Shown piece by piece: positions 1 through 64,000 of a stretch of 64,000 nucleotides of DNA. Under the pieces are notes generated by a model, which ran no database searches, was not told where the DNA came from, and was given only the letters and a program-made list of their open reading frames with translations. The translations under genes and the position numbers were made by a program. The DNA is taken from assembly GCF_014779765.1 (NCBI RefSeq), contig NZ_JACXZA010000001.1, positions 558,001 through 622,000 on the forward strand, in the 5' to 3' direction. The DNA comes from Paenibacillus terricola. Its GTDB lineage: Bacteria; Bacillota; Bacilli; Paenibacillales; Paenibacillaceae. The number at the start of each line of letters is the position of its first letter. Position 1 is the stretch's first letter.

Positions 1-1
1 G

Positions 2-2206
<2,205 letters not shown>

Positions 2207-2233
2207 TTCTGGATAATTAGGATTGAAATACAG

Positions 2234-2270
2234 AAAGGACGTTCCCAGCTTTCGCTTGGGAGCGTCCTTT
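2234..2270 (+). terminator. Terminator after lacZ
   Basis: Inverted repeat AAAGGACGTTCCCAGC / GCTTGGGAGCGTCCTTT with a short loop, followed by a pyrimidine-rich stretch. It lies between two convergent genes and may work in both directions. Confidence 0.8.
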
Positions 2271-2327
2271 ACTTTTCCCTATTTGCAACTAGTCGGTCGT
2301 GTTCAGGAGATCCTTGGCTTTCTGTAC

Positions 2328-3785
2328 TTATTCCAATTCGATCTTGAAGACTACAGGAACAATGCTTTGTATCGTTGTTGTTCGAATCAATAACGAATCG
2401 CGATCTCGCTCCCAAGTCGGCTTTTCATCGAAACCAAGGATATGAATATCTCGGATCAGGCCATGGTAGTGTTTAGAGTGTTCTTTGAGCGCATGGATGC
2501 GCACGAGGCCGTCTTCCGGGTATGCCATGACTGTTGCATAAAGATATTGACCCTTTGTCGTGAAACGGATATCTGAACTTGTAAAAGCAGTGGTCGAACC
2601 GTCCGTGAATTGACCTTCTCTAACCTCTGTCGGCCCCTCGCCGAACGTTTTCCAACACGTGGTTTCGTATATCGATTCCCCGTTGATCCGCAGCCAGTCT
2701 CCGATTGCTAGCAAGATCTCGCGGTCCTCATCAGGTATCGTACCGTCCGCTTTGGGTCCGATATTGAGCAGCAGGCTGCCGTTCTTGCTGACGATGTCGA
2801 TTAAACTCTGAATGACTTCCAGCGAGGATTTATAATCGTTGCCAGGAGTATAGCACCAGGAGTTTCTGGCGACGGCCGTGTCGGTTTGCCAGAAGTACGA
2901 TTTCAGCTCCGCAAACTGACCTCTCTCCACATCCGGGACCGCAGTGCCAAACATATAAGCGTCGTGTTTATAATTGATGGCAACCGGATATCCCCACTCA
3001 ACGCCTCTATTATAGTAATAAGCCGCAAATTTCTTAAGGTAAGGTTTGAAAGCGGTCGTTTGAATCCACCAATCGAAGTAAAAAATTTTGGGCCGATACC
3101 GGTCCACAAGTTCGCAGCAGCGAAGCAGCCAGTCATCTAAGAACGCTTGATCCGGAGGGGACCCGGCCAAGTCCTGATGATCGGGTTCGGGCATCGCCGG
3201 CCAATAGAAATCCCCGCATGTCAGCGGTTCGACGATATCCGAATCAAATTGCTTGCCGCGAGACATAAAGAACCAATGCTCCGCACGGTGGGATGAAACG
3301 CAAAATTCCAGACCTTTGTGCTCGAAGGCGGTTTTCATCTCGGCTAGAAGATCTTTGCCCGGACCCATAGCGTAAGCGTTAAATGGTGAAAGATCGCTTT
3401 TATACATTTGAAAACCATCGTGATGTTCAGCAACGTGCATGACGTACTTGGCTCCGCTGCGGTTAAACAACTCAGCCCATTCTTCCGCGTCGAACCGCTC
3501 CGCTTGAAACATAGGAATGAAATCTTTGTATCCGAACTGTTTGTGTTCTCCGTAGGTGCGTATGTGGTGATTGTACTCCTCTGAATCTTTTATATACATG
3601 TTGCGCGGATACCATTCGCCTCTGAACGCGGGTACCGAATAAACGCCCCAGTGAATAAAAATGCCGAATTTAGCTTTTCGATACCATGCGGGAACTTCAA
3701 ACGCTGCGAGTGAGTCCCAATCGTCTTTGAACGGCCCATTCGTGATGGTATTTTCAATGGCTTCCAACCTCTTTGCTCGATCCAT
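2328..3785 (-). CDS. Alpha-L-fucosidase, GH29 family
   Basis: Predicted to release alpha-linked L-fucose from glycans. The 485-residue protein carries the GH29 N-terminal signature FGIFIHWGVYSVPA (residues 40-53), the conserved HHDGF at 121-125, and the probable nucleophile Asp238 in IFYFDWW. A beta-sandwich-like C-terminal region follows from about residue 350. No signal peptide is seen, so it is probably cytoplasmic. The ATG at 3785 is preceded by a purine-rich GAGAGGGG about 12 bases upstream. It faces lacZ, and the pair fits use of fucosylated galactosides taken up as oligosaccharides (inference). Family assignment is strong; linkage specificity is unknown. Confidence 0.88.
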   Translation of the reverse strand: MDRAKRLEAIENTITNGPFKDDWDSLAAFEVPAWYRKAKFGIFIHWGVYSVPAFRGEWYPRNMYIKDSEEYNHHIRTYGEHKQFGYKDFIPMFQAERFDAEEWAELFNRSGAKYVMHVAEHHDGFQMYKSDLSPFNAYAMGPGKDLLAEMKTAFEHKGLEFCVSSHRAEHWFFMSRGKQFDSDIVEPLTCGDFYWPAMPEPDHQDLAGSPPDQAFLDDWLLRCCELVDRYRPKIFYFDWWIQTTAFKPYLKKFAAYYYNRGVEWGYPVAINYKHDAYMFGTAVPDVERGQFAELKSYFWQTDTAVARNSWCYTPGNDYKSSLEVIQSLIDIVSKNGSLLLNIGPKADGTIPDEDREILLAIGDWLRINGESIYETTCWKTFGEGPTEVREGQFTDGSTTAFTSSDIRFTTKGQYLYATVMAYPEDGLVRIHALKEHSKHYHGLIRDIHILGFDEKPTWERDRDSLLIRTTTIQSIVPVVFKIELE

Positions 3786-4116
3786 TGTGCAGGTATTCCC
3801 CTCTCAAGTTTTTTCTCCTTCATCATAATGAAAGGGGATGATGGATAAAATGGCTATTTCTCATACGATTTTGTAGATTACTAACTTTCTTTCAGGTTTA
3901 AGAGGAAGTTCGTATAGTGTCGAGAGGCTTATTAATCTATGAACGACCTATCAACAGATGTAAACGACAGTTGCGGAAGAAACATTTGTTCGCATACTGC
4001 CATCTGCCAGAAAGTTGGGCTACAATAGAAAGTAGAGTTATTGATAGAATAGTGGAATTGGCTATAAGAAGTTTAGCTGCTTGATTACTAGAATTACATT
4101 GGAGCGTGACGAACGA
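3786..4116. promoter_or_regulatory. Divergent intergenic region with sbcD promoter
   Basis: This 331-base gap separates the divergent fucosidase and sbcD genes. A plausible sigma-A promoter for sbcD is TTGATA at 4041-4046 and TATAAG at 4063-4068 with a 16-base spacer. A TATAGT at 3913-3918 is a weaker second candidate. No clear operator or RNA element was seen. Confidence 0.45.
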
Positions 4117-5289
4117 ATGAAGCTGTTTCATACGGCCGACTGGCATCTCGGCAAGCTCGTGCAAGGCGTATATATGACGGACGACCAGCGTTATGCACTG
4201 GAGCAATTCGTCCAAGCAGTCGCAGAGGAGAAGCCCGATGCAGTCATTATTGCAGGCGATCTCTATGATCGCGCGATTCCGCCGACAGAGGCGGTCGAGC
4301 TCCTAGACGAACTGCTTCGCAAGCTCGTCATCGATTGCGAGACACCGGTGCTCGCCATTTCGGGCAATCATGATAGCCCCGACCGGCTGGATTTTGGCAC
4401 GCGGCTGATGGAAAACCGCGGTTTGCATCTCGCAGGACGGCTGCGTGCGGACTTGAAGCCGATCGTGCTCAATGACGAGCACGGTCCTGTCCATGTGTAC
4501 TTAGTTCCCTATGCGGATCCAGCGCAGGTGAGAATAACGCTGGATGACGAGACGATTCGCTCGCACGATGATGCGATGCGGGCCATTGCTGCACGGATAG
4601 AGGCGGATGCTGATCCGAACGCGCGGCGCATTCTCGTCGGACATGCTTTCGTTACGCCTGGGGGAGAACCTCAGGCGAACACGAGCGACTCCGAGCGGCC
4701 GCTGGCGATCGGCGGTGCTGAGCATGTGAGCGCGATTCATTTCAAGAGTTTCCATTATACAGCGCTTGGCCACTTGCACCAGGCGCACCATGTCGGCGAT
4801 GAACGAATCCGTTACGCAGGATCGCCGCTCAAATATTCGATTTCCGAAGAAACGCACCGCAAAGGCTGGCTCATCGTCGAACTTGACGAGGCAGGCAACG
4901 CGACGGTTCAGAAACGTGAGATCAAGCCGCTGCGCGATATGCGCCGGGTGTCGGCGTCGATAGAGGAGATCGAGACACAGCACAAATCTAGCGACGACTA
5001 TGTGTTCGTCACGCTGCAGAACGATAACCCCGTACTATTCCCGATGGAAAAGGTACGCGCCGTGTATCCGAATGCCCTTCATGTCGAACGTCGTGTTCGG
5101 TCATTGCAAACGGATGGTACTGAAGACCATGCAGAGAACAGTGCCGGAAGCCGGCGGGACGCGGATCCGATCGACCTGTTTGCAAGCTTTTACCGCGAAG
5201 TGAAAGGCATGCCGCTCGAGGACGAGAAGCGCAAGTTGTTCGCTGACACGTTCATGGATGTCATGAAGAAGGAAGGGGGCGCCGTATGA
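4117..5289 (+). CDS. sbcD: Exonuclease subunit SbcD (Mre11 family)
   Basis: This is the nuclease subunit of the SbcCD complex, which processes DNA hairpins, palindromes and protein-blocked ends. The 390-residue protein shows the calcineurin-like metallophosphatase motifs in order: HTADWHLG (residues 5-12), AGDLYDR, SGNHDSPDR, VGHAF and LGHLHQAHH. The ATG at 4117 is chosen over an upstream TTG at 4081 because the conserved MKLFHTADWH starts there and GGAGCG lies at 4101-4106. It overlaps sbcC by four bases (ATGA), so the two are translationally coupled. Confidence 0.95.
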   Translation: MKLFHTADWHLGKLVQGVYMTDDQRYALEQFVQAVAEEKPDAVIIAGDLYDRAIPPTEAVELLDELLRKLVIDCETPVLAISGNHDSPDRLDFGTRLMENRGLHLAGRLRADLKPIVLNDEHGPVHVYLVPYADPAQVRITLDDETIRSHDDAMRAIAARIEADADPNARRILVGHAFVTPGGEPQANTSDSERPLAIGGAEHVSAIHFKSFHYTALGHLHQAHHVGDERIRYAGSPLKYSISEETHRKGWLIVELDEAGNATVQKREIKPLRDMRRVSASIEEIETQHKSSDDYVFVTLQNDNPVLFPMEKVRAVYPNALHVERRVRSLQTDGTEDHAENSAGSRRDADPIDLFASFYREVKGMPLEDEKRKLFADTFMDVMKKEGGAV

Positions 5290-8200
5290 GACCGATTAAG
5301 CTTACGCTGACTGCATTCGGACCGTACCGGGACGGCGAGACGATCGATTTTACTAAGCTAGGCACGCATCGGCTGTTCGTTATTTCGGGCAATACGGGCG
5401 CTGGCAAAACGACGATTTTTGACGCCATCTGTTTTGCGTTATACGGAGCAGCGAGCGGCGAGGATCGTGCGGAGACACGAATGCTGCGGAGCCATTTTGC
5501 AGGCGATGATTCGTATACATCGGTTGAATTTGATTTTGCCGTGGGGAAACGGTCTTATCGGGTGTTTCGCCAGCTGCCGCACCGCAAGGCGGGCAATAAG
5601 AGCGAGACGCCGGGCAAAGCGGAGCTGTATGAGACGACTTCAGGCGAAGCGGTGCCATGTGTCGACCGATTCATGATTACAGATGTGAACAACAAGCTGG
5701 AGACGATAATCGGGCTGACGAAGGATCAGTTCAGCCAGATCGTCATGCTGCCGCAGGGTGAATTCCGCAAGCTGCTCACATCCGACACGGATAATAAGGA
5801 AGATATTCTTCGACGTATCTTCCGGACGGATTTGTATCGCAAGCTGGAAGAGCGATTTCAACAGCAGCACCGCGAGCTGAAGGACGAAGCGACGAAGGCG
5901 CGGACGCGCCTTGACGTTATAATCGGGCAAGCGGGCGACATGCTTCCGCAGCGCGCCGAGAGCGCGCTCGCAGCTGTGCTTGCGCAGCCGTATCGCGGCG
6001 CGGCGCAGATGCTGGATGCGCTCGCGCAGGAGGCGGTGCATTACCGCGAAGCGGCCGGCGCAGCCGAAGGGCGCAAGGCGGCGGCCAGCGAGCGGCTCGC
6101 CGCGGAGGAGGCGCAGCTGCGCGAGGCGCTCGCGCGCAATGGCCGCTTCGCGGAGCTCGCGACGCGTCGAGCTCGCGCGGCCGAGCTCGAGCAGCAGCGG
6201 CCCGCGGCGGAGGCGCGCGAGCGGCAGCTGGCGCTCGCCGAGCGTGCGGCGCGGCTTGAGCCGCACGAGGAGCGAGCGGCCCGCGCGGCAGCCGACGCGG
6301 CTGCGAAGCGCGAGCGGCTCGCCGCCGCGTTAGCAGCGGCGGAAGCGGCCGCGTCGGCGCTCGCAGACGCGGAGCTGCGCCAGCGCGCGGAGGCGGCGCG
6401 CGAGCCGGAGCGGCGCGCGGCGGAGCGCGAAGCGGAGCGGCTGGCGGCGCTGGCGCCGCTCGTGCAGACGCTCGCGGAGCGGCGCAACGAGGTCGAGCGT
6501 CTGCTCGGCGCAGAGCGCGCGCTTGCGGCGAAGCAGCAGGAAGCCGATCGAGCGCTGGCGCAGCTGCGCGAGACGAAGCAGGCGGCAGCCGCTCGCATCG
6601 CGGAGGCAGAAGCGGCGACGGCCAAGCTGCCGGAGCTGCAGGAACAGCTTCAACGGCTGCGGGACAAGTACCGGCTGCTAGATGATCTGGTGGTGGCAGA
6701 ACGCGACTACAAGGAGTTCACTCGCCAAGAAACGGAACATAAGCAATACGTTCAAAAGCTTCGCAGCGAGCATGATCGGCTGGAGTCTGCATGGTTGGAA
6801 GGGCAGGCAAGTTTGCTCGCCGTGCATCTGCATGACGGCAAGCCATGCCCGGTATGCGGCAGTGCCGAACATCCCGCGAAGGCGCAGCCATCGTCTGAGC
6901 TTCCATCCCGCGAAGCGCTGCAGCAGTTAAAGCAGCAGCTTCAGAAGGCCGAGCACGATCTGAGTACAGCATCAGCACAAGCAGCATCGGCACAGGAAGG
7001 TCGAAACCGCCGCGGCGGCGACATTGCCGAATACGACATTCAGCTTGACTCAGACCTGGCGGAGCAGTTGGCTGCTTCGAAGAAGGAAGGCTCACGGCTG
7101 CGGGAAGAGACGGACCGACTGAAGCAGATCAATACCGAATTAACTGCTCTGCGTGAGCATGCAGCACATGCAGATCGTCAGCTCGATGCACGCTTGCAGG
7201 AGAAGGATGAGCTCGCAGCGCATCTGCAAGCAGCCGTCTCCGATCGCAGCGCGAAGCAATCGCGTCTTGAAGCGGATATGGAGGCCGTCGAAGAGACGCT
7301 GCGTACGCCGGAGCAGTTGAACGCTCGCATCACGGCGGTTCGTCAAGCAGCGGACAAGCTTCATGCCGCATGGAAAACGGCAGAAGAAGCGCTGCAAGCT
7401 GCAACAACCAAGTTGGCAGAGCAACGTGCGTCAGCAGAGCAATTGACCCATACGGTGGCAGAAGCAGAAGTGGAACAGGCGGAATCGGCGGCACGTTTCC
7501 AAGCTGAGCTAGCAAAGGATGGATTCGCGGACGCTGATAGCTATCGCGAGGTGAAGTTGCCTGAACCAACACGCGCTTCGCTTAAGGCGGAAGCGCAAGC
7601 TTACCGCACGGCGGTGGCAGCGGCAACCGAAGGAATCGTCCAGCTGGAGCAAGCGCTTGAAGGTCAGTCGCCGATTGATACGGCATCGCTGGAACAAGCG
7701 CTCACCGACCTGAAAGCGGAGTTGGAGCAAGTCGTAAATCAGCTTCAAACCGCAGATCGTTACGCGAACGAGGCTGATCGCCTTCGTACTGCAGTTGCAG
7801 AAGCAGGCGGACGCTGCACGGAGCTGGAGCAACAGCTTGAGCAGGTTGCCGACTTGTACAGCATGATGAAAGGCGACAACGCGCTCAAAATCTCATTCGA
7901 GCGTTATATCCTTATCGAATATCTCGATCAAATTCTACATGCAGCGAACGAACGGCTGCGCGGCTTGTCCGACGGACAATTCGTCCTGCAGCGGAGCGAT
8001 CGGCTTGAAGCGCGTGGCAAGCAGAGCGGACTCGGGCTTGATGTGTACGATGCGTACACCGGACAGAATCGGGATGTCAAATCATTGTCCGGCGGCGAGA
8101 AGTTTAACGCTTCGCTTGCGCTGGCACTAGGTATGACGGATGTGATCCAATCCCATCAGGGCGGCATTTCGATCGAGATGATGTTTATTGACGAAGGGTT

Positions 8201-8381
8201 TGGCTCTCTAGATGAAGAATCTTTAGGCAAAGCGATTCAGACGCTCATCGATCTGCAGAAAGCAGGGCGGATGATCGGGGTCATTTCCCACGTGCAGGAG
8301 CTTAAACAGACGTTCCCGGCGATGATCGAGGTTACCAAGACGAAGGAAGGTTACAGTCGAACGGCTATCACGCTTAAATAG
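5286..8381 (+). CDS. sbcC: Exonuclease subunit SbcC (Rad50 family SMC-like ATPase)
   Basis: This is the ATPase and DNA-bridging partner of SbcD, at 1031 residues typical for the family. It has an N-terminal Walker A (GNTGAGKTT near residue 37), two long coiled coils, a zinc-hook motif CPVC at about residues 520-523 (near base 6845), and a C-terminal signature LSGGEKF with Walker B-like MMFIDEGFGSLDEES. The first coiled coil (about 5900-6660) is extremely rich in Ala, Arg and Glu, and locally very GC-rich compared with the flanks. That region creates long spurious open frames on the other strand. Function is secure. Confidence 0.95.
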   Translation: MRPIKLTLTAFGPYRDGETIDFTKLGTHRLFVISGNTGAGKTTIFDAICFALYGAASGEDRAETRMLRSHFAGDDSYTSVEFDFAVGKRSYRVFRQLPHRKAGNKSETPGKAELYETTSGEAVPCVDRFMITDVNNKLETIIGLTKDQFSQIVMLPQGEFRKLLTSDTDNKEDILRRIFRTDLYRKLEERFQQQHRELKDEATKARTRLDVIIGQAGDMLPQRAESALAAVLAQPYRGAAQMLDALAQEAVHYREAAGAAEGRKAAASERLAAEEAQLREALARNGRFAELATRRARAAELEQQRPAAEARERQLALAERAARLEPHEERAARAAADAAAKRERLAAALAAAEAAASALADAELRQRAEAAREPERRAAEREAERLAALAPLVQTLAERRNEVERLLGAERALAAKQQEADRALAQLRETKQAAAARIAEAEAATAKLPELQEQLQRLRDKYRLLDDLVVAERDYKEFTRQETEHKQYVQKLRSEHDRLESAWLEGQASLLAVHLHDGKPCPVCGSAEHPAKAQPSSELPSREALQQLKQQLQKAEHDLSTASAQAASAQEGRNRRGGDIAEYDIQLDSDLAEQLAASKKEGSRLREETDRLKQINTELTALREHAAHADRQLDARLQEKDELAAHLQAAVSDRSAKQSRLEADMEAVEETLRTPEQLNARITAVRQAADKLHAAWKTAEEALQAATTKLAEQRASAEQLTHTVAEAEVEQAESAARFQAELAKDGFADADSYREVKLPEPTRASLKAEAQAYRTAVAAATEGIVQLEQALEGQSPIDTASLEQALTDLKAELEQVVNQLQTADRYANEADRLRTAVAEAGGRCTELEQQLEQVADLYSMMKGDNALKISFERYILIEYLDQILHAANERLRGLSDGQFVLQRSDRLEARGKQSGLGLDVYDAYTGQNRDVKSLSGGEKFNASLALALGMTDVIQSHQGGISIEMMFIDEGFGSLDEESLGKAIQTLIDLQKAGRMIGVISHVQELKQTFPAMIEVTKTKEGYSRTAITLK

Positions 8382-8451
8382 ACAACCAAGCATAAAAGAA
8401 TCTAGTAACCAGCGGCATTTCTTCGAAATCATTGTTTTCGTCAAGTGCAGG

Positions 8452-8476
8452 CCTGTTCGCGGCAACTGCGGACAGG
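8452..8476 (+). terminator. Probable terminator of sbcDC
   Basis: A nine-pair stem CCTGTTCGC / GCGGACAGG with a seven-base loop is followed by the pyrimidine-rich TCTTCCTC. The T-tract is interrupted, so this is moderate evidence. Confidence 0.5.
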
Positions 8477-8551
8477 TCTTCCTCATAGCCGACAAACGGG
8501 TCGGCGGTAGAATAAATGAGGAGAAATGTACTACAATAACATATATTGATA

Positions 8552-8583
8552 AGAGTGATGCTTCAGCGGACAAGCATCGCTCT
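8552..8583 (+). promoter_or_regulatory. Hairpin in the cysK leader
   Basis: Stem AGAGTGATGCTT / AAGCATCGCTCT lies 48 bases upstream of cysK. It is followed by TTCACC rather than a T-run, so it could be a leader structure or a weak terminator. No T-box or S-box consensus was recognised here. Confidence 0.4.
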
Positions 8584-8630
8584 TTCACCATCTATGACAT
8601 TCTAGTCTAATACATAAGGGGGCATATTCC

Positions 8631-9569
8631 ATGGCACGTATTGCATCGAATTTAACGGATCTGATTGGCGGTACGCCGCTGCTGCGGCTGTCCAATTACG
8701 AGAAGAAACTGGACCTTCCCGCACAAATTATCGGGAAACTTGAGTATTTTAATCCTGCAGGCAGCGTGAAAGACCGGATCGGGTTCGCGATGATTAAAGC
8801 TGCAGAGGAACAAGGACTGCTGCGTCCTGGTTCTGTCATCATCGAGCCAACTAGCGGCAATACCGGCATTGCGCTTGCATTCGCAGCTGCGGCCCTCGGC
8901 TACCGCCTGATGATCGTGCTGCCGGAATCGTTCAGCCTAGAGCGCCGTCAACTGATGAAGGCGCTTGGCGCCGAGCTCATTCTAACGCCTGCGGCTGAAG
9001 GGATGCGCGGAGCGATCAATCGTGCTGAAGAGCTGAAAGCGGAGTTGAAGGATGCGTATATTCCGCAGCAATTCGAGAATGAAGCGAATCCTGCGATCCA
9101 TCGTGTTACGACTGCTGAAGAAATCTGGGCCGACACGGATGGTGATGTGGACGTATTCGTTGCTGGCGTCGGTACGGGCGGTACGGTAACGGGCGTTGGC
9201 GCCGTGTTGAAGGAACGTAATCCAGGCGTTCATATCGTTGCAGTAGAGCCATCGGAATCGCCGATCCTGTCCGGCGGCAAGCCAGGCGCGCACCGCATTC
9301 AAGGCATCGGCGCAGGTTTTGTGCCGGGCGTGCTTAACCGGGATGTGATCGACGAGATCATACCGGTTTCTGCAGATCAAGCTTATGAGACGTCACGCAT
9401 TCTGGCACGCTGCGAAGGACTGCTCGTCGGCATCTCGTCCGGTGCGGCTGTCTATGCCGCATCATTGCTGGCGCGCAAGCCTGAATTCCAAGGGAAGCGT
9501 ATCGTAGTGCTGCTCCCGGACACGGGCGAACGCTATTTATCCGCCGGTCTTTACGGAAATATGGAGTAA
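8631..9569 (+). CDS. cysK: Cysteine synthase A (O-acetylserine sulfhydrylase)
   Basis: This PLP enzyme makes cysteine from O-acetylserine and sulfide. The 312-residue protein has the PLP-lysine motif PAGSVKDR (near residues 41-48), the substrate loop TSGNTG (near 75-80), and the glycine-rich phosphate loop [10 protein letters not shown]. The ATG follows AAGGGGG at a normal distance. It stands as a single gene between sbcC and a tRNA gene. The close paralogue CBS-type synthase is less likely because there is no extra domain. Confidence 0.93.
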
Positions 9570-9635
9570 CAAACTTCTCATCGATGCCTCAATAATAGGG
9601 GGCGAATAATCTGTCGTTTGTTCTCGAAAAACAGA

Positions 9636-9664
9636 TTGACTTGAATGGACAATACGTGTATTCT
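9636..9664 (+). promoter_or_regulatory. Promoter of tRNA-Thr
   Basis: TTGACT at 9636-9641 and TATTCT at 9659-9664 with a 17-base spacer lie about 35 bases upstream of the mature tRNA. Confidence 0.65.
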
Positions 9665-9697
9665 ATAAAGGTCGCTGTTAACGCAAACGGCAGATAT

Positions 9698-9773
<76 letters not shown>

Positions 9774-9788
9774 TATTTGAATGATATG

Positions 9789-9817
9789 ACGCGATCCTCA
9801 CGGGTCGCGTTTTTTTT
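9789..9817 (+). terminator. Terminator of tRNA-Thr
   Basis: ACGCGATCC / GGGTCGCGT stem followed by eight consecutive T residues. Confidence 0.88.
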
Positions 9818-9955
9818 GTTGTATTGCTGTGTCCCTGTTCGGTAATGGGAATCCTTTCTATTAGAGATGATTTAGGTGGATACAAATTTATAGTATAATA
9901 TAAACACTTAACTTAATAAGGTACACGAACTTATATGAAACGATGGAGGACTGGC

Positions 9956-10912
9956 ATGACGCAGATTAATCAATTAGTAAGCCAAGATGAATTTGTTGGC
10001 TTTTATTTGCTTAAGGAGCTTGAGATTCGGCAGACGAATGCAACTCCGCCTAAAGATTATTTTGATATCGTACTCAGTGATTCAACCGGACAACTGACTG
10101 CGAAACTGTGGGAAGTTTCGTCAACGGACAAGGAAACCTTTTTCCCAATGGGATTGGTTAAAGTTAAAGGTATCGTCCAGACGTATCGGGAACGTCTCCA
10201 AATCAAGATCGTACAAATGCGCCTCGCCACACCGGAAGATGGCGTGACGATTACCGAGTTTATTCGTTCGGCGCCTATTCGGCCGATTGATCTCATCTAT
10301 ACGATTAAGAATACGACCGCCTCTATCGTTAACGATGAAGTGCGCACGATTGTTGAGTACTGCATTGCGAAGGCTGAAGATAAGCTGATGGATTATCCGG
10401 CAGCCAAGACGCATCATCATGCCTACTATGCTGGGCTGGCTTACCATACAGTGCGAATGCTTGAGCTCGGTGAATTTATTATTCGTCAGCGTCCTTTCTT
10501 GAATGGAGATATGCTGCGTGCGGGAATCATTTTACATGACATAGCGAAGACAGAAGAGTTGAATGCACGGCTTGGTGTTGTGTCGGATTACAGTTTAACG
10601 GGCAAGCTGATTGGACATATCGCGCTCGCTTCGTCGTGGATTACGGAAGCAGCGATTCGCTGCGATATTCCACTGGAATCCGAGCGCGTGCTTGGATTGC
10701 AGCATCTTGTATTGTCGCATCACAATACAGGCGAGTGGGGAAGTCCTGTGCAGCCGCAGACGGCTGAAGCTGTAGCGCTTCATTATATTGATTCGCTGGA
10801 TGCTAAGCTGCAGATGGTGGAGGATGCATTGGATTCAACGCCGGAATCGGAGCCATGGACGCCAATGATTCGTGGATTAGAGAATAAAGCGGTCTATCGG
10901 ACCCCAAAATAA
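9956..10912 (+). CDS. yhaM: 3-prime to 5-prime exoribonuclease YhaM family
   Basis: Predicted cytoplasmic 3-prime to 5-prime exonuclease acting on RNA and single-stranded DNA. The 318-residue protein, close to the 314 of Bacillus YhaM, has an N-terminal OB-fold region (about residues 15-90, with FDIVLSD and AKLWEVS) and a C-terminal HD domain. The HD domain shows YHTVRMLEL and the metal-binding ILHDIAKTEEL near residue 200. The ATG at 9956 is preferred to the one at 9935 because GGAGGA ends five bases before it. It is followed by a perfect inverted repeat and then the Fur-controlled operon. Confidence 0.9.
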   Translation: MTQINQLVSQDEFVGFYLLKELEIRQTNATPPKDYFDIVLSDSTGQLTAKLWEVSSTDKETFFPMGLVKVKGIVQTYRERLQIKIVQMRLATPEDGVTITEFIRSAPIRPIDLIYTIKNTTASIVNDEVRTIVEYCIAKAEDKLMDYPAAKTHHHAYYAGLAYHTVRMLELGEFIIRQRPFLNGDMLRAGIILHDIAKTEELNARLGVVSDYSLTGKLIGHIALASSWITEAAIRCDIPLESERVLGLQHLVLSHHNTGEWGSPVQPQTAEAVALHYIDSLDAKLQMVEDALDSTPESEPWTPMIRGLENKAVYRTPK

Positions 10913-10934
10913 ATAATAGTTATTGACAATTTAT

Positions 10935-10960
10935 CGATTTATCATAGCGATGATAAATCG
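10935..10960. promoter_or_regulatory. Perfect inverted repeat upstream of the Fur box
   Basis: CGATTTATCAT and ATGATAAATCG form perfect 11-base arms around AGCG. No T-run follows, so it may be an operator, although a weak yhaM terminator is also possible. A TTGACA lies just upstream at 10923-10928. Confidence 0.5.
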
Positions 10961-10973
10961 ACTTTGATACAAT

Positions 10974-10992
10974 GAGAATGATTATCGTTATC
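10974..10992 (+). promoter_or_regulatory. Fur box
   Basis: GAGAATGATTATCGTTATC matches the classical 19-base Fur consensus GATAATGATAATCATTATC at 16 positions. It overlaps a candidate -10 (TACAAT, 10968-10973) and lies 36 bases before the first permease gene. It predicts repression of the operon by Fur with iron. Confidence 0.8.
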
Positions 10993-11028
10993 CGGCGATT
11001 GAGAACTAGAAAGGATAGATCGGCCATC

Positions 11029-12099
11029 ATGTCTTCTACTGCGAATCACAACAGTGTTAATCAGGCCGTGAATGCTGAGAAAGATGAGCTTCCGCCACTC
11101 CGAACAAGGCCAGTTGCAGCATCGCTTGTTCTTACCTTGGGGCTTGCAGCACTCGCATTTGGCATTGCATTATCGGTTTCCCTTGGCGCCGTACATATGA
11201 GCTTGTCGACGGTATGGTCGGCAGTGTTTCATTTCAACCCGAAGATTACGAATCATCAGATTATATGGGAAATCCGCTTGCCGAGGGTGCTGGCATCTGC
11301 ATTGGTTGGTGCGGCTTTTGCGGTGGCAGGCGCGATGATGCAAGGAATTACCCGTAACCCGATGGCGGATTCCGGTATTCTTGGTTTGAATGCAGGTTCG
11401 GCCCTTGTACTGTCTCTATGCTTCTCGCTTATGCCGGGGTTGTCCTACAATATGATCCTAGTGCTTTGTTTCATCGGTGCCGCAATTGGCGCGGTCATTG
11501 TGTTCGGCATCAGTGCCGTGTCAAGAGGAGGCTTTACGCCTGTACGGCTCGTGTTGGCCGGTTCCGCCGTCTCTTCGCTGCTCTATGCGCTTAGTGAAGG
11601 AATTGCCCTCCACTTCAAAGTTGGACAGGATCTCGCTTTCTGGTTTGCTGGCGGTGTAGCGAATGTAAAATGGGAGCAACTGATAACGATATTTCCTTGG
11701 ATACTGGGTGCCATAGCGGTGGCGATCGTTCTTTCTCGTTCGATTACGCTGCTGAGTCTCGGAGAAGAGATAGCGATTAATCTCGGTCAGCGTACGCAAC
11801 TGATTCGAATCCTTTCGGTTGTCGTCATTATTATTTTGGCAGGATCGTCTGTGTCGGTTGTAGGGGCTGTCTCCTTCGTTGGTTTGCTCGTTCCGCATGT
11901 TACACGGTATCTGGTAGGTGTCGATTATCGATGGATCATTCCTTGCTCTGCGGTTTTGGGAGGTCTGCTAGTCGTACTTGCCGATTTGGGCGCACGGATG
12001 ATTAACCCGCCGTATGAATTCCCGATCGGTGCACTAATTGCAATGCTGGGCGTCCCATTCTTCCTCTACTTGGCGCGTAACGAGAGGAGGGGGCTGTAA
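11029..12099 (+). CDS. Iron-siderophore ABC transporter permease, FecCD/BtuC family
   Basis: Membrane permease for uptake of ferric siderophores or haem-like substrates. The 356-residue protein has about nine to ten hydrophobic segments. It also has FecCD family signatures WEIRLPRVLASALVGAAFAVAGAMMQGITRNPMADSG-like and VVGAVSFVGLLVPHVTR (written here as landmarks near residues 80 and 280). The ATG at 11029 follows GAAAGGAT; an upstream ATG at 10972 would begin inside the Fur box and is rejected. The stop is immediately followed by the start of the second permease. No binding-protein or ATPase gene of this system is nearby. Confidence 0.9.
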   Translation: MSSTANHNSVNQAVNAEKDELPPLRTRPVAASLVLTLGLAALAFGIALSVSLGAVHMSLSTVWSAVFHFNPKITNHQIIWEIRLPRVLASALVGAAFAVAGAMMQGITRNPMADSGILGLNAGSALVLSLCFSLMPGLSYNMILVLCFIGAAIGAVIVFGISAVSRGGFTPVRLVLAGSAVSSLLYALSEGIALHFKVGQDLAFWFAGGVANVKWEQLITIFPWILGAIAVAIVLSRSITLLSLGEEIAINLGQRTQLIRILSVVVIIILAGSSVSVVGAVSFVGLLVPHVTRYLVGVDYRWIIPCSAVLGGLLVVLADLGARMINPPYEFPIGALIAMLGVPFFLYLARNERRGL

Positions 12100-13134
12100 A
12101 TGGATATGATCAATCGGTTCGGAATCGAACAACGCCGTCGGAAGCGCAGTATTCTTGTCTTTTCTGTTCTTGGCGCACTAATCATTGCAGCCTTCATCAT
12201 TAGTATGAATACAGGCACCATCCGGCTGTCTCCGTTAGACGTATTGAAGACGCTGTTCGGTATGGGGACCGATAAGGAAAATCTTATTTTGTTTGATTTC
12301 CGTCTGCCGCGCATCGTGATTTCTCTCCTCATTGGAGCGGGACTTGCGATATCGGGCTGTGTTCTGCAGGGAGTAACACGCAATGCGCTTGCGGATCCGG
12401 GTCTTCTTGGCATCAATGCAGGAGCGGGCCTTGCCGTTATTTTGTTTGTTTGTTTCTACCCGTCAACGAGCACAGTTCCTGTGTTTGTGCTGCCTTTGTT
12501 AGCGCTGCTTGGCGCTGGACTTACAGCGATACTGATTTACAGCTTGGCTCATAAGAAGAATGATGGAATCTCTCCAACAAGCCTTATTCTGACGGGAATC
12601 GCGGTTGCTGCAGGCATTAACGCAGCGATGATTGTCTTGACGTTGACGCTCAGCCCTGAACAATACCAGTTCGTTGCGACTTGGATTGCAGGCAGTATAT
12701 GGGGGACGAACTGGAAGTTCGTATTAGCGCTGCTCCCTTGGATTGTTGTGCTGCTGCCCTATGTCATGCTGAAAGCAAATGTGATGAACATTATGAACCT
12801 GAGCGATCATACGGCCGCCGGGCTTGGTGCACCGATCGAGGCGGACCGCCGTAAACTGCTGTTTACTGCTGTTGCGCTTGCAGGATCCTGTGTAGCGGTT
12901 AGCGGCGGAATCGGCTTCGTTGGCTTGATCGGCCCGCATCTGGCGCGGACGCTGGTTGGTCCGAAGCATCAGCATCTGCTGCCTGCATCGGCAATGGTTG
13001 GCGCTCTGCTCACGATCATTGCGGACACGATTAGCCGTGCCATGGCATCTGCCGGAATTCCTACAGGTGTCGTAGTCGCCGTTATCGGCGCTCCTTATTT
13101 CTTGTACTTGCTCGCGCGGACGAAAAGCTCGTAA
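12100..13134 (+). CDS. Iron-siderophore ABC transporter permease, FecCD/BtuC family (second subunit)
   Basis: This is the partner permease of the preceding gene, forming the usual FecC-FecD or FhuB-FhuG type heterodimer. It has 344 residues, many transmembrane helices, and family motifs FDFRLPRIVISLLIGAGLA and GGIGFVGLIGPHLART. The start directly abuts the previous stop, and its GAGGAGGGGG ribosome site lies inside the upstream gene, so the two are co-translated. Control by the upstream Fur box is expected. Confidence 0.9.
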   Translation: MDMINRFGIEQRRRKRSILVFSVLGALIIAAFIISMNTGTIRLSPLDVLKTLFGMGTDKENLILFDFRLPRIVISLLIGAGLAISGCVLQGVTRNALADPGLLGINAGAGLAVILFVCFYPSTSTVPVFVLPLLALLGAGLTAILIYSLAHKKNDGISPTSLILTGIAVAAGINAAMIVLTLTLSPEQYQFVATWIAGSIWGTNWKFVLALLPWIVVLLPYVMLKANVMNIMNLSDHTAAGLGAPIEADRRKLLFTAVALAGSCVAVSGGIGFVGLIGPHLARTLVGPKHQHLLPASAMVGALLTIIADTISRAMASAGIPTGVVVAVIGAPYFLYLLARTKSS

Positions 13135-13172
13135 CGCGCGAATTATCGCTTTCGCAAAGGAGCTCGAAACTT

Positions 13173-14900
13173 TTGATAAAACGCTTTTTCTTCTATTACC
13201 GGCCGTATAGAGGCTTATTCCTGCTTGATTTCGGCTGCGCCGTTCTTGCTGGCTTGATCGAGCTAGGCTTCCCGATTGCGATCAATAAATTTGTCGATGA
13301 TCTTCTTCCTAAAGGCGAATGGGGCATTATCGTAGGTGCATCCATCGGACTTCTTGCCCTTTATATTTTGAACATGTTCCTCATGTATATCGTGAACTAT
13401 TACGGTCATATGTTGGGGATTAATATTGAAACGGATATGCGCAAGAAGTTATTCGGCCATATTCAGAAGCTGTCGTTCCGTTATTTTGACAACACGAAGA
13501 CAGGTCATCTGCTCAGCCGTCTGACGAATGATATGATGCAGATCGGCGAGGTTGCCCATCACGGGCCAGAAGATTTGTTTATCGCCATTATGACGCTTCT
13601 CGGCGCCTTCACGTTGATGATGCTTATTCACTGGAAGCTTGCTGTCATGACGTTCATTATCGTACCGGCTATCATCTGGGTGGTCATCTATTTCAATGGT
13701 AAAATGACGAAAGCCATTCATCAGCTGTTCGGCGATATTGGCGACTTTAATGCGTGCATCGAGGATAACGTCGGCGGCATTCGCGTCGTACAGGCGTTCA
13801 CGAATGAGAAACATGAGATTAAGCAATTCACGGAGAACAACAGCCGATTCCGACTGACGAAGCTGATGTCCTACAAGCTTATTGCAAAGAACGGCTCCAT
13901 CAGCTACATGATGATGCGTTTCGTGACACTGTTCGTTATGGTATGCGGTACTTGGTTCGTTATCAAAGGCGGCTTGACTTATGGTCAGTTCATTGGCTTC
14001 CTGCTGCTTACGAACGTATTCTTCCGTCCGATTGAGAAAATCAACGCGATCATCGAGAGTTATCCGCAAGGTATCGCTGGCTTCAAACGGTATACGGAGC
14101 TGCTTGATACCGAGCCGGACATTCAAGATTCGCCGAAAGCAGTTGAGCTTGGCGAGTTGAAGCAGGCCATTCAATTCGAGAATGTATCGTTTGGTTATGA
14201 GAACGAAGCGGCGGTGCTTAGCGGTATCAACCTGACCATTCGCAAAGGTGAAACCGTTGCATTCGTTGGTCCATCCGGTGCAGGCAAAACAACGCTTTGC
14301 AGTCTGCTGCCGCGTTTCTATGAGGTGTCGGGGGGCCGGATTACGGTCGACGGTTCCGATATCCGCGACGTTAAGCTCGAATCGCTGCGCCGCCAGATCG
14401 GCATCGTGCAGCAGGATGTGTTCCTGTTCGCAGGCACGATCCGCGAGAACTTGCTGTATGGCAAGCTAGGCGCTTCCGAAGAGCAACTATGGGAAGCCGC
14501 ACGCCAAGCACGGCTCGAGGAGTTCATCAAGTCGCAGCCTGAAGGCATGGACACCGTAATAGGCGAACGCGGCGTGAAGCTGTCCGGCGGACAGAAGCAG
14601 CGTCTCGCCATTGCTCGCATGTTCCTGAAGAATCCACCGATTCTTATATTGGACGAAGCAACATCCGCATTGGATACAGAGACTGAGTTGATGATTCAGC
14701 AGTCACTGAGTGAGCTGTCGCAAGGACGCACGACGCTTGTTATCGCACATCGTCTGGCAACGATTAAGAATGCGGACCGCATCGTCGTCGTCACGCCTGA
14801 CGGCATCGCCGAACAAGGCCGCCACGAAGAGCTCGTGGGCGCCGGCGGCATCTACAGCCGCCTCCACGAAGCACAATTCGGCGCTTTGCAAATGAGCTGA
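13173..14900 (+). CDS. ABC transporter, fused permease/ATPase (exporter type)
   Basis: A half-transporter of 575 residues: a six-helix type 1 exporter domain (about residues 1-310) and a C-terminal nucleotide-binding domain. Walker A is GPSGAGKTT (near 370), the signature is LSGGQKQR (near 471), and Walker B is ILILDEATSALD (near 491). It probably works as a homodimer. The TTG start at 13173 is supported by AAAGGAG some ten bases upstream. It lies 38 bases after the second permease, so it likely belongs to the Fur-controlled operon and could export a siderophore or a related peptide (inference). It cannot serve as the ATPase of the FecCD pair, since importers use a separate subunit. Confidence 0.88.
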   Translation: MIKRFFFYYRPYRGLFLLDFGCAVLAGLIELGFPIAINKFVDDLLPKGEWGIIVGASIGLLALYILNMFLMYIVNYYGHMLGINIETDMRKKLFGHIQKLSFRYFDNTKTGHLLSRLTNDMMQIGEVAHHGPEDLFIAIMTLLGAFTLMMLIHWKLAVMTFIIVPAIIWVVIYFNGKMTKAIHQLFGDIGDFNACIEDNVGGIRVVQAFTNEKHEIKQFTENNSRFRLTKLMSYKLIAKNGSISYMMMRFVTLFVMVCGTWFVIKGGLTYGQFIGFLLLTNVFFRPIEKINAIIESYPQGIAGFKRYTELLDTEPDIQDSPKAVELGELKQAIQFENVSFGYENEAAVLSGINLTIRKGETVAFVGPSGAGKTTLCSLLPRFYEVSGGRITVDGSDIRDVKLESLRRQIGIVQQDVFLFAGTIRENLLYGKLGASEEQLWEAARQARLEEFIKSQPEGMDTVIGERGVKLSGGQKQRLAIARMFLKNPPILILDEATSALDTETELMIQQSLSELSQGRTTLVIAHRLATIKNADRIVVVTPDGIAEQGRHEELVGAGGIYSRLHEAQFGALQMS

Positions 14901-14915
14901 TCCCAACTATATAGA

Positions 14916-14963
14916 CGCAAAATAAAGAAGAAGCGCTGCTGGGCAGCGCTTCTTTATTTTGCG
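14916..14963. terminator. Long bidirectional-type terminator
   Basis: An almost perfect palindrome of about 20 base pairs (CGCAAAATAAAGAA and its complement, with an inner GCGCTGC / CAGCGC stem and TGGG loop) ends the ABC operon. The arms supply T-rich and A-rich flanks on both strands. Confidence 0.85.
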
Positions 14964-15000
14964 TTGCGCATGACGGAATGCAGATCGAATCAACCCTTGT

Positions 15001-15045
15001 TTGACAGGTTTATTTTAAACCTGTGAAAGTGCTACCTTTATACAA
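15001..15045 (+). promoter_or_regulatory. Promoter region with operator-like inverted repeat
   Basis: A consensus TTGACA (15001-15006) overlaps a perfect inverted repeat ACAGGTTTA-TTT-TAAACCTGT (15004-15024). A half-site ACCTGT recurs at about 15063-15068. The best AT-rich -10 candidate, TATACA at 15040, is too far for this -35, so the exact promoter is uncertain. Confidence 0.4.
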
Positions 15046-15132
15046 AGAGGCATTAGTCTTATACCTGTCATTGCTAACAAAAAAATGTAAACCCACAGGA
15101 GTCTATTTACTTGTAAAGGAGGGGAGCCGTTT

Positions 15133-16524
15133 ATGAAGAGGATGTTCATGCTGACGATGATAGCAGCGTTAATTCTTACTGCCTGTGGGAGGACTTCATC
15201 TGATGTAAAATCGAATCATGAAGGGGCAGCTAGCACGGCAAATAAGGAAGGAGAATCGAATAAGGTGGATATTGACGCATCAAAACCATTTGTACCTGAA
15301 AATCCTGAGAATATGCCGAGCGATGACATCAGCAATTCGGGTGTTGGAGAGAAATCAGGCAACAAACTCGAAGACTACGCGAAGGAAGAATGGTACCAGA
15401 CTTTGCTCGCTAACGCACAGATGAATGTCGGCAATAACTATCGACTGAAAGCGATCGTCGACAAGGCAAAAGCAGGAGAAGAAGTTACGATCGCCTCGAT
15501 CGGCGGTTCCATCACGGAAGGCGCTGGCGCGAAGAACTATTCAGAAAGCTATGCTTATCGAACATACGAATACTTCAAGAATGAATATGGCGTTAAAGAT
15601 GGTTCCAACATTCATTTCATTAATGCTGGAGTCGGCGGAACCCCCTCGACATTCGGGATCATGCGCTATCAACGCGATATCGTATCGAGGGTAGCGGACC
15701 CTGACGGTCTTCCAGACATTGTTATGGTAGAGTTTGCGGTCAATGACTATGGCGAACCAACTAATCATCAAGCTTATGAATCACTCGTCAAGAATATTTT
15801 GCTTCAACCTAATGCACCTGTTGTCATACTCGTATTCTCCGTATTTCCTACCGGATTTACGATGCAAGACGAATTAAAGAAAGTCGGTCAGACTTATGAT
15901 CTGATGATGGTCAGCACCAAAGATAGCGCTTTTCCGCATATCGGAAAAGAATGGACGGAAGATCAATTTTTCTATGATATTTATCACCCGACGTCACTTG
16001 GTCATGGCGTAATGGCGGACGCGATCTTCCATACGATCAAGGCAGCAGCAGAGAAGGAAACTTCTGCTTCCGATATTGATCTGGAGGTTCCGCCGGCGTA
16101 CGGAACGCAATATGTCGGGCTAAAGTCGATTTTTAAAGATAGTTATGATAAGAGTATTCAACTGTCTCTTGGAAGCTTCAGCGAGGATGACCCGAACGTG
16201 TACCGGAACTTCCCGATCGGCAAGCTCTATGAGCATAACTTCCATCATGTTAGCGGAACTAAGAGCCTGAAGTTTACGATCGACAGTAAGAACCTCCTGC
16301 TTGCTTACCGTGCCGTTAACGATGCTGACTTCGGTGAAATCGATATTTATGTAGACGGAGAGAAAACGAAAACGATCAATGGCAATACGGGAAGTTGGGG
16401 TCAGTCTGTTGTGGATTTAATCTTTTCCGAGGACGTTGCTGAACAGCATACGATAGAGATTAAGATGGCAGAAGGCAGTGAGGATAAGAAGTTTACAATT
16501 ACTTGCATGGGTTATACGGAATAG
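15133..16524 (+). CDS. SGNH/GDSL-type hydrolase lipoprotein
   Basis: Predicted surface lipoprotein esterase, possibly acting on acetylated polysaccharides. The signal peptide ends in a lipobox LTAC with Cys18. A low-complexity linker follows, then an SGNH domain: block I GGSITEG (near residue 122), block II AGVGGT, block III FAVND, and block V DIYHPTSLGH with the catalytic Asp/His pair. The C-terminal 150 residues look like a beta-rich accessory domain. An AAAGGAGGGG ribosome site supports the start. The gene stands alone between two terminators. The fold is well supported, the substrate is not. Confidence 0.83.
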   Translation: MKRMFMLTMIAALILTACGRTSSDVKSNHEGAASTANKEGESNKVDIDASKPFVPENPENMPSDDISNSGVGEKSGNKLEDYAKEEWYQTLLANAQMNVGNNYRLKAIVDKAKAGEEVTIASIGGSITEGAGAKNYSESYAYRTYEYFKNEYGVKDGSNIHFINAGVGGTPSTFGIMRYQRDIVSRVADPDGLPDIVMVEFAVNDYGEPTNHQAYESLVKNILLQPNAPVVILVFSVFPTGFTMQDELKKVGQTYDLMMVSTKDSAFPHIGKEWTEDQFFYDIYHPTSLGHGVMADAIFHTIKAAAEKETSASDIDLEVPPAYGTQYVGLKSIFKDSYDKSIQLSLGSFSEDDPNVYRNFPIGKLYEHNFHHVSGTKSLKFTIDSKNLLLAYRAVNDADFGEIDIYVDGEKTKTINGNTGSWGQSVVDLIFSEDVAEQHTIEIKMAEGSEDKKFTITCMGYTE

Positions 16525-16530
16525 TTTCTC

Positions 16531-16552
16531 GCGCTAGCCTTTGTGCTAGCGC
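16531..16552 (+). terminator. Terminator after SGNH lipoprotein gene
   Basis: GCGCTAGC / GCTAGCGC stem with CTTTGT loop, followed by TTTT. Confidence 0.8.
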
Positions 16553-16573
16553 TTTTGTATATGCAACAATAAG

Positions 16574-17096
16574 AACAAAAGTTGTGACCCAAAAGGTCAC
16601 GCGACTCCCAGCACGCAGTAACCAAAACGCACCTCTGTCTCGCTACCGCATCAATACGCACGAACAAAAGTTGTGACACCAAAGGTCACACGACTCCAAG
16701 CGCGCAGTATCCAATACGAGTCTCTGTTTCGCCACCGCACCAGCAAGCTCGAACAAAAGTTGTGACCCCAAAGGTCACACGACTCTCAGCACGTAGTAAC
16801 CAAAACGCATCTCTGCTCTGCCACCGCACCAGCAAGCTCGAACAAAAGTTGTGACCCCAGAGGTCACACGACTCCAAGCACGTAGTAACCAAAGCGCATC
16901 TCTGTTCTGCCACCGCACCAGCAAGCTCGAACAAAAATTGTGACCCAAAAGCTCACACGACTCCAAGTACGCAGTAACCAAAAAGCATCTCTGCTATGCC
17001 ATCGCACCATCAAGCTCGAACAAAAGTTGTGACCCCAAAGGTCACACGACTCCAAGCACGCAGTATCCAATACGAGTCTCTGTTTCGCCACCGACC
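16574..17096. repeat. Six tandem copies of an 89-bp repeat
   Basis: Copies begin at 16574, 16663, 16752, 16841, 16930 and 17019, each starting AACAAAAGTTGTGACC or a close variant. The period is exactly 89 bases. Every unit contains a hairpin built on TGTGACC ... GGTCACA. The minus strand shows three overlapping open frames repeating a CSSLLVRW-like motif. Because 89 is not a multiple of three, each frame reads a different phase of the same DNA, and none has a ribosome site, so I treat the array as non-coding. It lies between a terminated lipoprotein gene and the 3-prime end of yhbH. Confidence 0.92.
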
Positions 17097-17271
17097 CCTT
17101 CCGGGGTCCCGGGGTTGGAAACCCCGGGGGTCCTCCCTTGCAGGGAGGATTTAGGTGGGTAGAACGCTTGATTTAGGTGGGTAGAAATTTTGGAATTAAG
17201 GTTTTAGAGAAATTTGATGTTTAGATTTATCTTGAAAAAAGTGGCTCCAAGGGGCACGGCCCCATGGAATC
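17093..17271. repeat. Cluster of GC-rich palindromes and a 17-bp direct repeat
   Basis: Directly after the 89-bp array come small palindromes: CCCGGGGTT / AACCCCGGG (17108-17128), CCTCCCT / AGGGAGG (17132-17148), and CCAAGGGGC / GCCCCATGG (17247-17267). GATTTAGGTGGGTAGAA occurs twice, at 17148-17164 and 17170-17186. The last palindrome could serve as terminator for yhbH on the minus strand; the rest has no recognised role. Confidence 0.7.
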
Positions 17272-18438
17272 CTACTGAGGAGTTAGGTCCCGCTTCCTGA
17301 AGAAAGATTTCAATGCATTATAAACTTCGGTTTTCTCCCGAATGACATGATACATAAAGTGCGGGAACTGAATGTGCTTATAAGCAGACATGAGCGTACT
17401 CGATCGGTTGTATTGATTCACTTCGCCGTAGCCGAACAGGTTCGCCCGTTTCAGCAGTTCGCCGATCAGCTTAACGCAGCGCTCGTTATCGCTCGTCAAG
17501 TTATCGCCATCGGAGAAATGGAAGGGGTAGATGTTGTACATATTCGGCGGGTAACGGCTGTCGATGATTTCAATTGCTTTGATATAAGCGGAGGAACAGA
17601 TGGTGCCGCCGCTCTCGCCGCGTGTGAAGAATTCTTCCTCCGTAACTTCCTTCGCCTCCGTATGATGGGCGATGAACACGAGCTCTACCTTCTCGTATTG
17701 ATGGCGCAGGAAGCGGGTCATCCAGAAGAAGAAGCTGCGTGCGCAATATTTTTCGAAAGAGCCCATCGAACCTGAAGTATCCATCATCGCAATGATGACC
17801 GCATTGGACTGCGGCTTGATGATTTCCTCCCACGTCTTGTAGCGGAGATCATCCGGCGAGATATGATGAATGCCTGGCTGACCGCTCGTCGCGTTGCGAC
17901 GGAGGTTCTCCATAATGGTCCGCTTCTTGTCGATGTTGGACATGATGCCCTTCTTGCGAATGTCGTTGAAGCGGACTTCCTTCGTCTCCAGCTGATCCCG
18001 ATCCTTCTGCTTGAGAAAAGGGAGCTCCAGCTCCTCGAACAGCATGGCCTCCAGCTCAGCTAAACTGATCTCAGCTTCGATCACATCCTCGCCAGGCTGA
18101 TCGCCAGCACCTTCGCCTTTGCCAGGACCTTGCGCCGCTTGCGGGTCAACGCCAAGCACGTCACCGACTTGGCTGTCTCCGTCGCCCTGTCCGACGTGCT
18201 TGTTCTTGTTGAAATTATAAACAATCCGATATTCATCGAGGCTTCGGATCGGCACCTTTATGACCTGTTTGCCGTCTGACATCACAATGCTCTCCTCGGA
18301 GACAAGGTCTGGCAGGTTCTGCTTGATTGCTTCCTTTACTTTCTCTTGATGGCGCGCTTGATCCTGATAGCCCTTGCGGTGGAGCGACCAGTCCTCGCGG
18401 GATACGATGAATGAGCGATGATTATCCAATGTGCCCAT
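17272..18438 (-). CDS. yhbH: Sporulation protein YhbH (UPF0229 / DUF444 family)
   Basis: A 388-residue cytoplasmic protein of the YhbH/YeaH family, known in Bacillus as a sporulation-related partner of the PrkA kinase. A VWA-like metal-site region is visible in [14 protein letters not shown] (near residue 216). The N-terminal half has the family features [18 protein letters not shown] and an acidic, Gly-rich linker near residue 100. GGGAGGT lies ahead of the ATG. No prkA gene is adjacent here, so the usual partner must lie elsewhere. Molecular role in spores remains poorly defined. Confidence 0.9.
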
Positions 18439-18620
18439 GTCGGAGCACCTCCCGTCTTATGCCAATCGAATGCACGTTAAGCTAGGCTTCTCATTAACGC
18501 TTCATGTTCCTTACTATATTCAGCGGAAGATTACGATATGTTGGCAGATGTCCGTGTACCGGAATGTGATATAATGGCGAAATATATAACGTAGAAAGAA
18601 AAGAAGGGAAGTAATTGCAT

Positions 18621-19022
18621 ATGTCAATGTTGAACAAATACGGCGCGATCGGTGCTATCTATGCACTGCTTGCTGTAGCATTCGGCGCTTTCGGGGCACA
18701 CGGGTTGAAGGATGTACTTGATGAGGACATGCTTGAAGTGTTCGAGACGGGCGTTCGTTATCAAATGTATCACGGCCTCGGCATTCTTGTTGTTGCGGTT
18801 TTGTCGGATCGCGTGGGCAAGGCTGATGTACTGCGGAGAGGCGCTATGCTGCTGCATATCGGCATCATTGTGTTCTCGGGCAGCCTGTATGTGCTTAGCT
18901 TGAGCGGCACGAAATGGCTTGGTGCGATTACGCCGATTGGCGGTGTCTGCTTCCTCGCAGGTTGGGCTATGATTGCGTGGGCGTTGTGGTCTAGCAGATC
19001 CGATTCCCGCAGTGTAAAGTAA
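18621..19022 (+). CDS. DUF423 (YwdK-type) membrane protein
   Basis: Small integral membrane protein of about 133 residues with four hydrophobic helices. The family motif region AFGAFGAHGLK (near residue 20) and the YQMYHGLGIL stretch identify DUF423. The ATG at 18621 is preferred to the TTG at 18615 because GAAGGGAAG sits about ten bases upstream. The biochemical function of the family is unknown. It is transcribed divergently from yhbH. Confidence 0.85.
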   Translation: MSMLNKYGAIGAIYALLAVAFGAFGAHGLKDVLDEDMLEVFETGVRYQMYHGLGILVVAVLSDRVGKADVLRRGAMLLHIGIIVFSGSLYVLSLSGTKWLGAITPIGGVCFLAGWAMIAWALWSSRSDSRSVK

Positions 19023-19184
19023 TCGGCGAATGCAATTCTAATCGTTTCGACAATAGCCTGAATTTTCTCGCATCCTGCGACAAAGATTAGCATTTTTTTC
19101 TATCCACTGATCGGCATTCGTATTATAATAAAACCAACTAAACTAGTTGTAAATGTACATCGGATAGAGGAAGGACGTTTTCAG

Positions 19185-21080
19185 GTGACGAGTCGGAAGT
19201 TAAAGCCCGCGAGGGCGCCATACACGGGTAACCCCATAAGTGTCCGAGCCTTGAAATGGCAATACGCGGGCGTATGGTGCGTTGCAATCGCTATGTGTGT
19301 CTTTACAGGAATTGCAGTCACAGAACATGTTAGCTTGGACATCACACTGCTATTCATTGCCGCAGCAATTAGCGCAATCGGTATGGTTGTTATGCTGAGA
19401 CGAATGCTCCATGAACGGGCGAGCGTTGAAGCAGCTTGGTCAGGCATCCGTCATAATCCGCTTCCGTTCTATGCGATGGATCGGAGTGGGCGAATTATCC
19501 AGATGAATGAAGCGGCGGCCTTGTCGCTTGGATATGAGCCTGCATCCAATGTCCCTATTGGCGAACGATTCGACCGTTATGTCGATGCGACTGATGTTCA
19601 CCTGTTATCCGAACATGCCGAGCTTGCCGCAGGGGGCAAATCGACGCAGATCATTATTGGCCTACGGGGCCTATCTGGTGATATTTCTTACTGGAAAGCA
19701 CTCCTTGCACCAGCAGGTTCTGTTGGATGTCCGGTCGGCTGCATCTTGATCGCACAAGATGTGAACGAGCGGCGACGAAACGATGAGCATACTCGTCATT
19801 TGACGCATTACGATGACCGGACAGGCTTGCCGAACCGGAGATTGTTCATTGAGCAGCTTGATGAGATGCTTGAGGCTATTAAGGACAGTTCAGATACTTT
19901 GCTTACCATATGCTGTATCGATATCGACCATTTTAAGCTGATTAATGCTTCTTTCGGCCATGACTGCGGAGATATGCTGCTGCTGCAGGTTGCAGACCGG
20001 TTACTGCGCAGCTGCGGAGAGGGAGACCTCATCTGTCGGATGGAAGGCGATAAGTTCGGCATTGTGCTGGCCGATACGACAGGCGAACGAAGCGAGGGCG
20101 ACGCCATTCTTAAATTAATGGCTGTCTTGGAAGAGCCGTTCGATATTCAGGGTGTTCCGATTCATATTACGGCAAGTGCTGGCTACACAACGAGCGGACA
20201 GGAGCCGCATCATTCTGATAAGTTGCTGCGCAATGCGAATCTCGCACTCATCAAGGCGAAGGAGAGCGGGCCTAATGAGTGCCAGGGCTATCGCGAAGAG
20301 TGGGACGCAGCTTCCATCGAGCGTCTTCGCATTCAGCATGATCTCAGGCGCGCAGTCATTAATCGAGAGTTTATACTCCATTATCAGCCGCAATATGATA
20401 TGCATTCAGGTGCGATTGTTGGGGTTGAAGCGCTTCTCCGCTGGAATCATCCTGTACGTGGGTTGGTTCCGCCTGCTCAGTTCATTCCGATTGCCGAGAG
20501 CAGCGGCATTATTGTACAGATCGGTCAATGGGTGCTGGAGGAAGCTTGCCGGCAGAATAAGGAATGGCAGGATGCAGGCCTTCCGAAGATTCCGGTATCT
20601 GTGAACTTATCGATGCGTCAATTCTGGCAGCCCAACTTTCCGGAGTCGATAGCTGCAGTACTGGAACGCATTGGGTTGGAGCCGCGTTACCTGGAGCTTG
20701 AGATTACCGAATCGATGACGATGGATGCGGATAAGCTGACGAACAGTTTGCTTCGGTTAACCGATATCGGCATCAGCATTAGCATTGATGACTTCGGAAC
20801 GGGCTACAGCTCTTTCAGTTATCTGAAACATTTCCCAATCGATCGTCTGAAGATCGATCGTTCCTTCGTCAGCGATATTGAGGATGACCCGGACGATGCA
20901 GAGATTGTAGCTGCCATTATCGCGATGGCGCACAATCTGCATATGCAAGTCATTGCAGAAGGTGTCGAGACGGCGCAGCAGGTTCATTTTCTCAAAATGC
21001 ATCTATGCGACGAAATGCAAGGTTATTATGGCAGCCCGCCAGTACCGAGCGAACGGATCGCAGAGATGCTTGCTGCATAA
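19185..21080 (+). CDS. PAS-GGDEF-EAL signalling protein, probable c-di-GMP phosphodiesterase
   Basis: A 631-residue membrane-bound protein. Two transmembrane helices (about residues 22-70) are followed by a PAS domain (about 85-195), a GGDEF domain with the degenerate core EGDKF (near residue 286), and a C-terminal EAL domain. The EAL domain keeps VEALLRW (near 414), ESMTMD, DDFGTGYSSFSYL and IAEGVET. The loss of GGDEF predicts no cyclase activity, while EAL appears complete, so the protein probably degrades cyclic di-GMP, perhaps with the GGDEF domain as a GTP sensor. The GTG start follows AGAGGAAGGA. It is ended by a strong terminator. Confidence 0.9.
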   Translation: MTSRKLKPARAPYTGNPISVRALKWQYAGVWCVAIAMCVFTGIAVTEHVSLDITLLFIAAAISAIGMVVMLRRMLHERASVEAAWSGIRHNPLPFYAMDRSGRIIQMNEAAALSLGYEPASNVPIGERFDRYVDATDVHLLSEHAELAAGGKSTQIIIGLRGLSGDISYWKALLAPAGSVGCPVGCILIAQDVNERRRNDEHTRHLTHYDDRTGLPNRRLFIEQLDEMLEAIKDSSDTLLTICCIDIDHFKLINASFGHDCGDMLLLQVADRLLRSCGEGDLICRMEGDKFGIVLADTTGERSEGDAILKLMAVLEEPFDIQGVPIHITASAGYTTSGQEPHHSDKLLRNANLALIKAKESGPNECQGYREEWDAASIERLRIQHDLRRAVINREFILHYQPQYDMHSGAIVGVEALLRWNHPVRGLVPPAQFIPIAESSGIIVQIGQWVLEEACRQNKEWQDAGLPKIPVSVNLSMRQFWQPNFPESIAAVLERIGLEPRYLELEITESMTMDADKLTNSLLRLTDIGISISIDDFGTGYSSFSYLKHFPIDRLKIDRSFVSDIEDDPDDAEIVAAIIAMAHNLHMQVIAEGVETAQQVHFLKMHLCDEMQGYYGSPPVPSERIAEMLAA

Positions 21081-21087
21081 ATGAAAT

Positions 21088-21132
21088 AAAGGCCGAGCCT
21101 TGAGCAGATCATCTGTTCAAGGCTCGGCCTTT
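21088..21132. terminator. Bidirectional terminator
   Basis: A long stem AAAGGCCGAGCCTTGA / TCAAGGCTCGGCCTTT serves the GGDEF-EAL gene and the converging lipoprotein operon. Confidence 0.88.
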
Positions 21133-21149
21133 GCAGTAATTCATACGTA

Positions 21150-21608
21150 CTAACCAATCGCGTATTCTTTCCAGACTAATTGCGCGATAGAGCTAACAAT
21201 CCAGATTTCGTCCTTTTTAGTCAATAGTATTTTGTATACCGTTTGATCTTCGGTTACGACGGCCAGAGCACGATACTTTTCGTTCGACGTTTCATCAATT
21301 GTCTGATACGACTCGATTTGTTTGTTTAATTCGTTCTCCACATAGGAGATGAGGACCTGTTTATAATCCTGCGACTCCGGCGAATTCTTCATCTCCAACA
21401 ACTGGTTATCGGTATAAGTTACAGCATCGTAGTCGTCAATCTGCTTCAATCTGTCTAGGAGAGAATCGCGGTCTTTCATTAAATCTGGATGGACAGTGTA
21501 CGCTGCTTGAACTTCTTTCTGCTCGTTGTCGAGTGAGCATGCACCAAGTGATCCAACAATAAGCGCGACTAAACATAAACGTATCATGATTGCTGAAAGG
21601 CTTTTCAT
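21150..21608 (-). CDS. Small lipoprotein of unknown function
   Basis: A 152-residue protein with a lipoprotein signal and lipobox LGAC (Cys24). The mature part is charged, with helix-forming stretches (DRDSLLDRLKQIDDY) and a C-terminal half resembling a small NTF2/cystatin-like fold (KYRALAVVTEDQTVYKILLTKKDEIWIVSS). That fold guess is weak. A GAGGTGA ribosome site precedes the ATG. It is the last of three minus-strand genes for exported proteins (22930 down to 21150) and lies 28 bases after its neighbour. No function is assigned. Confidence 0.75.
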   Translation of the reverse strand: MKSLSAIMIRLCLVALIVGSLGACSLDNEQKEVQAAYTVHPDLMKDRDSLLDRLKQIDDYDAVTYTDNQLLEMKNSPESQDYKQVLISYVENELNKQIESYQTIDETSNEKYRALAVVTEDQTVYKILLTKKDEIWIVSSIAQLVWKEYAIG

Positions 21609-21636
21609 GTGATCTCACCTCGATTCTGCCATTGCC

Positions 21637-22317
21637 TTATGTTTCTTTCTTTGATTTTATGAATAATTCTTTTTGTTGTTCATCATTTTTTATCTGTTCT
21701 TGTTGTTCAGCGCTTATATGTCCTTGTTCAAATCCGAAGCGTTTCATGATTTCATATTCTAGATTTTTGTTGTCGATCCCGGAGAGTTCGTCTGCAGTAA
21801 GGTAAATGCCGGATGTTACCTCTGCGCATTCGTTGTTTTCACATAACATCTCTTCAGGACTCCAACGATCTGGAGCATCTTTAAAATGTTTTTCGATTAC
21901 TGTCGGATCTACGATAAAGATCCCTAGTTGCTCCTTGCTAGGGGTATCTATGATCCTATCTAGTTTTTTATTCATCTTCCCCGAGTAGACAGGATGTGCA
22001 TTTCCATCATCCAATAAAAAAGGGGTGAAAGAACATCCTTTTACTACTTCAAATTGCTCTTTTGAGTAGCCACTGTCCTTCCATTTTGCATGTTTCTTAA
22101 GTTGTCCTTCTAGTATGCTATTTGTACTGTTAATTACCTTTTCTGATAATGATTTACTAGAAGATGTTTGAGTATAATCTCCAATGCAAATTGATATTTT
22201 GTCTCGATTAGATGTTAAGGTGGCTCGGTTGGTGAATTTGGAATGTATTTCATCTGAGTGAGAATGATTATCCTCTTGTCCATTAGATAAAGACTCTGTA
22301 ACTGCTGAAAGTAACAA
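21637..22317 (-). pseudogene. Headless exported-protein gene (unknown family), 5-prime end displaced by inversion
   Basis: The open frame codes for about 220 residues of an unknown, charged, Ser/Lys/Glu-rich protein with four Cys residues. It has no good start: the frame opens right after a TAG at 22321-22323, the only early start is TTG at 22315-22317, and no ribosome site precedes it. The missing start and signal peptide appear on the opposite strand at 22341-22475. If bases 22304-22441 are inverted, the two halves join in frame at GTT to give a secreted protein of about 255 residues with a proper GAGGTG site. So the gene is interrupted as it stands. Whether that is permanent or phase-variable cannot be told from one sequence. 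Confidence 0.7.
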
Positions 22318-22441
22318 AAGCTAATATTGAGGTGAATATGATGAATAGAAAAACACTTACTTATTTGTTGGTAGCACTCGCTGTCAACGTCCTTCTAGGA
22401 GCTACAATCTATGCAAAAGACAGCCAAGCTCATGCTGCCTT
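22304..22441. other. Putative inverted 138-bp segment
   Basis: The segment is bounded by AACT (22300-22303) and AGTT (22442-22445). Inverting it restores an in-frame signal peptide to the downstream minus-strand gene. It also gives the upstream gene a C-terminus AESNKS and a TAA, six bases before a TTGAGGTG ribosome site. Two independent reading frames becoming sensible at once is strong internal evidence for inversion. No longer flanking inverted repeats were found. Confidence 0.75.
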
Positions 22442-22475
22442 AGTTGGCCATGCTGGATTAGTTGCGTGGCCATAA
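22341..22475 (+). pseudogene. Orphan signal-peptide ORF (displaced 5-prime end of the 21637-22317 gene)
   Basis: A 44-codon frame on the plus strand, with GAGGTG at 22329-22334 ahead of ATG 22341 (a second ATG lies at 22338). The first 34 codons are a typical secretion signal: MNRK, a long hydrophobic core, then AKDSQAHAA as a likely cleavage region. The last ten codons run antisense through the 3-prime end of the neighbouring gene and end at TAA. It makes little sense alone, but becomes the N-terminus of the headless gene if the 138-bp segment is turned over. Confidence 0.65.
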
Positions 22476-22930
22476 GCATAATGAGTATGCCCGCTAACTG
22501 AAGTTGGACTGTAACGTTTTACGCAGTTCGTACTACAGTCGATTACTGGCGTAGTCCCACCGCTAAAATCTTCTGGATTATCTAACACATAATATCTGAA
22601 TTCGTAGATGGACAGTATGGCAGATGTCATATCTGAGCAATTCTGGCCTCCGGAAGCTGCAACAAAATCAATTTTACCATTATTTAGTTGATCCCAGCCG
22701 TCATCACTATTGTATAAAACGGTTTTTAGTGTATCGATAGCTGTTGTGTAAGTTACTCTTGATGTATTTTTGACATCAACACAAAAAGATTCACTTTCTG
22801 TCGAACTGTGAATAGTTGAAATGCGTCTTTCAGGACTGTAAGGATGGCTAGCAAGGACGGGGCTAATTTGTAACAACATTACAATAAGTAAGATGATGCT
22901 AGTAAAGATCTTGAAAAATGTTCCTTTCAT
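22430..22930 (-). CDS. Secreted protein of unknown function
   Basis: About 166 residues with an N-terminal signal peptide (MKGTFFKIF, hydrophobic core, cleavage probably after VLAS). The mature part contains several Cys residues, in SFCVDV, GQNCSD and VIDCSTNC. The ATG at 22930 follows AGAGGT at eight bases; a TTG three bases earlier is ignored. No family is recognised. The last three codons (KAA) and the TGA lie inside the putative inverted segment; in the other orientation the protein would end in PTAESNKS. It heads a three-gene group for exported proteins. Confidence 0.7.
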   Translation of the reverse strand: MKGTFFKIFTSIILLIVMLLQISPVLASHPYSPERRISTIHSSTESESFCVDVKNTSRVTYTTAIDTLKTVLYNSDDGWDQLNNGKIDFVAASGGQNCSDMTSAILSIYEFRYYVLDNPEDFSGGTTPVIDCSTNCVKRYSPTSVSGHTHYAYGHATNPAWPTKAA

Positions 22931-23364
22931 CAATAATTACCTCTTAATTTTTAACTAGGTGCCCTTTCTGGAATTGAATCTTGGCAGTTGATGACTATTT
23001 GGAATTGACCCTCCGTTCCATTCCACTCTTCTAGCGGTTCTAAAAAATATCTGAATGTAAAAACAATATAAGATTAACCTATTTTTCCCTTTTTGAGGAG
23101 TAGATGGATTGATATTTGAGCAAATTTTAAGAAAAGTTAATATTCAATTTGCTTGAAGGTTGAATCTTTGAGATTGAACATACGAAATATGAAATCGCTT
23201 AGGAAATGGTCAAGAACTGAAGCGTGAAGGGAATTGTATGAAATATCGAGGATACAAGAGCCGATTCATTACTGAATGGGCTCTTGCGGCTTTAACGGAT
23301 CAATCGTTTCTTCATCGGTAACGTCAACCTATTTTTATCCAGGTAGTCGACTCAATTGTCTTTG
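22931..23364. other. Intergenic region without a gene
   Basis: AT-rich DNA between two minus-strand genes. The only clear structure is a stem CAAGAGCCGATTCA / TGAATGGGCTCTTG at 23256-23286, without a following T-run. It must hold the promoter of the exported-protein genes, but no convincing -35/-10 pair was found. Confidence 0.6.
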
Positions 23365-23919
23365 TTAAACCGAGAAATCGTCGATCTCATTCAGCTTGAA
23401 GGTATAGACCTGCTTCTCATCCACATGGTAGACCGTCAAGAGCTCGGTGGCTTCGTCTACGTTAATGATTCTTCCTGGAATGCTAAGCGAGACACCTAGC
23501 CCTTTATTTATTTTCAATCGAATCAACTTATTCTGCTCCATGAATTCGCGAAACTGAGCTGCTATTGATGCGAATGGACTTGTGCTCGAAACAGTCGAAG
23601 AGGGTGGTTGAACGGACTTGCGATTGGATGTGTTTCCTGCGTTGGATCTGACTTTAGCCGTTGCCGGTGAAGTTGTTCCCGTATGTGTCTGCGCTTCGGG
23701 CGCCGATTGTGCTGCATTCAACTGACCATTCTGATGCTGTTCGCGCATGGAATCAATAAGTCTTCCCATTGCACTGCCGGACAAGACGCGGAAGTCAGGG
23801 AATCCCCCATTATTCAGAACATGCAGCAGATGTTCCATTGCCTTGGCGTTCGTCTCACCTTCGACAAGGATCTCGACTTGAAATAAATGAGTCTGTTGAC
23901 CATTATTCGTTGGAATCAT
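23365..23919 (-). CDS. Hypothetical protein with low-complexity linker
   Basis: About 184 residues and no recognised family. An N-terminal region of some 55 residues (LFQVEILVEGETNAKAMEHLLHVL) is joined by a Ser/Thr/Pro/Gln-rich linker to a C-terminal domain of about 65 residues (GLGVSLSIPGRIINVDEATELLTVYHVDEKQVYTF). The ATG at 23919 is chosen over the longer frame to 24069 because GGAGGAG lies just ahead. There are no signal or membrane segments, so it is probably cytoplasmic. It is divergent from the yunC-like gene. Confidence 0.7.
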   Translation of the reverse strand: MIPTNNGQQTHLFQVEILVEGETNAKAMEHLLHVLNNGGFPDFRVLSGSAMGRLIDSMREQHQNGQLNAAQSAPEAQTHTGTTSPATAKVRSNAGNTSNRKSVQPPSSTVSSTSPFASIAAQFREFMEQNKLIRLKINKGLGVSLSIPGRIINVDEATELLTVYHVDEKQVYTFKLNEIDDFSV

Positions 23920-24111
23920 GAGGCTCCTCCGGTCAATCTTAATAAAATAATAACAAGTAACACTATAGCAGATAGTTATTATTGCGAACAAGCATTCTTC
24001 TAAGATATGATCTCCCGCACCAGTCTTGAAGCGATGCATATAGTGAATACGTGCGAATGTGGTTGGCACATCGAAGCAATGTCCATGGTGGAGGAGGGGA
24101 ACGGGACACCA

Positions 24112-24417
24112 ATGATGCGCATGGTTCCCTATGAGTTGGATAACGGCCGGACTGTCATCGGCATCGAAGTCAAGCTCCCGAAGACGACGTTATTAGCCTG
24201 GATGACGGATAAAGGATACATTATGTGCGGAGCGCTTGATGTCGGTTTATTGAACCGAGATCTTGCGGATCGCGGTATTTTGGCTGGCCGAGCGGTTGGC
24301 GTTCGTACGTTGGAGCAGCTGATGGAGGCACCGTTGGAATCAGTTACGACGCATGCAGAGCAGATCGGCATCCACGTCGGAATGAGCGGCAGAGAAGCAT
24401 TGAAGCTGCTGGCTTGA
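24112..24417 (+). CDS. yunC: YunC family protein (DUF1805)
   Basis: A small cytoplasmic protein of about 101 residues with the family core GIEVKLPKTTLLAWMTDKGY, CGALDVGLLN and AGRAVGVRTLEQLMEAPLESVT. The start is set at 24112, after GAGGAGGGG at 24091-24099. The ATG at 24115 is equally possible. The function of DUF1805 is not known. Confidence 0.82.
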   Translation: MMRMVPYELDNGRTVIGIEVKLPKTTLLAWMTDKGYIMCGALDVGLLNRDLADRGILAGRAVGVRTLEQLMEAPLESVTTHAEQIGIHVGMSGREALKLLA

Positions 24418-24454
24418 AGGATGAGCGTTCGGATTAGAACAGTTGTAAACGATT

Positions 24455-24512
24455 AAAGCCTCTGTATCAGGATGGCCGGAGTGAATCCGACCCGCCTGAA
24501 GCAGAGGCTTTT
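24455..24512. terminator. Terminator between convergent yunC and mtnA
   Basis: AAAGCCTCTG / CAGAGGCTTTT outer stem with CAGG / CCTG and CCGG / CCG-type inner pairing, ending in a T-run. It serves two convergent genes. Confidence 0.7.
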
Positions 24513-24534
24513 ATGCACAATATCAATTGTGAAC

Positions 24535-25602
24535 CTATTCATGCTGGAACAGATTCGGCAAGTTTACGTTATACGGCGCTTTCACGATCCCCTTCTCCGT
24601 AATAATCGCAGTCACAAGCTCGTTCGGCGTAACATCAAATGCTGGATTGAATACTTTGACGCCTTCCGGCGCAGTCCGTTTGCCGAACCCTTCCGTAATC
24701 TCCTCAGCATGCCGCTCTTCGATTGGAATAAGGTCGCCGGTTGGTGTATTAAGGTCAATCGTAGACAGCGGACATGCGACATAGAAGGGGATGCCATGCG
24801 CTTTGGCAAGGACAGCAACGCTGTACGTCCCGATTTTGTTTGCGACATCGCCATTCGCAGCGACTCGGTCTGTGCCGACAATAACGGCATTGATCCACCC
24901 TTTGGACATGACCATGCCTGCCATGTTATCGCAGATCAGCGTAACGTCGACTCCCGCTTGATGCAGCTCGAACGCCGTTAGGCGAGCGCCTTGCAGAACA
25001 GGCCTTGTTTCATCCGCGAATACTTTCAAATGCATGCCTTTCTCTTGTGCGAGGTAAAATGGCGCAAGCGCCGTACCGTACCTGGCGGTCGCCAGTCCGC
25101 CAGCATTGCAATGCGTAAGCACGCCCATGCCATCTTCGAACAGCTCCAGAGCATGCTCGCCGATAAGGCGGCATGTTTCTTCATCTTCGCTCTGAATCGC
25201 GATTGCATCATCGAGTAATGACTGCTTGCACTGCTCAAGTCCTATGCCTTCTGCAAGAAGGGACGCGGCACGAGCTTTCATCCGATCGAGCGCCCAGAAC
25301 AGATTAACGGCAGTCGGGCGAGAAGTTGCAAGGTATTCGGCAGCGTGATTGACTGAAGCGAGCCACTGCTCAGGAGTGCCATCTGTTTCGCGGGAGCCTA
25401 GAACAACGCCATATGCTGCAGCAATACCGATGGCAGGAGCTCCTCGGACAGCCAGATTTTTTATTGCATCCCATACGCTTTCGGCTGTTCGCAGCTCGAG
25501 GTAGACAACCTCGCCCGGAAGAAGACGCTGGTCCAGCAAGTCGAGATGTGTGGAAGTCCAAATAACGGACTTAAGTCCTATATGAGCCGGTGCGGTTGTC
25601 AT
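24535..25602 (-). CDS. mtnA: Methylthioribose-1-phosphate isomerase
   Basis: Catalyses aldose-ketose isomerisation of methylthioribose-1-phosphate to the ribulose form in the methionine salvage pathway. The 355-residue protein shows [13 protein letters not shown] (near residue 51), the catalytic Cys region [30 protein letters not shown], the catalytic Asp in CDNMAG, and [19 protein letters not shown]. The ATG follows AAAGAAGGA. No S-box riboswitch was recognised in its leader, although such control is common for this gene in other Firmicutes. It stands apart from other mtn genes here. Confidence 0.95.
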
Positions 25603-25818
25603 AGAAAATCCTTCTTTCTCTTTACATTATCGATAAGCCGTTTAACCGACTGATTGTTGTTGTCCATACATTTATCGAATAAATCCATGTATAGGCGAGA
25701 CCCCCATTAGTATACTGAAATATGTTTCGCGTTGGAATACCTCTTTGCTATAATGAAGGTTGGACATTAAGACCGTCATTGGACGGTATGAATGGATAGG
25801 TCAGGGGGGATACATACA

Positions 25819-26400
25819 ATGAGTGAACAATTGAATCAACCGGTCGCGCTCAAGGAGTGGGCAGTGACGGTTCGATCGTTGGCTGAAGGCGAAATGATTA
25901 TGGTTATGCGCAAGGGCGGCATCGTAGAGGAGACGCGAGATTTTCGACTGATCAGACCAAGCTTCTACTTAATGCCTGCCTATGAGCATCAGCGCGAAGA
26001 ACTGTTGAAAGCCCCTTATCAAGGGCGGATCGCAAGTACGCTTGAAGGCTGGTCCAAGGACGCGGAAACGATGACGCTCGAAGCCTATGCAGAGGCGGTA
26101 CAAGATATCGAGGTGTACGACAGCGAGACGCTTGAACGTGTTTTTGGCGAGCATATTTGGACGGAGACGTTTGCAGAAGAACGGCTGAAATGGAAGAAGA
26201 AAAATCCGCTTCATGTGCTGCTTTTGCGGGTGTACAAACTGGACCGTCCGATAACGGTTCCGATGCATCCTGCCTATATAGGTTGTAAGTCATGGGTCAC
26301 ACTCGAGGATGGTATGCCTGAAGTCGGTATGACTCCTGTACTAAGTGATAAGGAGTTTGCTGTGAAGGTTAATAGGATTATGGAGCAGCTGAAAGGATAG
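25819..26400 (+). CDS. DUF1802 family protein
   Basis: A 193-residue cytoplasmic protein. The N-terminus has ALKEWAVTVRSLAEG and MVMRKGGIVEETRDFRLIRPSFYLMPAYEHQ, the pattern of DUF1802. The ATG at 25819 follows AGGGGGG, and a TATAAT at 25749-25754 marks a likely promoter. The family has no established function. It is divergent from mtnA. Confidence 0.75.
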   Translation: MSEQLNQPVALKEWAVTVRSLAEGEMIMVMRKGGIVEETRDFRLIRPSFYLMPAYEHQREELLKAPYQGRIASTLEGWSKDAETMTLEAYAEAVQDIEVYDSETLERVFGEHIWTETFAEERLKWKKKNPLHVLLLRVYKLDRPITVPMHPAYIGCKSWVTLEDGMPEVGMTPVLSDKEFAVKVNRIMEQLKG

Positions 26401-26479
26401 AGAGAATGGTGTTCCTTCATGTTCTTCATCGAACGCTCAGTTTCTCCCCATGAAACGCACATTGATTTGTAACAAGACT

Positions 26480-26515
26480 TATAATAAAATAATTATTGAG
26501 AATCAGTGAGAATCA
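26480..26515 (+). promoter_or_regulatory. sufC: Candidate suf promoter region with direct repeat
   Basis: TATAAT at 26480-26485 is followed by two copies of TGAGAATCA (26497-26505 and 26507-26515). The repeats resemble Fur half-sites but lack the inverted arrangement. The -35 is not clear. Confidence 0.35.
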
Positions 26516-26650
26516 CGATTGCTTGTATGTTATGAGGCGAACTACGCTTACACTTACGGGACACTTGACCCGCTTCAGCCATGATCCGGCTAGTGAGTGG
26601 ACCCCCATAACTAGAAGATACATTTCAACCATTTGGAAGGAGCGGCATGT

Positions 26651-27430
26651 ATGTCGACACAATTCATCATCAACGACCTTAAAGCGTCGGTTGAAGGTAA
26701 GGAAATATTGAAGGGCATTAATCTGGAAATCAAGGGCGGCGAGATCCACGCAATCATGGGTCCGAACGGTACGGGTAAATCTACGCTTGCATCGGCACTT
26801 ATGGGCCATCCTAAATATGAAGTAACGGGCGGTACTGCTCATCTGAACGGAGAAGACATCCTTGAGATGGAAGTTGACGAGCGCGCACGTGCTGGCATGT
26901 TCCTCGCTATGCAATATCCAAGCGAAATTACTGGCGTAACGAACGCCGATTTCCTGCGCAGTGCAATCAACGCACGTCGCGAAGAAGGCAACGAGATCAG
27001 CCTCATCAAGTTCATCCGCCAAATGGAAGGCAAGATGAAAGAGCTAGAGATGAACACGGAGTTTGCTCACCGTTACCTGAACGAAGGTTTCTCCGGCGGC
27101 GAGAAGAAACGTAACGAAATTCTTCAAATGATGCTGCTTGATCCGAAACTTGTCATTCTTGACGAGATCGACTCCGGTCTTGACATCGATGCTCTGAGAA
27201 TCGTATCGAATGGCGTTAACGCTATGCGTTCCGAAGATCGCGGTTTCCTCGTGATCACGCACTACCAACGTCTCCTTAACTACATCAAGCCAGACTTCGT
27301 ACACGTTATGATGCAAGGCCGCATCGTTAAATCAGGCGGTCCTGAACTTGCAGAACGCCTGGAGAACGAAGGCTATGATTGGGTGAAAGAAGAACTCGGC
27401 ATCGTGGACGAAACAGTCGGCCAAGCTTAA
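26651..27430 (+). CDS. sufC: Fe-S cluster assembly ATPase SufC
   Basis: ABC-type ATPase of the SufBCD scaffold that builds iron-sulfur clusters. The 259-residue protein has Walker [10 protein letters not shown] (near residue 36), the signature [11 protein letters not shown] and Walker [13 protein letters not shown]. The ATG at 26651 is preferred to an upstream frame opening at 26633 because GGAAGGAG lies eight bases before it. First gene of sufC-D-S-U-B. Confidence 0.96.
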
Positions 27431-27449
27431 TCGGAGGGGGATATCGAGC

Positions 27450-30395
<2,946 letters not shown>

Positions 30396-30470
30396 CTCAA
30401 ACTGTCTACCACGCTCGATTACAGATCGAGTATTCGATATAGAATGACTTTATAAGGAGGCGTGACTGCC

Positions 30471-31868
30471 ATGGCAAAAAGTATGCCAGAAATGGAAGAG
30501 TACAAGTATGGCTTTCGCGACGAGCATAAGGCGATTTTCCAATCCGGTAAAGGATTGACGCCTGAGATCGTTCGCACGATTTCGGAGATGAAGGGCGAGC
30601 CGGAGTTCATGTTGAACTTCCGCCTGAAGTCGCTGGAGCAATTCAACAAAATGCCTATGCCAACATGGGGCGGCAACATGGACGATCTTGACTTCAACGA
30701 CATCCAGTACTACGTTAAGCCATCCGAGAAACAAGGCAAGACGTGGGAAGAGGTTCCGACTGAAATCAAGGAAACGTTCGACAAGCTCGGAATTCCAGAA
30801 GCGGAGCAGAAATTCCTTGCAGGCGTATCGGCTCAGTATGAGTCCGAGGTTGTATACCACAGCATGCAGGAAGATCTTGCGAAGCAAGGCGTAATCTTCA
30901 CGGATACGGACACGGCGCTTCGCGAGCATCCAGAACTGTTCCAAGAGTACTTCGGAACGGTAATCCCACCAGCGGACAACAAATTCGCAGCGCTGAACAG
31001 CTCGGTATGGTCCGGCGGCAGTTTCATCTACGTGCCGAAAGGCGTGCAGTGTGAAATTCCGCTTCAAGCTTACTTCCGTATCAACTCGGAGAACATGGGT
31101 CAGTTCGAGCGTACGCTCATCATCGCTGACGAAGGCAGCTTCGTGCACTACGTAGAGGGTTGCACTGCGCCTGTATACAGCACGAACTCGCTGCACTCCG
31201 CAGTCGTTGAGATCATCGTGAAGAAGGACGCTCGCGTTCGTTACACGACGATTCAGAACTGGGCACCGAACATCTACAACCTCGTTACGAAGCGCGCCGT
31301 TGCAGAAGAGAATGCGACAATGGAGTGGGTCGACGGCAACATCGGCTCCAAGCTGACGATGAAATATCCTGCGGTTGTGCTTAAAGGCCGCGGTGCGAAA
31401 GGCATGGTATTGTCGATCGCAGTAGCAGGCAAAGGCCAGCACCAAGATGCAGGCGCTAAGATGCTCCACCTGGCACCGGATACGACGTCGACGATCGTGT
31501 CGAAGTCGATCTCGAAGCACGGCGGTAAAGTAACGTACCGCGGTCTCGCTTCGTTCGGACGCAACTCCGAAGGTTCCAAAGCAAACATCAAATGCGATAC
31601 GCTCATCCTCGACAACGAGTCGACGTCGGATACGATCCCATACAACGAGATCATGAACGACAATATTACGCTCGAGCATGAAGCTACTGTATCCAAAGTA
31701 TCCGAGGACCAGCTCTTCTACTTGATGAGCCGCGGTCTGACGGAAGATGAAGCAACGCAAATGATCGTTATGGGCTTCATCGAGCCGTTCACGAAAGAGC
31801 TGCCGATGGAGTACGCGGTCGAAATGAACCGTCTCATTAAATTTGAGATGGAAGGTTCGATCGGTTAA
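30471..31868 (+). CDS. sufB: Fe-S cluster assembly protein SufB
   Basis: Main scaffold subunit of the SufBCD complex, 465 residues. Recognisable regions are [17 protein letters not shown] near the N-terminus, [24 protein letters not shown] (given as landmark near residue 185), HYVEGCTAP, and the C-terminal [17 protein letters not shown]. The ATG at 30471 follows AAGGAGG; the GTG at 30462 overlaps that site and is rejected. Last gene of the suf operon. Confidence 0.96.
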
Positions 31869-32125
31869 TATTGCAATACCAAGCCCCTCGCTAGCTGATA
31901 GCGAGGGGCTTTTTGCTGCGGTTACGTAGGAATGGAAGCGGGAAGAGCATAAAAGTGTTAAAGCGTGAAAGGCGAAAAGAGAAAAAAGAGAAAAACATAA
32001 AAACATTAGCCGCTGCGCGGCGGCAACAAGATTCCGAACGTTCCGCTTCTCTTCGCGAATTCCACCTGCGGTGGGCAGCAAAAAGCCCCTTGCCTAGAGA
32101 CGGCTCGGGGTTTGGTATTGCAATA
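31869..32125. repeat. Widely spaced 19-bp inverted repeat at the edge of the tail module
   Basis: TATTGCAATACCAAGCCCC at 31869-31887 is repeated as its reverse complement at 32107-32125, with one mismatch. It brackets about 220 bases with no convincing gene. It marks the boundary between the suf operon and the phage-derived block. The enclosed DNA is purine-rich with a small GCCGC/GCGGC hairpin. Confidence 0.75.
31881..31914 (+). terminator. Terminator of the suf operon
   Basis: AAGCCCCTCGCTA / TAGCGAGGGGCTT stem followed by TTT. Confidence 0.9.
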
Positions 32126-32150
32126 AATAAGAGTGGAGCAGGTGGCGAGT

Positions 32151-32693
32151 TTAACGTAGGGCAAAGACCTCGGCAACGCGAAGCGGTTCGAAGTAGATGA
32201 TGTAGCGATCACCGATCATTGTGAACAGTCCGTACTTATCACGGTATTGGTCAAGGGCAGATTGTAAGAATGGTTCCGTTACACCTAAAAAGTCTGCAAG
32301 TTCATATCGTCCTTTGATACGAGCGTTATAAGCATCAACGAGACGCTCCAACGGAATTAACCGCTGATAAGCCCATCGTCTGGCGCGGAGTTCTTGTTTT
32401 CGGTTCACTGTATCCTGTTGGTCGAGTATATCGCCCGATGAGGTGTGGTAATGCCCAAGTTCTTCGGCCAGCACACAGGCTTTCTCGGCTGTGGTTTGGA
32501 GCGATTGATTAATCCAAATCGTACCGTCGCCATATAAACCCTTGATGGAAGAGACCATAGGGCGTTCCTGAATATCGATTCCGCACTGCGCCGTATCTTT
32601 CAGCAAGTACTCGTATTCGGTAGCCTCATTCTTGCGGTTTTCGTTTGGATCGGATATAAGCTTTGAAGCGCTCAATTTCTTCGCGTTCCTCAT
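32151..32693 (-). CDS. ImmA/IrrE family metallopeptidase
   Basis: Predicted zinc protease that cleaves the neighbouring Xre repressor to induce the element, as ImmA does for ICEBs1. The frame contains the variant active-site motif VLAEELGHYHTSSG (near residue 78), where EELGH replaces the usual HELGH, a form common in phage-type ImmA proteins. The C-terminal region includes LADFLGVTEPFL, typical of these proteins. The start is uncertain; ATG 32693 is used, overlapping the repressor gene by some 68 bases in another frame. Confidence 0.8.
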   Translation of the reverse strand: MRNAKKLSASKLISDPNENRKNEATEYEYLLKDTAQCGIDIQERPMVSSIKGLYGDGTIWINQSLQTTAEKACVLAEELGHYHTSSGDILDQQDTVNRKQELRARRWAYQRLIPLERLVDAYNARIKGRYELADFLGVTEPFLQSALDQYRDKYGLFTMIGDRYIIYFEPLRVAEVFALR

Positions 32694-33063
32694 CTGTCCA
32701 CTCTTCTCCATCATGATGTGCTGCAATCGTTTCGACCTCGCCGCTGTTTAAGCCTCTTGTCAAACGATGATTGCGCTCGAGTTCATTGGCTAATTCTGAA
32801 AGGAACGAATCAGTTGAAAAGTTATCTGTCAGCTTATCGGTACGATGATTTGCATCGCCGTCGGGATGCTGCAATCCAAGCAGAAAGTCGACGCTTACCC
32901 CGTGAAATTGAGCCAATGCCGCAAGCATGACATGGTCTGGGTTAGATATGCCGTTCTCCCATGCATTATAGCGAGCTCGCTTAACGCCAAGCGCATTTGC
33001 GACTTGTTCTTGCGTAAGCCGTCTATGGTTTCTTAAAGCTGAGATTCTTTGATTTAGATTCAT
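32626..33063 (-). CDS. Xre-type (cI-like) repressor of the tail module
   Basis: A 145-residue DNA-binding protein. The HTH_3 domain (residues 3-60) has ISALRNHRRLTQEQVANALGVKRARYNAWENG. The C-terminal part is acidic, and it probably handles dimerisation or ImmA recognition. The ATG at 33063 follows GAGAGGT. It sits next to five GATAA-N5-TTATC palindromes, which are its probable operators (inference), including one at its own promoter. Confidence 0.85.
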   Translation of the reverse strand: MNLNQRISALRNHRRLTQEQVANALGVKRARYNAWENGISNPDHVMLAALAQFHGVSVDFLLGLQHPDGDANHRTDKLTDNFSTDSFLSELANELERNHRLTRGLNSGEVETIAAHHDGEEWTDEEREEIERFKAYIRSKRKPQE

Positions 33064-33087
33064 GTCGGGTCTACCTCTCAAGCTAAT

Positions 33088-33277
33088 GATAATATTATTA
33101 TCAAAAATACATTGACGATAATATACTTATCAAATATAATCGGAATACAGCAAAACGATAAGCTTGATGCAGCTGTATTGATAAAAATATTATCTACACC
33201 AGCATATACGATAAAACAATTATCGTCAAGTGCGGCAACCAGCAAGTCTTTATGTTTGCTCTGATAAAAATCTTATC
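33088..33277. promoter_or_regulatory. Five-site operator array GATAA-N5-TTATC and divergent promoters
   Basis: Perfect half-sites occur at 33088-33102, 33117-33131, 33180-33194, 33210-33224 and 33263-33277. The last exactly fills the spacer of a rightward promoter (TTGCTC 33256-33261, CATAAT 33280-33285). The second overlaps a leftward TTGATA. This fits a lambda-like switch where the repressor shuts both directions. Confidence 0.85.
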
Positions 33278-33345
33278 AACATAATTGTTGAGTGGGATTG
33301 GTACGGCCAGTCTTTTTTTCAATCAAGGGAGGAGAGGATATTCCA

Positions 33346-33678
33346 ATGCGTGCAAGTGAAAGAAACTCAGGAAGATCGACGGAACAATCGGTGCTGGAGC
33401 TTAGATTGGTGCAAGAGGTTGAACGGCTTGGCGGAATGGCTCCAAGATGGCTGGGTGAACATAATCGTGCAGCTCCGGCTCGGATCGTCATCTTCCCGGG
33501 AGAGTGCACTTTATATGTCGTAATGAAGACGCCTGGTTGCAAATGTGATACGGCGCAGCTGCGATGGGTGAAACGGCTCCTTGGTCCCCGCTGCCGTCAC
33601 TATATAATCGATTCGAACGAAGGAATAGACCGGTTCATTAGGGACGTTAGCGTTGGAGGATTACATAAGAATCGGTAA
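33346..33678 (+). CDS. Degenerate VRR-NUC-like protein
   Basis: A 110-residue protein whose pattern follows phage VRR-NUC nucleases: VERLGGMAPRWLGEHNRAAPARIVIFPGE, then a strand ending VVMK, then QLRWVKRLL and a terminal strand YIIDSNEGIDRFI. In active members the loop normally carries Asp before RIV and the next strand carries Glu-x-Lys; here these positions read PARIVI and VVMK. So the nuclease is probably inactive (inference from remembered family pattern). The ATG follows GGGAGGAG. It is the first rightward gene under the operator array. Confidence 0.6.
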   Translation: MRASERNSGRSTEQSVLELRLVQEVERLGGMAPRWLGEHNRAAPARIVIFPGECTLYVVMKTPGCKCDTAQLRWVKRLLGPRCRHYIIDSNEGIDRFIRDVSVGGLHKNR

Positions 33679-33755
33679 TTGCGTTTATCGAGTATTAAAT
33701 AATACAAATACAGCGGATAGCCGGTCAGAGGCTATTATAAAAGGTGGTTTATATT

Positions 33756-34400
33756 ATGAATCTTCAACAATCAAGTAATCATTCTTCTTATTATAAAATG
33801 CATGAAGCTGAAGCAATCGAACGGCTCCGCAGTTATAAGCGCATAATAGCTCGTCTTAAGGTTTTGGAGAACTATTCGGTAGGTGCAGGGATCACGGTGA
33901 GCCGGATGAATCAGGACGATCATCTGATGGATTTGCATCGTAAGCTGCGTGCGATGCCGACTTATATGTATCTGACGAATCGAGAGCAGGTGTTGGAAAC
34001 AACTGCACATGCGTATTTAACCGACTATCCGGTTGGTACGAAAGCTCAGCTTGCGGCGATACCGCGAACGGCTGCAGATCCCGGGGATGCACAGGCTCTA
34101 AGGGAAATTCGTCAAAAGATTGAGAAGGTCATCGAGGCGCGTACTGGGAATCGGGAGGGCTATGAGGGTGTACTGGATCGATTGAGCGAATTTCAAGATT
34201 TGGAGAATGAGCGCGATCAGATCGATGCGGGCTTGGAGGCCTTGGAAAGCTATAAGCCGGATTATGCTTTTCTGCTTCGACTGCGGTACGTCGAAGGTTT
34301 GGAGATTGTGGAGGTCGTCGAACGAATGCAGACTTCGAGACGTACGTTCGAACGGAGCCGACCGAAAGCTCTGTACGAATTTAGCAGGCTATCTATGTAG
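33756..34400 (+). CDS. Sigma-like late regulator of the tail module (Xpf/RinA/ArpU-type)
   Basis: A 214-residue protein, largely helical. The C-terminal 50 residues (YAFLLRLRYVEGLEIVEVVERMQTSRRTFERSRPKALYEF) resemble sigma region 4 or RinA/ArpU late regulators, with a helix-turn-helix that would contact a -35 element. By analogy with Xpf of PBSX it probably switches on the tail operon. AAGGTGG precedes the ATG at 33756. It lies just before the 146-bp repeats, which may be its targets (inference). Confidence 0.7.
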   Translation: MNLQQSSNHSSYYKMHEAEAIERLRSYKRIIARLKVLENYSVGAGITVSRMNQDDHLMDLHRKLRAMPTYMYLTNREQVLETTAHAYLTDYPVGTKAQLAAIPRTAADPGDAQALREIRQKIEKVIEARTGNREGYEGVLDRLSEFQDLENERDQIDAGLEALESYKPDYAFLLRLRYVEGLEIVEVVERMQTSRRTFERSRPKALYEFSRLSM

Positions 34401-34410
34401 CGTTAAAGAG

Positions 34411-34785
34411 GGCAGGCGGTAAGCTGGCGGAGCAAAGGCGTAGTAAAGCGTGTCAACCCGTGATAAGATGCTAGTATGAAAACAATGTATACGAGTTAGA
34501 AGCCACCCGAAAAGGTGGCTTTTATGCATGTTACAAGGTAGAAGATCGCGGTTGTCGGCAGGCGGTAAGTTGGCGGAGGAAAGGCGTAGTAAAGCATGTC
34601 AACCCATGATAAGATGCTAGTATGAAAACAATGTATACGAGCTAGAAGCCACCCGAAAAGGTGGCCTTTACGCTTGTTACAAGGTAGAAGATGGCAGTTG
34701 TCGGCAGGCGGCAAGATGGCGGAACGAAGGCGTAGTAAAGCGAGTCAACCCGTGGTAAGATGCTAGTATGAAAGCATGTATACGA
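34411..34785 (+). repeat. 146-bp tandem repeat, 2.6 copies, each with promoter-like and terminator-like parts
   Basis: Units start at 34411, 34557 and 34703 with GGCAGGCGG. Each contains AGTAAAGC-N-GTCAACCCGTGATAAGATGCTAGTATG followed by GTATACGA. Units 1 and 2 then have an AGCCACCCGAAAAGGTGGCT-type hairpin with T-run (34501-34524 and 34647-34670). Unit 3 runs into a different terminator at 34792-34817. The region has no plausible gene. Confidence 0.88.
34501..34524 (+). terminator. Terminator in repeat unit 1
   Basis: AGCCACC / GGTGGCT stem with CGAAAA loop and TTTT tail; an equivalent hairpin with GGTGGCCTTT lies 146 bases further on. Confidence 0.7.
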
Positions 34786-34791
34786 AATGCC

Positions 34792-34817
34792 AAGGTCGTC
34801 CAATCGGACGACCTTTT
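34792..34817 (+). terminator. Terminator after repeat unit 3
   Basis: AAGGTCGTCC / GGACGACCTT stem with AATC loop and a T-run. Confidence 0.85.
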
Positions 34818-34840
34818 CTGTTTTAAATGAAAGCAAGTTC

Positions 34841-34877
34841 GAGGGCCCTGGCTGAGACTGCCGGGGCCCTCTTATTT
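34841..34877 (+). terminator. Terminator-like hairpin before the tail operon
   Basis: GAGGGCCC / GGGCCCTC stem with an internal mismatch loop, followed by TTATTTT. A small CCGGCA / TGCCGG hairpin follows at 34879-34892. Transcription of the tail genes must start after it or read through. Confidence 0.7.
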
Positions 34878-34908
34878 TCCGGCAAATGCCGGGTGAGAAG
34901 TGAGGTTG

Positions 34909-35046
34909 ATGCAGATGCAGATGGAGCGAATCACAAATCAGCTAACAATTCGGAAGCTGAGAGACCCTCCTGTTAGTAGGATCGCCGAAGGCGAAGAGGC
35001 TAGCATGTGGACGCAGCAGAGCTGCGGACTGGCGAATCGGAGGTAG
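34909..35046 (+). CDS. Small ORF at the head of the tail operon
   Basis: 45 codons from ATG 34909, with GTGAGG just upstream, ending three bases before the GTG start of the tail terminator gene. The product is basic, with IRKLRDPPVSRIAEGEEASMW. No homologue is recognised. The tight spacing to the next gene and the ribosome site favour real expression, but the short length leaves doubt. Confidence 0.5.
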   Translation: MQMQMERITNQLTIRKLRDPPVSRIAEGEEASMWTQQSCGLANRR

Positions 35047-35049
35047 AAG

Positions 35050-35517
35050 GTGGAGACGGTTATCGATATACGCGATTCGGTGGTTGGTTTGTTAGCGGAG
35101 TCATTTCCCGGCACGGTGATCTACACCGAAACGATGGGCCAAGAAACAACTCCCTGCTTTCAGATGACGGATTGTTCCGTAACGTACAACCGAATTATGG
35201 GACGTCGCTATGCACGTGTATATGCTTTCGACATTCGGTATTTCCCTTCCGGATCCTCTCCCGAGCCTATCCAAGATGCCAGTCAAATAGCAGAAAGGCT
35301 TGCAGAAGTGATGGAGTATATCCCACTGGGGAGAGGGAAGCTTCGCGGCTCGGGGATGCGGCACGAGATGGTCGAAGGCGTAATGCACTTTTATTTCGAG
35401 ATTCGAATGCATGTGTTTAAGAAGCAACAATCGGCTCCTAAAATGGCGGCGATGGACATGGAAGGAAGGATCAAAAATGAACAAAGCACCAACGAGTGGG
35501 AAGATAGCATCGGTTGA
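35050..35517 (+). CDS. Phage tail terminator-type protein (DUF6838-like)
   Basis: A 155-residue protein at the position of the tail completion/terminator gene, ahead of the sheath. It has GTVIYTETMGQETTPCFQM and RRYARVYAFDIRYFP, in keeping with tail terminator proteins that cap the tube. It starts with GTG after GGAGG. The 3-prime end overlaps the next small gene by 41 bases. The assignment rests on position and general pattern. Confidence 0.6.
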   Translation: METVIDIRDSVVGLLAESFPGTVIYTETMGQETTPCFQMTDCSVTYNRIMGRRYARVYAFDIRYFPSGSSPEPIQDASQIAERLAEVMEYIPLGRGKLRGSGMRHEMVEGVMHFYFEIRMHVFKKQQSAPKMAAMDMEGRIKNEQSTNEWEDSIG

Positions 35518-35668
35518 AGGATATGGCAAGCAGCAGATGATTGCTTCGAATCGATTCAGCGCTCAGCACAAAGATGTGTTGGCAGCTGTGTTAACGGATG
35601 GAGAATCGTACACAATCGACGCGGCATTGCGTCGTATTCAACAATTTGAGAAAAGGTCGGTGAAGTAG
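35477..35668 (+). CDS. Small tail-operon protein (XkdJ position)
   Basis: A 63-residue protein starting at ATG 35477 after GGAAGGA, inside the previous gene. It contains SNRFSAQHKDVLAAVLTDGESYTIDAALRRIQQF, a helical pattern that is common in the short gene just before xkdK-type sheath genes. It ends one base before the sheath start. Function unknown. Confidence 0.65.
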   Translation: MNKAPTSGKIASVEGYGKQQMIASNRFSAQHKDVLAAVLTDGESYTIDAALRRIQQFEKRSVK

Positions 35669-35669
35669 A

Positions 35670-36986
35670 ATGGCAGGCGGAGTATGGACAACTCAAAACA
35701 AGGTGCGTCCAGGCATCTACATTAATTTTGTAAACGATGGCGGGTCGATTGGTGTAATGGGGGAAAGAGGTACGACATCCATTGCTCTTCCTTTATCTTG
35801 GGGACCGGCGAAACAATTGCTTCGGATTGAAGCGGGAGATAACGTCAAAGACCTTCTGGGCTACGATATGGCTTCCCAGCAACTACTGCTTGTACGAGAG
35901 GCATTGAAGCGCGCATCTACACTACTCCTTTACCGCCTCAATGTCGGTACTAAGGCCAGCGCCGTTATTGGTGCATTGACGGCGACCGCGGTTCATGGCG
36001 GAGAGAGAGGTAATGATCTGTCCGTTATCGTACAAGCAAACATTGATGATAGTACGAAATTCGATGTTACGACGATGCTGAGCGGCGAAGCGATTGAGAC
36101 ACAGACGGTCTCTACGGTGGATGAGCTGAGATCGAATCAATGGGTGAGCTTTAGTGGTACCGGCACTCTGACAGCAACGGCGGGGGCAGCCTTGGCAGGC
36201 GGCAGTGATGGCAGCGTAACGAACGCGGATCATACGGATTTTCTGTCGGCGTTGGAGCTGGAAGATTTCCAGACAGCTGCACTCTCCGCTACGGACAATA
36301 CGCTTAAAGGCGTGTACGCTGCATTCGCAAGACGACTGCGTGAATCGGAAGGGAAGAAGATTCAGGTCGTATTGGAGAATTATCCGTTAGCCGATCACGA
36401 GGGTGTCATCAGCGTGAAGAACGGCGTCATTCTGTCGGACGGCACAAGACTGACGGCTGCGCAAGCGACAGCTTGGGTTGCAGCAGCGACTGCCTCGGCT
36501 GGCGTTGCTGAGTCACTGACATTCCAAAGCTATGACGATGCGGCAGATGCGCTGCCTCGTTATACGAATTCGCAGACGATTGCTGCACTTGAAGCGGGTG
36601 AGTTTGTTTTCACGGCGAGCAATGGTCAGGTTATCGTCGAGCAGGACATTAACAGCTTGACAAGCTTCGGAGGCGACAAAGGGAAGTCCTTCCATAAAAA
36701 TCGGGTTGTGCGAGTGCTGGATGGCATCGGCAACGATATGAAGCGTATTTTCGAACAATATTATCTTGGCAAAGTGAGCAATAACGCTGATGGGCGCAAT
36801 ATGCTCAAGTCCGAGATCATTACGTATTTGACCAGTCTGCAGGATTCGAATGCGATCCAGAACTTCGATCCGCAAACGGATATTACCGTCCAGCAAGGCG
36901 CCGATTCCGACAGCGTTACTGTTGAAGCAGGCATTCAGCCAGTCGATAGCGTTGAAAAAATCTACATGAAAGTGAAGGTGAAGTAG
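35670..36986 (+). CDS. xkdK: Contractile tail sheath protein (XkdK-like)
   Basis: Main sheath subunit, 438 residues. Sheath features include the N-terminal RPGIYINFVND, GERGTTSIALPLSWGPA and the conserved C-terminal half with FEQYYLGKVSNNADGRNMLKSEIITYLTSLQ. Its presence shows the tail is contractile. It is followed after one base by the tube gene, as in PBSX. Confidence 0.92.
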   Translation: MAGGVWTTQNKVRPGIYINFVNDGGSIGVMGERGTTSIALPLSWGPAKQLLRIEAGDNVKDLLGYDMASQQLLLVREALKRASTLLLYRLNVGTKASAVIGALTATAVHGGERGNDLSVIVQANIDDSTKFDVTTMLSGEAIETQTVSTVDELRSNQWVSFSGTGTLTATAGAALAGGSDGSVTNADHTDFLSALELEDFQTAALSATDNTLKGVYAAFARRLRESEGKKIQVVLENYPLADHEGVISVKNGVILSDGTRLTAAQATAWVAAATASAGVAESLTFQSYDDAADALPRYTNSQTIAALEAGEFVFTASNGQVIVEQDINSLTSFGGDKGKSFHKNRVVRVLDGIGNDMKRIFEQYYLGKVSNNADGRNMLKSEIITYLTSLQDSNAIQNFDPQTDITVQQGADSDSVTVEAGIQPVDSVEKIYMKVKVK

Positions 36987-36987
36987 G

Positions 36988-37455
36988 ATGTCATACATGC
37001 GTGCTACAGATACAATCAATGGTCAGGAAGGACGTGCCTACGCGAAGATTAACGGGCAGGTCGAAGAGATGTTCTACATCAAGTCGCTTGAAGCGACTAT
37101 CGAGAAAGAAAAAGCGGAAATCAAAACATTGGGCAGACGAGGCACACAGCATAAAGCAACGGGCTGGTCTGGCAGCGGCAGCATGACGATCTACTATGTA
37201 ACGTCGAAGTTCCGTGAATTGATGCTGAAGTATATTCAGAGAGGCGTCGATACTTATTTCGATATTCAGATCGTGAACGAAGACCCGAACTCCTCGGTCG
37301 GTAAACAGGATGTCACGCTCAAGGGCGTCAATCTCGACAAGGTCATCATCGCGAAGCTCGATACGGAAAGCGAAGCGCTGGATGAAGAAATCGAGTTCAC
37401 GTTCGAAAGTGTCAGCATGAACGATAGGTTCGTTCCGCCAACGCTGGGATTGTAA
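36988..37455 (+). CDS. xkdM: Tail tube protein (XkdM-like)
   Basis: A 155-residue inner tube subunit with GQEGRAYAKINGQVEEMFYIKSLEATIEK and GRRGTQHKATGWSGSGSMTIYYVTS, the DUF2001/XkdM pattern. Order sheath-tube-chaperone is the normal PBSX order. Confidence 0.92.
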   Translation: MSYMRATDTINGQEGRAYAKINGQVEEMFYIKSLEATIEKEKAEIKTLGRRGTQHKATGWSGSGSMTIYYVTSKFRELMLKYIQRGVDTYFDIQIVNEDPNSSVGKQDVTLKGVNLDKVIIAKLDTESEALDEEIEFTFESVSMNDRFVPPTLGL

Positions 37456-37482
37456 TCATATTCAATAGGAGGTTTCAACTTT

Positions 37483-37908
37483 ATGGCAAATGATTTGAGT
37501 GCATTTTATGCGCAAAATGCAGCAGCAGTAGAAGCCGAGACGTTCATCGTCTCGGATCGGTTTCGCGACAGTGAGGGCGCGCCAGCAGCGTGGAAACTGC
37601 GGAGCATGACAGAGGCGGAGAACGAGCAATGCCGCAAATCGGCAACGCGCAAAGTGAAGGGCAAGAACGGCCAGCAGTCGGTGGAAACAAACCCTGACGA
37701 ATACTTGGCCAAACTGGTTGTTGCAAGTGTCGTTTTCCCGAATTTGAAGGATGCCGAGCTGCAGCAGTCTTACGGTGTGCTTGGGGCAGAAAGCCTTCTG
37801 CGAACAATGCTCCGTCCTGGCGAATACGCTGGCTTGGTCGGCAAGGTGCAGGAGCTTAATGGCTTCGATCGCGATATGAACGATTTGGTTGAAGAGGTAA
37901 AAAACTGA
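37483..37908 (+). CDS. xkdN: Tail assembly chaperone (XkdN-like), zero-frame product
   Basis: A 141-residue protein with WKLRSMTEAENEQCRK and LLRTMLRPGEYAGLVGKVQELNGFD, matching XkdN-type chaperones that hold the tape measure during tail assembly. The last codons read GTA AAA AAC TGA and contain the slippery heptamer A-AAA-AAC (37899-37905). A -1 shift would add 57 codons. AGGAGG precedes the ATG. Confidence 0.88.
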   Translation: MANDLSAFYAQNAAAVEAETFIVSDRFRDSEGAPAAWKLRSMTEAENEQCRKSATRKVKGKNGQQSVETNPDEYLAKLVVASVVFPNLKDAELQQSYGVLGAESLLRTMLRPGEYAGLVGKVQELNGFDRDMNDLVEEVKN

Positions 37909-38078
37909 TCGAGGAGGGTGATAGCGAAGCCGTATATGCTTACTACGCCCTCCACGAATTAAATATATTGCCACATGACCTTATGCAGATGAGCCGCCTT
38001 CACAGGGCGGCCATCTATGCAATGATCGAGATACGAGTCAAGAAAGAAAGACAAGCTGCTAAATCACGCAAAAAGTAG
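37905..38078 (+). CDS. Tail assembly chaperone -1 frameshift extension
   Basis: 57 codons open in the -1 frame directly from the slippery site to TAG at 38076-38078. There is no start codon near the beginning (first in-frame ATG is at 37982). The product reads like chaperone extensions (YAYYALHELNILPHDLMQMSRLHRAAIYAMIEIRV) with a basic end. A six-pair stem GGAGGG / CCCTCC begins eight bases past the slip site. The fusion would be about 198 residues, analogous to gpGT of lambda. Confidence 0.78.
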   Translation: MIEEGDSEAVYAYYALHELNILPHDLMQMSRLHRAAIYAMIEIRVKKERQAAKSRKK

Positions 38079-38095
38079 CAAAGGAGGGTTGTACA

Positions 38096-40405
38096 ATGCC
38101 CACCATAAGCGTGAGCTTGCTAAACATCGATCAGCTCACATCTTCTCTTGGCCGAGCACAGAAGGTGATAAACCGCACCATAAGAGTTGCGGAACGTTTG
38201 CGGGAAACGCTGCAGAGGCCTCTGTCGATGAGCGCTGACACCGGACAGGCATTGAATCAAATGGAGCGGGCTCGAAGGCGGCTGCAAATTGCTAGGCCCG
38301 TCGATATCGGCGTTCGGATTGTGGTTCAGAATATGGGAGACATAAGAGCTGTCCGAAGGCGGATTGACGCAGAGCTCAGTACAATTCGGGCGAACATTCA
38401 GGTCACTCTTCCGACTTCGATTAATAGGATGTTCACCAATCTTCAACGACTTGTGATGCGAATGCAGGCCTCGATAAGACGGCTCAGCTCAATTAATGGT
38501 AATAGAGGTCAACCGCTGCCGGGACCAGACGCGGGGCTTGATCAAGATAATAGTGACAATGAATCAGAGCAATCCAATTCCACAAAAGGTAAGGGCGGCG
38601 CCCGAGTTAAAAACGTAGTCGGTTATCTGAAAGGAATGGCAAAAAGCTCTTTACTATTTGCCGGAGCGCAAATCGTACCTGCAGTTGCCGGCTCGATGGA
38701 GCAGCAGGATCTGAAGGATACGTTTATTGCACGTACAGGCAAGGAAGATGTCGGTACAGCGATGTTCGAGAAGTTCAAGCAAGAGGCGCTTGCGATGGGG
38801 CAGGATGTAACGCAGTCGCTTCAAGGTACGCTGTCGCTCTTCCCCGTTACACAAAATACCGATCAGCTGAGTCAATTTAATGAGGTGGCGGCTCACTTGT
38901 CGGCTTTCGATCTTTCAGGCGGCGGGATTATGGATGCTGCTTCTGCATTAAAGGAGGCTCTTGGTGGCGATGTTGGCTCACTTGCTGCTAGCTACAACAT
39001 ACCGGAAGCGGAGTTAGACAAGTTCAATATCGGCAGCTTTGGCCCTAGCAATATCGATGGTTTCCTGCAATCGCTCAATCAATTGATGGAACAGCAGAAG
39101 TTGGGTGATCAAGCTTATCAAACGAAGATGGCGAGCCCTGCAAATCAGGTAAAGACGTTGGGCAATAACGCAAAGTCGGCGTTGGCGGACGCGGGTGATT
39201 CAATCGTGCAATCATTATTACCAGTCGTTTCGATGCTTAACCAGATGTTTCAACAAGGACAAATACAAGCGTTCTTCCATGCAATGGGTACTGCAATTGG
39301 TTGGGTAACATCGTTACTGGCAGTATTAGTTCAAGGCGCTTTATGGTTTGGTGGAGTGATTGCGAACAATTGGGGTATCTTCAGTTCTGTTCTAGGGGGA
39401 ATTGCAGCGTTAATCGGTATGCTGCTCATACCAATGCTATGGTCTATGATTCCTCCATTGGCAGCGATTGTCGCCGAGTGGTTGTTGCTTAACTGGCCGA
39501 TTTTGGCGGTTGCAGCTTTTATTGGAGTTGTAATGTTCGTCTTGCAGAAATTTGGTGTAACTGCGGCAGATGTGATCGGTGCGATCGTTGGAGCGTTTAC
39601 TTGGCTTGGTGGCGTCATCTACAACTTGATTGCAGTCTGGTGGAATTATTTCGCTAGCTTCGCCGAATTTCTAAAAAACCTGCTTATTGATCCGACCTAT
39701 GCGATTCAAAAGCTATTCTATGATCTAGCAACGATGTTCGGAGGATATATGGTGAACATGCTGCGTAATGCCGAAGGCTTTGCTGGCGGATTCATGGAAA
39801 CGATTCTTGGCGCAATCAACGGCATATTGAAGGGCTTTAACTGGTTAAGCAAAAAAATTGAAAAACTTACCGGCGTCGATCTTGGTACAGTGGATCTCTT
39901 TGACACAACGAATGTCCATGCCATGAGCGAGCGTTTGCAAGGAATGCTAGATAAGCTTGAGAAACCTGTAAGCGACAAGTCGGTTGTCACGGTTCCTCGC
40001 ATGGAGATGAAGGACTTGAGCAACGAATACGCTTATGGAGCGAAGGCAGGCTCTTCGTTCGCCAATTCTTTCCACTATAAGAAGCCGAGTGTAGATAATG
40101 AAGTTTTGGACCAGTGGAATTCCACTCAGCAACCGATGGCCACGAACGGCAATCGTAACATTAACAAGGTTAACGAGGTCGGCAAAATCAATGACCAGGT
40201 AGACGTCTCCAGCGAGGATCTGCAGACGATGCGCGAGCTGGCGGAAATGCAAAACATTCAAAACTTCGTTACGCTGCAGCCGCAGTTGAGCTTCGGCGAC
40301 ACGCATATTCGTCAGGATGGAAGAAGCGTTGATGAGATCATTACGAATATCAAGACGCGCTTGCAGGAAGAGCTTGTATCGTCTGCACGGGGGGTATACG
40401 GATGA
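38096..40405 (+). CDS. xkdO: Tail tape measure protein (XkdO-like)
   Basis: A 769-residue protein that sets tail length and fills the tube. The N-terminal 130 residues are helical with Arg-rich heptads. Hydrophobic segments lie at about residues 400-540 (WVTSLLAVLVQGALWFGGVI, AALIGMLLIPMLW, FIGVVMFVLQKFG). The C-terminal part is polar. It is shorter than PBSX XkdO (about 1300), so the tail should be shorter (inference). It follows AAGGAGGG and overlaps the LysM gene by four bases. Confidence 0.88.
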   Translation: MPTISVSLLNIDQLTSSLGRAQKVINRTIRVAERLRETLQRPLSMSADTGQALNQMERARRRLQIARPVDIGVRIVVQNMGDIRAVRRRIDAELSTIRANIQVTLPTSINRMFTNLQRLVMRMQASIRRLSSINGNRGQPLPGPDAGLDQDNSDNESEQSNSTKGKGGARVKNVVGYLKGMAKSSLLFAGAQIVPAVAGSMEQQDLKDTFIARTGKEDVGTAMFEKFKQEALAMGQDVTQSLQGTLSLFPVTQNTDQLSQFNEVAAHLSAFDLSGGGIMDAASALKEALGGDVGSLAASYNIPEAELDKFNIGSFGPSNIDGFLQSLNQLMEQQKLGDQAYQTKMASPANQVKTLGNNAKSALADAGDSIVQSLLPVVSMLNQMFQQGQIQAFFHAMGTAIGWVTSLLAVLVQGALWFGGVIANNWGIFSSVLGGIAALIGMLLIPMLWSMIPPLAAIVAEWLLLNWPILAVAAFIGVVMFVLQKFGVTAADVIGAIVGAFTWLGGVIYNLIAVWWNYFASFAEFLKNLLIDPTYAIQKLFYDLATMFGGYMVNMLRNAEGFAGGFMETILGAINGILKGFNWLSKKIEKLTGVDLGTVDLFDTTNVHAMSERLQGMLDKLEKPVSDKSVVTVPRMEMKDLSNEYAYGAKAGSSFANSFHYKKPSVDNEVLDQWNSTQQPMATNGNRNINKVNEVGKINDQVDVSSEDLQTMRELAEMQNIQNFVTLQPQLSFGDTHIRQDGRSVDEIITNIKTRLQEELVSSARGVYG

Positions 40406-41088
40406 GTTATGGCATTTGGCTAAGCTGGAACAACCAGAAAGAAGGCTTCGATCTGCCCGTGCTGCCGGCTGAGATTGGTGTAAGCGTAAGTGGGGACGGA
40501 GGGGAGCACGAGGTGCAAGGCGGCGGCAAGATCAATGTCATCAAGAATCGAGGGCTGAAGGAATACAGCATCGAAAGCTTTTTCCCTCGCAAACCGAGTT
40601 TATTTATCCCCATCGTGCAGCCATATGTGAAAACTGAGTTTCTGCTCTCACCTAAACGTTATGTCGAATCCATTATGCGCTGGTGGGAGTCTAGATGGCC
40701 GATTCGCTTTGTTTATGTTGGGTCGACGATGCAGATCAATACACCAGTAAGCATTGAGTCGTTCGAGTGGCGGGAGTCCGGGGGAACGCCAGGTGATATC
40801 GAGTACAAGCTCAAGTTGAAAGAGTATCGGTTTTATTCAGCACAGCAGGTCAAGGTCGAGAACAACACAGTGAAGAAGTCAGCAGAGAAGCGAGTGGATG
40901 ATCGTGTACCTGCATCGACCTATACCGTTGTTTCAGGCGATTCCTTATGGAAGATTGCTCAGAGGGCGCTCGGTGACGGCGGCCGATGGCGAGAAATTCA
41001 GGCGCTGAACGGGATTACGGATGCTCAGACGAAGTCGCTTAAGATTGGAACGATACTGAAGCTTCCAGCGGTGAAGGCTAATGCTTGA
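40402..41088 (+). CDS. xkdP: LysM-containing tail protein (XkdP-like)
   Basis: A 228-residue hub-connecting protein. The N-terminal domain has LPVLPAEIGVSVSGDG and WWESRWPIRFVYV. A C-terminal LysM domain (about residues 172-224, TYTVVSGDSLWKIAQRALGD) may bind peptidoglycan or the hub. It overlaps both neighbours. Confidence 0.9.
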   Translation: MSYGIWLSWNNQKEGFDLPVLPAEIGVSVSGDGGEHEVQGGGKINVIKNRGLKEYSIESFFPRKPSLFIPIVQPYVKTEFLLSPKRYVESIMRWWESRWPIRFVYVGSTMQINTPVSIESFEWRESGGTPGDIEYKLKLKEYRFYSAQQVKVENNTVKKSAEKRVDDRVPASTYTVVSGDSLWKIAQRALGDGGRWREIQALNGITDAQTKSLKIGTILKLPAVKANA

Positions 41089-42049
41089 AATATTGATTGA
41101 TAACAAAAACGGGCGTGTCTGGGACGTTTCGCAAATTGCGAAAGATGTTTCTTGGAAGACGGTTCGCGTGGGGAAGCCTTCTGTTCTGGAGTTGTCTCTG
41201 GTAAACGATAGTGTCACCCAGAATCAGTTGTTTACCATTAATAACGGGGATGTTATACGTGTACGTTATGCTGGGCACAACGTTTTCTATGGCTATGTTT
41301 TCAAGCTGCAGCAGAACACAGAACAGATCATTAGTGTCACCGCGTACGATCAGATGCGATATTTGTTGAACAAGGACACCTATAAGTTCAAAAACATGGA
41401 GACCGGCGACATTATCAGGAAGATCGCTGCTGATTTCAAATTGAAGACCGGCACGATTGACGCTACTGGTTATTCTATTCCTTCGATGATGGAAGACGGC
41501 CAGACGCTGCTGGATATCATTGAGAAGGCGAATGCGCTGACCATAAGCAATTATGGCCAGTTTTTCGTGTTTTTCGACGACTTCGGCGCACTCTCTCTCC
41601 GGCGGGTAAGTCAGCTGCAGACCGACTTTTACATTGGTGACGGCAGTCTGTTGACCGGCTACGATTACGCGCAGGATATCGACAGTGATACGTATAATCG
41701 GATTAAGCTGTATCGCGACAACAAGGAGACAGGAAAACGTGATATCTACTTGGAGCAGGACAGCGCCAACGTTGCGCAGTGGGGCATGCTGCAGCTATAT
41801 GAGAGCATAGACGAGAACTTGAATGCTGCCCAGATCGAACAGAAGCTCTACCAATTAGCTCAATTAAAAAATCGCGAGCAGCGCACGTTATCCATCGATG
41901 CGATCGGAGATATTCGTGTTCGCGCAGGCATGTACCTGCCCATTGCGATCTCGGCGCTTGGCATCAAAGAGCTTATGCTCGCGGAAGAAGTGAAGCACAG
42001 CTTCGGCAGTGCAGAGCATAATATGACCATTACGTTAAGGGTGATTTAA
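41081..42049 (+). CDS. xkdQ: Tail hub protein (XkdQ-like)
   Basis: A 322-residue protein at the gp27-like hub position. It has VTAYDQMRYLLNKDTYKF, the region ADFKLKTGTIDATGYSIPSM and LSIDAIGDIRVRAGMYLPI, as in XkdQ proteins. It starts inside the LysM gene by eight bases. Confidence 0.87.
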   Translation: MLEILIDNKNGRVWDVSQIAKDVSWKTVRVGKPSVLELSLVNDSVTQNQLFTINNGDVIRVRYAGHNVFYGYVFKLQQNTEQIISVTAYDQMRYLLNKDTYKFKNMETGDIIRKIAADFKLKTGTIDATGYSIPSMMEDGQTLLDIIEKANALTISNYGQFFVFFDDFGALSLRRVSQLQTDFYIGDGSLLTGYDYAQDIDSDTYNRIKLYRDNKETGKRDIYLEQDSANVAQWGMLQLYESIDENLNAAQIEQKLYQLAQLKNREQRTLSIDAIGDIRVRAGMYLPIAISALGIKELMLAEEVKHSFGSAEHNMTITLRVI

Positions 42050-42050
42050 C

Positions 42051-42344
42051 ATGCTGGATGCGATTCGCAAGGCTGCAATGACTGCCGTGGAGGCGTCAAA
42101 TCCAGTCGCTTTTTTGTTTGGCATCGTAACTCAAATAAATCCGCTCGAGGTAAACGTTGATCAACGATTTACGCTCGATGCGGATTTTTTAGTTCAGACC
42201 GAAGCGACAACAGAGTTAAGGGTTAGGATCGGGCCCGCCGAGTATTTCATTCGTCGGCCATTGCAAGTTGGCGATCAAGTCGTGCTCGTCCGACTTCAGG
42301 GCGGGCAGCGATATTTAATCTTAGACAGAGTGGTGAGAGCATGA
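42051..42344 (+). CDS. xkdR: DUF2577 tail protein (XkdR-like)
   Basis: A 97-residue baseplate or spike-base component: FLFGIVTQINPLEVNVDQRF and VGDQVVLVRLQGGQRYLILDRV. The ATG follows the hub stop after one base. It overlaps the next gene by four bases. Confidence 0.82.
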   Translation: MLDAIRKAAMTAVEASNPVAFLFGIVTQINPLEVNVDQRFTLDADFLVQTEATTELRVRIGPAEYFIRRPLQVGDQVVLVRLQGGQRYLILDRVVRA

Positions 42345-42739
42345 TTCCGATCGGTGGACAGGTGACGACGGACAGCAATGAAGCGCAAGTACCATCTTTA
42401 ACCTGGAAGTTGGATTTTGACCGCGGCAAAGTGGTTGGTAAGACAGATGGTTTCGATGCCGTCAAGCAAGCGGCTTACAAGATTCTTCAGACCGATCGCT
42501 TCGCTTATCTCATCTATGATGCCAACTATGGCAGCGAGATGGCTGGGCTTATCGGGAAGAGTCCGTTATTGGTCGAGTCGGAGCTTCACCGCCAAATTCG
42601 AGAAGCATTGATAGAAGATGATCGGATTCACGATGTCTCGGATATGACGATTTCGATCGAAGGAGACGTGGCGTCGGTTGTGTTTACGGTAGTATCCATA
42701 TTCGGGAACTTTGAAGGGGAGGTGACGACCTATGTATGA
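42341..42739 (+). CDS. xkdS: DUF2634 baseplate wedge protein (XkdS-like, gp25 role)
   Basis: A 132-residue protein with LTWKLDFDRGKVVGKTDGFDAVKQAAYKILQTDRFAYLIY and a YGSEMAGLIGK motif, the XkdS pattern. It would be the sheath-initiating wedge piece. It overlaps both neighbours. Confidence 0.88.
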   Translation: MIPIGGQVTTDSNEAQVPSLTWKLDFDRGKVVGKTDGFDAVKQAAYKILQTDRFAYLIYDANYGSEMAGLIGKSPLLVESELHRQIREALIEDDRIHDVSDMTISIEGDVASVVFTVVSIFGNFEGEVTTYV

Positions 42740-43808
42740 GGCACAAACGGCTGATGCGATATTGGATCGGATGCTTGCGAGAGTGTCAGGAGACATCGAC
42801 AAGCGGCAGGGCTCCATCATTTATGATGCCTTGGCTCCGGCGGCAGCAGAGCTTGCGCAAATGTACGCGGAGATCGACGTGAACTACCGATTATCCTTCG
42901 CAGATACAGCCTCGGGGGAAGAATTAGCTCGGCGTACGGCTGAATTCGGAGTTAATCGGGAACAGGCTACTTTTGCCAGTCGCGAAGGGCGATTTTACGG
43001 AGCGGCAGATTCGCTGATCGATGTGCCCGAAGGCGGGCGATATTCGATTGGCGGCGTCATATTTGTCGTAGGATCACGTGTTGGGTCGGGGGTCCATACA
43101 CTCATTTGTGAGACAGCCGGTGCTGTAGGAAATCAACCGTTCGGTGTACTGCTGCCGATTCAATTCGTACCGGGACTTGTTCGTGCGGAGCTTGGCTTGG
43201 TGCTTGTACCCGGCGAAGATGAAGAAACGGATGATGCGCTGCGAAGGCGTTACTATGACGAGGTGAATAGCCCGGCATTCGGCGGCAATGTGGCGGATTA
43301 CAAGCAGACGATCAGTGCGATGGATGGCATTGGTGGACTGAAGGTATACCCGATATGGCAGGGAGGCGGGACGGTGAAATGTACGGTGATTGCGTCAGAT
43401 TGGTCCGTACCATCCGCTACGCTGATCAATACCATTCAGACGGCTGTTGATCCGACCGTCAATGCGGGTACAGGGAGAGGTTTGGCGCCGATCGGACATA
43501 AGGTAACGATTGCAGGCGTGAGCAGCAAGACATTGAAGGTAGAAACAACTGTTACGTTAGCAGGTGTGACCGTTGCCCAAATACAGGCTTCGGTTACGGC
43601 TGCGTTGGAGGCTTATATGACCGATTTAAGAAAATCGTGGTCGAATCAAAGTCAACTTGTTGTGCGGGTCGCTTTGGTAGAGGGAGCGATTCTCACCGTA
43701 CCAGGTGTGATTGACGTAACTGGAACCCGACTGAACGGCGTTGCTGGTAACATGACGCTTACGCAGGATGAGATTCCGTTGTTGGGGACGGTGACAATCA
43801 GTGGCTGA
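42732..43808 (+). CDS. xkdT: Baseplate J-like protein (XkdT)
   Basis: A 358-residue baseplate wedge protein. Baseplate_J features are YDALAPAAAELAQMYAEID, DDALRRRYYDEVNSPAFGGNVADYKQ and the C-terminal GVIDVTGTRLNG. It starts inside xkdS and ends inside the next gene, by eight bases each. Confidence 0.92.
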   Translation: MYEAQTADAILDRMLARVSGDIDKRQGSIIYDALAPAAAELAQMYAEIDVNYRLSFADTASGEELARRTAEFGVNREQATFASREGRFYGAADSLIDVPEGGRYSIGGVIFVVGSRVGSGVHTLICETAGAVGNQPFGVLLPIQFVPGLVRAELGLVLVPGEDEETDDALRRRYYDEVNSPAFGGNVADYKQTISAMDGIGGLKVYPIWQGGGTVKCTVIASDWSVPSATLINTIQTAVDPTVNAGTGRGLAPIGHKVTIAGVSSKTLKVETTVTLAGVTVAQIQASVTAALEAYMTDLRKSWSNQSQLVVRVALVEGAILTVPGVIDVTGTRLNGVAGNMTLTQDEIPLLGTVTISG

Positions 43809-44385
43809 TCGCGTATTAGGTTATTTACCACCGTTTTATAAGGAAATACAAGATTTTGTGGAGTTGTCGGATACGGAAAGCATGGAGCTTGAGAGTCTTG
43901 CTCAAGCCGTTCAGCGTTTGTATGCCGATCAATTCGTCACCACATCTGGAGCGGGCGCCATCGAGCGGCGGGAGGCCATGCTGGACATTCAAGCTAGTCC
44001 ATCGGAATCGCTGGAATTTCGGAGGCTTCGCATTCTGAACCGTTATCAGACGAAGCCTCCTTTCACTGCCCAGTATTTGCAGGAACGAATCAATTACATT
44101 GCAGGCAAAGGGAAAGCCGTTGTTTCCGTAGAGCCGAGCCTGTATCGGCTGACCGTTACGACGGCAATCGATGACGCACCGGTCTTCGGTGAAGTAGAGC
44201 GTACAATCGCGACCTTGAAGCCTGCAAATATGGGATACCGACAGCAAACGGCTATCGTGGATCGAATACGGCTGAAGGCGCGGATCGTCAGTTATGCGCT
44301 GGCTCGCAATACCCGTTTGGGGACTAGCTGGCGGCTTGGAGCAACACCGTTCGCGGAACCGGGAGCGGGGGTGACGGCAACTTGA
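43801..44385 (+). CDS. xkdU: DUF2313 baseplate protein (XkdU/YmfQ-like)
   Basis: A 194-residue protein starting with GTG at 43801. It contains YLPPFYKEIQDFVELSDTESMELESL, FRRLRILNRYQTKPPFTAQYLQERI and the end region ANMGYRQQ, typical of YmfQ/XkdU. It connects wedge and fibre. Confidence 0.88.
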   Translation: MADRVLGYLPPFYKEIQDFVELSDTESMELESLAQAVQRLYADQFVTTSGAGAIERREAMLDIQASPSESLEFRRLRILNRYQTKPPFTAQYLQERINYIAGKGKAVVSVEPSLYRLTVTTAIDDAPVFGEVERTIATLKPANMGYRQQTAIVDRIRLKARIVSYALARNTRLGTSWRLGATPFAEPGAGVTAT

Positions 44386-44660
44386 TAACGTCAGCTTTTA
44401 AGAATGAACTTGCGGAATACACTGCGGGACGGATAACGAAAGTTTCGCTAAATTCCGGAGCTTACGTAATAACGGCATTTACGGTCAAGCAAGTGGATAA
44501 CGGCACCGTCACGCTCAATTATTTGATTCCGCTTGGAGCGGTAGCGACTGTAAATCGGGTCGAAGTGAAAAGTTCAACCGTCACGATCAGCGACCATCCT
44601 GTAAGTATTCCGATCGCAACGGATACGTTGATCGTGCAGGTAATCTCGGTAGAGGAGTGA
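44382..44660 (+). CDS. Small tail-fibre-associated protein
   Basis: A 92-residue, beta-rich protein that starts with TTG overlapping the previous stop. It contains GRITKVSLNSGAYVITAFTVKQVD. It lies between xkdU and the fibre gene, where small fibre-base or adaptor proteins are found. No secure family is recognised. Confidence 0.62.
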   Translation: MITSAFKNELAEYTAGRITKVSLNSGAYVITAFTVKQVDNGTVTLNYLIPLGAVATVNRVEVKSSTVTISDHPVSIPIATDTLIVQVISVEE

Positions 44661-44667
44661 ATGCAGG

Positions 44668-47433
44668 TTGGCTAAGACGAATTGGCAGTATAACGATGTC
44701 GTAAAGGAAACCGATCTGAACCAAATCGGGCAGGAAATTAATGCAGCAGCCTCGTCTGCGACCAGTGCTCAGCAAAGTTTGACGACGCATAAGACAGCCG
44801 CTGTATTGGATCACCCGGACGGTTCGGTAACAACGGACAAGCTGGCAGCCAAGACGGTTACGCAAGCGAAGATTGGCGATAAAGCGGTTGGACAAGGTCA
44901 ACTCGGCGACAAGGCAGTCGGGAGCGGACAACTAGCGGATGGATCAGCTACGGATACGGTGATCGGAACGCGTACCATTGCAGATGGTACGGCTGCGACA
45001 GGTGATAGTGGTACAATAACGACCTTGCTCGGATGGATTGCGAATATGCTAAAGTCAATCACCGGCAAAAGCAATTGGCGCACGGCGCCGGCGACCTCCC
45101 TGGAAGCAGCGAAAACTCACATGGATGCAACAACCGGTGTGCATGGGGCGACGAGTGCAGCAACTTCAAATGCAATTATGCAGCGCGATGCTAGCGGGCG
45201 GGTGCAGGTTGCTTCTCCAAGTGCAGCAGCTGACGTCGCTCGGAAGGATACTGTAGATGCAGCAGAAGTTAACGCTAAGGCATATGTGGATATAAACTGG
45301 AAGCAAAAATGGCCATTGACTTCTGATACAGGGACGCATGTCGTGAACATTGCGTCCGGAGAAGATTTCTTAGGTAGAATTAACCCATATCGCACGTGTA
45401 CTTTTTATACAAATCCTGGTGTTATTGGAGTGCCTTCGTCAGCTTCGGGCCGCGGATGGCAGATTGCTCAAGCGAATATTGGTCACCTACTCTGGATTGA
45501 TACATCCAACCGGGCATATTGGGGTATCTACGGGCCAAGCGATACCGCGGTAAAATGGAGGATGATTACAGATGCAGCTGACTTCGATACCCACTTGGCT
45601 GATATGGTTAAGCATGTTACCGCGTTAGAACGGGCTGAGTGGAATGCAAAGGAAACTCCGACAGGTGCGCAGGCAAAGGTGAATACTCACGCAACAGCAT
45701 CCGATCCTCATCCACAGTACGCACTGGAAACGGTTGTTCAAATGATGAAAATAACCACAGATACAGGAAACTTCACTATAAACGCGAGCAACGCTGGTGA
45801 TGATCTGTTAGCCATGGTTGCAGCCAAAGTAGGTATGAACACGGTATATTGCAATGGTAATGCGTCAAATACACCTTCTACGTCGTCCTATAGAGGTATA
45901 TCATTTATGTCCGCGACTGGCTCAAATCCTTTCGGTTTTGTAGTCCTTATAGGCACAGATGGTGTTTATACTAATTACTGCAATGGTTCTAGCGGGTGGT
46001 ATGGCTGGAGAAAACACCAATCTTACACACTGACATCGTATAATGGTTTTGGGCAGGTGCATACAAACGATCTAAACGGACTGCTGAGTACTGGTATATA
46101 TACCATTGCAAATAACGTACCGAATATTCCGGAGGCCGCGACTGGGGTTTTGTTGGTTACACAGCGCAACAGTACGACATCCATCCAGACTTGGTGGAAT
46201 GCAGGCACGACGCCATCAATGTACACGCGGACAACTATTGATACCGGTACAACGTGGACAGCTTGGCGCAAGCTAGCCTTTGAGGATTCCTTCTATTCTT
46301 TAACCCAACCAAACGGAAAGCCCTTACCGTATGCGGGTGATGTTAATATGCTGCTTGATACAGGAATATATATAGTCAATACGTCAAATACAAATTTACC
46401 TGAAGCCGTGACGAGTACTATTTTTGTTACTCGTCGGACGAATTCTGAGTCATTTCAAATGTGGATTAAATCAGCTACTGGCGATACTTGGATCCGGTCA
46501 ACTGAAAACACTGGTACGACTTGGACTCAGTGGCGAAAGATCGTAACGACGGACATGGCCCAAATGAGTAAGATCACAAAAGATGATGGAAACAACATCA
46601 TCAATCTGACCCAAGCAACGGATGATCTGCTTGCAACCGTAATTAGTGCTGGTCCTGGTCTTCGCACGATCTATGCTGCCGGAACTGTACTAAACATGCC
46701 TTCAACTGCTTCAATAAGAGGTATCTCATTCATGCAAGGTGGTGCTCCGTACGGTTGGATTTTAGCAGTTGATACAAACAATCGGATGTACACAAATTCT
46801 TTGAAAGATGGCGTGACATGGACAGGTTGGAGAGAGCGTGAACACACGGGCAATAAAAATATGGCAAATGGATATGCAGGAATTGGAGCTGACGGCCTGA
46901 TTGCTGCAGCACAGTTGCCCCTCTCGACTGCTACGAATAGTACATCTACAACCCAAGCTGCAACGCCAAGTGCTGTAAAGTCAGCGTACGATCTAGCATC
47001 AGCTGCATTGCCTAGGACAGGTGGTACATTAACAGGCAACACAACCATTAATAATACAAATCCAGCTATTGTAATCCAACCGACTATTGATATTGTCGGG
47101 ACCACTGGTATGCGGATGAGGAATGCAGCCGGGACAGACATGTTTATGCTGGGCCATAGTACACTGAATAATAAATTTGTCTTATATGATTATGCCTTAC
47201 CTGGTACTTCAATAGCAGTAGAGGCTGGATCCTCATTAGCGAATGGCTTTACGTATCGTGGTAATAAGGTCTACCACGCAGGGAATGCACTGATTTATCT
47301 TGGTTCAGGCAGTCCGATTGGCGTTGTTTCGGCTCCTATCGGTTCGATTTACCAGCGCACGGATGGTGGCACAAGCACCACACTTTATATCAAGGAAAGC
47401 GGTACAGGTAATACAGGATGGAGGTCGGTATAG
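44668..47433 (+). CDS. Tail fibre / receptor-binding protein with repeated knob modules
   Basis: A 921-residue fibre. The N-terminal 150 residues hold phage-fibre type repeats (TVTQAKIGDKAVGQGQLGDKAV) and VHGATSAAT-like sequence. The middle consists of modules of about 90 residues. Three resemble one another (starting near KITTDTGNFTIN, KITKDDGNNIIN and PLTSDTGTHVVN). Two are pyocin-knob-like (TGIYTIANNVPNIPEAATGVLLV and TGIYIVNTSNTNLPEAVTSTIFV). The C-terminal part has LPRTGGTLTGN. It is likely the killing-range determinant of the particle. The TTG start follows AGAGGAG. Confidence 0.85.
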   Translation: MAKTNWQYNDVVKETDLNQIGQEINAAASSATSAQQSLTTHKTAAVLDHPDGSVTTDKLAAKTVTQAKIGDKAVGQGQLGDKAVGSGQLADGSATDTVIGTRTIADGTAATGDSGTITTLLGWIANMLKSITGKSNWRTAPATSLEAAKTHMDATTGVHGATSAATSNAIMQRDASGRVQVASPSAAADVARKDTVDAAEVNAKAYVDINWKQKWPLTSDTGTHVVNIASGEDFLGRINPYRTCTFYTNPGVIGVPSSASGRGWQIAQANIGHLLWIDTSNRAYWGIYGPSDTAVKWRMITDAADFDTHLADMVKHVTALERAEWNAKETPTGAQAKVNTHATASDPHPQYALETVVQMMKITTDTGNFTINASNAGDDLLAMVAAKVGMNTVYCNGNASNTPSTSSYRGISFMSATGSNPFGFVVLIGTDGVYTNYCNGSSGWYGWRKHQSYTLTSYNGFGQVHTNDLNGLLSTGIYTIANNVPNIPEAATGVLLVTQRNSTTSIQTWWNAGTTPSMYTRTTIDTGTTWTAWRKLAFEDSFYSLTQPNGKPLPYAGDVNMLLDTGIYIVNTSNTNLPEAVTSTIFVTRRTNSESFQMWIKSATGDTWIRSTENTGTTWTQWRKIVTTDMAQMSKITKDDGNNIINLTQATDDLLATVISAGPGLRTIYAAGTVLNMPSTASIRGISFMQGGAPYGWILAVDTNNRMYTNSLKDGVTWTGWREREHTGNKNMANGYAGIGADGLIAAAQLPLSTATNSTSTTQAATPSAVKSAYDLASAALPRTGGTLTGNTTINNTNPAIVIQPTIDIVGTTGMRMRNAAGTDMFMLGHSTLNNKFVLYDYALPGTSIAVEAGSSLANGFTYRGNKVYHAGNALIYLGSGSPIGVVSAPIGSIYQRTDGGTSTTLYIKESGTGNTGWRSV

Positions 47434-47435
47434 GT

Positions 47436-47786
47436 ATGATTAAACCTTGTGTGATTCTGAATGGACAAGTCATTAATATTGGACCATGGGATTACCAGAT
47501 CAAAACGATAGAAATATCGCCGGAAATGTTTGATGATAATGGCAATAAGATCGACGAAGCACGGTTTCAAGAAGTTGTAAGCAACCCTTTACCAGATGGG
47601 GCGGTTATCGAAGAACTCGATATTGCAGAAGACACTAACGGTGGACAATATGTCATAGGTACGGCACCTCAGGAGTCCAACTTACAGAAAATCGACCGAT
47701 TGTTACATGAATTAGCAGTAGCTCGTCAAAAACAAGATTTAATGCAGCTTGCGTTGGATGATTTAATTCTAGGAGGAGTGGTGTAA
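47436..47786 (+). CDS. Fibre-associated protein (XkdW position)
   Basis: A 116-residue protein with IGPWDYQIKTIEISPEMFDDNGN and a helical C-terminus (LQKIDRLLHELAVARQKQDLMQLALDDLILGG). It occupies the xkdW place after the fibre and may be a fibre chaperone. The ATG at 47436 is used because GGAGGT lies ten bases upstream. It overlaps the next gene by one base (TAATG). Confidence 0.68.
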   Translation: MIKPCVILNGQVINIGPWDYQIKTIEISPEMFDDNGNKIDEARFQEVVSNPLPDGAVIEELDIAEDTNGGQYVIGTAPQESNLQKIDRLLHELAVARQKQDLMQLALDDLILGGVV

Positions 47787-47929
47787 TGGCAGCTTACATT
47801 GCACAGCGTATTATGGAAGGCGCATATACGTATGAGTATGTGGTCGAACGTCGTCCTGATCTGCAAGACATAATAAATATTTTCCTTACTAGTCATAAAC
47901 GTCAAGACCTGATAAAAAGCCTTGCTTGA
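47786..47929 (+). CDS. xkdX: XkdX family small protein
   Basis: A 47-residue protein not given in long-ORF scans. AGGAGGAG precedes the ATG and the start overlaps the preceding stop. It has YIAQRIMEGAYTYEYVVERRPD, similar in size and position to XkdX of PBSX. The role of XkdX is unknown. Confidence 0.65.
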   Translation: MAAYIAQRIMEGAYTYEYVVERRPDLQDIINIFLTSHKRQDLIKSLA

Positions 47930-47968
47930 GAGAATGCAGTAAAAGTGCTTTTTCTAAAGTGAACTCAT

Positions 47969-48005
47969 AAAACGAGCCTCTAGAATCGATTCTAAGGCTC
48001 GTTTT
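47969..48005 (+). terminator. Terminator between fibre and lysis cassettes
   Basis: AAACGAGCCT / AGGCTCGTTT stem with an inner AGAAT / ATTCT, ending in TTTT. A second hairpin with a T6 run (48074-48100, CTCGC / GCGGGG-type stem) follows. Confidence 0.75.
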
Positions 48006-48073
48006 GAGGTAGGGGAGACATTTTATGACCCCCCTAAAAATGTTAGATTCTTCAAAAGCACGCTTTTTGCAGC

Positions 48074-48100
48074 AGTCTCGCTTAGGCGGGGCTTTTTTAT
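48074..48100 (+). terminator. Second terminator before the lysis cassette
   Basis: AGTCTCGC / GCGGGGCT stem (one mismatch) with TTAG loop and a T6 run. Confidence 0.65.
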
Positions 48101-48116
48101 TTTCGAAGGTGGGGGC

Positions 48117-48419
48117 ATGGGGGGAATGAATACATCAATTGTTGCAGTGATTATTTCGGCTGTAGCCACGATATCGGGTATTGTATTGGGCTGGTCTGGC
48201 AGATCTCGAACGGTGCTGCAAGATACGGTAACGGATGCTGGTAAAGATGCCGTCATTCGTGCTGATCTTGAGCATATCAAACGAGGAATCGAAGATATCC
48301 GGTTCGAACAGCGTGCACTCGTGCAGAGAAGTGATTTGTTGGCTGAAAGAGTCACGAGGATTGAGGAATTGGTGAAGCAGGCACATAAAAGGATTGATAA
48401 ACTGGAGGATGATCACTAA
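48117..48419 (+). CDS. XhlA-type lysis-cassette protein
   Basis: A 100-residue protein with one N-terminal membrane helix (IVAVIISAVATISGIVLGW) and a C-terminal coiled coil (LLAERVTRIEELVKQAHKRIDKLE). PBSX XhlA combines a coiled coil and a membrane segment, and this gene holds the same place before the holin. The helix order differs, so the XhlA name is by position. The ATG at 48126 is an alternative start. It overlaps the next start by one base. Confidence 0.6.
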   Translation: MGGMNTSIVAVIISAVATISGIVLGWSGRSRTVLQDTVTDAGKDAVIRADLEHIKRGIEDIRFEQRALVQRSDLLAERVTRIEELVKQAHKRIDKLEDDH

Positions 48420-48751
48420 TGGACAACGGACAACTATTTAATTGGGAAGCTCTCTCCTCAATGGGGGGAGCTTCTTTGCTTACCTATTTTGTGACCGCCT
48501 ATTTCAAAACGACGATCGATCGCTTTGTAACATGGCTGCCAACAGATGTGCTGGCTGTCTCTGTGGCTTGGGTAATCCTGATTTTTGCACAGCTTGCTTC
48601 TGGAGCAACGGCGTACGACTGGAGGCTGTATGCGTTATCGTTCGCCAATGCATTCCTGGTAGCGGCAGCTGCAGGTCAGATGCATCAGAAGGCGCTATCC
48701 CCACCAGGAGTGTCTGCAACGATGAAGGAGGACGCATCCAATGAACCGTAA
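48419..48751 (+). CDS. Putative holin
   Basis: A 110-residue protein with three hydrophobic helices (ASLLTYFVTAYF, DVLAVSVAWVILIFAQLASG, LYALSFANAFLVAAAAG) and a polar C-terminus, typical of holins. It sits directly before the lysozyme gene and overlaps it by 11 bases. Confidence 0.75.
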   Translation: MDNGQLFNWEALSSMGGASLLTYFVTAYFKTTIDRFVTWLPTDVLAVSVAWVILIFAQLASGATAYDWRLYALSFANAFLVAAAAGQMHQKALSPPGVSATMKEDASNEP

Positions 48752-49364
48752 AATATCGAAAATAGGTATTAGCCTAATTCAATCGTTCGAGGCCTGCCGG
48801 CTCGCTGCTTATAAACCGGTAGCTACCGAACCTCATTACACTATTGGCTGGGGCCATTACGGCCCTGACGTACAAGCAGGCATGACGATTACGCAGGAAC
48901 AAGCTGATAGCATGTTCATTGCTGATCTAGCCAAGTACGAGGCATGCGTTAACAACCCATCTTACGTTCCCGTTACAGACAAGCTCACGCAGAATCAATT
49001 CGATGCATTGGTATCATTTTGTTACAACTGTGGGTCAGGTAATCTGCAGAGGCTTTGCAATGCACGGACGGTTACTGAGATTGCTAAGCATCTCATCGCG
49101 TACAACAAGTCAAATGGAACGTTCTTGACGGGTCTGACAGTCCGGCGACAAGCCGAGTTGGAACTATTTAATAAGCCTGAAACGGCGAAGGAGGAAGAAG
49201 ACATGCAGCTGAGCAATTACCAATGGGGCGTATTGGAGACAAGTATCAGGAAGCTATTGGATAATAAGAAGGTAACAGATAGATTGTGGCTGGATAAGAT
49301 CAAGGAACGAACACTAACGACATCAGAACTAGCTTGGTTGACATTCGTCGTGTCGATGCGATAA
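48741..49364 (+). CDS. Endolysin, phage lysozyme GH24 family
   Basis: A 207-residue muramidase. The catalytic Glu lies in LIQSFEACRLAAY (near residue 17), followed by HYTIGWGHYG with the Thr and Gly of the family. The usual Asp between them (as in the T4 lysozyme D20 position) is not seen in KPVATEP. FDALVSFCYNCGSGNL is the second family block. An Ala/Glu hinge leads to a C-terminal domain of about 50 residues (NYQWGVLETSIRKLLDNKKV) that may bind the wall. No signal peptide, consistent with holin dependence. Last gene of the tail module. Confidence 0.88.
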   Translation: MNRKISKIGISLIQSFEACRLAAYKPVATEPHYTIGWGHYGPDVQAGMTITQEQADSMFIADLAKYEACVNNPSYVPVTDKLTQNQFDALVSFCYNCGSGNLQRLCNARTVTEIAKHLIAYNKSNGTFLTGLTVRRQAELELFNKPETAKEEEDMQLSNYQWGVLETSIRKLLDNKKVTDRLWLDKIKERTLTTSELAWLTFVVSMR

Positions 49365-49873
49365 ATAATAGCCAAGAGCAGCTCAACAGCTGACCTATGT
49401 AGTCTTCAATTTACTCATTTATTCTTCTTTAAAGCGATCTCATATTCCTCGTTCCGATCCACTTTTCCTCTCCTGCTTAAAACATAAATGACCCGTAAAA
49501 GAGGGTAGTCCATATCCAGCCTCACCATTTGAATCCAAAGAAAACAGAATTGCTTTCGGTTAAATCAGAGGCTCGATCTAATAAAGCAGACATGGGTACT
49601 GTCTAGAGTGGTTAAAGAAAAATCAATTTTGATAAGTTTACGAAAGAAAAGAGAAATAGAGAAATTAATGCGGGTTCAGTTGTGTTTCTTCCTATTATAT
49701 AATGGAATCCTTTTTCATTTCTGATAACAACTCCATGCCGCGAATTCTATCAAGGAAGATTAACGACTTTGATCAAGTTATTTATTCTTCTCATCGGCGC
49801 AACCAAACAACTGGGAACAGCGTTATATAATGTATACCTTTCAGACAAGATCACGAATGTAAGGGGTGCCGGA
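49365..49873. other. Gene-poor gap at the right end of the tail module
   Basis: 509 bases, AT-rich in the second half. A minus-strand frame at 49415-49528 could code for 37 residues (MVRLDMDYPLLRVIYVLS...) and looks protein-like, but it has no ribosome site and may be a fragment of a lost gene. TATAAT at about 49697-49702 is a candidate promoter of the following gene. No attachment-site direct repeat matching the left edge was found. Confidence 0.5.
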
Positions 49874-50074
49874 ATGAAATATGTGGCGGGTAACAGACAG
49901 CTTGCATGTCCATGTTGTGGGCATGATGACTTCGACAAAGACTATCGGCAGCTGAATTCCAGAGGGGCGACTTTTCTCGGGCTGGATTGGGCGAATAAGA
50001 ACGCTACGATTTTGATTTGCAATAATTGTACGAATATCTCGTGGTTTATGGAAGAACCGGAAGAGTTGGATTGA
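49874..50074 (+). CDS. Small zinc-ribbon protein
   Basis: A 66-residue protein with two Cys pairs, CPCCGH and CNNC, spaced as in zinc ribbons, and a GLDWANKNATILICNNC core. The ATG at 49874 follows AAGGGG; a longer frame from 49769 has no ribosome site. Function is unknown; similar small proteins are common in Bacilli. Confidence 0.7.
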   Translation: MKYVAGNRQLACPCCGHDDFDKDYRQLNSRGATFLGLDWANKNATILICNNCTNISWFMEEPEELD

Positions 50075-50090
50075 ATTCGATTCCTTTCAG

Positions 50091-50139
50091 AAGCTTGCCA
50101 GCTATCAGTTGATGAACTGATAGCTGGCAAGCTTTTTTT
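50091..50139 (+). terminator. Strong terminator
   Basis: A 20-bp perfect stem AAGCTTGCCAGCTATCAGTT and its complement around GATG, followed by T7. Confidence 0.93.
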
Positions 50140-50280
50140 ACTGCCGATCGTACTAGTTATGATGATAGAATGAGAGAAAACAGAGAAATAGAGCTTAACA
50201 TTACACCTCATTTGAATAGCATTAGCCATTGTATCGTGCGCAAGAATTGATATTGTATAGATATCAGCCGGAGGGGGAAC

Positions 50281-52104
50281 TTGCATTTGGGCAAATACAG
50301 CTGGAATCCATTAACAAGGTTCAGCGTTAACCGTCAATTGCTGCTGCTGCTGCTTGTGATGGTCATACCGATACTTGTTCTGCAGGTTTATGGGAGTGCC
50401 AAGGCAGAGGAAATAATGACGCGGAATGTGACTAGCGCGTATGCGGAGACGAGTAAGCAGAACTTGTCATTAATAAGCAGAGATATTGATACGATCAGCA
50501 AAATCACATCAACGATCATCGCGAATCCAATCACACAGCAGCTGCGGACGGATTTATCGGCAGGCAGTGAGGTAATCGATCGGGTGCGCAAGTATTCGGC
50601 AGCGGATATTATGTTGTCTAACTATTCGACGACAGCCGATGGCTCCAGCACGATAGCGTATTCCTTCTACGTGTATGACCCCAATGACTTATACGAATTT
50701 GCGCCTAAACGGCAAATGGCTGCGAGCGGTGTATATTTCTTCACGAAGGAGCAGGCTCCGCCTGTCTGGTATGAAGAAGCGGTGCAGCGCAAGGGTGAAG
50801 GTTATATGAAGGTCATCGACAGCATGGTGCAGATGGCTCCGAAGACGAAGACGCTCGCTTATATTCGTGCCGTACGGGATACGAGCAGCGGAAACAACGT
50901 CATTGGCGTACTTGTAGCCACCAATATGGAGGACCAGATTGGCGTCTCGATCAATTCGGTAGACTTGCCGGAAGGCGGCAATGTGTATTTTACAGATGGA
51001 CAGGGAACGATTCTCGCCTCGAATGAGGCTGGCCGATTAGGAACGCAGCTCACAGTACCGTTGGGATTACAGCAGCAGAGCGGTCCGGGTAAATCGATTC
51101 ATCTCATTGAAGCGGACAGCATCTATGTATCTACGTTCGGCAATGATGGGCGCGAGCTCGTCTACAATATTCCGAAACAGTCGCTGTTGAAACAGCAGAC
51201 CGAGTTTAAACGTATCATTCAGGTGCTGTCGATTATTTATTTGGCATTGTGCTGTGTGGTGATGACGTACTTCTGGCGCTCTCTCATGAAACCGCTTCAG
51301 AAAATGGCTTCATTCTCAAGGTCCTATGAGCCGGGCAAGCTTGTACCAGGAACGCCGGCCAAGGATAGAAGGGATGAGATTGGTATTCTTATGTCCTCGC
51401 TTTACGATATGGCGCGCCGTCTCAACATGCTGATCAAAGATAAGTATCAGATGGAAATCAAGCAGAAGGAAACGCAGCTTCAAATGCTTTATCAACAGAT
51501 CAATCCGCATCTGCTCTACAACACGTTGGAAAGCATCTATTGGAAAAGCACGATCGAAGGCCGATCGGAATCTGCCGAGATGATCAAGGACTTGTCCAAA
51601 CTGATGCGTATCAGCTTAAGCCGCGGCCGCGAGCTGATTACGATAGGAGAAGAGCTGGAGCATGCAGGCGCTTATATTAAGCTGCAGCAGCATCGTTATG
51701 CCTTCACCTTCAATGTGGACTGGCGCATACCGGACGAAGCACTGCCCTATCTGATTCCCAAAATCACGCTGCAGCCGCTCATAGAGAATGCCATTATCCA
51801 CGGAATCAAGCATATGGGTGAGGATGGCGAGATCCGAATTACTCTTCATATCGACAATAATGCCATCATCATTCAAATCGAAGATAATGGTTACAAAGAG
51901 GTTGATACCGATGCAATTGAGCGGATGATTGCTGGCAATGGCTCAGGAGAGCAGTCCGGCTATGGCATCCGCAATATTCAGCAGCGGATCCGACTGCATT
52001 TTGGTACAGCATATGGCTTAAGTTACAGCCGCGAAGGTGGAGCAACAATCGCCCGTCTAATTATGCCCGCTGTCACCGAAGCGCCAGGAGAGGAAGAAAT
52101 CTAA
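50281..52104 (+). CDS. Sensor histidine kinase, YesM family
   Basis: A 607-residue membrane sensor. TM1 is at about residues 20-37, an extracellular Cache-like domain spans about 40-310, TM2 is about 315-335, then HAMP, and a His_kinase domain with LQMLYQQINPHLLYNTLESIYW (phospho-His near residue 410). The ATPase lobe has LQPLIENAIIHGIKH and GYGIRNIQQRI. The TTG at 50281 follows GGAGGGGG; a second TTG at 50287 is also possible. It forms a pair with the next gene and probably senses a sugar handled by the ABC transporter. Confidence 0.92.
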   Translation: MHLGKYSWNPLTRFSVNRQLLLLLLVMVIPILVLQVYGSAKAEEIMTRNVTSAYAETSKQNLSLISRDIDTISKITSTIIANPITQQLRTDLSAGSEVIDRVRKYSAADIMLSNYSTTADGSSTIAYSFYVYDPNDLYEFAPKRQMAASGVYFFTKEQAPPVWYEEAVQRKGEGYMKVIDSMVQMAPKTKTLAYIRAVRDTSSGNNVIGVLVATNMEDQIGVSINSVDLPEGGNVYFTDGQGTILASNEAGRLGTQLTVPLGLQQQSGPGKSIHLIEADSIYVSTFGNDGRELVYNIPKQSLLKQQTEFKRIIQVLSIIYLALCCVVMTYFWRSLMKPLQKMASFSRSYEPGKLVPGTPAKDRRDEIGILMSSLYDMARRLNMLIKDKYQMEIKQKETQLQMLYQQINPHLLYNTLESIYWKSTIEGRSESAEMIKDLSKLMRISLSRGRELITIGEELEHAGAYIKLQQHRYAFTFNVDWRIPDEALPYLIPKITLQPLIENAIIHGIKHMGEDGEIRITLHIDNNAIIIQIEDNGYKEVDTDAIERMIAGNGSGEQSGYGIRNIQQRIRLHFGTAYGLSYSREGGATIARLIMPAVTEAPGEEEI

Positions 52105-52183
52105 CGGGCTGCCACGCAGCGTCTATGTCTATGCAAAATTGAAAATAGCTTGTTACCTAATAAATCAACAGGGAGGCTGTGTT

Positions 52184-53521
52184 ATGCACCGCATACTTAT
52201 CGTCGACGACGAGCCGTTGATCGGCCAAGGATTAAACAGCCTGCTCGCATCGTCAGGAATTGGCATCGAAGCGATCTATGTCGCTCATAACGGCTATGAA
52301 GCGCTCGACTATATACGTATGGAAGATATCGACCTGCTCATTACGGACATCCAGATGGGCGCGATGAGCGGGATTGAACTTATGCATCAGGCGAAGCTGG
52401 TACGTCCATGGATTCAGACCATCGTCATTTCTGCCCATGAAACGTTCCAATATGCTCAACTCGCGATGCGGCTCGGAGCTAAGGATTATTTGATTAAGCC
52501 ACTGGATGGCATCCAGCTGCTTGATTCAGTACGCAATGCGCTGCTTAAACTCGAGAAGCGGTCGAAGTCGCGCGAAGAAACGATCGACACGCTGCGCGAT
52601 TCGTTCCGAGTCGCAGAGCCATCAGCGTTGCAGACAGCTCTACTGAACAACTTGCTCAGCGATGAAGCCAACTCCATGAAGCCTTCGTCCATAGAGATGC
52701 ATAAGCTTGGCATTGGTTTGGACGGTCCGTATTTTGCCGTACTCAAGCTGAGATTACTGACGAGAACAGCCTCATCTGCAGGTGGCCCGCCATCGGAGCG
52801 GGATGCCCAACTGCTGCGATATGCTGCGCTTAACATCACGGCGGAGCTGCTTGCCGAGACCGAACGCGAATCTGTCGTGTTCTACTCCGGAGCAGATGAG
52901 CTGAGCATTGTTATGCAGTGGGATGAGGAATCATACGAGAACACATCGGCAAGCAAGCTTGACCAGCTGGACATGATTGGCAGAAGCTTGCACCGAAGCA
53001 TGAAACGTTATCTAGGGCTGACGACCATCGTCAGCATTAGCCAGATTGCCAACGGGTTGCAGAGTCTCGTTCTGCTGAATAAACAGGCAATTCAAGCGCT
53101 GCGGTGGAGCGAGCGACATCCGGATCATGACGTCTTTTATTACGGCGATTTCCACGAAAGCTTATACACGAAGGAAGAGACATCCGAAGATGAGCTTCAT
53201 GCTCAGCACAACCGAATTGCAGAAGGCGCGAAGGCATACATTGATCGCAACTATGCTCAGAAAGGGCTCACGCTGCACGAGGTGGCGCAGAACAATCACG
53301 TCAGCCCGAACTACCTCAGCTACCTGTTCAAGAAAACGAATGGCATGAACCTGTGGGAATATGTTATGAAGTTGAGGATGGAGGAGAGCCGCCGTCTGCT
53401 GCTCGAGACCGATATGCGCAGATACGAGATTGCCGAGCGGGTCGGATACGAGTCGCCGGAACATTTTAGCAAAATATTCAAAAAGTATTACGGCATTAGT
53501 CCAAGCGAGCTGAAGAAGTAA
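52184..53521 (+). CDS. Response regulator with AraC-type DNA-binding domain, YesN family
   Basis: A 445-residue regulator. The receiver domain (residues 1-120) has ILIVDDEPLIGQGL, the phospho-acceptor Asp55 in LLITDIQMG, and LIKPLDGIQLL. The C-terminal AraC domain (about 345-445) shows YIDRNYAQKGLTLHEVAQNNHVSPNYLSYLFKK and AERVGYESPEHFSKIFKKYYGISPSELKK. The ATG at 52184 follows GGGAGG. It probably activates the transporter genes that follow (inference). Confidence 0.93.
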   Translation: MHRILIVDDEPLIGQGLNSLLASSGIGIEAIYVAHNGYEALDYIRMEDIDLLITDIQMGAMSGIELMHQAKLVRPWIQTIVISAHETFQYAQLAMRLGAKDYLIKPLDGIQLLDSVRNALLKLEKRSKSREETIDTLRDSFRVAEPSALQTALLNNLLSDEANSMKPSSIEMHKLGIGLDGPYFAVLKLRLLTRTASSAGGPPSERDAQLLRYAALNITAELLAETERESVVFYSGADELSIVMQWDEESYENTSASKLDQLDMIGRSLHRSMKRYLGLTTIVSISQIANGLQSLVLLNKQAIQALRWSERHPDHDVFYYGDFHESLYTKEETSEDELHAQHNRIAEGAKAYIDRNYAQKGLTLHEVAQNNHVSPNYLSYLFKKTNGMNLWEYVMKLRMEESRRLLLETDMRRYEIAERVGYESPEHFSKIFKKYYGISPSELKK

Positions 53522-53644
53522 ACGATCAATCAGTGGAGTAAAATCGCTCATCATTCCAATAGATACGCACATGTGCAGTCAGCAGCGCTTTCACTACAAT
53601 GAAGGAGCAAGCTACTTGCTACAGGGGAATGAGGAGGACGTAAG

Positions 53645-54574
53645 ATGGATCGCACAGCAGCTCCACAACGGCAGCAAGGGGAGATCGGAGAACGGAGGGC
53701 GGGCATCGGACAGATCCTGAAGAAGCATCTTTGGGGTTATCTGTTTCTGCTGCCCGCCCTTCTTATTTTTGCAATGTTTCTATGGCTGCCCATTATCAAA
53801 GGTTTTTTCTACAGCTTCTACCATGTTGATTTTGTCAAAGGGAACTCATTCGTTGGCTTCGACAACTACAAGACGGTGTTCCACGATTCCGATGTAGGGA
53901 TTTCAATCCGTAACACGCTCTACTATATGGGACTGGCACTCGTTATGGGCTTCTGGGTGCCGATCGTATTCGCCATCTCGATCTCTGAGGTTCGGCGATT
54001 CCAAGGCATTCTGCGCATTGCAGCGTACCTGCCTAACGTTATTCCAGTCGTCGTTCTATACGGATTATGGCGCTGGTTCTACGATCCGGTGGGACCGATC
54101 AATGCAGCGATCACGAAGACGGTCGGCGGCGAAGGCGTCTCCTTCATGACAGACACGAGCTGGTCCATGATATCGCTTGTATTCATGGAGACGTGGCAGC
54201 AATTCGGTGCAGCGATGCTGCTCTATCTAGCGGCAATCCTAAGCGTTCCACGCGACTGGTATGAAGCAGCAGAGATCGATGGAGCAGGCGTCTGGATGCG
54301 TATTCGCCATATAACGCTGCCTTCGATCAAAAACTTGATTCTGCTCATGCTTCTGCTGCAGTTGATCGGCACGTCGCAGGGCTTCCAATCCCAGCTGGCG
54401 ATGCTTGATGGCGGTCCGAACAATGCCACGCTGACGTATGCGCTGCTCATTGTCAAATACGCGACAACGCGACTTGAGCTCGGCGTTGCTTCCGCGATGG
54501 GCGTGCTCATGTTTATCGTATTGAGCGTGCTTGCCATTATCCAATTCCGGCTTCAGCATAAGGGGGACAACTAG
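53645..54574 (+). CDS. Carbohydrate ABC transporter permease (LplB/MalF type)
   Basis: A 309-residue inner-membrane permease with six helices and the EAA loop AAEIDGAGVWMRIRHITLPSIKN. It pairs with the next gene. GAGGAGG precedes the ATG. No ATPase gene lies in the operon, so a shared MsmX-type ATPase is likely (inference). Confidence 0.9.
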   Translation: MDRTAAPQRQQGEIGERRAGIGQILKKHLWGYLFLLPALLIFAMFLWLPIIKGFFYSFYHVDFVKGNSFVGFDNYKTVFHDSDVGISIRNTLYYMGLALVMGFWVPIVFAISISEVRRFQGILRIAAYLPNVIPVVVLYGLWRWFYDPVGPINAAITKTVGGEGVSFMTDTSWSMISLVFMETWQQFGAAMLLYLAAILSVPRDWYEAAEIDGAGVWMRIRHITLPSIKNLILLMLLLQLIGTSQGFQSQLAMLDGGPNNATLTYALLIVKYATTRLELGVASAMGVLMFIVLSVLAIIQFRLQHKGDN

Positions 54575-54575
54575 G

Positions 54576-55451
54576 ATGAAACTTGAAGAACGCGGCATTC
54601 TGTCCCGCTATGATCTGAGGAAGCCGTTTAACCGGACGGTATATGTCATCATGCTCCTGGTCGTCATTGTGATGGCTTGCTCCATGATTTATCCGGTTCT
54701 TGTTGCAATGTTCAATGCGTTCAAGACGAACACGGAAGTCAACAGCTTCCCGCCGACCTTCTTGCCGAATGAAGGCTGGCATTGGAGTAACTTAAAGCAG
54801 GCCTGGAATTATATCGATTTGCCGATTTTCCTGCGCAACACAATGTTTATATTCATCGGCAACATGGTTGTCACAGTCGGCGTTCTAGGACTTGCAGCAT
54901 TCAGCTTGTCCAAACTTCAAGTGCCGAAGGCGAAACATATTAGCATGTTCTTTCTCATCACGTTGTTCATTCCGCCGACGACTTACCTGATTCCGAACTT
55001 CTTGAACCTGAAGGATCTTGGTTTGATTAACACATTCGCGGCATTCTGGCTGCCGGCCGGTGCAAGTGCATTCAATCTGCTGCTGCTGAAAAATTTCTTC
55101 GACGGCCTTCATCAAGAGATGTTCGAGGCGGCTCGAATAGATGGCGCATCCGAGCTTCGCTGCTTCGCAGGCTTGGCACTGCCTCTGTCCATTCCGATCA
55201 TTGCGACGCTGGCGATATTCGTCTTCTCGACGGCATGGAATGATTGGTTCTGGCCATCGCTCGTTATGCACAATGACAGCAAATATCCGCTCTCGACAGC
55301 AATTTATAAGTATGTCATAAGCGCACGTGGTCTCGGCCTGAATATTCGATTCGCGATTCTGTTCATGGTCATGCTGCCGCCGATCGTTGTGTTCCTCGTC
55401 TTCCAGCGTTTCATTATGCGCGGTCTTAATCTAGGTGGGGTTAAAGGATAA
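54576..55451 (+). CDS. Carbohydrate ABC transporter permease (LplC/MalG type)
   Basis: A 291-residue permease with six helices and the EAA loop EAARIDGASELRCFAGLALPLS. It starts two bases after the previous stop, inside TAGGATG, with AGGGGG upstream. It completes the permease dimer. Confidence 0.9.
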   Translation: MKLEERGILSRYDLRKPFNRTVYVIMLLVVIVMACSMIYPVLVAMFNAFKTNTEVNSFPPTFLPNEGWHWSNLKQAWNYIDLPIFLRNTMFIFIGNMVVTVGVLGLAAFSLSKLQVPKAKHISMFFLITLFIPPTTYLIPNFLNLKDLGLINTFAAFWLPAGASAFNLLLLKNFFDGLHQEMFEAARIDGASELRCFAGLALPLSIPIIATLAIFVFSTAWNDWFWPSLVMHNDSKYPLSTAIYKYVISARGLGLNIRFAILFMVMLPPIVVFLVFQRFIMRGLNLGGVKG

Positions 55452-55588
55452 TATTGCACACATAAGGCGTCAAACAACAGCGTAGAACCACACACAATCG
55501 GCATAATGACACACATCGTATGAAGCGTTTGCAGACGATATGATGAATGCGTAAGGAAAACTTAAGCGTCTAGAAAAGGGGAGTATCC

Positions 55589-57064
55589 ATGCATAAGCGT
55601 AAGCTCATGACAGTCATGGCATGTCTAGCTTTGTCTGCCTCCATGCTCGCAGCATGCGGCGGAGGTTCAGACAAGGAAACGACGAAGGAAGACACGAACA
55701 CGACGGGTACGACAGACAATGCAGGTACGAAGACGGACACTGCGGGAACAACTGACGAACCGGCGGCAACAGATCCGTTCGTGAATGAGAAGGCGACAAT
55801 CAGCATCTATTACCCTACGCCGGATCAGGTGGAAAACCGCAAGCTGGAAGATGACAAGATCCGCCGCTTCACGGAGAAATACCCTAACATTACGATTGAG
55901 AAGAGCGACTGGCATTATAAAGTAGATGAGATTGGCATCAAGATGGCATCGAACGAGGCACCAACGATCTTCAATACGTTCGCCACGGAAGCGAAGTTTC
56001 TGATCGAGCGCGGTTGGGCAGCTGACATCACCGATCTGTGGAACAACTACGAGAATAAAGATCAAATTAATCCAACGCTGCAAAATCAATTCATTATAGA
56101 CGGTAAAGTGTACGGCGTCGTTCAGAAGGGTTATTCGACAAGTACGGTCGTGAACAAAAAGATGTTGGATGAGAAAGGCGTAGCCATTCCATCGTATGAC
56201 TGGACATGGGATGACATGATCAATACGGCGAAAGCTGTTGCTGACCCGGCGAAAGGGATTGCAGGTATTGCGCCGATGGGCAAAGGCAACGAAGCAGGCT
56301 GGAACTGGACCAACTTCCTATTCGAAGCTGGCGGTCAAATCATTAGTACGGACGGCGGCAAAGTGACGGCAGCATTCAACTCGGATGCAGGCGTTAAAGC
56401 GCTGCAGCTGTACGAGAAACTGCGCTGGGATGCAAATGCCATTCCGAAGGACTGGGCACTTGGCTGGGGCGACGCGGTAGGCGCGTTCACGCAAGGCAGA
56501 ACGGCGATGGTTATTGCTGGTGCAGAAGGTCCGCTTGAGGAAGCACTGAACCAAGGCGGCATGAAGCCGGAGGATGTTCTCACGTTCCCAATGCCTGCAG
56601 TTGAAGCAGGCGGCAAACATTACGGTATTCTGGGCGGAGACTATCTTGTCATTAACCCGAATGCTAGCAAAGTCGAGCAAGAAGCGGCATTCCGTTACAT
56701 TACGTTCGACTACTTCTCCGATGATTGGCTTGCGTCGGTCGAGAAGGATATCCAAGCGCGTAAAGCACAGAACAAATATTTCATTCCGCCACAAATGAAC
56801 TACTTCCGTGAAGATTCCGATTACGGTCAAAAGGTTCAAGCCATCTTCGATAAGTATGACAACGTGTACAAATATGCACCAGAGTCGAATGCGCTGCTTG
56901 ATGGTCAGCCAGAGGCACAGTACAACACGCAAGATTACTATGCTGAGATGACGAACGTCGTTCAGCAGGTGTTCTCGAAGAAGGGCGTCGATCTGAAGGC
57001 GAAGTTGGATGAAGCTGCGAAGAATATGCAGGACAAATATTTTAGCAAAATCGAAGTGAAATAG
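55589..57064 (+). CDS. Sugar-binding lipoprotein of the ABC transporter
   Basis: A 491-residue extracellular solute-binding protein of family 1. The lipobox is LAAC (Cys23). A Thr/Asp-rich linker follows, then the binding fold with ATISIYYPTPDQVENRKLEDDKIRRF, YGVVQKGYSTSTVVNKKMLDEKG and DWTWDDMINTAKAV. AAAGGGGA precedes the ATG. It is the last gene of the transporter operon and ends in a hairpin. Confidence 0.92.
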   Translation: MHKRKLMTVMACLALSASMLAACGGGSDKETTKEDTNTTGTTDNAGTKTDTAGTTDEPAATDPFVNEKATISIYYPTPDQVENRKLEDDKIRRFTEKYPNITIEKSDWHYKVDEIGIKMASNEAPTIFNTFATEAKFLIERGWAADITDLWNNYENKDQINPTLQNQFIIDGKVYGVVQKGYSTSTVVNKKMLDEKGVAIPSYDWTWDDMINTAKAVADPAKGIAGIAPMGKGNEAGWNWTNFLFEAGGQIISTDGGKVTAAFNSDAGVKALQLYEKLRWDANAIPKDWALGWGDAVGAFTQGRTAMVIAGAEGPLEEALNQGGMKPEDVLTFPMPAVEAGGKHYGILGGDYLVINPNASKVEQEAAFRYITFDYFSDDWLASVEKDIQARKAQNKYFIPPQMNYFREDSDYGQKVQAIFDKYDNVYKYAPESNALLDGQPEAQYNTQDYYAEMTNVVQQVFSKKGVDLKAKLDEAAKNMQDKYFSKIEVK

Positions 57065-57080
57065 GTTTATGAATGAATAA

Positions 57081-57108
57081 AGGCGATCGCTCTGAGGAGC
57101 GGTCGCCT
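57081..57108 (+). terminator. Terminator of the sugar ABC operon
   Basis: GGCGATCGCTC / GAGCGGTCGCC stem around TGAG, with complementary GAATG / CATTC flanks, followed by TTCATTC. Confidence 0.75.
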
Positions 57109-57138
57109 TCATTCGTATATGCGACACAAACAAAAGAA

Positions 57139-57163
57139 AGGCGCCCGCTTATATGGGCGCCTC
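57139..57163 (-). terminator. Terminator of the HD-GYP gene
   Basis: GGCGCCC / GGGCGCC stem; read on the minus strand it is followed by TTTCTTTTGTTTG. Confidence 0.8.
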
Positions 57164-57176
57164 TTCAGTGGAACGG

Positions 57177-58253
57177 CTACAAAACAATTTCTGTCACATC
57201 GACATCGCGGATAAGAGTCAGATCGACGAATTCGTTATCGATTTGAATTAATGGCCGGAAGAACTCTGTCGGATGCGTCATCACGATAATGCCAGTTTTG
57301 CCATTATCAAGCGTTGCACGTTTGCCAATGAAGTTCGGAATCATATGCTTAATGAACGTATGAGCCGTCTTCGCATCAAGCTCGTTGAAGCTCATGCGGT
57401 AAATTTCGCGAAGCACCTGCAGCAGGTCGCGTTTCTCCCGATAGACGCGCATGGAGATCATCGCGCTGTATACGTCAACAACGGAAACGATTTTGGCGAT
57501 GGGGTGAATCTGTTCATCCTTCAAGCCAAGCGGGTAACCGCTGCCATCACTTCGTTCGTGATGCTGCGCCGCTACAATAGCCGCAATCTCGTTGTCCATC
57601 GAATTCTGAATGATGTCGTGGCCGTATTGCGGATGACGTTTGATCTCAGCAAACTCTTCATCCGTCAGCTTTCCTGGCTTGTTCAGAATGGCGGTGTCGA
57701 TCCGACATTTGCCAATGTCATGGAGGAAGCCGGCTTGTCCGATCTCAACGGACTCTTCCTGACTGTAACCGAGCCATGATGCGAGATAGAAGGACAGCAT
57801 GCCAACTTGCACGGAATGCTGATAGGTATAATCATCCTTCGTGTTCAAGAGTAGAAGCATGGAAACGACGTCCCGCTCCATCCGGAAGTTGTCGACGAGA
57901 GGCTGGAACGTATTCTTAACAGCCTGTTCTTCAATTACCCCCTCGTTGACCGCTTTCTCGAACAGCGTTTTGAACCCTTTGATTGTATCTTCGTAAATAG
58001 GTTTAACAGTTGGCATCCATTTCGGGCTTACACTTGACTCGATCGTACGAGTGCTTCCTTCAGCTACCGGATGGACAGGCTGGTCGAAAGATCGCATCTC
58101 GATATCGACGTAATCGATTTGATGCTGAAACAGCATGGAGATCTCTTTGTTGCGTAAAGTCGTACCTTTTGATAGAACATGGAGACCGAAGTTATTGAAT
58201 GTATCTCTAAGAAGGAAGTCTCCATCTCTCAAATCGGTGACGTGTACCCGCAT
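57177..58253 (-). CDS. HD-GYP domain protein, probable c-di-GMP phosphodiesterase
   Basis: A 358-residue cytoplasmic protein. The N-terminal part (MRVHVTDLRDGDFLLRDTFNNFGLHVLSKGTTL) is the usual lead domain of this group. The HD-GYP domain spans about 140-300, with HSVQVGM, AGFLHDIGKCRID, KRHPQYGHDII and HHERSDGSGYP, which are the metal and GYP motifs in complete form. A GGGGTGG site precedes the ATG. Cyclic di-GMP hydrolysis is expected. A second protein of the same class is at the right edge. Confidence 0.9.
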   Translation of the reverse strand: MRVHVTDLRDGDFLLRDTFNNFGLHVLSKGTTLRNKEISMLFQHQIDYVDIEMRSFDQPVHPVAEGSTRTIESSVSPKWMPTVKPIYEDTIKGFKTLFEKAVNEGVIEEQAVKNTFQPLVDNFRMERDVVSMLLLLNTKDDYTYQHSVQVGMLSFYLASWLGYSQEESVEIGQAGFLHDIGKCRIDTAILNKPGKLTDEEFAEIKRHPQYGHDIIQNSMDNEIAAIVAAQHHERSDGSGYPLGLKDEQIHPIAKIVSVVDVYSAMISMRVYREKRDLLQVLREIYRMSFNELDAKTAHTFIKHMIPNFIGKRATLDNGKTGIIVMTHPTEFFRPLIQIDNEFVDLTLIRDVDVTEIVL

Positions 58254-58431
58254 GATGCCACCCCTGAACTAGATTTGATGTACTAGTCATATAGTATCAA
58301 TAGTTGTTACTGATGGCAATAATTGAATGTCGACCAATGGTGAAAATGCTAACATTTTATACATATTTTCTTAACAATAATTAAATAAATTAAAGAAATC
58401 GCATATTCTGCAGGCTAGTACGAACTATCTA

Positions 58432-59496
58432 TTACGTTCCTATCAAGTCGTTATAGATTCGCTGCGCAGCAACTGGGTCATCGGTCCCTTGTATGAGCGC
58501 GCGTCCGTCTGGAAATAGGATGAAGGTACACTCGCGGTCTGCAAGCGAGATCCGCATCAGATAGCGCGTCGATTCAATCTGGCCTATATGGGACAGTCTG
58601 CTAGCGATCTGTGACAGCGGGGATTGCAGCGGTTGTGGTGGCGTAATCTGAACTGTATGACGGCCGCACAGGGAGGCAGCTGCCGTATGGCTGTCGGTAT
58701 TCTCAAGAGTCTCGAACGAACGCTTGGCGCAGACGGGACAATCGCTTCTTCTTGATTGTGTTGTCTTAATATTAAGCCACTGGCTGTGCCACACGTCTAC
58801 TTGCGTGAGGCCAGTGTTAACGGCTCCGGCATTACCAGTCAGAAGCTTAAGTGCCTCTGCTGCCTGCAGAGAACCGATGATATCAACAATAGGAGAGATG
58901 ACGCCTGCTGTTTCGCATGTGTCTACTGCTCCGGCAGCTGGCGGTGCTGGGAACAAACAGCGGAAGCAAGCGGTCGTACCTGGTATAATGGAAGTACACA
59001 TGCCGGATCCGCCTACGGCGCCGCCGTATACCCAAGGAATACCGTGCTTTACGCTTACCTCATTGATGAGATAGCGGGCGGAGAAATTGTCCGTTCCATC
59101 CATTATAATATCGGCATCTGCAAGCAGCCGCTCCGCATTAAAAGCAGATAGCTCCGTAACGACCGGTTCTATAATCGGTTCTGAATTCGCCGCACGGAGA
59201 TGAATTGCTGCAGCTTCTGCCTTCGGTACCAGATGTTCGGCATCCTCCTCGGTGTAAAGCATCTGCCGGTGAAGGTTGCTGTACTCGACTATATCGCGGT
59301 CGATAAGCCGGATTCGTCCGATGCCAGCACGGACAAGATGCGAAGCGATGACAGCGCCCAGTGCGCCTAAGCCAACGACTACGGCAGAGCGAGAACCTAA
59401 AGATTGCTGCCCTGCAGTTCCGATTGGCGCATAACGCATCTGCCGCACATAACGCGATGTCGCAGGCGTGTTGTTCGTAACTTCATGGCTTGTCAT
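58432..59496 (-). CDS. moeB: MoeB/ThiF-family adenylyltransferase
   Basis: A 354-residue E1-like enzyme that adenylates the C-terminal glycine of MoaD (or ThiS). The nucleotide-binding GLGALGAVIASHLVRAG, LIDRDIVEYSNLHRQ, DGTDNFSARYLIN and catalytic Cys region DTCETAGV are present. A zinc CPVC motif lies near residue 264. A short extra C-terminal domain has FILFPDGRALIQGT. The start at 59496 (ATGA overlap with the MoaD-MoaE gene) is preferred to 59568. Context favours MoeB. Confidence 0.88.
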   Translation of the reverse strand: MTSHEVTNNTPATSRYVRQMRYAPIGTAGQQSLGSRSAVVVGLGALGAVIASHLVRAGIGRIRLIDRDIVEYSNLHRQMLYTEEDAEHLVPKAEAAAIHLRAANSEPIIEPVVTELSAFNAERLLADADIIMDGTDNFSARYLINEVSVKHGIPWVYGGAVGGSGMCTSIIPGTTACFRCLFPAPPAAGAVDTCETAGVISPIVDIIGSLQAAEALKLLTGNAGAVNTGLTQVDVWHSQWLNIKTTQSRRSDCPVCAKRSFETLENTDSHTAAASLCGRHTVQITPPQPLQSPLSQIASRLSHIGQIESTRYLMRISLADRECTFILFPDGRALIQGTDDPVAAQRIYNDLIGT

Positions 59497-60242
59497 GGCT
59501 GCACCTGATCCGCCAATGGGTTCCATGGACCCGTCTGGTGGCCTTTCCACTCCGATCCGTCTTCCCAAATTTCTTTCTTCCAGATGGGAACAATCTGTTT
59601 CAGACGTTCAATTGCGTACCGGCTTGCCTCATAACATTCATCGCGATGCGGCGATGAGACAGCGATGACGACACTGATGTCTGCAACATCGACGATGCCT
59701 GTCCGATGAGCAATGGCACATTGAGCTCCATTCCATCGTGCAGCAATTTCCTCGCCGATCTGCTCCATCGTTCTAACCGCCATCGGTGCATAAGCCTCAT
59801 ATTCAAGTCGCACCGTCCGCTGTCCTGCCGTCCACTCGCGCGTCGTTCCAACGAATGCAATGGAGGCCCCGTGATCCGGTGTTATGACTCTTCTCGTAAC
59901 GTCTTCGACAGATATTGGCTGATCGGTGAGCCAATAGAGTGGCAAGGCATCTTCTGGCGTCTGTGTTGAAGGCTCAGGAGCCGACTCTTCTCCACCCGAA
60001 ACAGGAGGGAGCAGCGCAAGTTCATCGGTGTGGTTAATTGTGTCATCGTCAGTTGCATAGGTCTGATTGCACGCAACGAAGCAGAGATGGATCAAATGCT
60101 GATGGGAGGGGAATTGTTCAATCAGGAGTTTTTTCAGAGCGGCAACGGTCAGTGTTGAGTGCTGGGTATTCAGTTCGACGGAGGATGCGTCCAGTCGTTC
60201 ATTAAGACCAGCAAATAATCGAATCGTCCATTTATATTCCAT
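59493..60242 (-). CDS. MoaD-MoaE fusion, molybdopterin synthase
   Basis: A 249-residue fusion of the small and large subunits of molybdopterin synthase, which adds two sulfurs to cyclic pyranopterin phosphate. Residues 5-84 are the MoaD ubiquitin-like domain ending LLPPVSGG. Residues about 100-240 are MoaE, with FVGTTREW, HRTGIVDVADISVVIAVSSPHR and the catalytic Lys in PIWKKEIWEDG. The Gly-Gly is followed by a linker, so sulfur loading would need cleavage after GG, as known for MoaX of mycobacteria. GAGAGGT precedes the ATG. Confidence 0.88.
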   Translation of the reverse strand: MEYKWTIRLFAGLNERLDASSVELNTQHSTLTVAALKKLLIEQFPSHQHLIHLCFVACNQTYATDDDTINHTDELALLPPVSGGEESAPEPSTQTPEDALPLYWLTDQPISVEDVTRRVITPDHGASIAFVGTTREWTAGQRTVRLEYEAYAPMAVRTMEQIGEEIAARWNGAQCAIAHRTGIVDVADISVVIAVSSPHRDECYEASRYAIERLKQIVPIWKKEIWEDGSEWKGHQTGPWNPLADQVQP

Positions 60243-60363
60243 GTCAGAAAACCTCTCATACTGATGGTATAATGATGGTTAAAGTATATCATAATCAGCA
60301 TAGAGATGTTATGCTAGTAAGTAATGAAATGTTTGTGAAACGTAAAGGCAGGAGGTGGCTGTG

Positions 60364-61365
60364 ATGGGTACACTAGTCGATCGATTTGGGCGAGAGCATA
60401 ACTATTTGCGAATTTCGGTAACAGACCGGTGCAATTTACGCTGTGTCTATTGTATGCCGGAGGAAGGCGTCGAATTTACGGATACGTCTAATCTGCTGTC
60501 GTTCGAACAGATCGCTGAGGTCGTTCGCTCAGCAGCCAGCTGCGGCGTAACAAAACTTCGGATAACAGGTGGAGAACCGCTTGTACGCAAAGATCTGGAC
60601 CAGTTGATCCGGATGCTGGCCGCTATTCCTGGCATATCCGATATTTCGATGACAACCAACGGCATCCTGCTGGCTCAGCAGGCAGAAGCGCTGCGTGAAG
60701 CGGGGCTGAATCGTATTAACATTAGTCTAGATACGCTTAGCTCGGCGCGGTTCAAGTTCATCGCACGGCGCGGTGAACTGCGGCGGGTACTGGATGGAAT
60801 AGAAGCAGCGGGCAGGGTAGGCTTTGATCCGATCAAGCTTAACTGCGTGCTGCTGCGTGGAGTTAATGAAGATGAGATTGGCGATTTTCTGCAAATGGCA
60901 TATGACCAACCGCTGCATGTTCGCTTTATCGAATATATGCCGATTGGCCATGCGGATGAGAATTGGCGCAAACAGTATCTGCCATTAACCCGCGTGTTGG
61001 AAGTTGCGGATGAGCGGGGGCTTCGTTACCGTACAAGAGGCGATATATCCGGAAGCGGACCCTCTGATAATTATGAGATCGTCGGCGGACGCGGATCGTT
61101 CGGATTGATACACCCCATCAGCGATGAGTTCTGCAAACGATGCAATCGGCTCCGTCTGACGGCAGACGGCTATTTGAAGCCATGCCTCTATTGGATGGAG
61201 GAGTTGAATGTACGTCAGGCGCTCGGCAGTCAAGAGGAAATGGAAGCACTGCTGTTCAAGGCACTTGACTTGAAGCCAGAAAGCCATGAGATGGCTGCAA
61301 CTTTGGCCGGTGGTGCGCTTTCCCACGTACCGACTGACCGCAGAATGTCCCAAATCGGGGGTTAA
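60364..61365 (+). CDS. moaA: GTP 3-prime,8-cyclase MoaA
   Basis: Radical SAM enzyme for the first step of molybdenum cofactor synthesis. The 333-residue protein has the SAM cluster CNLRCVYC (Cys23, 27, 30), GGEPLVRKDL, SLDTLSSARF, the C-terminal cluster CKRCNRLRLTADGYLKPC and the terminal Gly-Gly that is needed in MoaA. ATG 60364 follows AGGAGG at a proper distance. It is divergent from the moaD-moaE/moeB genes. Confidence 0.95.
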   Translation: MGTLVDRFGREHNYLRISVTDRCNLRCVYCMPEEGVEFTDTSNLLSFEQIAEVVRSAASCGVTKLRITGGEPLVRKDLDQLIRMLAAIPGISDISMTTNGILLAQQAEALREAGLNRINISLDTLSSARFKFIARRGELRRVLDGIEAAGRVGFDPIKLNCVLLRGVNEDEIGDFLQMAYDQPLHVRFIEYMPIGHADENWRKQYLPLTRVLEVADERGLRYRTRGDISGSGPSDNYEIVGGRGSFGLIHPISDEFCKRCNRLRLTADGYLKPCLYWMEELNVRQALGSQEEMEALLFKALDLKPESHEMAATLAGGALSHVPTDRRMSQIGG

Positions 61366-61415
61366 CCTCGAAGAAGATGCTGTTCCCTATTTATATCTCG
61401 AAAGGAGATCCTGAC

Positions 61416-61937
61416 ATGATGGTGCCGAAAGCGTACAATAATGCTGGGAAGGAAACGGACATCGAGATTGAGCACGAGCAGTTTGGTGTGGAGCAGTGGA
61501 CAGCGGTCGTCATGTCTGAACTCGCGGGAGAAGCATTCGCGATTGAGTCACGCGTACCTGGCGCTTCGGGTATCGCTTTCGATTGGCACCAATGGTTCGA
61601 GGAGTGGCTGTTTCTGCTCTCATATACAACGAAGTGCAAACTGTCTCCCCCTACCCATCTGAAGCTGTACGCGTCAGATTCATTCGAAGCGATCATTCCA
61701 TGGTCGCAGCTGCAGGAAGCTGCCGTGCTGTTCGCAGAGACGGATGGCAGCCCGCTGACGACAGCGGGTCCGATCCGATTCTATGTCCCTAATGGTACGA
61801 GCAAGTGCTTGAATGTGAAAAATGTCGTTCGAATCGTCATCAGTACGGAAGAAGCGCTCAGTGATGAGGCGACGTTTGGCTTTAAGCAGCAGTGGTCTGC
61901 CGATGAGCTGAGACAGAAGAAAGCGCTGGGCAGCTAA
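61416..61937 (+). CDS. Small protein resembling a molybdopterin-oxidoreductase domain
   Basis: A 173-residue soluble protein. Its last 100 residues (HLKLYASDSFEAIIPWSQLQ, LFAETDGSPLTTAGPIRFYVP, KCLNVKNVVRIVI) follow the pattern of the SUOX/oxidoreductase_molybd fold: dGY...ipl...a.ella...GepL....GPlRlvvP...skwvk.v..I. The typical cofactor-binding Cys motif is not evident. The place next to moaA supports a link to molybdopterin. AAAGGAG precedes the ATG at 61416. The assignment is tentative. Confidence 0.55.
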   Translation: MMVPKAYNNAGKETDIEIEHEQFGVEQWTAVVMSELAGEAFAIESRVPGASGIAFDWHQWFEEWLFLLSYTTKCKLSPPTHLKLYASDSFEAIIPWSQLQEAAVLFAETDGSPLTTAGPIRFYVPNGTSKCLNVKNVVRIVISTEEALSDEATFGFKQQWSADELRQKKALGS

Positions 61938-61962
61938 CGCGCCAGCTTGGCAGGAGGTAAGC

Positions 61963-63420
61963 ATGAACGAGACGCAGGATTGGACAATAGAAGCGATTCT
62001 GCTGCATAGCAACGATATTCACAGCCGTCTTGAGCATGCAGCTAAGATCGCAACGGTCATTGCAGAGGAACGTCGGACACACGGCAGTGATCGGGTGCTC
62101 GCAGTTGATATCGGTGATCATATGGACCGTATGCGCTTCGAAACGGAAGGCAGCGATGGGCAGGTCAATATAGAGCTTCTGCATATTGCAGGCTGCGAAG
62201 CATCTACGCTGGGCAACAATGAAGGATTAACACTTGAGCCCAACATGCTTGAAGCCGCCTATCGCGATCGTGTGAAGTTTCCTGTGCTGGTCGCTAATAT
62301 GTTCCGTGCTTCCAATCATGAGAGGCCCGAATGGCTGTCGCCTTCGACCATCATTCGTAAAGGGAAGCTGCGCATTGGCCTTATCGGAGTTTCCGCAAGA
62401 TACTCCGATTTCTATACACTCCTAGGCTGGGATGTCACGGATCCGATTGAAGCGATCCGAATGGAAGCCGCGGAGCTGAGACCACATGTCGATGTGCTCG
62501 TGGTCCTGTCGCATCTAGGACTTCCATCAGACCGACTAATCGCCGAACAGCTTGAAGGAATCGATCTGATTCTTGGCGGACATACGCATCACCTGCTCGA
62601 AGAACCGCTAGTTATCGGTTCGACGACGATCTGTGCCGCCGGGAAGTTCGGCGAATGGGTTGGCCGCGTTGAGATCGGGTGGGATTCAATCTCATCCAAG
62701 CCTTTATTCCGCGCCGCTTGTGTGCCTGTGGCTGCTTATGCCGAGCATCCCGATGCAGTGGAGGCCATTGCAAAGTACCGCGAGCTGGCATCTGAGCGGC
62801 TGGGCAGGGTAATCGTGAAGCTAGAGACGCCTTTAGCGTCGCGCGATGACCAAGAGTCTCAATTGCCGAATCTGCTTGCAGCAGGCATCCGCCGCTGGAC
62901 CCAAGCGGATATTGGCATTACGAATAATGGCCAATTGTTATCGGGATTGCCGATCGGTGACGTAACAGCAGGGGATTTGCATGCGATTTGCCCGTCACCC
63001 ATCAATCCATGCCGGATAAGGCTGCTCGGCCAGCATATTCGTGAAGCGCTGCAGCAGTCGCTGTGCGACGAATATATAACGAAGCCAATCCGCGGCTTCG
63101 GCTTTCGCGGCAATGTGCTCGGGACGCTGGCGGTCGATGGCATGACGATTGAAGCGGAATACGATCCCCATGGACAACTGCACCTGTCGGCTGTCTACGT
63201 CGGTGGTGATCCGCTCATCGATGACCGCGAGTATTCCGTCGGAACATTGGATATGTTCACGTTCGGCGTTGGCTACTTATCGCTCAAGCAGGGAACGGAT
63301 ATTCAATACTTCCTGCCTGAGTTTATACGCGATATTCTGGCAGAGGAATTGCTTAATCCAGAAGCTATTGCAGCCGCTTCAGAGGCGAGATTTGTTATTC
63401 GGGGCAGAGCTGCAACCTAA
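61963..63420 (+). CDS. Cytoplasmic 5-prime-nucleotidase/metallophosphatase (YunD/UshA-like)
   Basis: A 485-residue two-domain enzyme. Calcineurin-like motifs are HSNDIHSRLE, AVDIGDHMD, LGNNEG (GNNE in place of the usual GNHE), VVLSHLGLPSD and GGHTHHLLE in residues 1-230. The C-terminal nucleotidase domain covers about 290-480, with ADIGITNNGQLLSGLPIGDVT. No signal peptide is present, unlike UshA, which fits intracellular YunD-type enzymes. GGAGGT precedes the ATG. Confidence 0.83.
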   Translation: MNETQDWTIEAILLHSNDIHSRLEHAAKIATVIAEERRTHGSDRVLAVDIGDHMDRMRFETEGSDGQVNIELLHIAGCEASTLGNNEGLTLEPNMLEAAYRDRVKFPVLVANMFRASNHERPEWLSPSTIIRKGKLRIGLIGVSARYSDFYTLLGWDVTDPIEAIRMEAAELRPHVDVLVVLSHLGLPSDRLIAEQLEGIDLILGGHTHHLLEEPLVIGSTTICAAGKFGEWVGRVEIGWDSISSKPLFRAACVPVAAYAEHPDAVEAIAKYRELASERLGRVIVKLETPLASRDDQESQLPNLLAAGIRRWTQADIGITNNGQLLSGLPIGDVTAGDLHAICPSPINPCRIRLLGQHIREALQQSLCDEYITKPIRGFGFRGNVLGTLAVDGMTIEAEYDPHGQLHLSAVYVGGDPLIDDREYSVGTLDMFTFGVGYLSLKQGTDIQYFLPEFIRDILAEELLNPEAIAAASEARFVIRGRAAT

Positions 63421-63541
63421 AATGCGAAGAAAAAGTCGATTTTTGATGAAAAATTTATGAAATCGATTCACAACGGGGCGTCCCTAGCCGATAAACACGA
63501 TAGACTATATGATAAAACACCAGTTGCGGGGCGGGATTAAA

Positions 63542-64000
63542 ATGCGTTTAATGCCCATATCACTGGCTAAGCCGGGGATGCGGTTGGCCAAAAAAATATT
63601 TTCCGAGGAAGGGCTTGTTCTCCTTGCTGAAAATGTGGAGTTAGACGCTCGCATGATCAGACGGTTAACGGATTGCGGTATATCATACATCTATATAAAA
63701 GACCCACGCCTTCAAGATACAGTTATTCCGGATATTATTAGCGAGGAAACGATTCGCAGCGCGTTGAAGGAGATTAGGCAGTCGTTCCGTCAAATGATGG
63801 ACCGGCCGAACGGAAAACGAGGGGTAACCTATCCGTATATTTCGAAATCTTACTACAACATGATGAACATGGTCATCGATGATCTTACAGCCCGTGAAGA
63901 TGCGATGATAATGCTGATGAATTTAAATTCGGTCGACCACTATCTGTATCAACATTCGCTTAATGTCTGCGTCTACACGACGTTGCTCGGCATTGCAGAA
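63542..64000 (+). CDS. HD-GYP type protein (3-prime partial)
   Basis: The gene runs off the right edge. From ATG 63542 it codes for MRLMPISLAKPGMRLAKKIFSEEG-type N-terminal sequence, the common leader domain of Firmicute HD-GYP proteins, then helical sequence up to VDHYLYQHSLNVCVYTTLL, the start of the HD domain. So the catalytic motifs lie beyond the window. It is a paralogue in type of the protein at 57177-58253. A purine-rich GGGGCGGG lies upstream of the ATG. Confidence 0.8.
   Translation, partial: MRLMPISLAKPGMRLAKKIFSEEGLVLLAENVELDARMIRRLTDCGISYIYIKDPRLQDTVIPDIISEETIRSALKEIRQSFRQMMDRPNGKRGVTYPYISKSYYNMMNMVIDDLTAREDAMIMLMNLNSVDHYLYQHSLNVCVYTTLLGIAE

Follow-up and report, generated by a model that had tools for sequence, protein, structure and literature searches.

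A probable recent micro-inversion that parts an exported-protein gene from its start in a small Paenibacillus operon

In the window, i.e., the whole 64,000-nucleotide stretch of Paenibacillus terricola DNA that was analysed, an open minus-strand frame (gene B) is found apart from the start codon, ribosome site and export signal that appear to belong to it, and these lie nearby on the plus strand. The locus thus raises the question of whether a short segment has been turned around and, if so, whether it is still being turned or was turned once. The first-pass annotation proposed an inversion of 22304–22441 and offered either a phase-variable switch or a fixed micro-inversion as its nature. Of these two, the micro-inversion is favoured here: the locus very probably records a recent, one-off micro-inversion that was not site-specific, in a horizontally gained and decaying operon, while a switch lacks both end repeats beyond chance and a nearby recombinase of the two families searched. 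The micro-inversion, seen in one genome, is probably fixed.

Parts of the operon and their order in relatives

As shown in Table 1, three minus-strand genes, A, B and C, make up the operon, and the lipobox of gene C is presumably LGAC. Within its first 90 codons, the gene B frame holds a single start codon, TTG at 22317, from which the frame is open and upstream of which no Shine-Dalgarno match is present; apart from this TTG, the earlier statement that the gene has no start, ribosome site or signal peptide is confirmed. As assembled, and judged from its frame, gene B has no usable start. The orphan plus-strand signal peptide with its own ribosome site, also described earlier, was confirmed as a mini-ORF that begins at ATG and aligns with the start of gene B in Paenibacillus kobensis. 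The body of gene B shares 67% identity with P. kobensis B over 211 aligned codons, with no stop or frameshift, and the stretch encoding DKDSVTAESNKS matches the tail of gene A in the same relative, DINSVIAESNKS. The inverted part, of about 150 bp, covers the last 12 codons of gene A, the gap between A and B, and the start, ribosome site and signal peptide of gene B.

Table 1. Features of the A-B-C operon and of the rearranged segment, in window positions.
Feature	Positions	Strand	Remarks
Gene A remnant	22430–22933	minus	167 aa; metzincin-like exported protein; signal peptide by eye; ends KAA
Gene B body	21637–22317	minus	lacks its start and signal peptide; alignment with P. kobensis B runs downward from about 22281
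Gene C	21150–21608	minus	lipoprotein-like; frame open; also the operon's third gene in P. kobensis
Inverted segment, best estimate	22285–22436		ends uncertain within 22281–22289 and 22431–22440; from P. kobensis end-point scan, blastn and control inversions
Former 3' end of gene A, DKDSVTAESNKS plus TAA	22286–22324	plus	antisense overlap with the gene B ORF
Shine-Dalgarno-like site of gene B	22329–22335	plus	7-base match GAGGTGA; now points away from gene B
Orphan signal-peptide mini-ORF	22338–22475	plus	45 codons; gene B start codon and export signal, followed by gene A antisense
Gene A deletion joint	22455–22475	minus	in-frame, 138 bp; near 22463/22464 by eye; about 27 bp from inversion end
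Low-GC block holding the operon	21081–23364		2.28 kb; 38.4% GC vs 49.6% for the window

A search of 59 genomes, including that of the window itself, found genes A and B together in the latter, in P. kobensis NBRC 15729, which belongs to the same GTDB genus, and in Chengkuizengella marina. In P. kobensis, gene A has 221 aa and contains HETGHLLGLID; 18 bp further on comes a gene B that carries a signal peptide of its own. Four relative loci, from three genera, hold both genes: one in P. kobensis, two in Chengkuizengella marina and one in genome G512. All four have the collinear order A-B, and in each gene B lies 12–51 bp behind gene A and is equipped with a start and signal peptide of its own. 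Since all four are collinear, the order in the window is taken to be derived. The comparison with relatives that had been proposed earlier therefore came out in favour of the inversion model: the opposite orientation was found, and the rejoined protein has homologues.

Gene B is rare: it occurs in 2 of 394 genomes of the family and in 6 of 392 of an order-wide sample, the window's own genome being counted in both, and in 2 of the 25 genomes of the genus to which G512 belongs. In addition, a fragment of gene B was found in genome G429 and a marginal match (E 5.5e-4) in genome G026, and no further copies were detected in the window's own genome, in plasmids (E 1e-5) or in viral contigs. As a separate observation, inspection by eye shows that B is followed in the first Chengkuizengella locus (L004:2162-2947) and in G512 (L018:2373-3023) by a gene whose product is larger than, and different from, that of gene C.

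Reality and ends of the inversion

On the evidence of alignment, the inversion is real and its ends differ from those placed earlier. The segment matches P. kobensis by blastn with an E value of 9e-15, on the strand opposite to that of its flanks; that is, a short segment is inverted relative to the outgroups between collinear flanks, and the event is of a known kind, a micro-inversion. When 63 × 43 pairs of ends were scored by alignment to P. kobensis, the top scores, 95–96.5, were reached at 22284–22287 and 22432–22436, and the uncertainty ranges of Table 1 are those covered by the 40 pairs that come within 6 points of this maximum. The 96.5 belongs to one pair, which is out of frame; the best in-frame pairs, 147–152 bp long, score 95, and the uninverted sequence scores 28.5. 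Control inversions of 152 bp, 136 in number and moved across the operon in steps of 12, were also scored. All 110 controls lying more than 160 bp away lowered the operon-wide score (best −33.5, median −85), while the model inversion raised it by 52; the other 26 touch or overlap the site, and gains, of up to 37.5, occur in five of them.

The earlier ends, 22304–22441, had been set between the tetranucleotides AACT at 22300–22303 and AGTT at 22442–22445, which are indeed present, and inversion between them does open the frames of both A and B. However, this pair of ends scores 60.5 in the scan against 96.5 for the best, and raises the operon-wide score by 17.5 instead of 52; the stretch 22286–22303, which it leaves unturned, matches the P. 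kobensis gene A tail at 13 of 18 positions (counted by eye). It had further been argued that both frames becoming normal in one step was unlikely by chance, but the two frames amount to a single condition, both being set by one modulo-3 sum. Of 78 × 55 end-point pairs examined, seven that are frame-compatible, including 22304–22441, are directly flanked by a 4-bp inverted repeat, and six of the seven give a gene B frame of at least 238 aa. AACT/AGTT therefore carries no weight as a repeat, such 4-bp pairs being common, and the ends built on it were rejected on alignment score and on this commonness.

One-off event or switch

The first alternative to be weighed is a phase-variable inverton, in which a recombinase would flip the segment reversibly, turning the export of B on and off and exchanging the end of A. 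Gene-spanning and intragenic invertons, the latter reportedly the subject of a paper by Chanin et al., resemble this locus in that orientation would decide whether one gene has its start codon and signal peptide and how the C-terminus of its partner reads; judged from the reading frames alone, orientation does alter coding here. The body of gene B is also undecayed, with no stop in its 211 aligned codons and with 14 changes found only in the window vs 15 found only in P. kobensis. Invertons are, however, looked for through their inverted repeats, as described in the available part of PMC11892184, and the ends of the present segment have none beyond chance. Between 51-bp stretches at the two ends, exact inverted repeats reach 4 bp and no more, and 1680 of 2000 random pairs reach at least 5; gapped searches gave a score of 4 within ±15 bp, equalled or exceeded by 1939 of 2000 random pairs, and a score of 10 in 91-bp stretches, where 392 of 2000 were as good. 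With the ends placed to within about 9 bp, inverted repeats or microhomology at the junctions amount to 4 bp at most.

Recombinase-driven inversion is the subject of a review, as far as its available text goes (PMC11868660). The search for a nearby enzyme covered two recombinase families, PF00239 and PF00589. PF00239 has no match in the genome, although it is present in 10 of 14 control genomes; PF00589 has four matches, on contigs C10 and C11, and none on the 1.6-Mb contig that carries the locus. Moreover, no flip could undo the deletion in gene A, and a single orientation is seen across the four relative loci with both genes. A recombinase-driven inverton is accordingly considered very unlikely. 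A switch that works without repeats, controls the export of B and is still flipping back and forth is likewise given very little credence; if it were true, the intact frame of B would testify that the segment has often gone back to the orientation in which B works. The good state of gene B is explained equally well by an inversion that happened recently.

That the inversion is recent is suggested by the balance of changes between the two lineages. In gene B, the 14 and 15 lineage-specific changes stand beside 42 differing columns that are uninformative; in gene A, there are seven window-only and six P. kobensis-only changes, with 20 uninformative. Over the 42 gene B columns that are invariant in the outgroups, the window departs at seven and P. 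kobensis at nine; over the 25 columns of gene A that are invariant in three outgroup sequences, the window departs at six and P. kobensis at three, and this excess may be a first sign of decay or may be due to chance. The dN/dS values (0.037 for A and 0.066 for B, that of C not being computable) are not relied on, since synonymous sites are saturated, and for the same reason the inversion cannot be dated.

The inversion could also be confined to the assembled sequence or to one laboratory lineage, as one genome alone shows it and gene B is almost undecayed. Against such an artefact of assembly or culture, the locus is internal to a contig of 1.6 Mb and matches its own genome just once, and no inverted repeat is seen at its ends; the probability of an artefact is regarded as very small. 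A further reading takes the window order as ancestral or functional, B being translated from a different start, and the relatives as rearranged. It finds a foothold in the open frame from TTG 22317 but is scarcely credible, given that this TTG, the sole start codon within the first 90 codons, is without a ribosome site and that gene B of the four relative loci begins shortly after A with a start and signal peptide of its own.

Gene A deletion, mechanism and genomic setting

A recent one-off micro-inversion remains the preferred reading, and it is accompanied by a second lesion that the first-pass annotation had not mentioned. Gene A is 79% identical to P. kobensis A, and in the alignment 46 codons including HETGHLLGLID are missing from it. 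The zinc-binding motif HExxHxxGxxD is kept in all four relative loci and absent from the window copy, so its loss is assigned to the lineage of the window; gene A as assembled is without its predicted catalytic helix. The motif in the four relative loci likens gene A to the metzincins (matrixin M10, M43 and snapalysin-like), from which the window copy differs in lacking it. Further likeness comes from weak matches below curated cut-offs: P. kobensis A matches PF00413 (E 0.0024) and PF05572 (E 0.0062), and G512 A matches the models of the M6 domain (E 0.0013) and snapalysin (E 0.0052). The first Chengkuizengella gene A has no Pfam match, and the best match of the relatives' gene A among solved structures has an E value of 0.13.

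In scans of Pfam and NCBIfam, genes A, B and C gave no family match above the curated cut-off. Below it, P. kobensis B weakly matches BLYB, a family of hemolysin accessory proteins of Borrelia (E 0.02; 15.6 bits vs a cut-off of 25), and gene C of the window weakly matches TarH (E 0.0068; 16.8 vs 25.2). In gene A of G512 (L018:780-1484), residues 25–107 match AB5 toxin binding subunits far below cut-off, and no assignment was made.

The deletion joint lies about 27 bp from the nearer inversion end (23–32 bp given the uncertainty of the ends), and by a simple estimate over the 1784-bp operon the chance of such closeness is about 3–6%. From this spacing it is plausible that deletion and inversion were a single complex event. 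It has been reported, in the available part of the source, that template switching in replication can invert short stretches, and the yeast cases given there have arms of more than 9 bp and spacers of a few bases (PMC8604942). The present locus resembles template-switch micro-inversions in that a short segment is reversed between collinear flanks with an extra rearrangement nearby; unlike those yeast cases, it spans about 150 bp without repeat arms, and here inversion and deletion break two genes. A repeat-poor, replication-linked rearrangement is therefore suggested as the mechanism.

According to the proposed course of events, a three-gene operon encoding a secreted metzincin-like protease (A), an exported protein (B) and a lipoprotein-like protein (C) would have been gained horizontally; a one-off rearrangement that was not site-specific would then have flipped about 150 bp and cut B from its start, perhaps through a single template-switching event in replication that also produced the deletion in gene A; and the inversion would mark the onset of the decay of the operon. 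The case thus presents a bacterial micro-inversion of about 150 bp that is resolved to a few bases, with both broken genes still readable, and it illustrates one route of decay for an exported-protein operon that was probably borrowed. Pseudogene finders based on stops and frameshifts would presumably overlook such a case, because neither of the frames that are left is interrupted and what has gone is just the start of B. A paper on bacterial populations raises microinversions by way of mammalian work and envisages a similar approach for microbes; in its available text, the word otherwise occurs only in reference titles (PMC2483231).

As for the origin of the operon, the low-GC block lies between two conserved chromosomal genes. 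The comparison of this site covered G001, G002 and P. kobensis; judged from a neighbouring protein, G001 is the nearest of the five genomes of the same genus (88% vs 61–65%). At the site of the block, about 100 bp is found in G001 and about 200 bp in G002, also of the same genus; in P. kobensis the place is taken by about 1.3 kb of other sequence, and the operon is found elsewhere, with 38.4% GC vs 51.1% for the fetched stretch of its contig. The low GC content and the lack of the block in G001 and G002 indicate horizontal gain, and the operon was probably acquired in this way.

The window was also compared with G001 for other micro-inversions over about 37 kb of collinear sequence (blocks of at least 200 bp, E 1e-3), and none was found beyond eight minus-strand hits, of which six fall in a tandem-repeat array at 16573–17188, one of 50 bp at 31870 and the last off the diagonal. 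The array itself (16573–17093) consists of about six 89-bp units, most with a hairpin-like GTGACC...GGTCAC motif, which match no Rfam family at cut-off; it stands directly before a gene ending at 17272, and its match in G001 is on the other strand near the same place. Further along, about 18 kb (32037–50089) without a collinear match in G001 is probably a tail-like prophage element, with genes recognised by eye that we take to encode a sheath, a tape measure, baseplate proteins and a lysozyme-like protein, and near the start of this block a 146-bp unit is repeated 2.6 times (34411–34785).
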